Assembly (NCBI RefSeq): GCF_910596095.1
Contig: NC_056550.1
Span: forward strand, 23,928,001-23,992,000
DNA: 64,000 nt
Direction of reading: 5' to 3'
Source of the DNA: Thunnus maccoyii
Lineage: Eukaryota; Chordata; Actinopteri; Scombriformes; Scombridae
In this document: positions 1 to 64,000 of the stretch, piece by piece
How the letters are laid out: the number at the start of each line of letters is the position of its first letter
Position numbering within the stretch: position 1 is the stretch's first letter
Made by a program: the position numbers and the translations under genes
The notes under the pieces: model-generated
Told to the model about the DNA's origin: nothing
Seen by the model: only the letters and a program-made list of their open reading frames with translations
Database searches by the model: none

Positions 1-1286
1 AGAAACAAACTATTAGTCTGTCTGTGTACATATGTGGAGTTGACTTGTGTTCAGCTGGGATGTAGTTTTAGTTATTTACTGATGGAAATACACATCTTGG
101 CGAGTTGTTTTCATCAGACTTAGAGAGATACTATCATGAAACAAACATTGGTATTAATAGTGCAGTAAATATATATTATACCCTCTTACTGAAGAGTATT
201 TAATTTATTAGCTGCCTGAAATAAAGGAAATGGACTGGACTTTTATCCAGGTCGATCTTACAAAGCATGTTTATTATACTGCAGCCTTTTCTTTTTAAAT
301 ACTTAATTGCAAGAGTGCATTTTACATAGATTTGCATTTGCTTACAGATGATAGTGTTCATATGTCTAGCATTCTTACAATATTTATACATTGTATAATG
401 GAAATAAATAATAATAAAACAGTGAACCAGTAGTATGATATGCATACATATATACACATATACATATACACACAGTACATACATACACACATACAGGAAA
501 AAATAAATACATAAACAAAACAAAGAAAAAGAAACAAACAAGCTCATGATTAACTCATTTATCTATGTTGAATAATCCTTTGATCCTTATATTTAACACT
601 GATTGTATTACATATTTAACTTGTCAACCTTGTTTTACCAATGTTTTCATTCAAAGTTGAGAAGCTCACCCTGTGGGGCTGTAATAATCCTGGTATACAT
701 ACAAGAATATTACACTGAACCTCAAAATCAATAATCTGGCAATTATTAGAGCAAAAAATAAATTGATATTCCCATTAAGTCCAACACAGGGCCACACTGT
801 TGTGGATGGTGTATACCAAATATTGATTTCTGGATTGGATTATTTTGTAGTAAATGTTATCTGTTGCATCTGTTTGACGTGTAAAAAGCTCTTTTCATGT
901 GACTAAACAAAACAAAATTGCTAATGAAGGCAGGAGAGCTGCTCTGTGTTCACTGTGTCCTCTGAAAAGAATGATTATCACAGAAATGGAAATGATTGGC
1001 AGTATTGATACCACACATCTCTAATACATACAGTAGAACATTATTTCTTTACTCTGCCAAGAACTTTGACTCATATTGACACGAACCATCCCTCAGTTGC
1101 TATTGTGTGCAGGAAAATTCACTTCTTATGTAGAAACATCTGGAGCCTTCCAGTGTCAGAAACAGACAAAATACGCTGATTTTAATGGAGTTCAGTGCAG
1201 CATTTCCTCCATTCAAGAGTAAACAACACATATGAGAGCTAGGACTTTGGCTTGGTTTTGTTTTAATGAGATTTTTGTTACTTCAG
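1..1286. other. Non-genic AT-rich DNA upstream of the THAP-integrase gene
   Basis: I see no convincing exon here. Open stretches on both strands are low-complexity and AT-rich. A TACA/TATA-type simple repeat lies at about 440-495. The exon carrying the first half of the THAP zinc finger (the first two zinc-binding cysteines) should lie upstream of 1287, but I could not find it, so it may lie before the window or be too short to recognise. Confidence 0.6.
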
Positions 1287-4200
1287 GTTTCCGCTGTACA
1301 ACCAGCGAAAACTCAGGAAATGGCTCGTCAACATGAAGTGGAAGGACTGGACGCCGACTCGCTTCTCTGTGCTGTGCAGCAATCATTTTGAGGAACAGTA
1401 CATTGACCGAACGGGCAAATCCGTAACGCTTAAAGAAGATGCTGTTCCCACCATATTTTCATCCCCCGACAAGACGCAGAAAAGGAAGGTTTGTATGTAG
1501 TTACTCAGTGTCAGTGGAGCATTTGAAAATAGAAAATGTTTGACAGTAAAATCCCTTTTAATAGTTCAGTGGCTTCATTTAAAAATCCTCTTTATCTGTA
1601 TTTGATTATTCACTAAAATGTCACTTTCTCCCTGATTTAGGCTTCCATCACTCCAAAGAGTAAGAGATATAAGGTGAGAGTACTATATTTATACTTCTGT
1701 TATATACTTTATAGTTTTATTACATTTAGCTGTTCAAATTCTGTGAGTGACTAGTCATTTGTGGTCATTTTAGCAAGTGTTTTGGGCTCAAATAAAGAGT
1801 TTTTTGAGCTGTGACACATGCAAAGCTACTCCAGTGGAGTCCCAGAATAAAAATAAACAGCTGGAAATGAGCTGAAATAATAGATCCTCTTTTAAAAATC
1901 AAGAATATTAAGAAAAGTTCTGTCTTTTTTTTAAGCTGTTCTTCTCTGCAACAACCGTGGAATCAGCATAACTGCTTACAGCCAGAATAAGAACTGTTTC
2001 CTTGTATTCTGAACAGTCAGCTGGTGCTAAAGCCTCACAGACGAATCCAGCTCAGTCTCCAACGACGGCTCCTGCAAGAGCGAAGCGCAGCGTCTCGAAC
2101 AAAGAGCCCAGCCAGACAGAGGAAGAGCCTCCAGGGTATGTTACTTCTAGACGGGGAAACACCAGTCTGTATTTTCCTGTTTTACTACCATTATGTCATT
2201 GGGATTTTTTGTGATCTTCTACTCATATTTCTTTAGTGTAAACAAGCCACTGAACACAAAAACAGTGGAAAAGTTATAATAATGCAGGTGTTTGCTACTA
2301 AATCTCCAGGACATGTTCCAGGTCTATATTTTTTTTATTCCGGGCTCTACTTTTATATCTTTTCATGGTTTACAGTTCAAAAAACTGATGTATCTTATGT
2401 ATTGCATTACATTTGTTCATAATTGAGCTGGTGCCTCATTAATTTCTTGTCATTTTCTTGTTTTATCATCAGAGACAAAGATCCAAAAAAGACTGATAAG
2501 TGGAGGATTATAGTAGATGAAGGGCTGATGAAGATTGAGTCATTTCCACATTTCTTCCATGGAGATTACTGTGTACCTCTGGTAAGCAGCTGCAGACACA
2601 GACTGTCTGTCTGTACTGGAACACTCAGAACTTCATATTATAGAAATTCCCTATTTTTTGTTGCTTGGTTCATCCCTGTAAAACAGATGATTTGATTAGA
2701 TTTAGAGTTCATATACAACAGATGAACTTAAAATACTGTGACAAGACAAGTGTATCATCATACCAGACTTAGATACAATCAGTGTTTCGAAAAATTTGGG
2801 ATCTTATTAGTACAAATGTTAATTTTTTAAATGTATTACGGTCATTAGGCAAATCAAAAGCCTTGTGTTATCGGATATTTACTATCAAATACAGTGATTT
2901 CATGTTTATATTAAATTTGTCAATTTTTCTGTGTAATTTTTCACATTGACCAACAGGATATTCAGTGGGCTCCAGATGGTGATGATAATAATGATAATGT
3001 AAGTAGGCAGCATGTTTTCAAACTGTAATATTTTGTCTTTTATACTTAAACTTCTATATTTTTAGGTGATAAAATCAAACGCTCTTCTGTCCTTTTCACA
3101 GACAGACTGTCAAGATCCTGATAACGTGATAGAAGTAAGCACATTACGACATGATTACTTAAAAGTGTTGCAACAAAGCTACATTCAATGCAAACAAAAG
3201 CAACTTGGATTTTTAATTGGCAGGTGAAAGAGCCGTGGCAGTGGCTCGGTCTGGATGTCAGGGGACCTTTGCCGCAAACACAGAACGGACACAAATACAT
3301 TTTGACTGTGACAGACTACTACTCCAAGTGGGTGGAAGCTGTGCCTATGCAGATGTGCCTCCCTTCTCATGTAGCGAAGCACGTCGCGGACATCATCGCC
3401 CACTTTGGTTACCCGTTCAGAATCCTCTCCAGACTGCCTCATGACATAGTCCACAAAGTGAGTGCACTCATATCATTGTAGAGAATAAAGGGGACATAAC
3501 ATGCACATTTTGAGGTCTATATTTTGAACTTGCATGTTTAATGTAGACATCTGACATTATAACAGGATAGAAATCACAGAAAATCACAAAAAACATGTCA
3601 TGTCCTCTTTAATTCCACCCTCGCTCAGTTGATCCACCAGCTAAGTAAGAACTACAGCTCCCATGAGCCTTAGACAGAATACCAATGGCTCCAATGCTGC
3701 CTTCATGTGATATTGGAATTACTGTAATTATCAGTTTCTGACTTGCGAAAAGCTTTCACATCCAAGTTGTATTTATGACTGGAAACTAAAAGCTCTGATA
3801 TTTCTGACTAGTCGTTTTAAATACAAAAGCTCCTGAAAACCAAACAAAAATAGATTCCTTACATCAGCCAAAGTCTGTCGTTACAGGTTATTAAACCCAA
3901 ATTTAATTGATATAATGCTATTTTGTCAATGCACATTATTTTTTAACCCTCTTAAGACCAACTTTGCAATCATACAATCATCTTAAGTTGTCAGCAAACG
4001 TGAACATTCCCAAGTCTTAAACACAAGAGTCTTTCCTATCTGTGTCATCTGTCAAATATGATGTGAACATGACACAAGACTCATGTTGAATACTAACAAA
4101 ACATTATATATCAGTTAAACTAAACTAGGTGCTCGAATGTTACTATGCAGCAGTAGACCGCAAAGTTTTGAATATTGCCAGAAAACAGCAGGAACATGTT

Positions 4201-4929
4201 TTCAGAAAGACTGAAGAAAGAAACTCAGAGGGAACCCACAGAGCTGCCGTAATATTGATAAAGATGTTGTAATATTGTGTCTGACATACATGATGTACTG
4301 TGTCATTATATTCTCACGCTAGATCAACAGAGAATTGAAAGACCAGCTGAAGGTCACCGTCGCTCTCGTGGTCTATCATCAGCAGACCGGGACTGCAGAT
4401 TTAATCACACAGCAGCTGATTGACAGGTCTGTACTCTGTGTTGCAGGTGTATAAATGTATTATTTGTAACATTTGTACATCATATTTTACTGCTACCTTA
4501 ATTATGATGCTATTAAATTGACGAATGACACTATGCATGACATGTCGAGTAATTGTTAATTAAAAATCTCTCATCACGCCTTCATGTAAACGCTGTAACG
4601 TTTCTAATTGCTGCTTCCCAACAGGATGGTGAGTGATCTGATAGAGGAACATGCAGCCGACTGGGACGTCTACCTTCCCGCCAAGGTTTTCAGTCTGTGC
4701 TTCAAAGAACATTCAAAGACTAAGGAGAGGCCTTTTTCAATGCTTTGCTGTAGAGGACTGGAGCCCGTACAGTCTCCCAGGGGTCTGAATGTACGTCGTT
4801 AAAGGTTTGAACGTTTTAGTTTTGATGAACCTTTGTTTACGTATATGAAATGACCTTTGTGTTCTCCACCTCTCTGTCCCACAGTTTGCCTACTCCAAGA
4901 TCCAAGAGAGTGCTTTCGTGGTTAGATAG
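1287..4929 (+). CDS. THAP zinc-finger / integrase-derived chimeric host protein (5' partial)
   Basis: Ten exons join in one open frame: 1287-1488, 1641-1673, 2017-2135, 2473-2581, 2957-2998, 3102-3134, 3224-3457, 4323-4426, 4625-4790 and 4885-4929 (stop TAG), giving 361 residues after an incomplete first codon. All have AG/GT borders. The first exon has the second half of a THAP C2CH finger (W-T-P with LCSNHF, then a basic tail), a DNA-binding module. A lysine/serine-rich linker and acidic stretch follow. Exons 7-9 resemble the core and C-terminal part of a Gypsy/GIN-type integrase (LDVRGPLP, TDYYSKWVEA, then WDVYLPAKVFSL). Many introns and no long terminal repeats beside it show a host gene that captured an integrase long ago, not an inserted element. 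A DNA-binding or regulatory role is inference; recombinase activity looks unlikely. The N-terminal exon is missing. Relation to the GIN1/GIN2/KRBA2 group is likely, but the exact orthologue is not recognised. Confidence 0.72.
1785..1895. repeat. End fragment of the repeat family seen at 59935-60510
   Basis: The stretch with TTTTTTGAGCTGTGACACAT, a CCAGTGGAGTCCCAGAAT core and a terminal CCTCTTTTAA matches the end of the longer copy at 60410-60510. It lies in the intron between exons 2 and 3 of the THAP-integrase gene. Only the terminal 110 bp are recognisable. Confidence 0.55.
3486..3612. repeat. Short MITE with inverted ends
   Basis: The left end AAAGGGGACATAACATG is the approximate reverse complement of the right end CATGTCATGTCCTCTTT, about 125 bp apart. 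This fits a miniature inverted-repeat DNA element in the intron between exons 7 and 8 of the THAP-integrase gene. No coding capacity. Confidence 0.6.
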
Positions 4930-6498
4930 ATATTTAAGGTGCATTTTGAGTAAGTACATCCCATATATTAGTATAATATTACACACTTTTCTGAGATAAA
5001 TGAGTTTGTGGAATATTTAAGAACACAAGATGTTTTTCCAGAAAGATAATGTTTGTACATTTGAGAATATCAGAGAATTTTACGTACAACTTGTCTCACA
5101 GTATTGTTATTTTTCAGGTGAATTGAAGTGGAAACCAGACGTGGTTACATTATCAAACTGGGGACGAAGGATACTTCTTAATTCTGGAGGCGCTCTGACT
5201 CAGTTATGGATTGTAATGGAAAAGCTGGACTAAATGGGAACCCTGCTAGTTTGAACAAGATGAAGACTTTGTTGACTGGACAGTTATTACAGATACAACT
5301 GCAAACGTCTACAGCATCCTCCGCAGGACTAATTGACATTTTCAACCTGTTCATTCCAAAGGATGTCGGCTTTTACCCGTTTTTCTGTTCATCAACTCAG
5401 TGCAAGACAATTATCAGTCTTGTGTCATGTTTTTGGATGTAATATCTTATTTCAGGAATTGAAATTGTACTTCAGTTAATTGAGGAGAATCTCAAAAACA
5501 TCATTATGACTGAGCAGGATGCAGAATGCTGGAGCAGGAGCTCAGTCGATGATTTCTTTAATAGTCATGACCAAAAGTTTTCAAAGCTTATGTCATTTGG
5601 GTTTGAGCAATATGAGTCTGATAGATCAGGAGTTTTGGGTTTGTGTTTGCAGAGCTTTACTCTCCAGACAGTTGAGGCATTTGATCTGGCAAATTTAAGT
5701 CTGTTGTTCCTCATTGTTTGTTGCCATTTTTGTCTATAAAATGTAAAACATGAACAAGAATAGCTGTGATTATTAATGCAATATGCAAACTGAGACAACA
5801 AAAATACTCCTGTGTATCAACGTGTACTCAAAATAGGAGTGACGTGTCAGTATATAGTTCATAATTAGAGCACCATGACTTGATTTCAACTTTAAAGATT
5901 CAGTTTATGCTGTGTCAGACTTGACACAGGAAAATTCAAGTGGTGCAAAGACAGGTTACTTCCTCTTTTCTTTACAGATTACAGTGTTAAGGTAAAAAAA
6001 AAAAAAATACTACACACGCAAGTGTTTTGAAATGCAAACCACTAAATGGACAGATTTGGTACATTTTAAACAATGATTTTAAAAGACTAATTGTTTAAAG
6101 ATGGTAAGACAAGTGTGTGTATATTTTCAGGTGTCTTAACTCTTTCTGAATCACGTTCTTTATAGTCGTCTCTGACCAGCCAAACAAGCCACAACATCAT
6201 AAACATAACTGAGAAAGACAAATTCTGATGGTGTTATAGCAGCAATGGGTTCAACTGTGGACCAGTTTTTTCAGGATTTTTCATTGTGGGGGCCATGAAC
6301 TGGTGCAGTGGAAAGGCAGGTCTATATGTTTTATTTATTTCTTTTAACTCATTAGATGTGCTGGCACCAAAGGAGAAAAGCACAACTCTTGTAATCCTGT
6401 GTACTAAATACTTCTGGTCCCAGTCAGCACTCAGGCAGCAGATTTATGACTTAATTGTGACTGATTTCTAACTTTTTTGGGTACACCAGATAAGAGCA
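4930..6498. other. 3' flank of the THAP-integrase gene with two unexplained open stretches
   Basis: Two stretches look exon-like but are unassigned. After an acceptor-like TTTTTCAG at about 5118 a frame runs to a TAA at 5231-5233. After TTATTTCAG near 5455 a frame of about 95 residues runs to 5739. Neither resembles a family I know. They could be alternative 3' exons, 3' UTR, or remains of an older C-terminus. A donor-like GAGTAAGT lies just past the assigned stop at about 4948. The rest, including an A-run at 5994-6006, shows nothing. Confidence 0.35.
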
Positions 6499-6837
6499 TT
6501 ACAGTAGTCCAGCCTGTCGGATATTAAAGTGTGCGTTAATCTCTTTTAGTCGCTCATATGGTCGTAATTTGGTTATATGTTTGAGACGATAAAAAGCAGC
6601 TTTAGTGACAAACCCCACATGAGCCTTAAAGTTCAGTTCTGAGTCAAAGATGACACTGAGGTTTCTGGCCTTTGGGCTTGGTGTAATTCCTAGAGAATTT
6701 AGTGTTGTGACCAGTTTCTCTCTCTGAGCCTCAGATATACAGTATTTATATTTCACAACAGGAGAAGGAAGTGCTGCATGGTTCTGATGGCTCATACGAC
6801 AGGTGCTCTTCAGTAGAGCAGGTGAAAACACACACAC
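6499..6837 (-). mobile_element. LINE reverse-transcriptase fragment (L2/CR1-like)
   Basis: The minus-strand frame of 112 residues has the C-terminal signature of fish non-LTR retrotransposon reverse transcriptases: a conserved NLSVIFDSELNFKAHV motif followed by TKAAFYRLKHITKLRP. Only this domain is left; the endonuclease and RT palm are absent, so it is a truncated insertion. It ends next to the long inverted repeat at 6839-7130. Confidence 0.8.
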
Positions 6838-6838
6838 A

Positions 6839-7130
6839 AAAAAACAAAATCCAGGAAGTCTTGCTGAATATTTGTCCTAAAGTGGTGCAGACGACCATGG
6901 AGAAAAACTAAGGCACTCCGTCTTCATCAGGGTCAGGTTCAAACTCTGATGAAGATGGAGTGCCTTAGTTTTCAGAGTTGATACGCGTTGGTCTGTTTGA
7001 TTGACTATCCTCAAAGAATACATTTATTATGTTATTTCACCTAAAGACAGAGTGCCTTAGTTTTTCTCCATGGTTGTCTACACCACTTTAGGACAATTAT
7101 TCAGCAAGACTTCCTGGATTTTGTTTTTGT
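6839..7130. repeat. Long inverted repeat with a nested inner hairpin
   Basis: The 80 bp arm 6839-6918 (containing CCAGGAAGTCTTGCTGAATA and CTAAGGCACTC) is the near-exact reverse complement of 7050-7129, with about three mismatches. Within it, 6904-6930 is also the reverse complement of 6946-6972 with one mismatch and a 15 nt loop, so the left arm can pair with either of two partners. It contains no coding sequence. It may be a fold-back element, a local inverted duplication, or an assembly snap-back. Confidence 0.85.
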
Positions 7131-7605
7131 TTATACAGTAATTATCGTCAGCTGAATTCAATGCATTACACTGTGAACGCCCTCGCTGTGTGGTATGTTG
7201 AGCCCCTTTTTCATTTTTTCTTTCCCCTGTGTGTTTTCAGTATAAACATAAGATGAATGTGTTTGTTTTTTTCCCTCCGGCTCTGTCATCTCCTCTGCTC
7301 GAGGACAGTGAGGTTGTCGGTACACATAAACACAAACATCCACCATGTTCCTACATTCACACACAAACACATACACTGTGGTAAGGACGCACTCGTTAAT
7401 CTATGATCATTTCTAATAGCATCTAAATTATGATGCTTTTGGGAAACACCTCTCTCAAAGAAGTTTGTAAGATGGATTTTTACTGTTACCTTAAACCTAA
7501 AGATGCTTTTGGGAAAGGAGGTCCTGGTCATCAGGTTGCCAGCACACCAAATATTAAGAACTTTTGCGTTGATTTGTAAAAAAAAAAATAAATGTAAAAG
7601 TTTTG

Positions 7606-7700
7606 ATGTAAACTATGAAAGTCAAAAGTTTCATCAGGGGGCCAAATATTTTTGCTGCAGGGCCAGATTTGGCCCTCAAGCCACTATTTGCCTACCACTG
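7606..7700. mobile_element. hAT-type element end (copy 1)
   Basis: It carries GGGCCAGATTTGGCCCTC and ends TTGCCTACCACTG, the reverse complement of a CAGTGGTAGGCAA-type hAT terminus. A second copy is at 21776-21873. Only the one end is seen, and no matching opposite terminus was found nearby. Confidence 0.65.
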
Positions 7701-8700
7701 GTGTATAGTTTGTGGCACCTCGCCCTGATTTGTTCTCGTCTCAGCTGCTGTGTGGATTCAGCTGTCGTGCTCTCTATGGTGACAGCTGTTACCAGGCTGA
7801 GAGGAGGAAATGAAGTCCTCCCACATAAAAGACCCAGCCAGTGAAAAGAAACACACCTGTTAGTTTCACCGCAGAGGGAGACATGATGAAGCTCTGTCCA
7901 CTGCGGTTAAAAGGGTTTTGATCCCACAGACCTGTAGCTGCTGAATCCAAAAGGAGGAACGAAGCTCCATGAGAAACCAGAATATTTTAACTAATAAATT
8001 CTTTGTTGAATTGAAAAACAAACAAACAAAAAACATATTTGCTTGTGTGTAAAAATCAGTTCATGGACAAAGTAAATAGAGGAATAATATTAATGCTAAA
8101 GAAAGTAGGGGGTAGAAAGAGAACAAAACCAAAAAAGATAAATAAGATAATGATATAATAAATATGCAAGAATGACTGTGTGATATATATATATATATAT
8201 AGACTTAATAGAAATCTCACAGTGAAGACATGAACACAAGCTATATTCAAGAGCCTTCACTCTCTGCTAAATAGCCTTGTCCTGCATTAGAAAAGTACAC
8301 AATTAAAACCAAAGAGCTAATAGGTCAATCGCCAAGCGTCAGAGAACAAAAAAACTGAATCTGTCAGAAAGATGCCAATTAAGTATATATGGTGGTTAAA
8401 AATGAAATAAATAAATAAATACAGACAGAAAATTATATAAAAAGTTCCCAAAATATCAGGAAAAGTAATCTCTGATGCACTTACATGAAATAATCTGCTC
8501 AAAATTCATTTAAATTGCTGGTTTTACACAAACTTCCTGCAGTTACTGTGTTCACTATTTGGGTTACAGTCTATCAGTTGTGCTGATGCTGTTATTTTAA
8601 TGCATTAAATATAACATGAAATATCTATAAACATGAAAAAGGTTGTGAACCTATCATTTAAGGTGATAAATAAGAATAAAGTTGAGCTGCTAGACTGGAC
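7701..8700. other. Intergenic DNA upstream of elob
   Basis: No gene is supported. It contains an (AT)n tract at 8182-8201 and AT-rich low-complexity sequence. Open frames on the minus strand are compositionally biased and have no recognisable domain. Confidence 0.6.
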
Positions 8701-8926
8701 ACTGTGAATGGGATCACTGTGAAGCTGTCACAGTCCAGCAGATGACGCTAATGCGACACTTATGGATGTCAACCGTCATAAAACTAATAGTAGAAGAAGA
8801 AGAAGTTGCGTTGCCGCCATCTGCTGGCAGATGTCGTAGCTGCATGTGACGCTGCTGTGATCTCAGTTGTCGCTGTGCGGTGGAGGCGTTTTTTTTTTCT
8901 TCCCTGTGTGCAACCAACCGCAAGAA
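8701..8926 (+). promoter_or_regulatory. elob: elob proximal promoter and 5' UTR
   Basis: The stretch is immediately upstream of the elob start and lacks a TATA box. It holds GCCGCCATCTGCTGGCAG at about 8813-8830, which reads both as a YY1-like CCGCCAT site and, on the other strand, as a CTCF-like CCAGCAGATGGCG. A weaker related CCAGCAGATGACG lies near 8736. The transcription start cannot be fixed from sequence alone. Confidence 0.5.
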
Positions 8927-11900
8927 ATGGTGAGTGAGGAAAACAGATACAGCTCACAATGTACTGGCCTGTTGACTCGCCGAATCTTACTTTAGTTACT
9001 CGGTAGACCTTTTTTTCTACGCGTTGAAATGTACGCTGTCAGTAGCTGAATCAGGCTTGTCACAAAAAGCGACCATATAGCATCTGATGTCTTTGTTTAG
9101 CTAACGTTGGGTAGCTTTACTTAACGTTACGTCGGTTAACGGTAACACACTTAGCTGAACATTGCTTTATAATGCTCACGACGACAGTAAGGTTAGCAGA
9201 GATCGGGTCCAGACAGAAAAACAATGATTATGTCATTGTTCTGTTTAAGTGACAGCTCAGCTAACAAACTTTGCTTTTGATCAAGTGAGCAGCTAGCAGT
9301 GAGGAAGCTAACTACCTCGAGTTGCTAACGTTATCATCTGTGAGGCAACAACTTGGATAGAGTTAACATTTAAAGCTATTAAATGTTAGACAGGTGCCAA
9401 CACAAGCTGTGTTTAGTGCTGGGTAGCTTCATGGCCCACAGTTTCATCATAAGTTAAATAAGGAAGCTATAGCCAAGCTAACAGTTAGTTGAAACGGCTA
9501 ATGTGACGTTAGCCGCAGCTAAGCTCGCTAGCAGCTGCCGCACTGAGGGGCTTTAAATGCCTCGATGCGGAAATTAATGTAACGGTAATGTTTGAGGATA
9601 GAGGTTGTTCTCTATTAACCTAAAACTTCAGTCTGCCAGCTTATTAAACTGTTGTCACTGTCACATTTTCCATAACAGCTGCTACACAGTTTAACCTGCC
9701 ATATTTTGGCTGTTATAGCTACTTAAAATGCTTAACGGGGGCTTTATACTATATAATTTGAGTTAAACAGGTTCAAAATTTTTCTAGTGTGGCTTAAAAC
9801 AACAGTCAGTTGCCAATATGAAAACTGGAAGAGGTTTTTCTCGCTGTAATCATTCCTCCTGTTCATACTGGCTATTAAAAGATCCCCTTTTAAGGACCAA
9901 CAATAAGACTGTAACGTTGAAAGATATCTACTTGATTTGACTCATGTGGGCGTCTGAAGCTTCATTTTATCTTCAGATAAACTTTTAAATACATTTATGC
10001 ACAGAAGGAGGACTGTGGATTTTGTCCCCCATCACTTACATTGTAAGGGATCTTCTAATGGTCAGTATGAACAGGAGGAATGATTACAGCAAGAAAAACA
10101 TGTTTCAATGTTCATTTGGGCTCCTGACTGTTGTTTTGAGACAGACATGAAAAATTGTGAACCTGTCTTTTTAATGTTTGTTAAAAGTTTTATCACTGTA
10201 TGTTTGATTTTAAACTTACCATATGCTCTTAGTAAAGCAAGACTCTAAGCCTTGTTTTTAGAGCTTCAGCAGACTGTACATCTGTTATACTGCTGGTTTG
10301 CATTATCATGAAATATTCAGACTACATAAAACAAATTCATCAAGGACTTTGTTTTTAGGCTTTGCTTGGGCATTTCCTTTTGTGTGGTGGGTCAGTGGTT
10401 CTTGTACTGTTGTGTTTTGATTTAAGAAAAAAAAAACTGAAATAGATGGCACGCAGTCATCATGCTTTCACTTTAATTGATCAAATGAGCAAATGGCAAA
10501 GCTTTCATCTGGTGCTGTCAAGTATCAGTCGATTATTCGATTTGTTGCCAACAAGAAAAAAGTCCAAATTCTCAGATTCAAGCTTCTCATATGTGAATAT
10601 TTTCTGGTTCCTTTAGTCCTCTATGACAGTAAACTGAATATCTTTGGGTTGTGGACTGTTGGTTGGGATTAAACAAGGTTGCATCTTGGGTTTTGGGAAA
10701 CAGATTGACATTTGTCACCATTTTCTTACATTTTATGGGCCAAACAACTAATCAATTCATTTGAGAAAATCATTGTTAGTTGCAGCCATAATGTCAAGAG
10801 CCACTTTCCGGAGCTTTTACCACAGAGACGAGCAGTATTGATTTGTGCATTAAAGTTTATCTTTACACCAAACTGAGCTTTATTCCCTTGCGGAGTATAT
10901 GGGTTTAGGATTAGGGCTGCAACTATCCATTATTTTCATTATTGATTAATGTGTCGATTAATTACTCAATTAAGCAATTAGTCGGTCAATTAAGTGTCAG
11001 AAAGTTGTGAAAAATGATGATCACTGTTTCCCAAAGCTCAGTATGCAACCTTAACTGTTTTGTTTTGTCCACAATCCAAAGATATTCAGTTTACTGTCAG
11101 AGGACTTAAAAAAAATCATGTTTAAGAAGCTTAAACAAGAAGATTTTGGCATTTTTTTCTTTAAAAAATTACTCAAAATGATTATTAAATGATCAAAATA
11201 GCTGCTGATTAATTTTCTGTTGTTCAACTAGTTGTTGCAGCTCTATGTGGGATAGAAAACAGGATTTCATCCTAGATACTGTTTTAGTTTTGGTTGGTTG
11301 TTTTTAAGCTTTGGAAGAATCTAATTGACACAATCCAACATCACAACATGAACGAGTCGTTTCAGGGAGAAATATGAGCTTTATGTCTGAGGCTCTGTTC
11401 ACACCTGGCATTAACATACATCCTGGGTCATCTGATCACAAGTGGACAGCTCTAAGTACGTCAGTTCACACTTGCGTCTCCAGTGACCACTTGTCATCGT
11501 ATCTGACTTCCCAGTTCCACACGCAAATAAACACTTACATGATTTCCCTTTGCAAAGACCGAATACGTTGTTGTTTTTAACTGGCGGGTTAAGTGCCTAA
11601 TCTGTCAGGAGGAGGAGGAAGAGGAAGAAGAAGAACTTGCATGCAGGCTAAATCAAAAATCTTCGGGGCCAGATGGAAATCAGACGACGGGTTTTATGTC
11701 TCACTGCGTACTCAATGTATCTTAAGTGAATTCACACCTTTACTTAGAGCTGTCCGCTCATTTTAATGTCAGGTGTGAACAGGGCCTGAGAAAACACTGT
11801 TTACCAGTTAAACAATTCAGTTTTTCTGAAATCACTTCCACTCATTCCTTTGTCATTCGATCTCACTCCAGGACGTGTTTCTAATGATTCGACGTCACAA

Positions 11901-13430
11901 GACGACCATCTTCACAGATGCCAAAGAGTCCACCACAGTCTACGAACTGAAGCGTATTGTGGAAGGAATCTTAAAGAGGCCACCTGAAGAACAGAGGCTT
12001 TATAAGGTAAAAGAAATCATCGAAAAATATCTCTGATGGGAGGGAAGTTTAGGCCGGTTATTGATTTGTCAGTAAAAAAAAAAAATTCCATACAGTCACG
12101 GTGTGAGCTGCCTGTAAACTGTCTGATTATTAAAATGAACAGTAAGTGGACCATATGCATACAACTAACAGCTTCTTAGTCTGTTTTATTGCTTTCAGAT
12201 AACACAGTTGATTTATCCCAGATATTTTGTATTTACTCCCATGATTAGACCCATCTCTCAGATAAAACAAATGCTGTTATTTTAAAATTGTTTAATATTG
12301 CTCAACATATCAAATCAGAAAGATAAGCCAGCTCCAATAAAGGCGAGCCCCACAGCTTCAATATATTGATGTGCAGCAAAGACAAAAACCTCATTTTCAT
12401 TTATTTAACTGCCTCATAAGGAGCCGTACGCCCACAGCAGCAACTCAATATTCCGGTGAACTTTTGAGCCTCGGCCTCAGAGGAGGCCTGAAGTTAAGTC
12501 AGTTTGTCGTTATTGTTGTTGTTGTTCATATCTACATGTTGATGAAACATGTCCATGTAAGTTTAGAGCAATATCAGAACCCACACAGTCTGATTTGAGC
12601 AGAGTGCAGCGGTGGGTGATACTGTGAGATGATATAAATGTGTCTATATTATTATGTTTCTCTACACTGTTAATACCAGTTAGCATCTCTTTCATATCTA
12701 TAGTTGTATCAGACTTATGTAGACAGGACAGCTGATGGGATTCTTTGGAGTTTTGTATGCTTTCAACTCACTAGATGTCATAAAAAGTTTCTCAATTGAT
12801 TCTCTAGAAAATTTGAAGTTGCAATATATAAAATAACTTTCATGTTTGTCATACGAGATGCAGGATTTGATCCGTGTTGCTCACCCCTAACAGACTGTTA
12901 CAAAGCCAAATGCTAAGCTTGGACTACTTTCTTTTTAACCTTCAGCCTTTAATTTGCCTTAAAGTTTCACTTTCAAACTTTCAAAGACGTATTCTTCCTA
13001 ACAGTGAGCTGTGCGGTCTCACTGAGTCCTCACTGATTTTCCACTCGTCACAAAACCTGCTGCAACTTGATCTCCTGACTCTTCAGACGTCTTGGACATC
13101 ATCACTCTGAAAGGGCTGATAATGTTTAGACTGTTTAGTGTGAGAAGTAAAAAAAAAAAAGTTGTGTATTAACATCTGCTCTGTTTATGTTTTGTTGACC
13201 AGGATGACGTGCTGCTTAACGACAGTCAAACTCTTGGAAATTGTGGCTTCACAAATCAAACAGCCCGACCCCAGGCCCCGGCCACAGTGGGATTAGCTTT
13301 CCGTCAGAGCGGTAATTAGTTTGCCAATATTTGTCCGTGTTTACTTATGTTATCAGTCTGAGCTGATAGGGCTGTTTCAAACTTTCCTGCTTTGATTTAC
13401 TTTCAGTTCCTCATAGAACTCACTCAGACT

Positions 13431-13462
<32 letters not shown>

Positions 13463-13618
13463 CTCTCCCCCCTCTTGTCACCGTCCGTCTCTGTCGTTCT
13501 CTCAGATGATTCATTCGAGCAGCTGAGGATCGAGCCCTTCTCCACTCCCCCAGAGCTCCCTGACGTCATGAAGCCCCAGGACTCGGGCAGCACAGCCAAC
13601 GAACAGGCTGTACAGTGA
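8927..13618 (+). CDS. elob: Elongin B
   Basis: Four coding exons: 8927-8929 (the ATG alone), 11872-12006, 13203-13311 and 13506-13618 (TGA), 360 nt, 119 residues. The protein opens [20 protein letters not shown], has the ubiquitin-like fold sequence and the conserved C-terminal stretch [20 protein letters not shown], and is almost residue-for-residue like vertebrate elongin B. Elongin B pairs with elongin C as adaptor of cullin-2/5 ubiquitin ligases (VHL and SOCS-box receptors) and with elongin A in RNA polymerase II elongation. The coding exon 1 that ends directly after ATG matches the frame exactly (donor GTGAGTG at 8930). The 2.9 kb first intron holds four or more transposons. The final exon is flanked by a CT tract before it and a GA tract right after the stop. 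Confidence 0.97.
9766..10172. repeat. Palindromic element B, full copy
   Basis: The left half (TAAAACAACAGTCAG, then TAATCATTCCTCCTGTTCAT) recurs as the reverse complement in the right half (ATGAACAGGAGGAATGATTA, then CTGACTGTTGTTTTGAG), with ends like GGTTCACAATTTTT. It is a palindromic, non-coding MITE of about 400 bp in elob intron 1. Related copies are at 17733-17856, 36218-36440, 36811-37817 and 52440-52905. Confidence 0.8.
10515..10789. repeat. Element A (GCTGCAACTA family), copy 1
   Basis: Signature segments are AGCTTCTCATATGTGAATAT, ATGACAGTAAACTGAATATC and a terminal GTTAGTTGCAGCC. It is a non-coding DNA element of about 300 bp with GATTAATCGATTA-rich ends and lies in elob intron 1. 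Confidence 0.75.
10913..11243. repeat. Element A, copy 2 (opposite orientation)
   Basis: It begins AGGGCTGCAACTATCCATTA and ends GTTGTTGCAGCTCTA. Internal blocks match copy 1 in reverse orientation. Both ends are intact. Located 120 bp from copy 1 in elob intron 1. Confidence 0.8.
11386..11790. repeat. MITE with GTTCACACCTG inverted ends
   Basis: The left end GAGGCTCTGTTCACACCTGG is mirrored by the right end CAGGTGTGAACAGGGCCTGA, about 26 bp of terminal inverted repeat, 400 bp apart. It stops about 80 bp before elob coding exon 2. Confidence 0.8.
13431..13474. repeat. (CT)n tract in elob intron 3
   Basis: A 44 bp pyrimidine tract 31 bp upstream of the elob exon 4 acceptor, complementary to the GA tract that follows the stop codon. 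Confidence 0.9.
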
Positions 13619-13746
13619 GAGAGAGACAGAAAGAGAGAGAAAGAGTGAGAGAGAGAGAGAGGGCGGGGGGAAAAAAAAACGAGAGGGACACGAGAGGGAG
13701 GACGCACCAAGGGGGGAAAGGGAGGGGAAAGGAGAGGAGGGGGTTG

Positions 13747-13779
<33 letters not shown>
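13617..13779. repeat. GA-rich tract and 31-T run in the elob 3' UTR
   Basis: Directly after the stop codon lies about 130 nt of nearly pure purine (GA repeats, then G- and A-runs), followed by an uninterrupted T run at 13749-13779. The minus-strand frame across it is low-complexity and was not called as a gene. Confidence 0.9.
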
Positions 13780-13780
<1 letters not shown>

Positions 13781-14346
13781 GGAAGCGATGCCTCAGCGGT
13801 TGAGTTTTCCCCTCGCGGACGACAGATCTTCAGCTGGGGCATAAACAGTTACAAACACGGATTTTCCCCTTGTTGTATATGTGAGGGCGGGGTTGGTTTC
13901 AAAGTGGTTCATTTATCCTGAAATCGGTGAACGCATGCTAGATAAATTGATAATTTCACACAAGACCCTTCAGAGATAACCTGACGGACTTGTCACGACA
14001 CTGTCAGTCATCCATGGGATTGGTAAAGGCTGAACATAAAGAATTGTACCTCGTATTTAATTAATTCTAGTCTTTATTTGGGGTAAGGTTAACGCTGCCT
14101 TACTTGTGTTTTTTTTTTTTTTTTATTATTATTTTGCTGGCTTAAATGTGGGAGTTAAGGTGTGACATTTTTAGGCTTTTATGTTTGTGTGTTTTTCTTT
14201 ATTAAACTATTACTAGGATTTAACATGTTTTTTGGTCTTTTGGCCTGGATGTGTGTGTGTGTGTGGCGACAATAGCTAGGAGTTTGTGAATTTCTTAAGT
14301 TACTATCTGTATTTCAAGAAACTTTTTTGAACAATATTGAATCTGA

Positions 14347-14352
14347 AATAAA
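14347..14352 (+). promoter_or_regulatory. elob: Likely elob polyadenylation signal
   Basis: AATAAA about 730 bp after the stop, within an A-rich stretch. Another AATAAA-like hexamer follows within 20 bp. Assigned by position only. Confidence 0.5.
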
Positions 14353-14353
14353 A

Positions 14354-15449
14354 AAAAAAAATAAAAATAAGAGTCACTTTGTTGGCAGAAGATCCGGCGT
14401 TAAAGATGAGCATTTCCTGGTACTTTACCTATCAGTAGTTGTAGTTTCATAGCTGCTTACAGAAGTTACTGAGACTTGAACGCACTCAGCTGCGGGTATC
14501 TCCCCAACACACGTAACGCTGGCGTGGACCTGGTGTTGAAATGACTGACAGGTAGAGCAGCAATCAAAAAAAATGGATAAGTAGTCATTATTGATCCTTT
14601 TTTTTTTTTTTTTTTCCTTACCTCACTAACAAAAGGTAGGAACTAACCAACTTTCCTCTCCAGTGTTTGATTGTAGCACATGACATCTTGGAGATGTTGA
14701 GGAGATCTTGTTGACTTTTAATGAACGAGGCCTAAATGTTTCTAGTGAACATAAAGTTAAACAGGTTGTATTTGTGTGATGAGTTATGGATCTGTGCCTG
14801 TGATCAGCAGGCTGCACATTTAACCCTCCATTACCCCCCCCTCCCACCCCCCCACCCTCCCCAAGATTCACTACCCCCTTTAGTTTTTAGTTCATGCTGC
14901 AACGTGTGTTTTATTATACACCATTAATACCTTAATACACATTGTTTTCCTACAAATTAAAGGAGAAATGAACTCATCTGCACATCGAAACGTGAAGCGT
15001 AACACAGGATCTCATGGTCAAGAAAACTACAATTTAAAAAAAACAAAACAAAACAAAAAAAACATAAATAAAAAAATCCTCCATTATTCACTTCAGGGAG
15101 AAGATCTTCTGACCTGAGGGTGTTGAATGAAATTGTTGACATTAAGTAAACAAAAAGCATTTGCAAATTGAGGCTGTTAAACAGTGGGACGTGATCAACA
15201 AGTTGCACTTGTAACTGATTTAACATTAAAACAACTGTTTTTCACCTGTGTGCACTCTGGTGTATTTTTTTTTGTATGCTTTTGTAGTCAGTGGTAAACA
15301 TATTGACACAATATAATATATTTACACACACTTTGACACATTTGAAGAACAATCAGTCATTTTTAAATAGCAGCTGTCGTCTCATGTAGTTCCTCTTCTT
15401 GTCCTATTCTACTGAATTAAAGTCACTGTCATATATAATAACGTCAGCT
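14354..15449. other. Intergenic DNA downstream of elob
   Basis: No gene supported. It contains a T run at 14599-14617, a C-rich stretch at 14835-14865 and an A-rich stretch at 15035-15075. Open frames here lack recognisable domains. Confidence 0.55.
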
Positions 15450-16107
15450 AAAAAAGCCCAAATTTTATGGTTCCAGCTTCTCAAATGTGAATATTTCCTG
15501 GTTTCTTTAGTCTTTTATGACAGTAAGTTGAATATCTTTGGGTTGTGGACAAAACAAGATATTTGAGGATGTCATCTTGGGCTTTAGGAAACACAGATCG
15601 ACATGTTTCACCATTTACTAGATCAGGGCTTTTCAAAGTCTGAGACTGTGAGTGTCCCCTCAGACAAAGCTTGGAAAAAGACGCCCCCTCACCCTCCCTT
15701 TGGTTTACTTAGTATTGCTCAATTCCTGGATTCCTAAGGGATCATGATTATGTTATTTGGTCCCATAGACACTCAACGATTGAGCTAAGATAGCCTGATA
15801 TTGTTGTTTGACATAACTTCAGACTACACTAAATACATAAAAAAAGGTTTGTCTGAAGGCATTTATTAGTTTCTGACTCTGGGAAAGTGGGAAAAACCTT
15901 AAAATTCCCCAAAACTATTTTATCTCTGAACTATTAAACCAAATCACACACATTTAGGTTATTCTACATGATCTCCTTTTGATAACTAATGTAATATTTG
16001 CCCCCCAGTTTGAAAACCTCTGTCCTAGACCAAATGACTATGCGATTAGATGAGAAAATAATTGACAGATTAATCAAAATGAAAATAATTGTTAGTTGCA
16101 GCCCTTA
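15450..16107. repeat. Element A copy 3, split by a hAT-type MITE
   Basis: The element A blocks TTCCAGCTTCTCAAATGTGA and ATGACAGTAAGTTGAATATC run to about 15623, and the missing end (CCAAATGACTA to GTTAGTTGCAGCCCTTA) resumes at 16031. The interruption is the element at 15624-16022. Confidence 0.8.
15624..16022. mobile_element. hAT-type MITE inserted into element A
   Basis: The left end CAGGGCTTTTCAAAGTCTGA and right end CCCCCAGTTTGAAAACCTCTG are hAT-style inverted termini. The flanks TACTAGAT and TCCTAGAC agree at 6 of 8 positions, fitting the 8 bp target duplication of hAT elements. No open frame of note. Confidence 0.75.
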
Positions 16108-16848
16108 AAAATTTGTGACGCAACAATTTGCAATTGTGTTACTTTGCTTATATTGAGATAATTGGTAATAACTGTTAAAATATGTAATTATATTTGACAA
16201 GTCAAAACAATAAATCGTTTGGTCTGTAAAATATCAAAACAAATTCTGAAAAATGGCAAACTGAACACGAGACCCCAGCATGATGTTTTCAAATAGTTCA
16301 GCAAAACCAAAAGATATGAAATATACAGTGATATGAAACAGAGAAAAGCAGCAGATCCTTAAAGTCCCCTTCCACTCAATGTGTTTGTTGTCCAGGATTT
16401 TTAATGAGGGAGAAGGAGTAGATATCATTTTAAGGATTTTAACAAGGTAATTATGTGTTTTTGTGGGGAAAAAAACATATCAGACTCACATTATTGTTCC
16501 AAGTTCTGAGTATTTTTGTATGTCTTAATAAATGCCTGGAGGGGATCTTTAAATATAAGACACTACAACCAGAGACTGCACTTTTTTTGCTTAATAAATG
16601 GTTTTAACGATTAAGCAATTATACAAAAAAACAAAAACAAAGTACAGCTACAGATTAATTTGTTGTCGGTCAAGTAATTGTTTAATCAAGTACTTGTTGA
16701 TTATCTAAGCTCAAAATGGCTGTTTAACAATCTATTTCAGATACAATTTTAACCACTTAGCAAACCTTGACTGAGTTATGTGCTCGCTGTTCCTGAACGT
16801 ATCAGAGAAAACGTTGAACGACAGCACTTGAAGGCAGCAGACGTTAGC

Positions 16849-17102
16849 TGTCTAGATGGTGATCCTAGATTTACGTAACTCTCGCGATATTTGTGCGCGT
16901 TGTTTCTTCATTGTGCGCGTTTTACAAAAATAATCATGTTGTATGATGTGACAGCGCTGTGGTTAAGGTCTGGTTAGGTTTAGACACAAAAAACTCGGTT
17001 AGAGTTCGGGAAAGATCATAATTTTGTTTAAAAAAAAAAAAAAAAATCAATCTCGCGAGAGTTTTCGCGGCGAATCGTGGGTCTGGGGTTACCATCCAGA
17101 CA
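16849..17102. repeat. MITE in the promoter of the HARBI1-like gene
   Basis: The left end TGTCTAGATGGTGATCCTAG and the reverse complement of the right end, TGTCTGGATGGTAACCCCAG, match well. Similarity continues inward to a shared AACTCTCGCGA block at both ends (about 16878 and 17050-17062). It has no coding capacity. It ends 109 bp before the start codon of the HARBI1-like gene. Confidence 0.7.
17051..17060. promoter_or_regulatory. TCTCGCGAGA palindromic promoter motif
   Basis: A perfect TCTCGCGAGA, a motif known from TATA-less vertebrate promoters, 150 bp upstream of the start codon. A degenerate partner TCTCGCGATA lies at 16880-16889. Both lie inside the MITE ends at 16849-17102. Confidence 0.65.
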
Positions 17103-17211
17103 CTACTCAGCTACATTAGCATTTTGCGGCTGCGCCGCGACACACTAATGACTCCTGTCGTAACTTAGACAAAAACAAAGGTAGGTACTAGTTGATCCAC
17201 CAACAGCACAC

Positions 17212-20102
17212 ATGGACATCAATGAGTGTGTTTTGTCGGCGGGCCGAGCCGTGCTGGACATGGTGGAGCGAGAGTGGCAGCCTCTGTCTCCGGCCGAGCT
17301 GGAGCAGCGGTTGGACCAGGCGGTGGAGGAGATCCTGGAGGCTGACCTGATAACAAAACTCAAAACTCAGCCTCCTCCTCCTCCTCCTCCACCACCACCA
17401 CCACCTGCTGCTATATACGTCCAGTTACTGCAGGATCAAGCTAATGTGCAGCCGCAAGTGTTACACACGACCACATCCAGTCCTGCAGAGGAAGAGACAG
17501 CAGAGAGCCGAGAACAGCTGGAGACTGTAGACACAGCTGTAGTCAAGGTAATAAACTACCTGACAAACAAATCAACACATCCGAGACCGTAAAATAAGTT
17601 TATACATCTTTAAAAGGGGGTAAGAGCATTAAGCCACTGTTCATGAAGGGTTTGAACGTTGCAACCAATGACTTTATTAATGGTCAGTAGATGATGTTGA
17701 TGCTTAATTGATCTGTTGTGCACCATTGTTAAAGGAGTTCACAATCTTTCAAGTGTGTCTTAAAACAACAGCAAGGAAAACATGTTTAAACGTTCATTTG
17801 GGCTCCTGACTGTTGTTTTAAGGCAGACTTCAAAAACTGTGAACTCGTCCTTTAATCCAGTAACAACTTTTGGGTTACAAAAAATTCCTCCAGCAGGATT
17901 TTTGGTCCTTTAATTCATCTAATGGATCATTTTACCTCACTGGAATAACCTGTGGAGATCAGAGCTGCAACAATTGGATTTGAACAAGTCGATTAATGGA
18001 TCAATAGTCAATAGAAAATTAATCAGCAACTATTTTGATAATACTGAATAATCCTTTTAGTAATTTTTTAACAGAAAATGCCAAACATTGTCTGCTTTTA
18101 GCTTCTCAAATGTGATGATTTAATGTTTTTCTTTGTCACACATGATAGTAAACTTATCGTTGGGTTTTGGGTTGTTATTCGGACAAAATAAGATATTTAA
18201 AGATGTAACCTTTTAACGGTCATTTCACTATTTTACAACATTTTATAGACAGAATGACTAATCAATTATGAAAATAATCATTAGTTGCAGCACTAATGGA
18301 GATTGTTGGTCAACAATTTAATGTTTTACTGCCAACTTGGTGGATTTTTTTACAACTTGGCAACCCAAATGTTTTATTTTACTTGTTTGCAGTGCACATA
18401 AACACTTCCAGTGAGTGTTTTTCTCTCTACTGTTTACGTCTTGTATTTACATGATTGTTCTGAGTGAAACTACACTGTAAACAAGAGATTGCACCACCTC
18501 AATTAATCTGTTCAAGCAGCCATGTTGCTGTTTTTGGGCTGCAAGGCTGCAACTAACTATTATTTTATTTTCTTTATTGATCGAGTAGTCTGTGTATCTA
18601 TAAAATGTCAGAAAATTGTGAAAAACCACAATCCAGTGTGACGTCTTCTGTCCAACCAACACCTCAAAACCCAAAGATATTCAATTTATAATAATATAAA
18701 AGAGAGAAAAATAGTATATCCTCACATTTAAGAAGCTGGAAACAGGGAATGTTTTGCCATTTTTGCTTGAAAAGTGACTCTGCCGATAAATTAATTACCT
18801 AAATAGTTGCAGGATAATTTTCTGATTGACTAATTGATAAATAGTTTCACCCCTATATGATCGTACTGAACTTTTTATGGATTCTTTCCAGCTTTGGGCC
18901 CAGATTTCACTGTGCTTGTGATGTTTATGCTCAATTTTACCTTAAATACCATTTAAACCTACTGACTGACTGATGTTTGGAAACTGTAAAATAATTTTCT
19001 CCTTTTTTTTTCCATTCACATTCATTCATCAGCACATCGCCGATCTGCTTCAAAGCTCCACATCTAGAGCTCGAATGGCTGGACGAGCTCGCTTATCTCT
19101 GTCTCACACCGTCCTGCTGTCCCTCACGCTGCTCTCCGAGCGCGTCAGCTACCGCTGCGTGTCCCGCCGCTTCCGCCTGGAGAAAGGAAACATCCACAGG
19201 ATCTTCTTCTCTTTCTGCGAGCGCGTCAACATGCTGCAGGAGAGGCTCATCAGATGGCCGGACGGTGGGTTGACGTCAGTGTTGCTTGTGGTTTTGTTGA
19301 TATCAGTGCAAAAACAGAGCTGAAAATGATAATAGTGGGTTTATTTCATCTCTATTCTCCAGGCAGAGACGCTGTAGAGGCTCTGCTCCCACTTTCCAGT
19401 CAGCTGGGAAAAGAGAGGGAGCAGGAAGAAGAGGAGCAAAGTATCCCTCAGGTCCTGGGAGTGCTGGGATTCACACGGATCCCAATCCGCTTGCCTATAG
19501 GGAAACATGACGTGGAGAGCGCAGTGCCTGAGGTGAAGAGGATGAAGAGGGAGGCCCATCCCGACTCCTGGCTCAACCTTGAGCTCGTATGCGACTGTAA
19601 GGGCCGTTTCCTCCACTGCAGGATCAGTAAAGGATCAGACGTGGACAGAGGCAGCGCAGTGAGAAACAAACTCAAACAGCATCCTGAGCTGATGCCGCCC
19701 GGCTCCTGCCTGGTGGCCAGAGCCGGCTACCCGCTCACCGCTCACATTTTAACCCCATACACCACAGGAAGTCACGGACCAAGAGAGGAGCTCTTTAACA
19801 AGACGCTGGAGGCACATTTTCACATTCTGGATCAGGCCGTCGCCACGCTGAGAGCCAGATTTCAGAGACTCAGGTATCTGGATATCGGGAACTACGATCG
19901 AGCCAGAGCTGTCGTGCTGACCGCCTGCGTGTTGCACAACGTGTTTTTGGACATGGGAGAAGTGGTTCAAGGAGAGGTTGAGAAAGAGGAAGTCATGAGC
20001 CAAGAGGGAGAGGAGGAGCAGGAGGAGGATGACGAGGGTGTACGCAGACGTGAAGACATCGCGGACTTTCTGTTTAAACGCTTGGATTCTGAAAGCACAT
20101 GA
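17212..20102 (+). CDS. HARBI1-like domesticated Harbinger transposase
   Basis: Three exons, 17212-17547, 19033-19264 and 19363-20102 (TGA), give 435 residues; the start has an ACACATGG context. Residues 1-112 are a helical acidic N-terminus with a run of about 12 prolines near residue 54. Exon 2 encodes a helix-turn-helix-like region. Exon 3 has the Harbinger DDE nuclease fold: D267 in LVCDCKGRF, GSDVDRG at 281, AGYPL at 310-314, LRARFQRLR at 352-360 and TACVLHN near 376. In active HARBI1-type proteins the second acid sits in GDSGYPL; here that position is R309. The third acid, usually E in VIERAF, is D346. A glutamate-rich segment follows before the C-terminus. Introns, a long intact frame and altered catalytic residues point to a host gene kept for DNA or protein binding, not transposition. 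An ATTAAA signal lies at 20147. The Myb-like partner-type gene is 2.8 kb downstream, convergent. Orthology to a named gene was not established. Confidence 0.88.
17733..17856. repeat. Element B, internally deleted copy
   Basis: Ends AAAGGAGTTCACAATCTTTC and AACTGTGAACTCGTCCTTTA form inverted repeats around TAAAACAACAG and CTGACTGTTGTTTTA. The central part found in the 9766 copy is missing. In intron 1 of the HARBI1-like gene. Confidence 0.75.
17961..18295. repeat. Element A, copy 4
   Basis: It begins AGAGCTGCAACAATTGGATT and ends CATTAGTTGCAGCACTAATG, with the family's AGCTTCTCAAATGTGATGAT block inside. In intron 1 of the HARBI1-like gene. Confidence 0.8.
18543..18855. repeat. Element A, copy 5 (reverse orientation)
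   Basis: It begins AAGGCTGCAACTAACTATTA, contains AACCCAAAGATATTCAATTT, and fades at the right end near GATTGACTAATTGATAAATA. In intron 1 of the HARBI1-like gene. Confidence 0.75.
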
Positions 20103-20454
20103 TGTGTGATGATGTCTGTTGTCGGAGAGAATGAACATTTCTGTAAATTAAAGGTTTATTTTAACAGGATCTCTAACTGTCTGAGTGTTTCTGCACATAA
20201 ACATCACAGCAATCAGATAACAGGGACACATTTGTTATTAAAGCATTTATATTATGTGATATAACGGTAATTCTGGTTCATTTCTGTGGTTAATTTACCA
20301 TCATGGGGATAATAATTCATGATAGGATTTTTTAGTTAATTGGAGTGGACATAGAGTTTACGTGTTTATCTTTCACAGCTGCAAACAGTTTCATTTCCAC
20401 TTTTAAAATGTATTTGAAAAAGTAAAATCCAAATGTAACCGAACCAAATAGACT

Positions 20455-21421
20455 TTAAAGGTACAATATACGACATTCAGCCCCACTAGATGTCGCATTA
20501 TAGCACCAGTATCTCAGACTGAAACAAATGTGTGTCGTTTAGTTAATAAAGTTGTAAAAAAAAAGAGTTTTATCTGAACAGACAGCTCATGAAACTCAGA
20601 TCAAACCGTCAAACTAGGCAGCGCTGATCAAATATGGATCAAGATTCTGGTACTGCATTGCCTATTTCTCCCTTCAAATGTTTTCAGAAACATATTTTAT
20701 TGTACCGTTTAGCTATAATCTGATAAAGTTTGTGACCCAGCCACCATGTTGAAAACGGCCACGGGGAAGACAGCGAGGGACTCACATACACTAACATGCC
20801 ATAACCAGCTATCAAAACAAAGAGCAGAGAGACTTGGATTACAACCACTGACTGTATATAAATATGGACGATGTGTCTCCACTTTCTACCACTATGAAAA
20901 AGTGCAGCAGAGTCGGACAGCGGGATGACGGTCTGCAGGACACGCCCCCTCAGCCGTCCAGCTGTCTGACCGAGGTTTGAGAGTGGCTGTCCCAGCTGTC
21001 AATCATGATGTTCCACCTCCTTTTTTATATCATCAAACAACTAATTAAAAACAAACTTATCAGAAAAATGAGCACTCGGACAAACATCAGCATGATAAGA
21101 ATGATCTAAAATGACAGAAATCATCTTTGGGAAAAATTTATTTAACGTGTATTTTGATTTTTTTAGTTTGGCTCATGTCCCATCTGCTAACACGACACTT
21201 ATGACCTATACTGCAACCAGCCACCAGGGGGCGATCGAGATGTTTTGGCATCACCTTTGGGTAGCTGTCATGACGTCCATGTTTATATACAATCAATCAT
21301 TACAACACACTCAGAGGGAGTGTGACTTCGTTCTCTGCTCAGGTCGCCAGTACGTCACTATATCATTACATAGCAAATAACTGACTTCTAGTGGGATGAA
21401 TGTTGTATATTGAACCTTTAA
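20455..21421. repeat. Element D with TTTAAAGG ends, hosting a nested MITE
   Basis: The left end AAGGTACAATATACGACATT with CCCCACTAGA is mirrored by the right end TCTAGTGGGATGAATGTTGT and ATTGAACCTTT. The middle (20849-21296) is a separate element. It lies in the interval between the two Harbinger-related genes, which otherwise holds only repeats. Confidence 0.75.
20849..21296. repeat. Element C nested in element D, with CTCF-like motif
   Basis: Ends CTGACTGTATATAAATATGG and CCATGTTTATATACAATCA are inverted. Inside, CCACCAGGGGGCG at 21221-21233 is a near-perfect CTCF core. A second copy is at 37220-37640. Confidence 0.7.
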
Positions 21422-21775
21422 GATAGATTAGTTTAGTTAAATAGGTTTTTACTACATGAAAAATTACTCAGAATTACATGAAAAATTCTGACATAATCAG
21501 ACTTACACAATGGAAAAAAAACATCAATGTTGTTACTTTCTGGAGGAAATCTGGGACATTTTTCCAAATAAGGATAAATATCAACGACTGGTCAGAATAT
21601 TATATTTGTTTGTGCTCAATTTGATCACTTATAAGTAATACCACAAAACTCTCTAAACACAATTATAATCAATACTAATGTTGCTGTTATTTTTTGCAAT
21701 AATCACACTAGTAATGAGTTGCACATTCATTACGTTAATAGACTTTAATTATGATATACTGATATCAACACTGGT

Positions 21776-21873
21776 AAACTATGAAAGTCAAAAACTTCCA
21801 CTTCCATTAAGGGGCCAAATATTTTTTCCGAAGGGCCAGATTTGGCCCGCGGGCCGCTATTTGCCTACCGCTG
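21776..21873. mobile_element. hAT-type element end (copy 2)
   Basis: Matches 7606-7700 over GGGGCCAAATATTTTT, GGGCCAGATTTGGCCC and a terminal TTTGCCTACCGCTG. Only the terminal part is recognisable. Confidence 0.65.
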
Positions 21874-22225
21874 GCATAAATGTTTCTAATATTCTGTCCA
21901 CCACCAAGTATGTAAATAGAGCTCAGCTGGACAAACATTTACAAAAGTAGTGTTTATTGCAAAGCAGTTGTTTTTTTAGAATACATTACATGAAGTTGTT
22001 CATACTGTCTGATAACATAGTGTATATTAATAATGAATACAGCTATTGATACCTGCATTCATGTATTTTTTCTGATCATTTTCATACAAAACATGCTCCA
22101 CTCTTGCATAGACTGACATTTAATATCAATAACTGGTACAGTGATGGAAGGATGCTTGTATTAATATTATATATGAGTAATATTTTAGTATTCTTTTTAC
22201 TCTCTGATCATAATTAACTTTTCTA

Positions 22226-22575
22226 GAGCTGCAACAATTAGTCGATTCATCGATTAGTCGATTGTTAGAAAATGAATCATCAACTTTTTATGATCGAATA
22301 ATCGTTTTTTAAGCAAATATGGCAAAAATGTGTTGGTTTCAGCTTCTCAGATGTGATGATGTAATGTTTATCTTTGTTATTAATGATAGTAAACTGGATA
22401 TTTTTAGGTTTTTTACTGTTAATTGGACAAAAAAGGACATTTGAAGATGTCACCTTTGACTCTGGGGTGTTATAAGGATAATTTTCACTATTTTCTGACA
22501 TTTTATAGACAAAATAATTAATCAACAAAATAATTGGCAGATAATTGATAATGAAAATAATTATTATCAATTAAT
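22226..22575. repeat. Element A, copy 6
   Basis: It begins AGAGCTGCAACAATTAGTCG with ATTCATCGATTAGTCGATTG, and carries the family's CTTCTCAGATGTGATGATGT block. The right end is eroded around AATTATTATCAATTAATT. Confidence 0.75.
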
Positions 22576-22890
22576 TTTGGTACAAAAATAAGTGATGCAC
22601 TGCGAGATAAAGAGAAAAGGCCAAACTATTAAGCGATATGTGGACTGTTTTCAGTAAACACAAGTGCTGCCAAGGTATGATATGAGAGTCTCTGTCCTAT
22701 GTGTCTTATTTTCATTAATTATGACATTTCTCTACAGAGTTCAGACTGGCCAAACTATTCTAAAAACCGTAACAATAAAAATACGCCAACATGACCGAAG
22801 AGCCTTCATTTAAAAATATGCTCAAGCAGTGTTCTTCGTGCAGTATCGTGAGAGTTTTTGGTAAGTTCAGATCCGCTTCACGTCTCTTGT

Positions 22891-24716
22891 CTAATGTCCA
22901 TCTTTGGGCATCTGCGTGCTGTTCTTCTGAGCCAGGCTGGAGATGGCCTGGGCCAGGTTGTTGATGGCCTCTATCTTCCTCTCCTCCAGAGCTTTCTGCT
23001 GGGCCCACATGTTCATCTTCCTCTCCTGCAGCTCCATGTACAGCTGCAGGACGTCCTGCGGAGGCCTGGAGGAGCAGGGAGCTGCTGTCGCGGGAGGCGT
23101 AGGGAGGATAGGGGTGAATCTTTTGCTGGCTATGGCCTTGCCCACTCTCGTCCCGCTGAGCTTAGCCTGACGCTGAGCTTCGATCTCCTCCCTGCTCTTG
23201 CCCAGGACCTCGTGCATGGCCTTGAAGAACTCCCAGTGGACACTGGCCGCCCCCAGCCTCTTGGCCCTCTCTGCGTTCTTCCTGTACGTGGCCAGCATGT
23301 TTCTCCACTTGAGGTCACACTCGTAGGCCTTCACAGTGACATCGGTGACGTCTGACTCCCTCAGTTTGGCGTTCACCTTCACTGCCACCATCTCCCAAAG
23401 TTTCTTTTTCTTGCACACCGGCTGGTCAAAAGCCTGATCCATCTCAAGCCGCGTGTTAACAAGGTGCCACGTGGCCTGAAGTGTCCATATAAATTCTAGA
23501 GAAGAAAACAAAGGTGGATCATGTCATCGGCAGTGATGGAAGACGTATTCAGATCCTTTACTTAAGTAAAAGTACCAATACAGCAATGTAAAAACACTCC
23601 ATTATAAGTCCTGCATGAAAAATCGTACTACAGTAAAAGTACTTAAGTATTATGAGCTTGACGTAGTTCAAATATTGCAGTAAAAGTAGTGGTTTGGTCC
23701 CTCTGACTGATATATTATTATATATGACATCATTAGATTATTAATAGTGAAGCATCAGTGTTAGAGCAGCATGTTACTGTTGTAGCTGCTGGAGGTGGAG
23801 CTAGTTTCAACTACTTTATGTACAGTTAACTAGTTTAGTCCAGTGGTTCCCAACCTAGGGGTGGGGCCCCTGCAAAGAGTCACCAGATAAATCTGAGGGG
23901 ATGTGAGATGATTAATGGGAGAGGAAAGAAGAAAAAAAAAAAGTTCTGATATACAAATCTGTTTTCAGTTTTTGGACTTTTTCTCAAATCTTTGATTTTT
24001 GCTGAAATATTGGATCATTTGAACATTTATTGAAATGAAACCATGTGAGAAGTTTAGAGGGAAAAATCACTATTTGTTGGAGCTGTTAACAACTCATAGA
24101 CATGTGAAATGTGACCTCGACCACACACTGCTTTTTGTAAGACGTCAAAAGCCAAAAAGGGTTGGAAACCACTGGTTTCATCTTTAACAATGTGTTGTAT
24201 TTTAAAAGCTTGTTATATTATCCATTGTGTCAAATCTTCATCTGAAAAGTAACTAAAGCTGTCAAATAAATATAGTGGAGTAGAAAGTACAACATTTCTC
24301 TCTGAAATGTAGTGGCGTGGAAGTATAAAGTAGCATAAAACTGTCCTTAAGTGCAGTACTTGAGTAAATGTACTTAGTTACTTTCAACCACTGGTAATTG
24401 GTTGATAAATTTATGACTTTGCACTGAACCTAATATGTTTTTTTTCCCCAAGCTTACTGATTTTATAATTTGACATGTCCTGTCTAATGAAACAGCTTTT
24501 TGAAGCTACCAGATAAACATATAGTAATGAATTCATTGGAGGCAGAGCCTGCGCACTCATCAGGCCCTCCTCGCATCATGCGATGACTGGATGAAATCTA
24601 ACTTCAGGCTACGACTACTGACCTGTTTTTGTTTTATCTGCGTCCACACTGGACACCACCGTCTCTTTTCCTTCCACTTCAGCGCTTTGTATCACAATTG
24701 TTTCGATCACCTCCAT
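22891..24716 (-). CDS. Myb/SANT-like (MADF-type) DNA-binding protein
   Basis: Two exons on the minus strand: 24716-24623 (94 nt, starts MEVIETIVIQSAEVEGKETV) and 23495-22891 (605 nt, stop at 22893-22891), joined in phase 1 to 232 residues. Residues about 32-130 form a Myb/SANT-like or MADF domain with spaced tryptophans (EFIWTLQATW, KKLWEMVAVKV, CDLKWRNMLATYRKN, VHWEFFKAMHEVLG). A Pro/Ala/Ser linker follows, then a C-terminal amphipathic, coiled-coil-like segment (LQLYMELQERKMNMWAQQKA). Such proteins (MSANTD, NAIF1, Harbinger Myb-like) bind DNA, and NAIF1-type members carry HARBI1 into the nucleus. It is convergent with the HARBI1-like gene and divergent from armc5. The intron 23496-24622 holds two nested hAT-type MITEs. 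The antisense frame over exon 2 is a shadow. I do not assign a named orthologue. Confidence 0.85.
23531..24393. mobile_element. hAT-type MITE, outer element
   Basis: It starts CAGTGATGGAAGACGTATTC and ends TTACTTTCAACCACTG, with the fish-typical CTTTACTTAAGTAAAAGTAC. The flanks GTCATCGG and GTAATTGG agree at 6 of 8 positions, fitting an 8 bp target duplication. In the intron of the Myb/SANT-like gene. Confidence 0.8.
23841..24174. mobile_element. hAT-type MITE, inner element
   Basis: It starts CAGTGGTTCCCAACCTAGGG and ends GGGTTGGAAACCACTG, inverted termini. The flanks GTTTAGTC and GTTTCATC agree at 6 of 8 positions. It sits inside the 23531-24393 element and so inserted later. Confidence 0.8.
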
Positions 24717-25672
24717 GCTGCTAAACCACCACCATTACAGTTAAAGTTGTTTTTTTATTAGCGGCGTATCTACCGCGGAATTTAACAACCTCTCAGAGGC
24801 ACCGATGCGCTTTCTCGCATCGAGTAAAACGATGAAAATAGCAACGTCACTCGACAGATAGGGAATTGTAGTCCGTTTTGGTTAACACAAACGGGTTTTT
24901 GAGTAGTCTGCCGTTCCAAATGAACTACAATCCCTTAACCGCTGCGACCTGCTTAACACAAGCCGCACGTTCTCATCGCCACGGGGAATGTAGTTTTTTA
25001 AAGAGAGGAAACGCAGCTGAGGCGCTGATAGGCAGCGACGTTCTGAACTACACTTCCCAACATATATCTATCCGACCCTCCTCTTCACTCCCTGCTCCCT
25101 CCCTCGACCGCCCCTGTTTTGTTGTTTGGCTAAAGATGGCGTTAGCGGCTAACACAGGCGATTGCTTTTTGTTTCACAAAAATTATTCGGCCAGTGGTTT
25201 CAAAACATTGATCAAATAGAGCTTTAATTCGTCATTTAATGTGCAAACATGTGTTATATTGAGCAAGTACACGTCCACTACGCAGAATAACGCTTGGTCG
25301 GCCTTCTCACGATGTAGGCCTGTTTTGTAAGGGAGTGGACCGAAGCTGGTGGGACTCCATCTCCCGTCAGCAACTGCGGCGTCAGGTGGTACAACTTTAT
25401 TTTTCCATGCTGGTATCTGTAGTTTTCTGACCACACAAGTGTTATTTGTGGGGAAACTTTTGTTTAAAAAAATATGAGTGGACACAGTAAGATCACATTT
25501 CACCAGCTGAGTTATTAGTTTGTTAATTGAAGGAGAAAAGGACATGTTGTTTGATTTCTCAGTATTTCACTGGAAGCCTCCAGGGATGCTCCACAGTGTG
25601 TGTTATATTTCTGTTTACTGAGAGGAGGAACATTAAGGTTAGTGAACCCGTGGTGTTCCAAGCAGAGGCACC
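24717..25672. promoter_or_regulatory. Divergent promoter between the Myb/SANT-like gene and armc5
   Basis: The 956 bp separate two head-to-head start codons. It holds GGGAATTGTAGT (24861-24872), ACTACAATCCC (24924-24934), GGGAATGTAGT (24984-24994) and ACTACACTTCCCA (25047-25059), all ZNF143/THAP11-type sites or one-base-shorter variants. Weaker matches lie near 25354 and 25412. AAGATGGCG at 25133-25141 is a YY1-type site often found just past a start site. No TATA box is seen. Confidence 0.65.
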
Positions 25673-28600
25673 ATGGCTGCATCACCTGTGCAAGGTGACT
25701 GGAAACAATCTCGGGCACACGTCAAGGAAGGGCACCCATCATCACCCGAGTCCTCTTTGACCTGGTGCTTGACTCACCTCTCCAAACCCCGATCAGGGGC
25801 TGAACATGGTAAGGCAGACTCAGGCGGCGGCAGAGAAATGGACAAGAGGTCCAGAGTCTCTCAGTGGCGAGCCCTGGTTGCTATCCGGACTCAGCACATC
25901 AAGGGTGACAAGGCTGGCATCGCCCGATTCAGAACTCGAGGCGGTCTCCGGCCCCTGTTGGACCTACTCGGGCACCCGGAGTGCTCCAGGAAAACCCTGG
26001 ACCTGGCTCTCAGCATCCTGGCCAACTGCTGCACTGAGCTGGAGACGCGTATAGAGGTGAGATTAAAGAAATAATTAAGAAGGTATTGAAAGCTGATATG
26101 ATTAAATCTATAAATTTGCTCACATTTAAAACGTCTTCCGCTACAGGTTCGTAAGCTTGATGGAATAAATGTTGTAGGTAAGTGAAATCATTCACCCGTG
26201 TAACTTTTTAATGACGAAAGGCAGGATTTGCAGTCATTTTCATCAGATCATGTAATCCTGAAAGATAATTCTTGACTTTCTCAGTGGACATCCTGAAAAG
26301 AAATGTGGCCCTGGAGACCGTCCAGAACCGAGCAGCCCGAGCTTTGGGAAACTTGGCCATGGATCCAGAGAGCTCAGCACTCATCCACTCTGCCGGTAAG
26401 TCAGAGGAGAGAAATGTTAGTGTGTCTCACTGCAGCGTCTTTAGTTGGCAGTTTTTCCTGCATTCAGAATGAGATGCAGTGTGAATGCTACTCGGGCAGC
26501 AGAATTATACAAGATGGTCAATTTATAGTAACTTATAATTTTGCTTTTCTTTTGGGTAGATAGAAACATTGACATTTCAGGTTTACGCTTCCAAGAGCTT
26601 ATGTGCAGAGTGAACATCCTAAATATTAAAATGTTTAAATTTATAAAATGACTGGAAATATAGAATATGGCTTTGTAGTAGACATTCATACTGGGGAAAC
26701 TACTGTTTCATTTTTATTATTGAGATTAAGGCTGCAACTAACGATTATTTTCACTATCAATTAATCTGTTGTTTATTCTCTCAATTAATCGATTAGTTGT
26801 TTGGTCCATAAAATATCAGAAAATGGTGAAAAATGTCGATCACTGTTCCCCAAACGCCAAGGTGACGTCTCTAAATGTCTTGTTTTGAATCAGAGAATTT
26901 TTTTTTACTTAAAAAAAGACTCAAATTGATTAATCAATCATCAAAATAATTGGCAACTTCTCAATTAATTTGCTAATTGTTGCGGCTCTAGTTGGACATC
27001 CTGTCGGCCAAGTCGTGCGTCAACCGCCACTCACTCCATACGTTTCCTGTCTGTGTCTTCACAGTCAAACTATATAATAAAGGCAAAAATGCCTAAAAAA
27101 AATTGTAATTCATTATCAGTGGAGAGAAGGAACATATGTGCAGAATCTTCAATAAGGAGAGGTCAGTTAGAAGTGTATAACAATATTTATTGATATTAGC
27201 GACATAAAGATTTTTGGCGATTAGACTCCAACGATGATGAAGCATCGTCATAAAGTGTAGGCCCACATGAAGATAGGAGACAGGATATGATCACCCGGAG
27301 TCTAGACGCTGCTGCTGTTGGTGGTGGAGCAGAGCCAGCAGGTGGTTAATGGAAAAACCTTTGGACGAGTCTGACTGGATACCACGGAGGTCATGGTGGT
27401 GGTGATGGGGAGGAGGAGGGTTGCTTAATAATAGGTCAGAGTGGCAGCGATATTTAAAGAGCGGCATCTAGAGAGTGATTAGCATGAGGAATGCAGGCAG
27501 ATGTATCATTAGTCAGGTGTGGTGACGTCGGTAATGTGAACGAAGCGGTTTTTTGACAGCGTGGGAAAGCGGCTGTGATGGAGAGAAACAGAATAGGAGG
27601 AAATGGCAGACGTTCAGTTGGAAACGTCTGTTCACGTTACCATTAATCAACACCTGCCAAATGTTTTTGTCCTCTGTGGATTATTAATACGTCTCTTTTC
27701 TTTCACACAGGTGGCGTTCCTCTTCTCCTCCTCTGCGTGTCTCTCTCCTCCGCCCCGTCCTCCCCCACTGCTGCTCCACCCAAAGACCCCTGTCCTAAAC
27801 TGGAGTGCGCTCAGTCGGCGGCCCGAGCCCTCCTCTACCTCTCCGACACGCCCTCGAACCGCCTGTCGCTGCTCACCCAGGGGACCTTATCTGCCCTCGC
27901 CCCTCTCATCGCTCCGGAATACCCTCAGGGGCTGAGACGGGCGGCGCTCAGGACCCTCCACGAGCTGACCCGGAGCTGCGGTGTCGAATGCGCCAGGGAG
28001 GTGTCGCGTTCCGGCGTCCTGGCGCAGCTCGGTGTCATGGCGTCGGGGGAGTCGGGTAAACCTTTCGAAGAGCTGGCACTGAAAACCCTGGCCAACATGT
28101 GCTCCCAAGGCTGCTTGCGCCCTCTCGTGGGGTCGCTCGGGGTCATTCAGAAATTCACCGAGGAGGTCAAGAGGGACCCGCTGAAGTCTGGAGTCTTCCT
28201 CAAGGCGCTGTGCTTGTGCTGCAAGGAAGCAGTCAACCGGGCTAAGGTGAAGGAGAGCGGCGGACTGGAGGCGTTAATTGGCTTTCTGGCCGCCCATCAG
28301 AGTCACCCTCTTTCCCGGCTGGCCATTCTGGCCTGCGTAGACTTTGTTTTTGATGAAACCGCCATGGAGCAGTTGCAAGAGTTGGGGCTGGTCCCTCTGC
28401 TTGTCGCCCGACTAGTCGAGCTCACCAGAGGGGAGGAACCACCTCCTGAGAAGATGGATGTGAGCATCACCTCCAACATGTCTCCCACTGAGCTCCTGCC
28501 TTCAACGTGTTTTGACTCTTTTGACTTTCCCGCTCCTGAAGGCTACAAGAAGGAGGAAGCTGGTCGGGAGCAAGGTCTCTGCTCATCAAGCTTTTTAAGT

Positions 28601-31600
28601 CTCAGGTATGTAAAATGACATGAACGGTTATGAATGACTGTATCATTCTATGATTCTTTTTTAAACCAGATGTTTGTTGTGGTTTCTTCAGGTCCTGGTT
28701 GGTGTCTGAGGGATTGATCTCTTCTGAGGGGGATCTTCTGGATTCCTCGGGGAGTGTCGACGGGGAATGGGCGAGTCTTCAGATCCCGCCGTCTTCATCC
28801 CCTCACACCTCCTCCCCGAACCCTGATTCTCATTCCTCTCTTAAAAACTGTTCCCCTTCCAACCCTGTTACCTCCTCTGCTTCTAAAAAAGTAGCTCAGC
28901 CCTCCTCTGCGTCATCTCCAGGGAAAGTCACCGATCCGCCTCCTTCTAGTCCTTCTACTGCACTCGCATCGCAAAACCAGCCTGGTTCCTCCGCCGTCTC
29001 TTCTCCCACTAAAACACCAGTTTCCCCATCAAAGTTCACATCCCCCCACAGACGGAGGCAGCGGGCTCACTCAGCAGCTTGTTTGACAAAAGTCACTCTT
29101 GATACGCCTCCCTCGGTGCCCCGTACGATGGCGTACCACCACCCTTACCACCCCGAACCCTGGACGCCAGAGTCTCCCATCCTGCTGCTGCTGTCACGTT
29201 TCTCCCACGCCACGGACCCGAGCGCCGCTCTGGTCAACTCAGGCATCATGTCCGGCTTGCTCTGCTACCTCACCCAGCACCAGGACCCCAGCAGCAGGTG
29301 CTTCCGTATGCTTTGCCGGCTGAGCTGCAACCCCAACTGTTTGCAGGCGTTGGTCCGAACCGGCTCCGTGGCGCTGATTCGCCACCATCTCTGCCAGAGA
29401 GAGCGAGGATCAGAGGGAGAGAAGAGGCAGACGGACCGAGTGAAAGCCAAAATTAAACAACTCGGTAAGAGAAAGAAGATGTTAGTGAGGGAGGCATGTT
29501 GATCAGTAACCTGCAACACTTTGGTTCACGATAACTTTTGACAACCTAAGAAATTTCAACAGAACCAACAGTTACTCGTTGCCTTATTAAATTTATAGAT
29601 AATGCAAATTTGTGAGTGAGTAAATCATTTAATGTAATTTTTTTGCCAAGAATAAGTATCAGGAAGTAGTTTAAATAATTAAATACAATGTTTTTAATCA
29701 TTTTTCATTATCGATTAATCTGCAGATTATTTTCTAGATTAATTGTTTTGTGTATAAAATGTCCAAAAATTGTGAAAAATGCCCACAGTGACGCCCTCAA
29801 ATGTCTTGTTTTGTCTAATCAACAATCAATCCAAAATCCCCAAATCCAAACATATCATACATATGACACATAAAAGTTTCAATCATGCTGAGCTACCAGT
29901 AAATGTTTGGTATTTTTCCCTTAAAAAGTGACTAAAGCGATTAATCAATTATCATAGTTGCCCGTTAATTTTCCGTCGACTAATCGATCAATCAGCTAAT
30001 CACTGCAGCTCTATTCATTCTATACAGGAGCAGTTTATAATTGTGCACTGACTGTCTGTGTAGGTTTGGCTCTTCTCAATAATCTGCGTGTCCAGTGTGA
30101 GTCTGGATTCGGCTCTGGAGTTCTCGCCCATGTGATGCTGTCGGGCTCCGAATCAGACAAGATGAACTGTGCGCTGTCGCTGCCGTTAATCAGCAGGTGA
30201 GTAGCAGGACTGTTTTCAGAATTTAACGACTGAAAAGCACAGGAATGTCGTAAAATGTACTTTTTTTTTGTCCACAGTTAATTTTAAAGGATCTTAAAGA
30301 CACTGGGCATCCTGATAAAAACAGTTTTAATTTACTGGTTTTACAAAGGAACTAAATATTCTCAGATTTAATTTGATGATCAAGAACAATCACAGCAACA
30401 TGAGCTTTACGAAGCCTCTTTTTTTCTCCAACAGCAACAAGCTCCTGTTGAAGAAACTCCTCCTGGACAGTGGCGGTCTCCTCTTGGCTCTTCAGCCCCT
30501 CGGTTGCGATGACGACGACATGGATGAAGACCATCCCGCTGAAGGTGGAAGGTTCCTCTCTGATTGGTTTAATTCACCTCATTCAGGTCTGACCTCTCAG
30601 CTCCACTCGCTGTACTTTTCTTTCCTGATCGGATGCTTGTCCGCCCTGATGAGCGGCGTCAAAGTGGAGCTCGACAGAAGACATCTCAACCCAGTTAAAC
30701 CACAGACAGTCAGTAAAAGTGACAGCGCTTCACCGCCTCCCTCTAAAAAGCCTCGCCTAGCTGACATCTGTCCTTACGGTTTGTCGAACTTTGACCTCCT
30801 CTTGCTGCTGGACGACGGGACCGAGGTCCCAGCCAACAGGGAGGCTGTGGCCGGGGCGGAGGGCACAGACGGGGTCGGCTCTGAGTACTTCAGGGCTCTG
30901 CTGAGAGGCGGATTTGGAGAGGCTCAGGGTAACGTGGAAGAAGCCATCCATATTAAAGATGTCAGCACAGGTATGCTGCTCCCGGTGCTACATTACCTGC
31001 ATGGATGTCGCCTCAGGAAGGACACAGAAACAACAAAGGCGGAGGATAAAGGAGAGACGGGAGGACACTGTCAGATTTTGGACACATTGGTCCTTGAGGG
31101 ACTGGATTTCTGCAAAAAGGAGACAGAGGAGCACTCGATAGAAAACCTGGACTTCCAGAAAACACCTCTAGGCGAGATGATGACCGGAGCGTGCAGGTTC
31201 TTGGTGACTGAGCTGCAGAGAGAGTTGGAGGATCTCTGCGTGTCTCTCCTCCTGTCCTGCTCCACCAAGGCCGCTAGTCGAGCTGCATCAGCTCCCGCAG
31301 AGGACAACGCCGAGAAGGCCGCATCTAAAATGGACCAAGAATGCCTGGAGTCTGCCGAGGAGAACCTGGCCAATCGAACATCTGAGCTGGAGTTGACTGG
31401 CTTCGAGGCGCAAACGGAAAATCTACAAGGACAGACGAAGAAACCGAACAGTTTCCTACATCAAACAGACAGTAAAAAAAGCTCTTCTGCTGTTCAGAAG
31501 ACCAGCAGGGAGCTCAATCCAGCTTCAGCCGTCGCCCCGGTTTCTAGACCGAGCTGTGCGTCAGGCGTGGACAAATCCCTCGCTCAAGAAGAGCTGAAGG

Positions 31601-31905
31601 TAAGACCAAAGAACTTGATGAAAAATTCAGCAAAGCTAAAATCAAATTCTTCCTCAGAAGGCGGCGCAGGAGGTGGGATCCTGGCCGCTCTCCTCCCGCA
31701 GATTTACTGGTTTTCGCAGCGGTACAGCTACCCAGCGCTGGGTCGGGCCTGCTTGTCTCTGCTACTGGGCTGTCAGGACTGTCCTCGGCCCTTCTTCTCC
31801 TCCTCCCTCGCCGGGGATTGCCTTCGCAGACTCGCCAGAGAGGCCGACTGCACGGAGACTCTGAAACAGGATCTACTGAGTCTGGCTACGGCTGCTCTGA
31901 GCTGA
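25673..31905 (+). CDS. armc5: Armadillo repeat-containing protein 5
   Basis: Seven exons, 25673-26056, 26147-26177, 26285-26395, 27711-28605, 28692-29464, 30064-30196 and 30435-31905 (TGA), keep frame to about 1265 residues. The start is in ACCATGG context and the N-terminus (MAAS, then SSLTWCLTHLSK) parallels human ARMC5. Residues about 60-430 are armadillo repeats (GGLRPLLDLLGHPE, KTLDLALSILANCC, QNRAARALGNLAMDPES). Residues about 490-610 are Ser/Pro-rich and probably disordered; repeats resume (ILLLLSRFSHATDPSAALV). A BTB region starts near residue 890 (NFDLLLLLDDGTEVPA, SEYFRALLRGGFGEAQ, LLPVLHYLHGCR), with a helical C-terminus. It is longer than human ARMC5 (about 935) because of linkers. 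ARMC5 is a CUL3 adaptor that ubiquitinates RNA polymerase II RPB1; in humans its loss causes adrenal macronodular hyperplasia. It is head to head with the Myb/SANT-like gene and tail to tail with the COX6A gene. Confidence 0.95.
26731..26991. repeat. Element A, copy 7 (reverse orientation)
   Basis: It begins AAGGCTGCAACTAACGATTA and ends CTAATTGTTGCGGCTCTAG. The interior is shortened. In armc5 intron 3; the rest of that 1.3 kb intron shows no other feature I can support. Confidence 0.8.
29690..30013. repeat. Element A, copy 8 (reverse orientation)
   Basis: It holds TTCATTATCGATTAATCTGC, GTCTTGTTTTGTCTAATCAA and a right end CTAATCACTGCAGCTCTA. It fills most of armc5 intron 5 and stops about 50 bp before exon 6. 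Confidence 0.75.
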
Positions 31906-31973
31906 ACAAGGAGTGAAACATTGAGTGACGTGATTGACATGAATTCAGAGGGCACAGATTAAGTCGACTTGCT

Positions 31974-31993
31974 GGGGGGGGGGGGGGGGGGGG
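31974..31993. repeat. Poly-G run in the armc5 3' UTR
   Basis: Twenty consecutive G followed by CGC and six more G, 69 bp after the stop. It is prone to G-quadruplex formation and also to assembly error. Confidence 0.9.
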
Positions 31994-31999
31994 CGCGGG

Positions 32000-32252
32000 G
32001 GGCTTATTATAAGCTTCTAGAAAAGTTGCCATTGTAATAATTTTATCAAATGTCTGAATAGTACAAATGCAGGTTACAACAGCAGCATCATTACCTGAAA
32101 AACATGCTGTATGAATTTCTTCAGCACTAACAGAATGTCGATTTATTTTCATAATTTGAAAGCCTGAATTTCTATTTAGTTTGTAGCTCGTCACAGCATG
32201 ACATAATGGTGTTTATAATTTACTGTTAACTTCGAATGACATTTGTATTGTG

Positions 32253-32284
<32 letters not shown>

Positions 32285-34221
32285 TGGGGGAGTGTACGCA
32301 AATGTCTATAATGCATTTGATAAATGTCATTTAGCTGGAAGTACTGGAATTATCAGGGTTGGTCTTAGGAGCCAGTTGTTTATTTTGTACATAGAGATAA
32401 TATGGAAATAGCAGATATACAGTGTGTAGATTTCACCTGTCCCATATCAATTTATGCCACTGAATATATAAATTTATGCCACTTAATATGTTGTTTGTGT
32501 GTGTTTTCTACACATTGATCAGAGCACACGGCTTCAGGAAATGTCAGTCGGTTATATAACAGCTATTAGATTCTTGTGAAATCTAGTGTGTCCAGAGGAT
32601 GAATCCTTATGACTTTTCATTCAGTGTCTCCCACAAGTCAGATTTCTCAGGTGTCCAGCGCCTGGCGTGCTACGAAATGTCGCTAAATGTTAGCGTTTTA
32701 AAGGATAAGACTGGAGAGATTCTATCAAATCACATGAAAATACGAAAACTAACAGTGTCTCTCAATACTTTCTGACTTCCCCCATTTGTTCCTGCTGTAA
32801 ATCTTTAAAAAAAAAGGTCACAAATATAGTTTCATTTTCAAAAAAAGCTAAATCATTTCCTTTTTAAAATAGCTGGGCGCTGTAGTTTGTAGCAAACATT
32901 GCACAAACAAGAGGAAATAGTGCTATTTTCAGCTGCAGGTTAATACACATTTGGTCCACTAGTGAGTTTTTACTGGGGCTGCCCCATAAATGTTTATGAT
33001 TGAAATCATTTGTCAAGAAGCTCCTGAGTCATTATACATAAAGACACGTATGATAACAACATGACAGACTGTAAACTTTTACAAACAAACCACACAAAGT
33101 GGAAGAACAGGGCAGTGCAGAGGAGCACGGGGCTCATCTCTGTTCCGCTTCTCTCGGCTCTGGTGCTGAACGTTAGCGAAGTGACCAAACTGCCTTTGAA
33201 AGACGCTGATACAGTCTCCTCTGCTGCCGTCCGGTGAGACTCTTCAGCTGACAGGAGAGATGCTCTGTACTGCCCTTCGGTTTTATAACTAAACTACCAG
33301 GATGCACAATTTTTTTATATTTCTCTGCCTGTGAGGGAAAAGTGATGTTTTCACATCACAGATGATGAACAAAGGCATTAAAATGTGTCTTAAAGGTAAA
33401 ACATGAGACTCATGTGGGGGCGGCTGCTCTGCAGGTGTAACTTGATGGAGGCTGACTGCTCTTATAACCATAAATAAGGTGTATTGAAGAGAAAACATCA
33501 GTAATGTTGACATTTATGAGAATAAAAAATATCCGTAGAAATAGCAGGAACTCTAAGCACATGACAGATTTATACACCAAAGTCGACCCCCAACTTGCCA
33601 CCTGAGTCAATGCATCATCCTGAAGGTCTGAATACTTTAAATTCAGGTGCAGCCTCAGTATTTACAGCAGCGAGACAGTTTATGTGGGATCGACTCAGAA
33701 TAAACTACAGTGGCCATGAGGAGCAGGTTGCAACGATGCGGCTCATTAATCGTTTTTGGACAACAATGGAGGTCTATGTATCTATATATAGTGTGTTTTG
33801 GCCTTTTTATGGGTTTTGTTGACAATAAGTAATTACAGAATATCAGCAGCTCTGTCCTTTAAAGCCCCAATGTGCAGGATTTCAACATGTCTGACCTTGA
33901 TGACCTTTATTGGTTGTAAAAGAAGACACAATGAGAGACTGAAGTCCATTCTGCTGTAACCAGTGAAACCCTTGAACATGGACGACATTTAGATAAAAGA
34001 CTTAAGTGCTGATTAAATTGAGCACTACTCTCAATTAAAAAAAAAAAAAGAAATGAAATGGCACTTCTTTTTAATACAGCATAAAGTGGTTTTATTCCTG
34101 TCTGAGTTGCACCGCTTGATGGCGATGCTGCTTCGCCTCTGCTTTGGTCAGTATAATTAAGCCAAGTACACTGCAGACTGGAGTTTAGAAAGGTGCAGCT
34201 AAAGAAATGTGACTGGTCTCC
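32000..34221. other. Intergenic DNA between armc5 and the COX6A gene
   Basis: This is the tail-to-tail interval with both 3' UTRs somewhere within. A 26-T run lies at 32254-32279. I see no supported gene; open frames are short and carry no recognised domain. Confidence 0.55.
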
Positions 34222-34910
34222 TCAGTGATGGGAGCTCTCGAAGCCATCGGGCAGAGGGTTGGCGTGAGGGTTGTGGAACAGAGAGTGGTTTCCGTCTCCC
34301 CAGGGGAATTTCTGTAAGGAGACATGTTAGCAAAGTCAACAACAGCAACAGAAATACTCACATACTGTTGTGTAAATCATACTGGGAGAGTAGGGGGAAT
34401 GACACCGAGACTCACCTTGGTGCGGATACGCAGGTGAGGATAAGGCACAAACTCCGGCTGTTCATGAGAGTGAGCCTGTGCCTTCATGTAGGCGTTGACC
34501 ATGCAGACGGTGACACCAGGAGCGGCCAACACGAAGGACAGTATCTTCCAGGTCCTCGCTGAGGAAAAACCATTAGTGAAAAAGCACACGACTCAAGCAC
34601 TGAATAAAGCAGGTTAACAACTGTGTGAACAATATAAGCATAAATTAGAGCAGCTGTCCTACTATAGAGTCCATACCAATGATTAAAACTGATTATCTGC
34701 CAAAGAGCGTGAATGTGCAGGCCGGCTTCCAGCTCTGCAGACATTTCAGTTAATGCACAACAACAGGCTCAAGAGGGGTCGTTGCATACAGGAGGTCTGA
34801 ATTTTGTTTGTATGGCAGAGACAGGAAAAGACACACTGACCTCCTCCCTCATGGCTTGAATGCGACGCAGCGGCAAACACACGACGAGCGGCCAAGGCAG
34901 ACAGAGACAT
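34222..34910 (-). CDS. cox6a2: Cytochrome c oxidase subunit 6A, mitochondrial
   Basis: Three minus-strand exons, 34910-34841, 34558-34416 and 34311-34222 (stop TGA), join to 303 nt, 100 residues. The first 20 or so residues ([20 protein letters not shown]) have the Arg/Ala/Ser make-up of a mitochondrial targeting sequence. One transmembrane helix follows ([20 protein letters not shown]). The conserved intermembrane-space part [20 protein letters not shown] with HNPHANPLP is diagnostic for COX6A. The subunit sits in complex IV of the inner membrane and modulates its activity. The family call is firm; choosing the heart/muscle paralogue rests on adjacency to armc5, because human COX6A2 neighbours ARMC5 on 16p11.2. 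A cox6a1 identity cannot be excluded from sequence alone. Confidence 0.9.
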
Positions 34911-36217
34911 CTGCAGGGGGTTTAAAGATAGTTATTGATATTAAACTTGTATAAACATACTCACTCATGATGAATGTGATAGCACAGCGACAGCACACTT
35001 CAATCTTATGTCCCACTAAAGACGTTTAAGTAGATTAAAATGCTTTATTTTCATGTCAAGGGGGCTTTGATAACCTTTGTGCAGACCCCAAAATAGAATA
35101 ACATAGAAATAAGTCATCGAAAGAGAACTTCTGTACAAAAATCTGATATTTGTGATGCAATAATTAGCAGAAAAACATAATTTATATGACTGAAAATGGT
35201 TCTTTACAAATAAACAAGAGATATAATACAGTTAGGGTTGAGGCTGGGCCTACTAGGGTTGCTGTTTATCAAGAGTACTATTAATCTAGCTGAAAAAAAA
35301 AAAAAATCAAGGGGAAACTTACTGTTCTGCAGGCAGGTAATATCTAATATGTTTTATTTTCCTCTTATTTTTCTGGCGAAACCGTTGCTCATTTAATTTT
35401 CTCCTCTTCTCTGCTTGTTTGTCCTTCAGTCTGTCCTCAGTTGAACTCAGTGTGTCAGACTCCTCCCCGTTTCAGTCTGTCGCTGAGCCAAGAAACTTTA
35501 TATTTGGGCAAGTGCAAAGGCAGGCTGATAAGTGACGAAGAAGAAGAGGACGGTGGGGGGTGGAGGAGGATGAGACTGTGTTCAGTCTATATTAAAAAAA
35601 GACTGGAATAAGGGCAGAGGGCTTATTAATTCTCATTAATGGCCTAAGCTAACGGAGAAGGCTTTTTTTTTTAATATAATCATTGTGCCAGCTTTCACTT
35701 TTAGTTTCAGGCTGTTCAGTCCTCACAGTCGTTCTTTGAAAGCACCTGGGGTTCAGTTGCAGGTCACAGGTGCAACATGACGTCAGTTTATTTGAATTCC
35801 CTCATCATCACCGATGGCTGTACATCCTAGTTGTTTTTCCCTCTAAATCAGATTAACAGTGACATCGTAATGTAAAAAAAATATAAGCCAGTGAGGCCAA
35901 TGTTATTATCTCAAAGGCAAGACCTTCGGGATTGAGATCTCTTGTACAAAAAACGACTTAAAAGTTATATTTTTAAACGTAATAGTTCACAGGCTTCTAG
36001 GCTTTCTCGAGGTTTTGATTGTCATATGATATTAACAGTGTAAATGACAACATATCCAGTTTCATATCAAAATAAGTTGGTTTGTCATAGAAAGAGAAGT
36101 TATTAGAACATTTTAATATTACAATATTGACAAATATTAGCGATGCTGTTAAATGTATATGTTTATATATACTGTATCTATATGTGCATAAACAAAACAA
36201 ATAACAGGTTAAGTGTT
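34911..36217. other. Upstream flank of the COX6A gene
   Basis: Probably contains its promoter and any untranslated exon, but no TATA box or start site could be fixed. A-runs lie at 35293-35306 and T-runs at 35665-35673. No gene supported. Confidence 0.5.
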
Positions 36218-36440
36218 TAAAGGACGGGTTCACAATTTTTCTAGTCTGTCTTAAAACAACAGTCAGGAGAACACTGACGCATGTTTTTTCTTGCTGTAAT
36301 CATTCCTCCTGCTCATACTGACCATTAGAAGATCCCTTTATAATGCACTTACAATGTAAATGATGGGGGCCAAAATCTGCAACCATCATTATGTGCAAAA
36401 ATGTATTTAAAAGTTTATCTGAAGCTAAAATGAAGTTGCA
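36218..36440. repeat. Element B, single left arm
   Basis: Runs from AAAGGACGGGTTCACAATTT through TAATCATTCCTCCTGCTCAT and stops at about GAAGCTAAAATGAAGTTGCA. The mirrored right arm is absent. Confidence 0.75.
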
Positions 36441-36810
36441 GGTAAGCTTGACTGGACACATGAGCTGCACCTTATAGGTTAGTATGACTGCTAAGTTCCT
36501 AGCATCCCTCTCTGGGCTACTAAGCTACCAGGAGCAAAGGTTTAGCTAAATATCCAGCGTGACAGCTGAGTTGTTTGATTATAGGGTTTATCTGCGTGCT
36601 GCTTTTCATGTTTTGTTCTGTGTGGTGTTGGTATGCAAAGGCAGCATATTGGGCCTCAAAGGGAGGAAGAAAGAGAGAAAAATGTGAGCTAACGCACCTG
36701 TTTGACTGATGTTTTGTCCTCCTTTGCTTGATGCTGTTTTTACTTGTGTTCTTTACATTCAGAACTGTTTTAGTGTTAAAATGTGATGACAGGTGTGGAG
36801 ATGTTTGCTT

Positions 36811-37817
36811 AAAGGACGGGTTCACAATTTTTGAAGTCTACAAATTAACAGTGAAACATGTTTTTTCATTCCCTCTGTTCATATTGACCATTAGAAGATC
36901 CCTACATAAGGCACTTACAATGGAAGTGATGGGGGACAAAATCCATAGTCCTCCTTCTGTGTAAAAATGTATTTAAAAATTTATCTGAAGCTAATATGAA
37001 GCTTCAGCGTCCAAATGAGTCAAATCAAGTAGATATCTTTCAACGTTACAGTCTTTTTAGTGCTAAAGTTCCTCTTCTTGTTACTATACTTCCACCGCAG
37101 CTCAACAGGGAAACACTGTCTGAGGAAACACAAAGAGGGAATTTGATGCTAAAAAAGCTCATATAAGCTTCACATCACAACTTTTAAATGCATTTTTGCA
37201 CAAAATGACTGTGAGGACACCATTGACTGTATATAAATATGGATGTCATTACAGCTCCCCGGAGGTGAAGCCAAAACATCTGGATCGCCCTCTGGTGGCT
37301 GGCTGAAGTACAAGTCATTAAGCCCGTCAAAATACACGTCAAATAAATTATTACCAGAGATGGTTTCTGTTATTTTAGGTCATTCTTATCATGCTGATGT
37401 TTGTCCAAGTACTCATTTTTCTGATAAGTTTGTTTTTATTTAGTTATTTGATGATATAAAAAGGGGGGTCATGATTGACCTCAAACCTCCGTCAGACAGC
37501 GACTCTACTGAGCAGACTCTGGCTGCAAATGACATCACACAAGCAAGATGGCAGCTCCTGGAAAGGAGGTATCTTGGCTTCACTTTTGCATAACGGCAGG
37601 AAATGGAGACGCATCATTGTCCATATTTATATACAGTCAGTGGATTTTGGCCTCCATCACTTACACTGAAAGCACATTTGAAGGGGATCTTTTAACAGCC
37701 AGTATGAACAGGAGGAATGATTACAAGGAGGAAAACCTCTTTCACTGCTCATATGGAAACATGATTGTTGTTTTAAGACACTCTTAAAAAATGTGTCAAC
37801 CTGTCCTTTAATACAAA
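36811..37817. repeat. Element B, full copy interrupted by element C
   Basis: The left end AAAGGACGGGTTCACAATTT pairs with the right end TGTGTCAACCTGTCCTTTAA. The interior matches the 9766 and 52440 copies. The B sequence breaks at about 37215 and resumes at about 37641 with TGGATTTTGGCCTCCATCAC; the gap is the element at 37220-37640. Confidence 0.75.
37220..37640. repeat. Element C nested in element B, with CTCF-like motif
   Basis: Ends CATTGACTGTATATAAATAT and ATATTTATATACAGTCAGTG are inverted. CGCCCTCTGGTGG at 37286-37298 is a CTCF core on the minus strand. Confidence 0.75.
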
Positions 37818-39185
37818 CTATCCACCAGATGGGGTAGTGTTGCTATGAGAAAACTGTCCTTAAAATGACTTCTCTTTTACTTTTGGTCACTTGTGTTAAG
37901 CTCACTTCTGCACTGGAGTTCCTTCCTCTTTGGTTGGTTTTTGTACTCAGTTCACTAGTTTGGACTGCAGAAGTGACACTGTATAACCTTTAAAATAAGA
38001 TTTGTGACATAGAATTGGATTTTGGCTTATATATCTGTATGTTGAATCAGTTATTTAGATACTAAACGGCATTTAGCCTTAAATTTGAAACATTTGAATC
38101 CACTGAACAACAAATAAAGTTCAATAAAATATAATGAAATACAAAATGCAGGATTCATTATGTGCCAAAGTAGGTCTTCATACCTTTATTTTCACGTTGA
38201 CAGTATTCAGAAGAACAGAAGCAACAACTAGCTGCTCCAACCTGCTTTGCATTTGAGGAAATATCTATTAAGAGTTAATGCACAAATGTTCAAATGCATA
38301 CACAGACAAAAAGGCGCCACTTCTTTCGTTGGTGATTCTTGATTTTCACACTGTTAGTAATGCCTTTGTGGTCTCCGTCTAGCCAGTTTCAGGCTGAAGT
38401 GCCAATAGCAGCCGGAGCCAGCGGTGATGTCAGTCAGTCACGCAAGCAGCAGCCAGTCTGAACGTCTAGCACTTGTGTTATTGTGGGCAGAGGAATCAAA
38501 CACACACCATCTCAGGACAGACGTATACTGGAAGATAGACACGCTGAGGTATGCATGTACTGCAGGTGTGCTGCCAGAGCTCCAACCTGCAGACATGTCG
38601 TTTATGTCAAGGAATCTGCCTTTAACTTGTGTCTGTATGCAAGTGTTAAATTAGAAGTAAAAATAGAAATGTATGCAATATAGAAGTTTCTAAACCCGTA
38701 GCAAATAATCTAATTTTTTACATTTTGAATTAATTAATCACCCTTTGTTGTAAGTCCTAGCTGGTTTGTCTTGCCTCTCAGATTAACACTGACATCTGAA
38801 GAATTTAGGCCACTGAGGCCAATGTTATTACCTCTGTGTCAAATCCTTTGGGACTGAGATGTCTTGTACAAATATGACGTAAAAGTTATATTTCTAAAGG
38901 CTTTCTAGGCTTTCTTAAGGCTTTGACTTGTCATATCTAACAATAAATGTCAGTTTCTTGAAATGACAAATTCACTTTTCTTGTTAGAAAACTTATTTTA
39001 TAACAAAATATGCTGGTATGGTGCAATATTTTGACCCACAATTTAATGAAGCTGGTTATCTCTTTAGATCACAGCTTAGTAATTACAGTATAATTACTCA
39101 AAACGTGTGGGGCACTTACAATAATTACACAGTACAAGAGAAGAGGGGGGCAAAATGAGATGTCTAACACATACTGTATATTATT
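37818..39185. other. Intergenic DNA, no gene seen
   Basis: No coding or RNA gene supported. The block near 38750-38940 (GATTAACACTGACATC, AATGTTATTACCTC, GGACTGAGATGTCTTGTACA) resembles 35850-35960 and looks like a second copy of an unidentified repeat. Confidence 0.5.
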
Positions 39186-39189
39186 TTTA

Positions 39190-40062
39190 GCCACACTAGA
39201 GTGGCTCTAGGGATGACAGTGTCAGTCGTTCCACCGCTTTGTTCCACACTGACTCAACAACTATTGGACTGATTGCCAGGAAATTCTGCACAGTTGTTCA
39301 CGGTTCCTGACTGACCTTTGGGGAAATACTTCAGCAAACAGACATTCATGGTTCCCGGACAACTTCTACTTTTTAGGCTGACATTTGGTGATGTTATTTT
39401 TGAGTGAAATGTCTCAGCAACTGTTGGATGGATTGTCCCTAAACTTAGTAAAGACATTCATGTTCCCCTCAAGAGGAATTGTATGAACTTCGGTGATTCT
39501 CTGACTTCAGTATTTTGGTTTATGACAAACACCATGGACGTATTGTAAGAGCTGGATAACGAACTAAAAATGGCACCCGGTTCCTGCTCGGGCCATAGAC
39601 TTTACATTGTGATGACATCACAGATTATTAAATTGTTTTTCTTGGCTTGCGGAAAGTTTTAAAAATATAAAACCTCCACGGATCGAAAATTCATAATAGA
39701 AAGAATCATAACTGACCTAGTTTGCAGTTCAAGGTGTCCTGTCAACAGTTTTACAGACGTCTCTTTTACATTGGTGGTCTATGAGGAAAATACTTTTTCG
39801 GCCTCAGGGGGATTTTTCGCTACAATACCGTGAGTGACCACTGGGAAAAATTGGCTGCAAGGCGGAGCAGCGGCGCCATGAGCAGCACTTATAATACATC
39901 CATTCCAAACACCAGCAAAACTTTGAGTGTTGTGCTAATTAGCGAGTTAGCATGCTAACACACTAAACTAAGATGTTAAGCTAACTGTTATCTGCTAAAC
40001 ATCAGCATGTTAACATTATCATTATAGGCATGTTGCATGCTGACATTAGCATTGAGCTCAAC
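39190..40062. repeat. Diverged fish repeat with ATGTTAGCATG-type end (copy 1)
   Basis: It has the pattern TGGATGGATTG, ACATTCATG and a tail of GTTAGCATGCTAACAC and GCATGTTAACATTATCATTA. The tail and the ACATTCATG block recur at 43400-43735. Family not identified; no coding capacity seen. Confidence 0.6.
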
Positions 40063-40181
40063 ATTACAATTATATATTTGTCCAAGTGGTTAATTATATT
40101 CAATTACTTAAATAAATTTAATTAACCAACACAAATTATTGGGTGCTCTCGTAGGCTGATGGTCAACATACCACTTTACAT

Positions 40182-40534
40182 CTGCAACTAATGACCATTT
40201 TTATAATTGATTAATCTGTTGATTATTTTCTCAATTAGTCTGCCAAAAAATGGTGAAAAATGTCAATCACTGTTTCCCAGAGTTAAAGGTCATGTCCTCA
40301 AATGTCTTGTTTTGTTTTGACCAACAGTCCACAACCCAAAGATATTCAGTGTACTGTCATAAAGGACTAAAGACACCAGAAAATATTCACATTTGAGAAG
40401 CTGGGATCAGAGAATTTGGCCATTCTTTTCTTAAAAAAAATGACTCCAAACAATTAATAGATTATCAAAGCAGCTGGTGATTTATTTAATTGTTGGCAAC
40501 TGATCGATTAATCAACTACTTGTTGCAGCTCTAT
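40182..40534. repeat. Element A, copy 9 (reverse orientation)
   Basis: From CATCTGCAACTAATGACCAT to AACTACTTGTTGCAGCTCTA, with CAACCCAAAGATATTCAGTG and GAAAATATTCACATTTGAGA inside. One of the longest copies. Confidence 0.85.
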
Positions 40535-41667
40535 ACCACATAACCACAATGTCCTCAGTTTATAGGTTATTCACTGTCAAATATCTGATCTTATCTATTT
40601 TATCTGGTACAGGATACAAATCCTCCACACCAGACAACAAAACAATATCACAATATACCTATTTAAAATAACAATAATTACCCAAATAATCAAAAATCAA
40701 CTTTATAATTATATAAAATATCCCTTGTTGACCTGAATTTAAAGTGATGAAATGATCACTGCTACGTTCCTCTTCCAGCTTAACGCCACTGTCTTGACAG
40801 CAGTGAATCTGCGTGTCCTCGAGCGCTTTCACACCCGGGCAACAGAGAGAAAAGACACACAGATTTACAAGGAAAAGACGGGACAGACTGTCTCAAATGG
40901 CACAGGCTGCTTTCACCTCTGTCCAACATCACACACACTTACTGCATCGCATACAATCCACAGTTGTCTTTCTTCTTGGCATGAAGGACACAGACAGGAG
41001 TGTGTGGGTTTGCAGCGATGTACTCATCTGAACTCAGAGTACGCACGTTTTTTATTTGCATAACACAGTTTACCCACATTTGAGGATGACCTAATGCTAC
41101 AGTATATGCTATAAATTAATAGGTGGTGTCAAACTGAAAAAGTCTTGTCTGGAAAATAAAGAATATGAATTTCTGTTAACCTTGATTTTGGAGGTGATAG
41201 TTTACCCAATTTAGTATTTACACATCATTCTGTACAGTATGTGTCTGTCTTGTGCAGTTTGCTGTGTTGAGTCTACAGTGTTTCCTCCGGCTGCTGTATA
41301 AACTCCACACCCACTGATGGAAATGCTGCATTTCATCAGGTTCAGGTAGAAAACCTGCTGAATCGGTACCTTCTGTATGTGGTTATCCATCATGCTGGTG
41401 ACAAAAAGGACTGCTGTGTTCAATACTGGACAGACGCTCAGCTCAGGAGAAAAAACGAACATAGAAAGCCTCTGAAAAATAAAGGAAAACTACAAGTCCG
41501 CAATTTAAATTGTATTTAAAACTATACCTGAATGGTAAAACTACCATAATTAAATACAGTGAAACAGTTATTGGCTGCTTCATGAGGCACAACACAGTAA
41601 TGCTAATTAAACTAGTAAACATACTGTACATTACTAGACTCTGCCTATTAAGATCAAACAGGTGATG
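40535..41667. other. Intergenic DNA, no gene seen
   Basis: A plus-strand frame at 40752-41063 has no domain and no supported splice context. Nothing else recognised. Confidence 0.5.
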
Positions 41668-41890
41668 TATTTTGTGTCTTTTAAATCTCATCTTGAAACG
41701 TTATTTTATCATAAAGCTTTTATGAATATTTGATATGTTGCTGTGTAACTACATTTTATTCCCCACTGTTTTATGATCTCTCTTTTTATTTTATTTTTAA
41801 TTGGTTCATTAATTCTTCTAATTCTGTTCTGTTAAGCACTTGATAACTTTGCTAAGAAAAGTGCTATATAAATAAAGTTTATTATATATA
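41668..41890 (+). mobile_element. LINE 3' end (L2-like)
   Basis: The stretch ATCTCATCTTGAAACGTTAT (end of an RT-type frame), then AAAAGTGCTATATAAATAAA GTTTATTATAT, is the usual 3' end of fish L2-like LINEs. The upstream body is absent (5' truncated). Confidence 0.75.
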
Positions 41891-42574
41891 TCATTATATT
41901 ATTACATACAGAGTCCACAACAGCCTGGCTGTATGCAACCAATTCGTATAAACTTGCATCCAACCTGCCTCGCCAGTCACACAGCCAGTACACACAGCTG
42001 TTCAATGGGGCTGCAAATCTTTTGCTCAAGTTGAAACATTTTCAATTGCGAACAAGCATGGACTCATTTTCAATTTGAATAGCGTTGTCAGTAGCAAAGC
42101 TCTTTTATTGATCAAGTAGACAAATGTGGTGAAACAGCCTTTAGCTCCTCCTGGAACTAAGATTTGCCCAAGCCCCCAGGAACAGCACCAGGCTTTGAAG
42201 CCAAATTAACATACTGACCAAACCGTGTCATACCAACGTCACATGACGCTACTGGGCCCAAAAAGACTTTTACCCATAGACTTACATTGTTTGTAAATCA
42301 GCGGATACATTTGTTTGAGTGTCACAACGCCCACGAAATGACTCGTTTCCCTATCAGAATTTGATCCATTCGGTCCGATCACACTTCGAAAGTTTAGAAG
42401 AGCTGCATGATTGAATCATTTTATCAAATTAGCCGGAGAGCTAAACCGGAAGTTAGCGGTCTCAGCTGTCTCTAGTGAGCTACTAGTACAGAGTGGGCCT
42501 AATAAAAATACCACTTTTTAAACTACTAATCATATAAAATATAATAATAATAATAATAGAATAAAAAATACAAA

Positions 42575-42719
42575 AGTAGCTTTGATATAGCTTCTACTTT
42601 TGCCATGTTGCTGTAGCTTAGCTTGCTACATTTCTTTGGGGATAGCTTAAATGTAGTGGAGCTTCATTTGATATAGAGTATCTTCCCACTACACTTTCCA
42701 AGTAGCTGGCCCAACACTG
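42575..42719. mobile_element. hAT-type element end
   Basis: It ends GTAGCTGGCCCAACACTG, the reverse complement of a CAGTGTTGGGCCAGCTAC hAT terminus. The other end was not located with confidence. The flanks 41891-42574 and 42720-43399 show no gene. Confidence 0.5.
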
Positions 42720-43399
42720 CTTCTCTGACTAAGACAGATACTGCCTTAAAGATAACTTTGGCTGCAGACACTTGAACAAACTATGAGGACAAAGAATCCA
42801 CATCAATATTGTCCCAGGCGGACTGAGACAGCAGGGGATCTGGAGCAATGTGCACCACACGTTACTCTACGGTGGAAACTTCCATTCACTGTCCATCACA
42901 TCAGCAGGTCCTCTGCAGACAGAGCTGCTTGTGGGTGGAAAAAAAGAGTTCAATCTCTACTATCTGCAGTGTGACATAACAAGTAAACTGGATACTTAAG
43001 TACAGCTGACAAGTTTTATGATTTGTTTGAATTATTTTCAATTCAATGATTAATAAGTGGAAGGACCTGAAAATACTGATGATATTTTGTTTCCTTCCAT
43101 TACTCTTGTGTGGAAAATTATTCCCCCATTAACCTCTACACACGTCATTTACCTCCCAGGTCCTTGAAGACATTGTAAAGACATGGAAACCAGTCTTTAA
43201 ACTGGTTGGTTCACATTCTGACCATCTGTTGATAAGACTTTATGCAGCACATGGGGCTGTTAGTTACAAGCTGACTTGACCACATCAGTTCCTTGTCTCA
43301 ATATTTCTGTGAAGTGCAGTCCAATTTAGTAATTTCTTTGGGTGTTATGTTATTTTAATCTTTCTGTAGCCATGCTGAAATGCTATTAAGGGTGGCAAT

Positions 43400-43735
43400 G
43401 TTGGTCTGTTTGGTCAGTCCACCACTACGATCCAAACTGAAATATCTCAACAAATATTAGATGGATAGCCATGAACTTTGGCACAGACATTCATGCTGCC
43501 CAGAGACTGAATCTTAATGATTTTGATGATCAAATCAGATCAAAATTTCAATGTCCAATTTGGTTTACGATCAAATACTTGCAAAACGCTCAACTTTCCT
43601 ATCAGCCTTGCTAATTAGCTAGTGTTAGCATGTTAACATGCTAACCTAAGACGATGAACATGCTAACCATCGGCATGTTATCGTTGTCATTACAAGCATG
43701 TTAGCATGCTGATGTTAGCATTTAGCTCAAGTACA
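43400..43735. repeat. Diverged fish repeat with ATGTTAGCATG-type end (copy 2)
   Basis: It holds ATATCTCAACAAATATTAGA, GACATTCATGCTGCCCAGAG and a tail GTTAGCATGTTAACATGCTA, then TGTTAGCATGCTGATGTTAG, matching 39190-40062. Confidence 0.65.
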
Positions 43736-43739
43736 GAGA

Positions 43740-46700
43740 CGTGCAGCCTCACATAGTCACTAGCATGACTGTGACTAAAAATCTTTTTATTTATCTGCCT
43801 AACAAGGCTACAAAATAGGTTTTTGTTTAGCTACAGCCAAGAATAACTTATGCCTTCATACCATATTGTAGAACTCCTCCGTCCTCCAAAAACATAAAAG
43901 AGCCATACAAATAAACTAATTGTTGTTTATTTGGTTAATACTGCACCTAACTAACCTAACATTTGGGGTAGGATGTTGTATATCACTACAATTTACCCTG
44001 ACAGGTCATTTTTCACACGTCACATTTGGAGAAGTGTCAGTTTGGCGGGACAGCTTGTTTCCTTCAGTCTCTCCTTCCTCTTCCAAACTTTTACATCTGA
44101 CTTCAGTCCTTAGGCAAGTTTACCCACACAACACCTTCCACCTCCTGCCGCTCTTGGCGCCCTTTAACCAAAAAGTCACTCTCAAGTTCACATTAAGAGG
44201 TTGTTTTGAATAATGGTGAAGTCCCACCTCATCATAGACTCCCCGGTTGACTAAATTTGGTGTCCGTAATGTCTTTTAAAACCAAAATGTACTGTCTTTG
44301 TTTGGAGGGTGATTTACTGTAAGCAGATTTGACATCAGCACCTTGCCACTTGCTGACCTAACCTGCTCAGCCAGACACAGGTTCAGCCGAAACACCTGCA
44401 TGAAGGTGTGTGCCAGCACAATCACTCTGTGGGTCTTTGTGTTCCTCTACCAATTTGGTTACGCTACATGGAGCTGAACGCTAATATTAAGCCCCTTGGA
44501 GGTGGCCAACAGTGTGTTACAAGCTGGAAGAAGAGGACCATAAATCCACCAATAAACACTACAGTTACAGTCCTGAGGGAAAGAAAAAAAAAGCGTTGGA
44601 CTAAATGTATTTTGAAATTCCTTTCACATGGATGAAAGTGATCATTTTACCGGAGTGAAGGTGTTTATTTTACCAGGGTGAAGCTGTTCATTACACCAAG
44701 CTGAATCTGTTTTGTTTTTTTTTGTTTAATGAGTTCATGATGCTGCAAAGTTCACTTGAGGTTATGCAGATTTCCAACATCCTGATGAAACTGCAAGATA
44801 CAGACTTTAGGAGCCATTTTCAATTATTTCTTTATTTTTATTTACACCTCCGACCACCAAATGGAGCATCTGTATTTTGAAGTAATTGATAGACATAATT
44901 TAGGAGGTCAGTGTGATTGGGATCAGGTGTTGCCGCTTTGTCAGACAAGTTTTTGACTGTTCTCCTGCTGCATCATGCAACACTACTTTTATCCCCATTT
45001 TTGTGGTTTTGTACTTTCTGTGGAACATTTTGGTTTTATTTTTGGAAGGGCACAATGCACCATATTAGCAGTAACTGGTGAGCTGCATTCAGCTGTATAA
45101 TACATAGTTTGTGTAATATTGCTCAGAAGTGATAATGATATAACTTTAATAGCACTAAAACTAGATGGGAAGTAACACTGAATGACTGTAGATCTGCATG
45201 TTGCATCCAATGTTAGCACAACCTATGTTACCTCACATTACAGTCACCTTAAATATTTGCAGATTTGCATCGAATATTTGAAAAATAAATTACACTAAAT
45301 ATAAGATTTGGAAATTTGGAATATAAGATTTACTTCCTTGTGCTGGCATGCAGCAGCACTATACCAAGATTAAATTTCACATTTCACAATATATTTGCTA
45401 TAGTTTGCACCTAAACATGAAGGTATAGCAAATGTATGCATGTCTTTATCAATTATAACAATTCTCTATATGTTGGTCACATTTCTGTTTTGCGCCATGA
45501 GTGAGTACAGTTGATGAAAATGTCTTTATGGGGAATAAGGAGGTCTGTTTCATGTTTACTAACAGGCCTATTTGTGAAAAATGATGTGTTTGGCCTGTTT
45601 GGTTGATATTCCTAAACTCAATCCTGAGTCAACCCCTGAACCCCTTTTTTTTCTCCTCCTTCGTCATTAAAGGACACATAAGGACAGCACACGAGCACAC
45701 ACAGAATGTAATTTGTATGTATATATTGGGGCACACAGTGTTTCTAATATGAAAGACCACAGTGAAGCTACCAGATGTGTCTCCACAGACACTCATACTG
45801 TTCTCTGAGTAAATGAGGCACCACCTCACCATCTTTGTTTTACCTCCGACAACCGTCAGCTCCTTTTTTTCTCCTCAAAGCTTTGACATGAAAAATCGAC
45901 ACTCTCCTATGGATCTGATTGTTTTTTTCCTTAATAAGGCACCTGTCAAACATGCAGACAGATAAATGTTTGGAGGTGAATCATGGCTGAAGGGATGGAT
46001 TCTTACCGTTCGTGAGTCAGACGTGGGTTATGTTATTGTCTTATGCTCGGTACCACCAGGGAAGACGATGTGGTGGTCTGCACATGGCATGAAAACAACG
46101 GGCCTCTTTTTAAAGAATGACCGTCGTATGCGGTTCTCCAGTCAGATGTTTGCAGTAAGACATAAACTTAAAGATTACATTAAGAAATGTCCATCATACA
46201 AAGGACCTCCCACACTATAGGATATGAGAATGAGCCTGGAGCTTGTGCTAATGCTTCTTGTACACAGTCTCAACTGACTGTATGAGAGGAAACACATTAG
46301 AACCCAATGACAGCCTGTTTTAAGTGAGTAAACTATGGAAACTGCTTGAAATGACATTTTAATTGAAGTGGCAGCCTCGGGGGATATTTACAGATTTCCT
46401 CGTTAAACATTTATTGTCGCATGTGTTTTTCACTAAATTGTACAGTACACACACATTATGTCATGTTTCCTCTGCAGTTTCCAGTGTACTTCTTTCTTTC
46501 ATCAGGATATTTACACTCTTTTTAAAAAAAAAAAGATTCTGTTTGCTTGCATTTATTCTTTTCCCTCCTTCTTGTTTTTTAGGAGGTGTCATGTTTGCTC
46601 AATTTACAAAAACCCAGGAAAAACAGGTGTGTTGTTAAAAAGCCGATGACGTTGTTTGGCGGGAGGATTGAGTTCAACTCATCTGTCAGGGCCTAATTTT

Positions 46701-47855
46701 CTGCAAAAAACAAAAAATTATAATAAAATATAATTCTTCTGTTTTCATTTACAAGTTTATTACTGAACAAGGACAGAACATTTGCATTACGAGATGATGT
46801 GCATGAGGTCATCTTACTTTATAGAGCTGCTAACTTCTATTCCTGATGCTTCTCCATCCTTACAAGAATATAATTATGCAGAAAACATTGTTGTGTGTGT
46901 GTCAGTCGCTTAACAGTGTTGTAATTGGCAGAAAAGTCAGACAGACACAGAGAAAACACTGGATGTTTGCTCTTTAGCACCGTCTTGACTAAGAAGAATT
47001 TCCTTTTTGGCTTATTAGTCTTGTGAAGGGACCTTTGCAGTTGCTGTTCTTAGATTTGTTACTCTGACAGAAAGAATTTGATCTAATTAATCAGGATAAA
47101 TTATTAGATAAAATTCTGGATTAGGCTTTCAGATGTCCCCCATCCACGTGCTCATCGTACCTTCAGTTGGATGTTGATGATGTATGTGCAGAGTTTGACA
47201 CTAGAAAGCTGTTTTCACATTCATCTGCTGAAGTTTCGCTGTGCTAACATTAACCTCTTAGCAGGCACCTTATATGTGTGCACAAGCCCCAAATTTAATG
47301 TACTCAATAAAAAGGTAACTGTTCATAATCCTGGTCTCCCAAAGTTGTCAGTCCACAGGTGGGACAGTGTTGTTGAACAGGTTAAATCTAAGTTGACGTG
47401 CACGTACGAGCATGTTTTGTGACATCACAACCAGTTTGCAGGCCAACCGTGTGATGTGGGAACCTGAAACCTTCAGTGAACATACACTGAGAATGGACTT
47501 TTCAGGAAAGTTGGAGAAATAATGTGTCCAGCAGTTATACTTTTGAAATGAAAAAAATCTAATAGATAATAATATAAGATTCTGAACTGCCAATGAATGA
47601 TGAGGAGACATATTTTTTTGGCTTTGTTTGTGAAAAATCTGTTAAGTGTGCACCTCCAACACAAAAAAGATCCTTATCAGACATAAATCATTAAAAAAAA
47701 AAATTCAAACTAAATAACTAAATTCCTTTATGTGTGTGCTCTGAGTTCTGCCGATGGAAATGGACCAAACTGGTCCTTTGATTTTGCCCAATCAGACCAG
47801 TGTGTGTGTGCAGAGGGCTGGACTGGTCAGTGGGAGTGTATCAGAGAGAAAACCA
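43740..47855. other. Gene-poor intergenic DNA upstream of the glycine-rich gene
   Basis: Four kilobases without a supported gene. Open frames (for example 43920-44213, 45966-46220, 46363-46638) have no domain and no consistent splice context. Distal regulatory sequence for the glycine-rich gene could lie here, but I see no specific site. Confidence 0.5.
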
Positions 47856-47862
47856 TATATAA
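47856..47862 (+). promoter_or_regulatory. TATA box of the glycine-rich secreted protein gene
   Basis: TATATAA 115 bp before the start codon, which would put transcription start near 47887 with an 80-85 nt leader. It is the only gene in the window with a plain TATA box, as expected of a tissue-specific matrix gene. Confidence 0.6.
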
Positions 47863-47970
47863 GTCATTGACATGCTTTAGAAATCCAGCCGTCCGTTTGT
47901 TCAATTCATCCATCAGTTGGTCTCTCTCTGCTTTCTGTCAGTGCTGCTCAGTTCTTTGGTCTCCTCCATC

Positions 47971-50900
47971 ATGCTGGTTCCAGCTTTGCTCCAGACCTCG
48001 CTGATTCTCTGGTTGGCTCAGCAAACTCTGCAAGGCGGTAAGTGAGAAAACTCTGGGATTATATAATTATGTAGAGACAGAACACTGGTTGTTTATTAAA
48101 GCAATGCACAGTTTTGCAAGTTCTGTCAAACTTGAGGTTATTTTTTTTTAACAGATATTTAAACTTGTCTTCATCAAAACTTCTGACTGTGATCAGGATA
48201 ATTTATGTTTATCATGCTCTTGTTGAAAAAAATGAGATGCCTTTCCAATTCCTCCTCTATCTCTCTTTGTATTGCACATTTCAACAACAAAGTGCTTCAC
48301 ATAAAACATAAAAGGCATCAAGACAGAATGTAAAAGCAACACAAGACAATATAAAAAGACATTTAAATACAATTAAAAAGTGTTAAATTGGAAATAAAAA
48401 TAAACTAAAATAGAATAAGAGATGAAACAAGAGGATGAAAGTTACAGTGCAGTGTAAGATATTAATCAAAAGCCACAAATTTGATATAATAAAAGGCAGC
48501 CGCTGTGGCTCAGGAGGTAGCGCGGGTCGTCCACTAATCAGAAGATCGGTGGTTCGATTCCCGGCTCCTCCGGTCCACATGCTGAAGTGTCTTTGGGCAA
48601 GATACTGAACCCTGAATGTGTGAATGTGAATGATTAGATCCTCCTGATGAGCACGTTTGCACCTTGCATGTGTGTATGAATAGGCAAATGTGGCTTGTGG
48701 TGTAAAAGAGCTTTGAGTGGTTGGAAGACTAGAAAAGTGCTCTATACCAAAACAGAAATCTCATGCTAATTAGTATAAAAATAATGCCCAATCACTTAAA
48801 ATGATCAGTTTTCATCTTTACACAGATATTATTCCCCTTTGTTTGAGTATATTCAACTTAGCTTATTGCTTGAAAAACATATAATCATCACGTAAAAAAG
48901 ATAATATTGCTAAAACTGGAATATTTGTTGAAATTAAACAAATATGACAAAATAATTTTGATCTTATTTTAAAAAGTGAAGTACAGTCTGGGTTATTCTG
49001 CACAGACTTGTGATGTTTTACTGGTAATTCTGCATTAATCCCAGTTATAGCTGTAGTTGTCATGATAAATTCTTTTAATCTTACCTGTGGCATATGACAA
49101 AAGCAGTTTGATTTTGTCACATGTCAGAGCTCAAAGCTCTCTGATGGATCGGTGTTTTCAGTGACTCACTTTCACTTACTTGTTAAATATCACGTCAGTG
49201 AGATTGAGGGAGAAAAAATGAACTGTGTTGGCTGTGTGAGCTCCAACATCACTGATCCTGTCACTGCGGTTTATATTATCTAATTTCTTTGGATCAAAGG
49301 AAAAGGTGGCAGAGGAAGGCTAAATTTGACGAAAAATTGTGAGACAAGCTTACTGACTCCTCACAATCGCCTCATTTTGTCTCATCCTCAGTCCATCAAT
49401 GGGCGTCTGTTTCTCTGTCATTCTGTTGCCCAGTAAGGTGACGGTATTCATGAAACACTATAGTGACATTTGTTTCTCAAAGGTTTTCATTTATTGAGGA
49501 CAGTCTTTCAGGAAGTTGTGAAAGGGCCTGAAAGTAAAGTTATTTTTAAAAAAAATTAAGTTATTCCCATTCTTGTTAGCTGCAACACCTTGTCTAACAA
49601 GTTATTTGGTTCAGCTACATGTCCGTTATGTGGAAAACCATTAAAGTAAACAGGAATCTTTCTAAAAGGAGAAAAAAATAACTGTAATACAACTCCCAAC
49701 AGCATTGTTAAAAAACAAATGTACATATAGACACTTGTTCGCTTGTTCACACTGTGTTTTTTTGTGTGCATTATTGTCTTATTTCAGGGTTAACATACAG
49801 TATATTTGTACCATACTGTGTATGTAGTTTGGTTAGTTTTGTAATGTTTTTATGTACATTCTATTTAATGTAATTTAATTTAATATAGGTCTTTGTAGAT
49901 CTATTATATGCTGCATGAGCCATTTCACATAGTATCACATGGTAATTTTTGGCACTTTTGATAACTTTTAAGAACGAATTGTCATTAACTTTAATGTCAC
50001 TAACTGTATTTTTTTGTCATTTTTTCAGGGGTTAAGCCTCAGAGTGTAGCCTGGGGGAGAATGCTGCCAGCCAGAGGTACAAAAAAATGTTTATATAGTT
50101 TATATAGTGTTTTGTGTTTTACTTGCCTTGAAAACTAAAGGTTTTTTGTCCTTAATGACCTTGACCAAGCTGCTAGCTAGCTACAGATTAGCTCGGAACG
50201 TTAACTAAACTAGCTAGGCTACTAGCTAACGTAAATCCTTAATTTTATGGCAAACCCTTTGTTTGTAGTCATACACCAAGGATTAATGATATTATGACAT
50301 CTTGGAAAAACAAATAAGACAACAAACATTTTCCTTACATGTGAAATTTCCTCAACTGTCATCGTCTCTCTGCTTTTTGTGTCTATTAGCGCTGCAATAA
50401 TCAGTTGATTAACTGTCAACAAAGTATACAAATCCTCTGAATATTCTTGAGTTGAGGACAAAACAAGACACTTGATGATGTCATTTTGGGTTTTGGGAAA
50501 CAGTGATCGACATATTTCACCATTTTCTGATATTTTATAGGCCAAACAACTAATCGATTAATCGAGAAAAAACCCCAACAGATTAACCGATAATGAAAAT
50601 AATGGTTAGTTGCAGCCCTAATGTTTATTATTTTTCCCTTTAGGTGTTGGCATTGGAGTAAAACCTGGAGGTCAGTCATTACACTCCATCGTTTTCTGAT
50701 TTCTAAAGTGCAAATATGTGTAACTAACGTTGTTATTATGTTAATATGAAATGTTCACTCTTCACTTTAGATGGACAAATGACAAATTTGCATTGTTAGT
50801 ATTAAGAATGTAACAAGAACACATATCTCTTGATTGAACTTTTGACTTATTCACAGCTTATGGAGATTGTTTGGTGTAATAAAATCACTGACTGTTGGTA

Positions 50901-53900
50901 CTTTTTCGAAGTAGCAGGTGCCCTTGGAGCACTGGGGAGCCGATATGGCAGCAAAGCAATGAAGACTGGAAGTATGTTTAACTTCCTGCAGACAGAATGA
51001 TCTTATATTAGTTTCATGTCATATACTGTAAGTAATGTTTACATTTTTCCCTTTTTTTTTTTTTTGTAAATCTTAGTTGGACGTTATCCAGCGGCTCAGC
51101 CTGGTGCTGGTAAGTTGTCAAAGAGCAAATCTATACACATGTATAATGCATGTTGCAGCACTAGTAAACCTGTATAACTTATCAGTTGTCAAAGGCAGGT
51201 TCATGTATACTTTAGCCAATAAAACAACCAGCAAAAATGTTTAATGTTCATAAAAATACAGCTACAAAATCTAAAGTTAAATATGTATTCTTTGTTTCAT
51301 TCATGATCATGCCACTGGGTTTAAGTTTCACCCAATTTGGGTCAACATAGCACCCCGACCTCCAATGAAAAACCATAAAAAGAACCATACAACATTGGCT
51401 TAACTTCTGTTATTTTGACCCAGTGTTACACATGACAAACTTAAGCTAAAAACTGTCACAAATATATATTGTTTCTTATATAACAAACCGTGACATGTAA
51501 GTCTAAAAAGAGTAGATTATAACAAGCTTTAGTTTGAGTAAATAACCCAACAGTAAAGTAAAAAATAACTGGGTCAAAACAACCCTTTGTCTTGTTGAGT
51601 GGCTTCCTGGGTAACGGTAACCCAGTATTGGTACCATATTGACCCAAGCTGGGTACGATTTCAGTGATTCTTATTGCAAGGTGAAAAACTCCTCTTCTCT
51701 GTAGTGCTACAACCCTTGTATCATAAGTCTGAATGATGACAATTGTTGGGAGACTCTTACTGTTCAACAACAACGTGAAATGTGGTTCCTTTCATCGTTT
51801 CCACAGGGGGTTACAGAGCTCTCGGAGTAGGAGGTAGAACAAGCCTGAAGCAAGGTGGATATGTCCCCCAGGGAGCCAACGGTATATATCAGTATAACCG
51901 CTTATCAAACCCTCACAGCCTGCTTTATTTTTATTATCTTCCCCTGACTGCTGTCGTAGATTACTTATTGGCTCCATGTGGATAATGAAATTTAATAAAG
52001 CATTAAATAAATTTGATTTTACTGTACATCTTTCTTCTGATTGCAGGCGCCAGTCTGGGATTGGGGGCTGGACTTCCAAATGGACTGGGAATGGGTTTGG
52101 GCCAGGGAGGGAAACGTGGTAAGACTGGCATATAAAAGAAAATATAATCTACTTGATATATTGATTGATATTTCATATAGATATTGAATCAACACGTTCC
52201 ACTCTTCAATATGTGTTGATGGCTGCTGAATCCCCCAAGAGCAAAAATCACAAGGACAGCACTCCGATTAAATGTTTATTCATGCACATGCCTGAATAAA
52301 TATTTTATAAGCAACCAAACCCAGCTGACAAATTCGTTAAAGACCATTTTATTGACCCACCGCTATGTGAAAAGCTTCCATCTGTCATGAGTGTCATATT
52401 AAAGGCCCTGAAACCTATTTTCTGAATGTGCCTCCTACTACTCCTCCTACAACATCCACAGTCCTCCTTCTGTGCAAAAATGTATTTAAAAGTTTATGTG
52501 AAGCTAATATGAAGCTTCAGTCGTCCAAATGAGTCAAATCAAGTAGATATCTTTCAACGTTACAGTCTTTTTATTGCCAAAGTCCCTCTTTTTGTTACTA
52601 TACTTCCACCGCAGCTCAACAGGGAAACACTGTCCGAGGAAACACAAAGAGGGAATTTGATGCTAAAAAGGCTGTAAATGTGTCAGATATCCACTTGATA
52701 TGACTAACTCAGACTGCTGAAGCGTCATATAAGCTTCAGATAAACTTGGATGTAATGGATTTTGGCCCCCATCACTAATTTTAATAGCCAGTATGAACAG
52801 GAGGAATGATTACAGCGAGGAAAACCTCTTTCAGTGTTCATATGGACATCTGACTGTTGTTTTAAGACAGACTTGAAAAAGGTGAACCCGTCCTTTAAAG
52901 AAAACAGTTAACATTAGAACAGTTTTAGTTATTTCACATGATATATCTCTTTGTTTTTGTCTGTGCTTTTCTTATTGAGTTGAATGGGGGCAGTTAGAAA
53001 AAGGTGATGGCATATATTTCCGTGCACCAATCAGAGTTCAGCAATATTTGAAACCAAAACTGATGACAGTTGAAGGTTTGTTTTCTCATGTTTCCAGACC
53101 ACATTTAATTAAATCTGATCAAATTACACCCACACAGCTCTGACGAAGCAGATTAGCTAATAATTACTATTTAAATGTTATAGAGAAACACTTAAGATAT
53201 AAACCAGATTTTCAGGGGGATTTTAGCAACACAAGTGTGTCTGTCACAAGTTGGGGGTTGTTCACAGTTGTGTTCACACCTAGCAGACGAAATCTCTATG
53301 CTGCATGCAAATAGCAGAAAACTGTCAAGACTGAAATAAAGGTGTTGAACCACTGAACGAGAGACATGAAACTCATACAGATTAAACAGATTTTATTTTT
53401 TCCATAAGAGGCATTTATGTAATTACCTTCTTGTTGTGTGTCTTGTTTTTTGACATCACACTAAAGCAGCTAATTGTCAAAAAAAACCCAAAGATTGTGT
53501 AGCAATTTGAATGATCTGTGTAATGTTTTAGCTTAAAAAAAATGAGACAAGGACGAAGACTAATCTCATCAAACATTTGGGCTTCAGCTGTGGAAATCTT
53601 TGTAAACAAAAATTAACTCTGTGTCTCTGTGACTTTCCAGTTTATGGCGCCGGCGTTGGCACTCTGCCAGGTAAATATTTATCTGATTTGTTCCACAATT
53701 TTCTAACGCTCTTTACCCACATGAGAGTACACACAATGAATTACCCTCCTCTGTTAGCTGTCTGCTTGTTTGTTTGATATATCTCAGCTAAGTGGCACTC
53801 TGTCATTGTCTGTGAGCATGATATATATGGGGCAGATCGTATCTCATGCAGATAAATGATGTGTCCTTGTAAAACAGAGTTCAAGGCGCTAGTAATGTCA

Positions 53901-56900
53901 TATAAGTGCTTGTCAGATGTTAAGATTGGCTCTATGAACTTTGATCTTTGTTTTCTTGTCAGGATATGGGACTGTACCCGGCATGGGCCAACCCGCAGCC
54001 CGATCAGGTCAGTGATGAGTCTTGTCTTAACTTTTTATTCCATTCAGCTATGATTTGTATGCGGGAGGGTTATTTTCTTATGTCTCATCACTCTTAACAT
54101 GACTGATAGCATCACACTTATATGCTGTCAGTCATAAACATCAGGTTCATCACAGAAGAGAGTTTGATAATCACATTGTTTAATCCATAAGGTGACTGGA
54201 TAGTTGTGTAAAACTATATGTCTTTGATGTAACCAGTCATCCTGTTTCACTGAACTGAGCCTGGAGGAGATCATGTGTTTGGTTGTGTGTGTCCGCAGCT
54301 ATTCTTGCACACTACTGGACCCATCACCCTAACATTTTTAGTGCACATTTATGACTGTATGCTCAAGGACCTCTCATGGTTGCAGTGACTCACAGTTGTT
54401 GAAAAACCTATTTTATAACATGTTTTATGCCGCCATTGACTGCTGACTCTGGCAATATGCTACGCTAAAAACAAGTCTGTTGCAGGCCACATTTTTGGCC
54501 TTTGTCGTGGCTCAAAAACTGACATCCACAGAAAAGTTTGGTCTCATCTTGAACTGGAGCATCTGCAGATTAATTCCATGGCTGATATGTTATGATCCAC
54601 TGAAGTTAGGCACGATACGAGATGTATAATATCCCCACTTGTCTTAGCTTTGCCGCCATCTTGACTGTAAGGGAGCCGGGAGGGACAAGTGAGTGAAAGT
54701 CAACCAATGGGTGACGAAACGGTGGCTACGTCCATATTTTTTTACAGTCTATGGGTACGACATGCAACACAAGTCCCCCGGCTAGGAATAAAACCGTGGA
54801 TATTACGGTTATGTGGTGTGCGCCTGAACTATCAGGCCACCAGGGTGCCATACATCCGTTGTCGTCTTTGTTCTGTGTTGTATTTGTCTGTAACCTCTGT
54901 GAATTCGGTGTCTTCCTCACTGATATTGGGTTCATGTTGGTTTTCATGCGCATGACGTGACGTCTATCTAATATTAACCATCAGCTCGGCTCGGCTCTAT
55001 TTTGTTTGCATAGGATAGATTCCCATGTTTGACTGTGTATCAGTGTTTCATCTGTGTTTCATGGTACATTAGTTGCTCAGCTCTTATTGCCACACTCAGT
55101 CTGTGAGTTGATCAGAGTTAATGAGAGTTAATGTGTGTGGATTACTCAGTGCTGTGGTTTACAAGAGCTGAAGGAGCTACTGGAAAATAGGATATGCAGC
55201 CTAAATACACATTAACAACTTGATTATAATGGGATTACGTAGAATTTTGCTCACGTATTTGATTTATTAGGCCGCAAAAACAAATCACTCGCACACACTC
55301 CGGTTTGTTTGGGCCATTACATTTTTAAAATCTACCATCATATGCTGGTCACAGTTCTGGTTCACTGTAATTGGTTTATAGTATGCATGCAAACGTTAAA
55401 TAAAAATCTGATGAGTGAAACTGCATTTTAAAAGTGGAATTATTTAAATCTAAATATTTTTCAGTTTTAAAACTGTTTTTTTTTGTATGTTTCTGCTCCC
55501 ATGTCTCATCAGTGTTTTACTAAACTTTATCTATCGGTTGTTCTTTGTCACATGCCGATGCTGTCTGAGTCAGGCGTTGCGTTATGCCATTGCAAGATCA
55601 GCAACGTCTTGTTGTCATGGCATAATTTGTGTTTTGATGCTCTGACTCAGTGTAGTATTAATGTATTTCCCTCCACTGTGTTGCATCAATTGTGTGTTTT
55701 CTCTTTGTTGTGTCATTCCCCAATTATGGTGATAATTCTGTCCTTTCAAGCTGGGCTAATTTCATACCATAATGGATTTTGTGTTGACTTTGATCGGTCT
55801 TGAAGTACTTCTCTTTGAGTACTGCTTACTCTAAGTACGATGTGTTATATTGCAATCAATGCTCTGATATACACATCGGTAACTTTAAATTTAAATACAG
55901 AACTCTAAAATATGTTTGCCACTGGCCACTACAGTGTGCTGTTGACCCTTAAAGAAACACCACCAAGAAGTCATGACTGCATAATGATATTTCTCTGCCA
56001 GGTGTGTCTGCAGCAGACTTGGGCCAGGCTGTTCAAGATCTGAAGACAGCAAAAAGCAGAACACTTGGTTCCTTGTTCCTTGGACCTGAAATGCCCGACA
56101 TGAGGAGAAGCAGTATAATCGGTCACACTGCTCCTGAATTACAGAAAGAAACTGGCTTCAGACCTGATGTACTGTCACCTGGAACACAGGTCAAAAGCCT
56201 TGATCCACTAGTAAAGTCACCGAGTCTTGGACCTACGACATTTCTTGATAAGATAAGTAGAAGTCTTGGTCGGCCCGTTCCACCAGCACGAGGAGGAGAA
56301 ATTTATGGGCTTACATTCTCACAAAGAAAGAGCACCGCAAGCCATGGAGCCACAATGGCCACTGGAGGTGCACGACAGCAACACCCTGTTGATGAAGACA
56401 ACATCAGAAATCTGGGTTCCTCCAGAGACTACGATTCATCTATTCAAAAAAGTCAGCAAGCCAGAAACTATGGATCCACTAGAGATTTGTCAGATGCATC
56501 AGAAATAGAAAAATACCGTGAGCTGTTGGCTTCAGAAGCACAGAGGGCTCAAGGTTTAGCGCCTCAGCCTCGTATTGGTAAAGACGGCAAACATCTCGGT
56601 CTTGCAACTCCTCAAGCACAAGGAGAGGAAACATATCGACTTTCACAAAGTCAAGATACCAGAACCTATATATTCTCTCTTCCTCCACCGAGTCAGAGAT
56701 CCAGAATATATTTATCTGCTGGAGCAGACGGGCAGGGTATTGAAAACCTTGAGCTTGCAGGTAAATACCCAAACAGCCTTAAAATCAGTGGGACTGTAGT
56801 TGCAGAAAACCATAATCAGGCTTCTGCAAATCCTCAAATGCAAAGAGTGGAGAGCGATGTACCGGTGATCCCAGGTGCAAGTGGAACCAAAAATTTAGCT

Positions 56901-59900
56901 TCAGCAGGAGGGCAAGAAGGAAAAGGCCTTTTCCAAGCTGAACATGATGGCAGAGAGCCAAAAGCTCTCGATATCCCAGAGCAGACTGGGAGGAGTACCC
57001 AGGGAACAAGTAAGAGCAAAGCTTTGTATTTTTCACCATCTCAATGCCTTTGTGTATGTCATATTTGTCTTTTTTTTGGGGGGAAGATGATCCAGTCTTG
57101 AGATGCACACCATATTCGTCTCCTGAATTCCACCTTTACTATTTGCCTCTAAATTACCCTGCTTCTGTTTGAGGTTTCCTCTGATTTATTTAGTAATTCC
57201 ATCTTGTTCTGGTGCCTGTTGTCTTTGCAGATTAGTGTCTAAACAAATTTATTTTCAGATGACCCTTTTGAAGTGTTTTTATAGGACTTCTAACTAAAGG
57301 CTTTTGCCCTTCAGCTGACTAATCTATTACCACATCTACACGTAGCCACTTCATGTGTCTTGGGAATATTGGATAACAATCCAATATCAAAAAAGCCGAG
57401 TGGAAATGCAGCCAAGACACATCAGAAGTGAATCACCATCCAATTAATGTATGGTGAGCAAAACCTTCTCGCACTTTTGTTCCATCCATGTGAGTCACTC
57501 GTGGTTGTGGTTGTGTCTTGGTAGCTGCTCACTAGCTAGCTAAACATGTCAGTGCTTACTTTGTGCTTAGCATGAGAAAACCAAAGTAAACACAGTTAGA
57601 CTTCTTATTTGGCTGATGGAGATGCACACAATTAGCTAGTCAAGTCAAGTCAGTTTTTTTATACAGCCCAAATATCACAAATTTGACCCAATTTGTACAA
57701 CATATGACACACTCTATTCTTAGACCTTTTTAAAGTGTAAATAAAAGTGGATATTTATCTGCATATGAGTCACATGAATGTGTAATAAGGGCCATGAAAC
57801 CCTTAAATACAGACTTTGTTTGCTCTATGATCTTGCAATGGTTGATTTAGTTAACTTCTTCATTACTAAGTGGGTATATTTCGGATGACATTTATGACTT
57901 TGGAGATACAGTCAGTATCTGATCAGGTTATCATTTGAGGTGTATGTGAGTAACATTTAGGATAGATGGAGCTGTTAAGCCTTTAGCTTCCTGATGAACA
58001 AGTTCTTCTCATACAACAAGTTTCTCTTGTTGTGTGTTGGTTCTTTGACGTCTGTTTGCATGTTTGTGTTTAGTTGGTGCTGCTGTTGTGCTTCAAGCCA
58101 TGATCAGGATATCAATACTCAAATTTACATTATAAAGCTTGAAGCTGCAATATATGGATTATGCTTGTCTGTATTTTGGAGCGTTTGTAAGCTGTGATCA
58201 GTCTGTTGTGATCTTCAGGATATGATAATGGACCTGGAGTAGAAAACAATGCTGAAGATTGAAATGGCAATCGATTACTTGTCTTAATATCGTAATAAAA
58301 TGGTAGTTGTTGTGATCTCCAGTTCATGGACCAGCAGCTGGAGAGACCAGTGGCACTAGAAATGGTAAAACCGTTGCTTGGCACGCTGAACGGTGTCCTT
58401 GTTTAATTTCACCTTTACATGGACGGAGAATCATAGGTTTAAGCTTCTGACAGATTTTTCTGTCAGAAGCTTAAACTTCTGTCAGAAGTTTTCTGGTATC
58501 CAGGATATGATCCAGGAAATACAGCTCTGAATAGATCTATCATAAACTCCTTCTGTACCTGTTTCCAGGCCTATACCATCACAGGATTGAACGTGTTGGA
58601 AAAAAGAACTAATCTTCCTGACTTTAGACACAAAATAGATTATTATTATTAATAATTTTGGTCACTATGCTTAAGTCCAGGTGCTGCAGGGCCCTAAAGC
58701 TGCTCACAGGAATGACAAGCACCTGCTAATCTCTCTGGAAATCTCTCTGCTACTTTTCTCAGCGTTTAAACTTATAGTGAAAGTGCAACAAGAGTTTTGA
58801 ATTGTTGTGGTAAGAGTAGAAATAGAAAACTGAGCATACAAACAATCAGTCTGAATCAGACAGACAAATACGATATTGGGTTTCCAGTTTCTTATGAAAA
58901 GGTATTTCGGTATGGTCACAAATTTTCACAAACCTCATGAGTGCAAACACTACTGGACATAATTTAAATTGTATTTAACAGAATTTGCTTTGCAGGTCTG
59001 TGGGTGATAATATTGAATCCGAACACTTTCACTGTGTAAAAATATGTGAAAGTGACACTTGTAGAAACCAACCAACAGAGAAGTAACACAGGAACCTGAA
59101 TCTCAATGCTGCTTAGTCTCATTTTAGATCTTACAGTAGATTGTACAGTTGAGTCTCACTGTTCCTTTTTCCGTTGTAAAGTTTGTTTACTTCTTGGTAG
59201 CAAGAAGCGTGTGTCTTCTGATTATACTAAATCAATGCTGGGTGCTAAAAGTACTGATCTGTTTGTTTTTCCGATCTCTGTTCATGTATTGAACTCAGAC
59301 ATTTATGCGTCACTAAACATACTGTACTTTAATATCTGCTATGCTGTGTTTGTCTTGAGTATTAGCTTGAGATACAGTCTCATTCTTTCAGTTGCAAAGT
59401 ATGCTTGCTGTAATTGGAAAGGGTGTTTTTTTAAATGAGGAAATTCTTGTTGTTACAAATATTGGATTCTCCTTTAAGCCAGAAACAATAAGTTATCGCG
59501 CCTGTTCTTGGTACAGTTGTCTATGGAGGATTTATCACTAATACTTTAAGCTCTGCATTATGCGTCTCGTTCTGTGTTTGCTTAGAATTGATTCAGCTGA
59601 TGATCTCTTAATCACAAATCTGGTTTTCCAGGCAAAGAGCTTCAGATTTTTTTATTTTATTTTATATCTACTTATTATTATTATTATTATTAAGGAAAAT
59701 CTAGATTTTGTCCAGTCAACATTGGTTCTTCTTATCGTTTTCAAATTTGTGTTTCAGGTTGTCAGATACTCTTGAAGCAAACAAACTTTGTTTTCAGAAC
59801 AAAAGTTACAAAGTGCTTTACAGGAAGATGGAAAGAAAGAGTGAGACAGATGAAACAAAGACAGAAATAATATGCTTTTTGTGATTTTCTGTCATTTATA

Positions 59901-62900
59901 TCCTGTTATAATGTCAAGTGTCTATATTAAACATGGTCAAAGGTCCGAAACTTGAGGTGAACGTATGTAAAAATGCTCCCTGAAAGTCAAAACCCAGGGC
60001 TTCAGCCTGCTCTGAACACTTTGTTTGCAAAGTTACCTCTACTTCCCCATCGAACAGATGTCAGATTGTTCACCGTCGTTCAGTAGCCTTTGTTGCTAAG
60101 ATCGTTGCTATGGTTGTACCACAGGTTGTTCACGTTTTCCACTCACATATTTCGGATCAGATTTGGGCTCCGACATGTACAGATGTATTTGACAAGTTTA
60201 TATTTCAAGTAAAGAATGTGAAAAAGAGGGGAAATCAGACTGCTAGTGTTTGTTTGAGCTGGCGGACGTTTCTGGCAGCCTGTGGGAGCTGGCCAATCAG
60301 AACAGAGTGGGGTAATTGGGGGGCCTTACAGAGACAGGAGCTAAAACGGCCTGTTTCAGACAGAGGCTGAACTGAGGGGCTGCATAAAGAGCCAGTATAA
60401 GATAAATAAGGAGTTTTTTTGAACTATAAATCATGCAAAGATATTCCAGTAGAGCCCCAGAATGAAAATATAGACCTGGAAATGTGCAGGATACGTCTCC
60501 TTTAAGAGATGCTGAAAGAAGTTTCAAGATCTAGTGTTGTGTTTTTGTAGGATTTAGTTGTCTCGGTACCCAGCAGAGAAACCATCCAACCCTGGCAAAG
60601 ATGTTGAATTGTATTTTATGCTTCTTTGTTCCACTGACAGCTGCATGTGTCAAACACTCTGTTTACAGCAACAACCAAATCTTGTGTATATAGAAACTAC
60701 TGAGTGAGGAGGGAAATTATGTCTCAGCTGAATCGTGTGTTTGAAATAGGATTTTGATTAAAACCTGATGTGTCTACTTATGTCTGCATAGACGTCCAGC
60801 CAAGAGCAGTATCGTGTGATCGATACTCATGTTTTTCTCTATAAATGTTCTCACTAATGTTTTGTAAAAACAAAAAAAGTGAGGGATTGTGTCGCTCTGG
60901 TCCACAGCCAATCAGAGGAGGATTCAGCTGATCTTGTGTTGTCTTCCTCCACAGGCTATAACGGTGGAGTGGGAACCTATCCTGGAGCAGGCCTGGGCCC
61001 TGGAGGCTACGGTCCAGGTAATGTTATACAACACAGGAAAAGTAAAAGTCCTTGTTAGCAGATGGAGATGTTTATGTAGATTTAAAATACCTGTGTGGTG
61101 AAGGATTTCCATGCACTGCTCACAGGTTTGGGACAGGGAGCGTACCTGGGTGGCGCAGCTGGAAAACTTGGAGGTAAGCATGTACATTTTTCCTCCATTC
61201 GTCTTGTCTTTGTTTTGATTGAGGGGTTATTCTCACTTTCTTCCTTTTGCACCATGTCCAAACTCTTTCTCTCTCTCTCTGTAAAATAAATCTCAGCTGC
61301 TGCTCTTGGACAGGGAGGGTATCCACATGGCGTTGCAGGGAAGTCAAACGGTAAGGCTTTAAAGTAATTATTCTGTCTGTATATTATCCTTTCTTTTCTT
61401 TCTCGGTTTTTGCTCTGACGCTTGATTATTTAAGGCGTCGTCCACAAACCTCATGACCCTTTATGCAAATATAGAAGCTTGTCTGAAAACACAGATTTAA
61501 TAAGATAATCAGGACTTTTCTCCGTCTGAATTTTAATGTTTAGAAGGTGAATAGCAGCGATGACTCACAGCCTATCATGTTCCAGACAGGAAAAACTCAG
61601 CTGCTACTCCTACTTTGCCTTGTAAATTAATCATTTGCTTGTGAGTCTCATTAGTTTAAAAAAAAAACAAAACTGTGTCTCTCTGAGTTCATCTTGCCTT
61701 CAAGGTCATAGGAGTCGCTACTTCGCTATGTTGTAAATAATTGATAGTGCTTTTAAAAAGTAGAAGACAACAACAATGACAAAGGATTACACTCAAAACC
61801 ATTTCACTCATCCCCAAAATTGTTCCTCTGTGAATCTCTTTGTTCTTTTTTTTTTGCATGGAAATAAACATTCCTTTGAAGCTTCAGAGCCAGCCATGTT
61901 TCATATTTGTCTCAAATACTGATGTGTTTTGTCATCACAGGCTATGGTGATGGAGCAGCAACAGGATACCTCGGTCCAATGGCGGCCAATGGCTACGGTA
62001 AGTTGGCAGCTCATCAGTGCGTGCACATGAGAAATTCAAATCCCGCCAGTCAAATTGTGCACTGTGCAAAGGACGAGAAGGTAACACTGAAGACAGTTTA
62101 AACTGAAGAACCACAAACTTTAACCTTGAAGCGTGAATTTTCTGCCTGGAATGACCGAGGGATCGTTCTTCATTCTGTTTGGTGTCAGAGTGAATCTGCA
62201 TCAAAGCCGTCACTGACAGGAGGGATGATACTCAGGCTGATGCTTTGTGTTTCCTTGTTCTGCTCTTACTGTCGGTGCAGAGATGTTGGTGCAAAAGCTT
62301 TTTTCGGCATGTGTGCACAAGACTGTCTTGACTCTTTTCTATCCTTTTGGTAGTGGGTATAGTCAGAAATGTTAAATACAGCACTGCCTCTGAAATAAGA
62401 TTAGCTTTGAAATTGAGTTTTTAGATGTAAATGTGATCTTTGAAATGTTTTAACATCTTGCTTCTCCTCTCAACAGGTTACCCAAATGGGAATGGGAATG
62501 GAAATGGGAATGGTTATGGCGATGGCTATGGAGCTGGTGAGTACCGTCTAAAAAATAAAAAGTGGAAAAAGGTGGAAACTTTAAAAGTCATTAGCTCCAA
62601 GACATAATTATAATGCTAATTAGAACTATGTTTCAGGGCATGGTTACCCTTCAGAGTTAGCTGATGTTGCTGAGAACAAAGCAGGGAAGAGTCAAGGTAA
62701 CAATTTCGAGGCGTAATAACCCGCTAAAACCCGTAAGAGGTGATGGCACTAACCCATAGATGCATAACCTGCGACTAAGATAAAAATAAAAATAAAAATA
62801 AGAGGCCATCAGGAAATAAACACTTCTTCTGCTGAACACGTCCAGTGTGGTCTGATATCCACTGGGTGTAGCTATTGTCTCTTATTTATAGAAACTGACC

Positions 62901-63858
62901 AGTTGAATCTGGTGGTTTCTGACTTTCTGCTCCTGTAGATGCTTTTTCTGACAGTTTTATTTAAATGGGTGAATTGGTTCATGGATCAACAGCGTCTGAC
63001 CTTCACTTTTATGTGTGTCTTGAATTTTCTATCCCTCAATACAGGAGCCTACGCCGGACAGCCCCAGGCAGCGTATGGTAAGAGAGATTTACGATTGAAG
63101 CAGCATCAGGGACAAGAGCTAATGTGTGTTCCTCTGGCTGCTGTACACTGTCAAAAATACACCGAGACAGGACCAAATAGACAGCAATGGGACTGTTGGA
63201 GCCTCCATCAAAGCTGTAGAGTCCTAGTGGATAAAGATAATATGAACAAATTGTTGTTCTTCCCAGCGTGCAAAGCTGCAGACTGTGTAATAGTTTCAGT
63301 GTGTTCAAATGTGTGTGTGTGTGTGTGTGTGTAGCATTTGATTATCTAATAAACAGATATATAGTTCCAATCAAATGCTACAGCAAAAAAGTCAAATCAC
63401 CCTTTACTTGTCTACAAAATCTCAGCCAAATCAGTTATTTTTTGAGAAACTGTTCAAGCTGGAGGGAAAAATGCCAATTCACCAAACAGAGCTCTGTGAA
63501 AATTTTCCGTGATGTTTGAAAGTTTGTCACTGAAGCCCCCGTCGTCTTCTTTCAGGACCACTTGGTGCAGGACTGGAATCGCCCGCCGGTAAATATGGTG
63601 AGCATAGCTGACGTGACCTCATCCTTCAGTCGCACTATTAGTCAGACTTTTGTCAATGTGGCTTTCTGTGCATGAGTCAGACTTTAGCTAGAGAATAGCA
63701 TGAAGCTGTGTGATAATGTGTGCAGGTGAAAAAAGAAAGAAGAGATATGAGTCAGTTTGTCCATCTGATTTTTTTATTTTTTATTTTTTTCCCTGCAGGA
63801 GGAGGAGCTGCTCAGGTTCCTTATGGTGGAGCTCCAGTGATTCCCACTGGACTGGAGG
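47971..63858 (+). CDS. Glycine-rich elastin-like secreted protein (3' partial)
   Basis: Exons: 47971-48037, 50029-50076, 50644-50670, 50918-50971, 51077-51109, 51807-51881, 52047-52118, 53641-53670, 53963-54007, 56002-57009, 58323-58364, 60955-61017, 61126-61173, 61297-61350, 61941-61997, 62477-62536, 62637-62696, 63045-63077, 63556-63597 and 63799-63858 join to about 659 residues, running off the window. Exon 1 is a signal peptide (MLVPALLQTSLILWLAQQTL). Every internal exon is a multiple of 3 and phase 1-1, usually splitting a glycine, as in tropoelastin. Most encode Gly/Tyr/Pro/Ala motifs (GYNGGVGTYPGAGLGPGGYG, GLGQGAYLGGAAGKLGG, NGNGNGNGNGYGDGYGAG) with sparse lysines (GIGVKPGG). The 1008 nt exon is different: 336 polar, charged residues with few glycines. 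A secreted matrix role is inferred. It may correspond to GREP1 (human 16p13.3, same region as ELOB) or an elastin relative; I cannot decide. No cysteines or classical poly-Ala-Lys crosslink blocks are seen so far. Confidence 0.85.
48255..48425. repeat. Diverged LINE/SINE-type tail fragment
   Basis: AAAGTGCTTCACATAAAACA followed by an A-rich AAAAGGCATCAAGACAGAAT stretch, a common fish retroelement tail. In intron 1 of the glycine-rich gene. Weak evidence. Confidence 0.4.
48496..48765 (+). mobile_element. tRNA-derived SINE
   Basis: The head has an RNA polymerase III A box (GTGGCTCAGGAGG, 48505-48517) and B box (GGTTCGATTCC, 48551-48561), then the usual body CCACATGCTGAAGTGTCTTT, GGGCAAGATACTGAACCCTG and tail AGTGCTCTATACC. 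In intron 1 of the glycine-rich gene. The head is SINE-bound, so not called as a tRNA gene. Confidence 0.9.
50387..50622. repeat. Element A, copy 10
   Basis: From TTAGCGCTGCAATAATCAGT to TGGTTAGTTGCAGCCCTAAT, with GGAAACAGTGATCGACATAT inside. Internally shortened. It ends about 20 bp before the acceptor of exon 3 of the glycine-rich gene (50644). Confidence 0.8.
51300..51660. repeat. AACCCA/TGGGTC-rich repeat
   Basis: TGACCCAGTG, AACTGGGTCAAAACAACCC, AACCCAGTATTG and CAAGCTGGGTAC recur in both orientations across this intron, as in a known style of fish MITE. Ends not defined. Confidence 0.5.
52440..52905. repeat. Element B, copy lacking the outer left arm
   Basis: It holds CACAGTCCTCCTTCTGTGCA, CTTCAGTCGTCCAAATGAGT, the mirrored ATGAACAGGAGGAATGATTA, and ends AGGTGAACCCGTCCTTTAAA. 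In the intron between exons 7 and 8 of the glycine-rich gene. Confidence 0.8.
54727..54752. repeat. Element C terminus fragment
   Basis: ACGTCCATATTTTTTTACAG and TCTATGG match the right end of element C. Only the terminus is recognisable. Confidence 0.45.
54752..54855 (-). mobile_element. tRNA-derived SINE head, minus strand
   Basis: On the minus strand: TGGCCTGATAGTTCAGGCGC (A-box-like), GGTTTTATTCC (weak B box) and TTGCATGTCGTACCC, a typical fish SINE ordering. Only the head is left; it abuts the element C end. Confidence 0.6.
57640..57690. repeat. Short retroelement tail fragment
   Basis: GTCAAGTCAAGTCAGTTTTT followed by TACAGCCCAAATATCACAAA, a common fish retroelement-tail motif. The flanking intron 57010-58322 otherwise shows only a candidate dead exon at 58219. 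Confidence 0.4.
58219..58262 (+). other. Candidate alternative or decayed exon of the glycine-rich gene
   Basis: After a good acceptor (GATCTTCAG) the phase-1 frame reads YDNGPGVENNAED and then stops at 58260-58262, with no donor before the stop. The glycine/tyrosine start resembles the gene's other cassettes. It could be a short-isoform terminal exon or a cassette that lost its donor. Skipping it leaves the frame intact. A similar start (GATATGATCCAGG) follows CCAG at about 58503, also without a donor. Confidence 0.4.
58437..58476. repeat. Perfect short hairpin
   Basis: GTTTAAGCTTCTGACAG (58437-58453), a 6 nt loop, and the exact reverse complement at 58460-58476. TTCTGTCAGAAG is then repeated at once. 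Too short for a microRNA precursor. Confidence 0.85.
59935..60510. repeat. Long non-autonomous fish repeat
   Basis: It carries AGGTTGTTCACGTTTTCCAC, GGCCAATCAGAACAGAGTGG, GACAGGAGCTAAAACGGCCT and ends ACGTCTCCTTTAA; the last 100 bp recur at 1785-1895. It lies in the intron before the 60955 exon. A frame at 60110-60370 inside it is not a gene. Confidence 0.7.
63311..63332. repeat. (GT)n microsatellite
   Basis: Eleven GT units in the intron between the 63045 and 63556 exons of the glycine-rich gene. Confidence 0.95.
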
Positions 63859-64000
63859 GTAAGAGCTGCACGTGCTCTCAACTTTGCAACCTTAATCCCT
63901 GTAATTTAGAGTCATTGTATTAAGTTACATCAAGTGATGCATGATAAGAAGTTCTGCCTCGGCCACTGAAAATACTAATTAAACAAATTAAACAGCTTAA

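Follow-up and report, generated by a model that had tools for sequence, protein, structure and literature searches.

HARBI1 and NAIF1 of vertebrates are thought to have been jointly domesticated, and we know of no established function for them. They are of the same two kinds as the proteins studied here, a transposase-derived protein (gene A) and a Myb/SANT protein (gene B), but, according to the original prediction, their genes are unlinked, whereas A and B are neighbours. According to PMC9710019, the nuclear localisation of HARBI1 needs physical interaction with NAIF1. The same source describes co-domesticated PIF/Harbinger pairs in insects (DPLG7-DPM7, APLG1-APM1, APLG2-APM2 and LPLG2-LPM2), in which, as in A-B, the transposase gene adjoins a Myb/MADF gene, the genes are single copy and terminal inverted repeats (TIRs) were not found. 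The spacing between the insect genes may grow and their orientation varies. For these pairs PMC9710019 demonstrates synteny, purifying selection and expression, whereas A-B is known from one fish genome sequence; the host group also differs, and A is without a catalytic triad.

In Arabidopsis, ALP1-ALP2 and HDP1-HDP2 work in a chromatin complex and combine a nuclease-derived partner that, like A, is without the DDE residues with a Myb-derived partner: ALP1 reads DGA at these residues, and HDP1 has lost the triad too (PMC4671723, PMC7282668). As far as these sources describe it, ALP2 has no adjoining nuclease gene and has lost its tryptophans, whereas B adjoins A and keeps them. A fish gene derived from a Harbinger Myb/MADF gene, ADF-1L of the miiuy croaker, acts in the nucleus, where its product recruits KAT2B and regulates its own gene and a neighbouring one; the available part of PMC11893794 mentions no transposase-derived partner, unlike the situation of B with A. 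Harbinger transposons of teleosts carry transposase and Myb-like genes, as A-B does, with globally congruent histories, but also have TIRs, many copies and the DDE motif (PMC9179366), none of which was seen in A-B. Harbinger terms had no match in the accessible text of PMC7786948.

Structure of the gene pair

Both genes lie in the window, the whole stretch of 64,000 nucleotides of Thunnus maccoyii DNA that was analysed, where the following features were found.

16751-17250, no strand: probable promoter, rich in CpG, where gene A starts; CpG observed/expected 1.24 and 1.18, versus 0.48 for the window
17212-17547, + strand: gene A exon 1; open frame, GT donor at 17548, N-terminus with a poly-proline run
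19033-19264, + strand: gene A exon 2; AG acceptor and GT donor, HTH_Tnp_4-like stretch at about 19090-19209
19363-20102, + strand: gene A exon 3; DDE_Tnp_4 match (about 19569-19940) and stop codon
20147-20152, + strand: ATTAAA, possible poly(A) signal of gene A (pattern match)
20455-21425, no strand: multi-copy inverted-repeat element between A and B, 0.97 kb; imperfect terminal inverted repeat, ends set by eye
22891-23495, - strand: gene B exon 2; Myb/SANT trihelix at about 23206-23487, stop codon at 22893-22891
24623-24716, - strand: gene B exon 1; start codon, GT donor, 31-codon open frame
24751-25000, no strand: probable promoter shared by gene B and ARMC5, between which it lies, rich in CpG; CpG observed/expected 1.55

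Gene A is, as the original prediction had it, intact and interrupted by introns: it encodes 435 amino acids in three exons on the + strand (17212-20102), with GT-AG introns, a single terminal stop and an in-frame stop 30 bases 5' of the ATG. The DDE_Tnp_4 domain (PF13359) was matched at E 5.6e-11 over residues 259-382 (42.8 bits versus a cut-off of 24.8), and exon 2 scored 13.8 bits against PF13613 (E 0.044), below the cut-off of 27. A search of solved structures with A returned five matches at E <= 5, with no transposase among them. The first intron of A and the intergenic DNA have a GC content of 0.33-0.35. The name "HARBI1-like" that had been proposed for A holds at the level of the family (PF13359) but not beyond it: L023 (C24:10796996), which looks like the true HARBI1 of this fish from motifs of human HARBI1, appears to be the better candidate in this genome. 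A and L023 share 23.6% identity over 127 columns, and a clade of the two was not rejected (p-AU 0.363).

The catalytic triad has been lost in A, which reads G225, R309 and D346 (positions numbered by hand) where its relatives read D, D and E. The first D is present in all four other alignment rows that cover the position and the second in eight of nine; the ninth row reads E where a gene fragment ends, and the next piece of that gene has D. The catalytic E is present in seven of eight rows, and the eighth, the probable HARBI1, reads D, as does A. With two acids gone and the third E now D, A, judged by these residues, is unable to cut DNA by the usual chemistry.

The expectation of an intact, intron-containing Myb/SANT-like gene was likewise borne out. 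Gene B encodes 232 amino acids in two exons on the - strand (24716-22891), separated by a GT-AG intron, and an in-frame stop lies 21 bases upstream of exon 1. Several alternative splice pairs also leave the frame open; the 232-residue model was chosen for the pyrimidine tract at its acceptor and for the complete Myb domain that it yields. Indeed, the E-value of Myb_DNA-bind_4 (PF13837) went from 8.1e-9, from residue 50 on, to 3.3e-11 for the full protein (43.9 bits versus a cut-off of 27, profile positions 4-89 of 89); PF13873 is not matched. The trihelix in exon 2 equals the match at C18:23951206-23951487 of the profile search of the genome, and a search of solved structures with B matched the GT-1 trihelix twice (E 0.01 and 0.016). 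B has kept three tryptophans (W35, W65 and W95, read from the sequence), in line with the requirement of three tryptophans for DNA binding in plant trihelix proteins (PMC7282668). As far as the sequence tells, B, with its complete three-helix Myb/SANT domain, has most likely kept the ability to bind a DNA site. The C-terminal stretch of B resembles a coiled coil by eye. No poly(A) signal for B was found in the 500 bases searched. A scan for nuclear localisation motifs found a single short basic match per protein and was uninformative, as was a bacterial promoter scan of the locus.

A and B are convergent and 2.8 kb apart (from 20102 to 22891), as had been noted before, and the outer bounds of the pair (17212 and 24716) are their start codons. 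ARMC5, recognised from family matches on the + strand (frames 25646-26071 and 27647-28615), lies head to head with B. The 0.97-kb repeat inserted between A and B has widened their spacing; its first 101 bases match themselves and at least 39 other places, those at 84-90% identity (40 of 307 candidates scored).

Arrangement of transposase and Myb-type genes in the genome

The layout of the pair was compared with that of transposase and Myb-type loci across the 782-Mb genome. The tally comprised 150 of the 154 transposase matches (150 of 558 candidates scored), A itself being outside this set, and 224 Myb-type matches: 77 to PF13837 (148 of 148 scored), 31 to PF10545 (150 of 212) and 116 to PF13873 (150 of 413). 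Since only the matches listed entered the tally, the pair counts are lower bounds. All 20 pairs at most 5 kb apart were convergent, although the 20 are not independent, since some are copies of one family (e.g. those at C18:7.85 and 7.89 Mb). The 13 pairs at 5-50 kb, among the matches listed, were mixed (4 convergent, 4 divergent and 5 tandem). Without PF13873, the tally had 11 pairs within 5 kb, all 11 convergent, and none further out to 50 kb among the matches listed. As all the close pairs are convergent, and A-B is too, A and B retain the layout of a Harbinger element.

Copy number and relatives

A close second copy of A is absent, the best other match in the genome having an E-value of 1.6e-4 (97 of 184 candidates scored), and none was found for B at E <= 0.01. 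The 129-residue Myb part of B has two other genome matches at E <= 10 (0.076 and 4.9). No relatives were found in the sets genome_contigs (searched with A only) and viral_contigs (A and B), bacterial and viral sequences being unlikely to include relatives of a fish gene.

B has only marginal matches in the genome, one of them beside the best relative of A and the others elsewhere. The flank on the convergent side of the best genome-search relative of A encodes WHFFEAMHRAL, which resembles WEFFKAMHEVL in B. This match is weak (E 0.057 among 498 frames); searched alone it reaches E 2.5e-4, for a flank chosen after it had been seen. In tblastn, B scored 0.004 with L072, a Myb locus with no listed transposase nearby, versus 0.014 beside the relative of A; the best other genome-search match of B is at C18:9.12 Mb. 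The relatives of A score nearly equally, L010 and L038 lying slightly above the C5 locus in tblastn, and by eye no Myb frame was recognised in about 3 kb 3' of L010. The L086 element, which is near A in score, carries a Myb piece of a different type (PF13873).

A tree of the DDE domain was built from 17 rows of this genome, hand-picked from the loci found and excluding near copies, broken loci (among them L024, L030 and L083-L085) and most outgroup-like loci. A sits on a very long branch (2.26 changes per column). Six clades were examined and none is rejected, those with HARBI1 and with the outgroup included: five have p-AU values of 0.298-0.384, and the sixth, supported at 53/13, is part of the best tree. 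Since the trees assign A to no transposon lineage, no claim of lineage is drawn from them.

Origin of the pair

The best explanation is, in our opinion, that A and B are the two genes of one ancient Harbinger insertion beside ARMC5, both adopted by the host in place, and we consider this probable. Joint domestication is supported because A and B share the layout of the close pairs and yet lack the hallmarks of an element. Of the prediction that the two genes were domesticated together with their linkage kept, this much stands, on the 20 of 20 convergent pairs and the lost hallmarks; a common lineage is not seen, as the trees assign none to A and the matches of B are marginal.

Only 0.42 random transposase-Myb pairs at most 5 kb apart are expected for the whole listed set, and the probability that a given locus has a Myb-type locus at most 5 kb away is 0.0028, or about 0.0007 when convergent orientation is also required. 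These figures, together with a layout identical to that of every close pair listed, make it unlikely that A and B came from different Harbinger insertions and lie near ARMC5 by accident, even though such an origin would fit the failure of the trees to show a common lineage, the other Myb type in L086 and the position of the best tblastn and genome-search matches of B, neither of which is beside a listed transposase. Chance (about 0.07%) is much less likely than the co-domestication of both genes from a single insertion.

When neutral substitution was simulated at 0.2 per site, the frame of A stayed open in none of 300 copies and that of B in 3 of 300; being spliced and domain-bearing as well, A and B are more than chance frames. 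The GC content at third codon positions (GC3) is 0.63 in A, 0.73 in B and 0.67 in an ARMC5 exon, versus 0.40-0.54 in 13 other transposase or Myb pieces. High GC3 is no general sign of domestication, since two pieces of the probable HARBI1 gene have 0.43-0.51. One might suppose that a single gene of the two functions in the host, its neighbour having survived by accident as a passenger, and the short frame of B could be taken to speak for this; the rarity of open copies even for B, and the CpG-rich start and high GC3 of both genes, render this a little less likely still than accidental neighbourhood.

Of 86 inverted-repeat pairs in 15500-26500, the 25 longest include none that flanks both genes, although a short decayed TIR could escape, and no ends of an element could be set; the long-span pairs I7 and I16 were rejected as TIRs, one arm lying within the intron of B. 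Finally, a single old, decaying Harbinger copy that merely resembles a gene pair is very improbable in spite of the element-like layout and the high divergence of A, given two frames intact across spliced exons, a frame of A that neutral decay would break early, no close second copy, CpG-rich starts with host-like GC3 and no flanking repeats among those 25 pairs.

A putative two-protein system of the host

Under the preferred reading, one Harbinger insertion next to ARMC5 would have given the host both a transposase and a Myb-like gene, which selection for function would have preserved. By analogy with HARBI1-NAIF1, HDP1-HDP2 and ALP1-ALP2, B would most likely hold the N-terminal region of A with its C-terminus and carry A into the nucleus and onto DNA, and A would act there as an adaptor to chromatin or to transcription factors. 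We lean, with less assurance than for the common origin, towards a vertebrate two-gene host system with both Harbinger halves adjacent and convergent, consisting of a DNA-binding trihelix protein and a non-cutting adaptor transposase.

Linked co-domesticated Harbinger pairs are already known in insects, and A-B would add a fish pair. If true, vertebrates would have two joint domestications, HARBI1-NAIF1 and A-B, the latter with its genes linked. The pattern of close convergent pairs offers a simple way to find further such pairs. The pair would be a natural case of a two-protein machine adopted whole: linked and with a dead catalytic site, it would let one test in fish whether the two Harbinger halves enter host service as a complex, and what role a transposase that no longer cuts has there.

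Structure of the two genes

The original prediction of an intact, intron-bearing and convergent gene pair with a spacing of 2.8 kb was borne out by the gene models and the domain matches. The features concerned are:

17212-20102, + strand: gene A, a HARBI1-like gene of 435 residues, from ATG 17212 to stop 20102, with exons 17212-17547, 19033-19264 and 19363-20102 and GT-AG introns
20455-21425: an inverted-repeat element of about 0.97 kb in the gap between A and B, with many copies in the genome
24716-22891, - strand: gene B, a Myb/SANT-like gene of 232 residues, with exons 24716-24623 and 23495-22891

For gene B several splice choices stay open, and the model given is the one that completes the Myb domain. 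Against Pfam, the A protein matched DDE_Tnp_4 (E 5.6e-11) and, below cut-off, HTH_Tnp_4. Myb_DNA-bind_4 was matched almost end to end by the B protein (E 3.3e-11), together with a MADF match barely over the cut-off of that family.

Three other open frames were observed in the window. The frame at 3155-3481 has a weak, below cut-off match to the integrase core rve (E 0.003) and is probably a retroelement fragment. A 125-residue frame at 6499-6876 (- strand) may represent a LINE reverse transcriptase tail, which it seems to resemble. The frame at 55977-57101 (374 residues) has no Pfam match at E <= 0.1.

The layout of a Harbinger element

We paired 150 of the 154 DDE_Tnp_4 matches in the genome with matches to three Myb-type families (77 to PF13837, 31 to PF10545 and 116 to PF13873, the match counts being lower bounds). 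Among the matches listed, all 20 transposase-Myb pairs within 5 kb are convergent, although the pairs are not all independent of each other. Among the 13 listed pairs at 5-50 kb four are convergent, four divergent and five tandem, a mix as chance would give. Under chance clustering, the alternative to a linked and possibly domesticated two-protein Harbinger system, only 0.42 pairs within 5 kb are expected for the whole set; the chance that a given locus has a Myb-type locus within 5 kb is 0.0028, and about 0.0007 if convergence is included. The gap between the domains is 0.5-3.5 kb in the close pairs and 3.3 kb in A and B, where it includes the inverted-repeat element, whose first 101 bases match at least 39 other places in the genome. 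The layout of A and B is that of a Harbinger element, and this pairing pattern is the strongest evidence that the two genes originated from a single insertion.

Clusters of Myb/SANT-like domains, with no listed transposase within 50 kb, were seen at C23:12.71-13.00 Mb and C7:9.10 Mb; these are perhaps expanded host gene families. The abundance of Harbinger-type elements, together with the gene content, would fit a ray-finned fish as host.

Relatives of A and B

In a search of the 782-Mb genome, the next match of gene A after itself had an E-value of 1.6e-4 and 28% identity (97 of 184 candidates scored), and gene B had no match beyond itself at E <= 0.01. With the 129-residue Myb part of B, two places besides B itself came up in the genome at E <= 10: C18:9.12 Mb (0.076) and C1:15.36 Mb (4.9). 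A scan of two microbial or viral sequence collections found no relatives.

In a tree of 17 DDE domains, A lies among the Harbinger transposases; its branch has a length of 2.26 changes per column, and it has no supported sister. The best tree groups it with the loci L010/L020/L025/L026/L039, with a support of just 53/13, and clades of A with HARBI1 (p-AU 0.363), L087 (0.328), L029/L081/L082 (0.384), L015/L018 (0.298) or the outgroup (0.38) were not rejected.

When B was compared by phmmer to 498 translated frames of the loci, its own excluded, the top match (E 0.057) was a flank of C5:9.586 Mb, the best other relative of A in the genome search. The flank lies on the convergent side of that transposase and reads WHFFEAMHRAL, compared to WEFFKAMHEVL in B; searched alone, after the fact, it matched B at E 2.5e-4. 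This sequence likeness is suggestive at most. Several results speak against the link: tblastn with B favours the Myb locus L072 (0.004 versus 0.014), which has no listed transposase nearby; tblastn with A places L010/L038 slightly above the C5 locus; the best other genome-search match of B is C18:9.12 Mb; and the Myb piece in the L086 element, which is close to A in score, belongs to the PF13873 type. Nor was a Myb frame recognised by eye within the roughly 3 kb downstream of L010.

Host-gene characteristics

By their looks, A and B resemble host genes. The observed/expected CpG ratio is about 1.2 at the start of A and 1.55 at that of B, with 0.48 for the window. Gene B and ARMC5 are arranged head to head (24716-25646), and the CpG-rich stretch between them suggests a shared promoter. 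Third codon positions have a GC content of 0.63 in A, 0.73 in B and 0.67 in the ARMC5 exon alongside, against an overall GC content of 0.33-0.35 in the first intron of A and in the intergenic DNA. Across 13 pieces taken from other transposase or Myb frames of the genome, the third-position value is 0.40-0.54. A high value does not mark domestication in general, since the two of these pieces that belong to the probable HARBI1 gene reach only 0.43 and 0.51. When neutral evolution was simulated at 0.2 substitutions per site, the frame was still open in none of 300 copies of A and in 3 of 300 copies of B.

Catalytic site and putative DNA-binding residues

The catalytic positions of A were read by eye from an alignment with 12 transposase pieces of the same genome, with residues numbered by hand. 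In A these positions are occupied by G225, R309 and D346. All four other rows that cover the first position have D there. At the second, D is found in eight of nine rows; the remaining row has E where a fragment of the probable HARBI1 gene ends, and the following piece of that gene has D. At the third, seven of eight rows have E, the exception (D) being that same gene, L023 (C24:10795496-10798966), which by its motifs is probably the true HARBI1 of this fish. It is thus unlikely, judging from these residues, that the A protein cuts DNA by the usual chemistry. ALP1 of Arabidopsis is described as a working host protein in which two of the three catalytic residues are gone (PMC4671723). Gene B retains W35, W65 and W95, where one tryptophan per helix is expected; three are described as required for DNA binding in Harbinger Myb proteins (PMC7282668).

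Proposed function and precedents

Taken together, we consider joint domestication of A and B from one insertion to be the best explanation, and a quite probable one. In vertebrates the pair already known is HARBI1 with NAIF1. Nuclear localisation of HARBI1 is reported to need their interaction (PMC9710019), and ADF-1L, a fish protein derived from a Harbinger Myb protein, is described as recruiting KAT2B and regulating both the locus that encodes it and a neighbouring one (PMC11893794). By analogy, B would bind DNA and hold A, which, not cutting, would act as an adaptor for chromatin factors. The pair could also be linked in regulation to the adjoining ARMC5 promoter, though this is speculative.

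Adjacent co-domesticated Harbinger pairs are described in Drosophila, Anopheles and Lepidoptera, on marks similar to those used here; synteny and purifying selection are reported for those pairs as well (PMC9710019). Among the open-licence titles and abstract openings listed in our searches, none described a linked Harbinger pair of a vertebrate, which is no proof of absence. To the known co-domesticated Harbinger pairs, A and B would add a vertebrate host, a kept linkage and a lost catalytic site.
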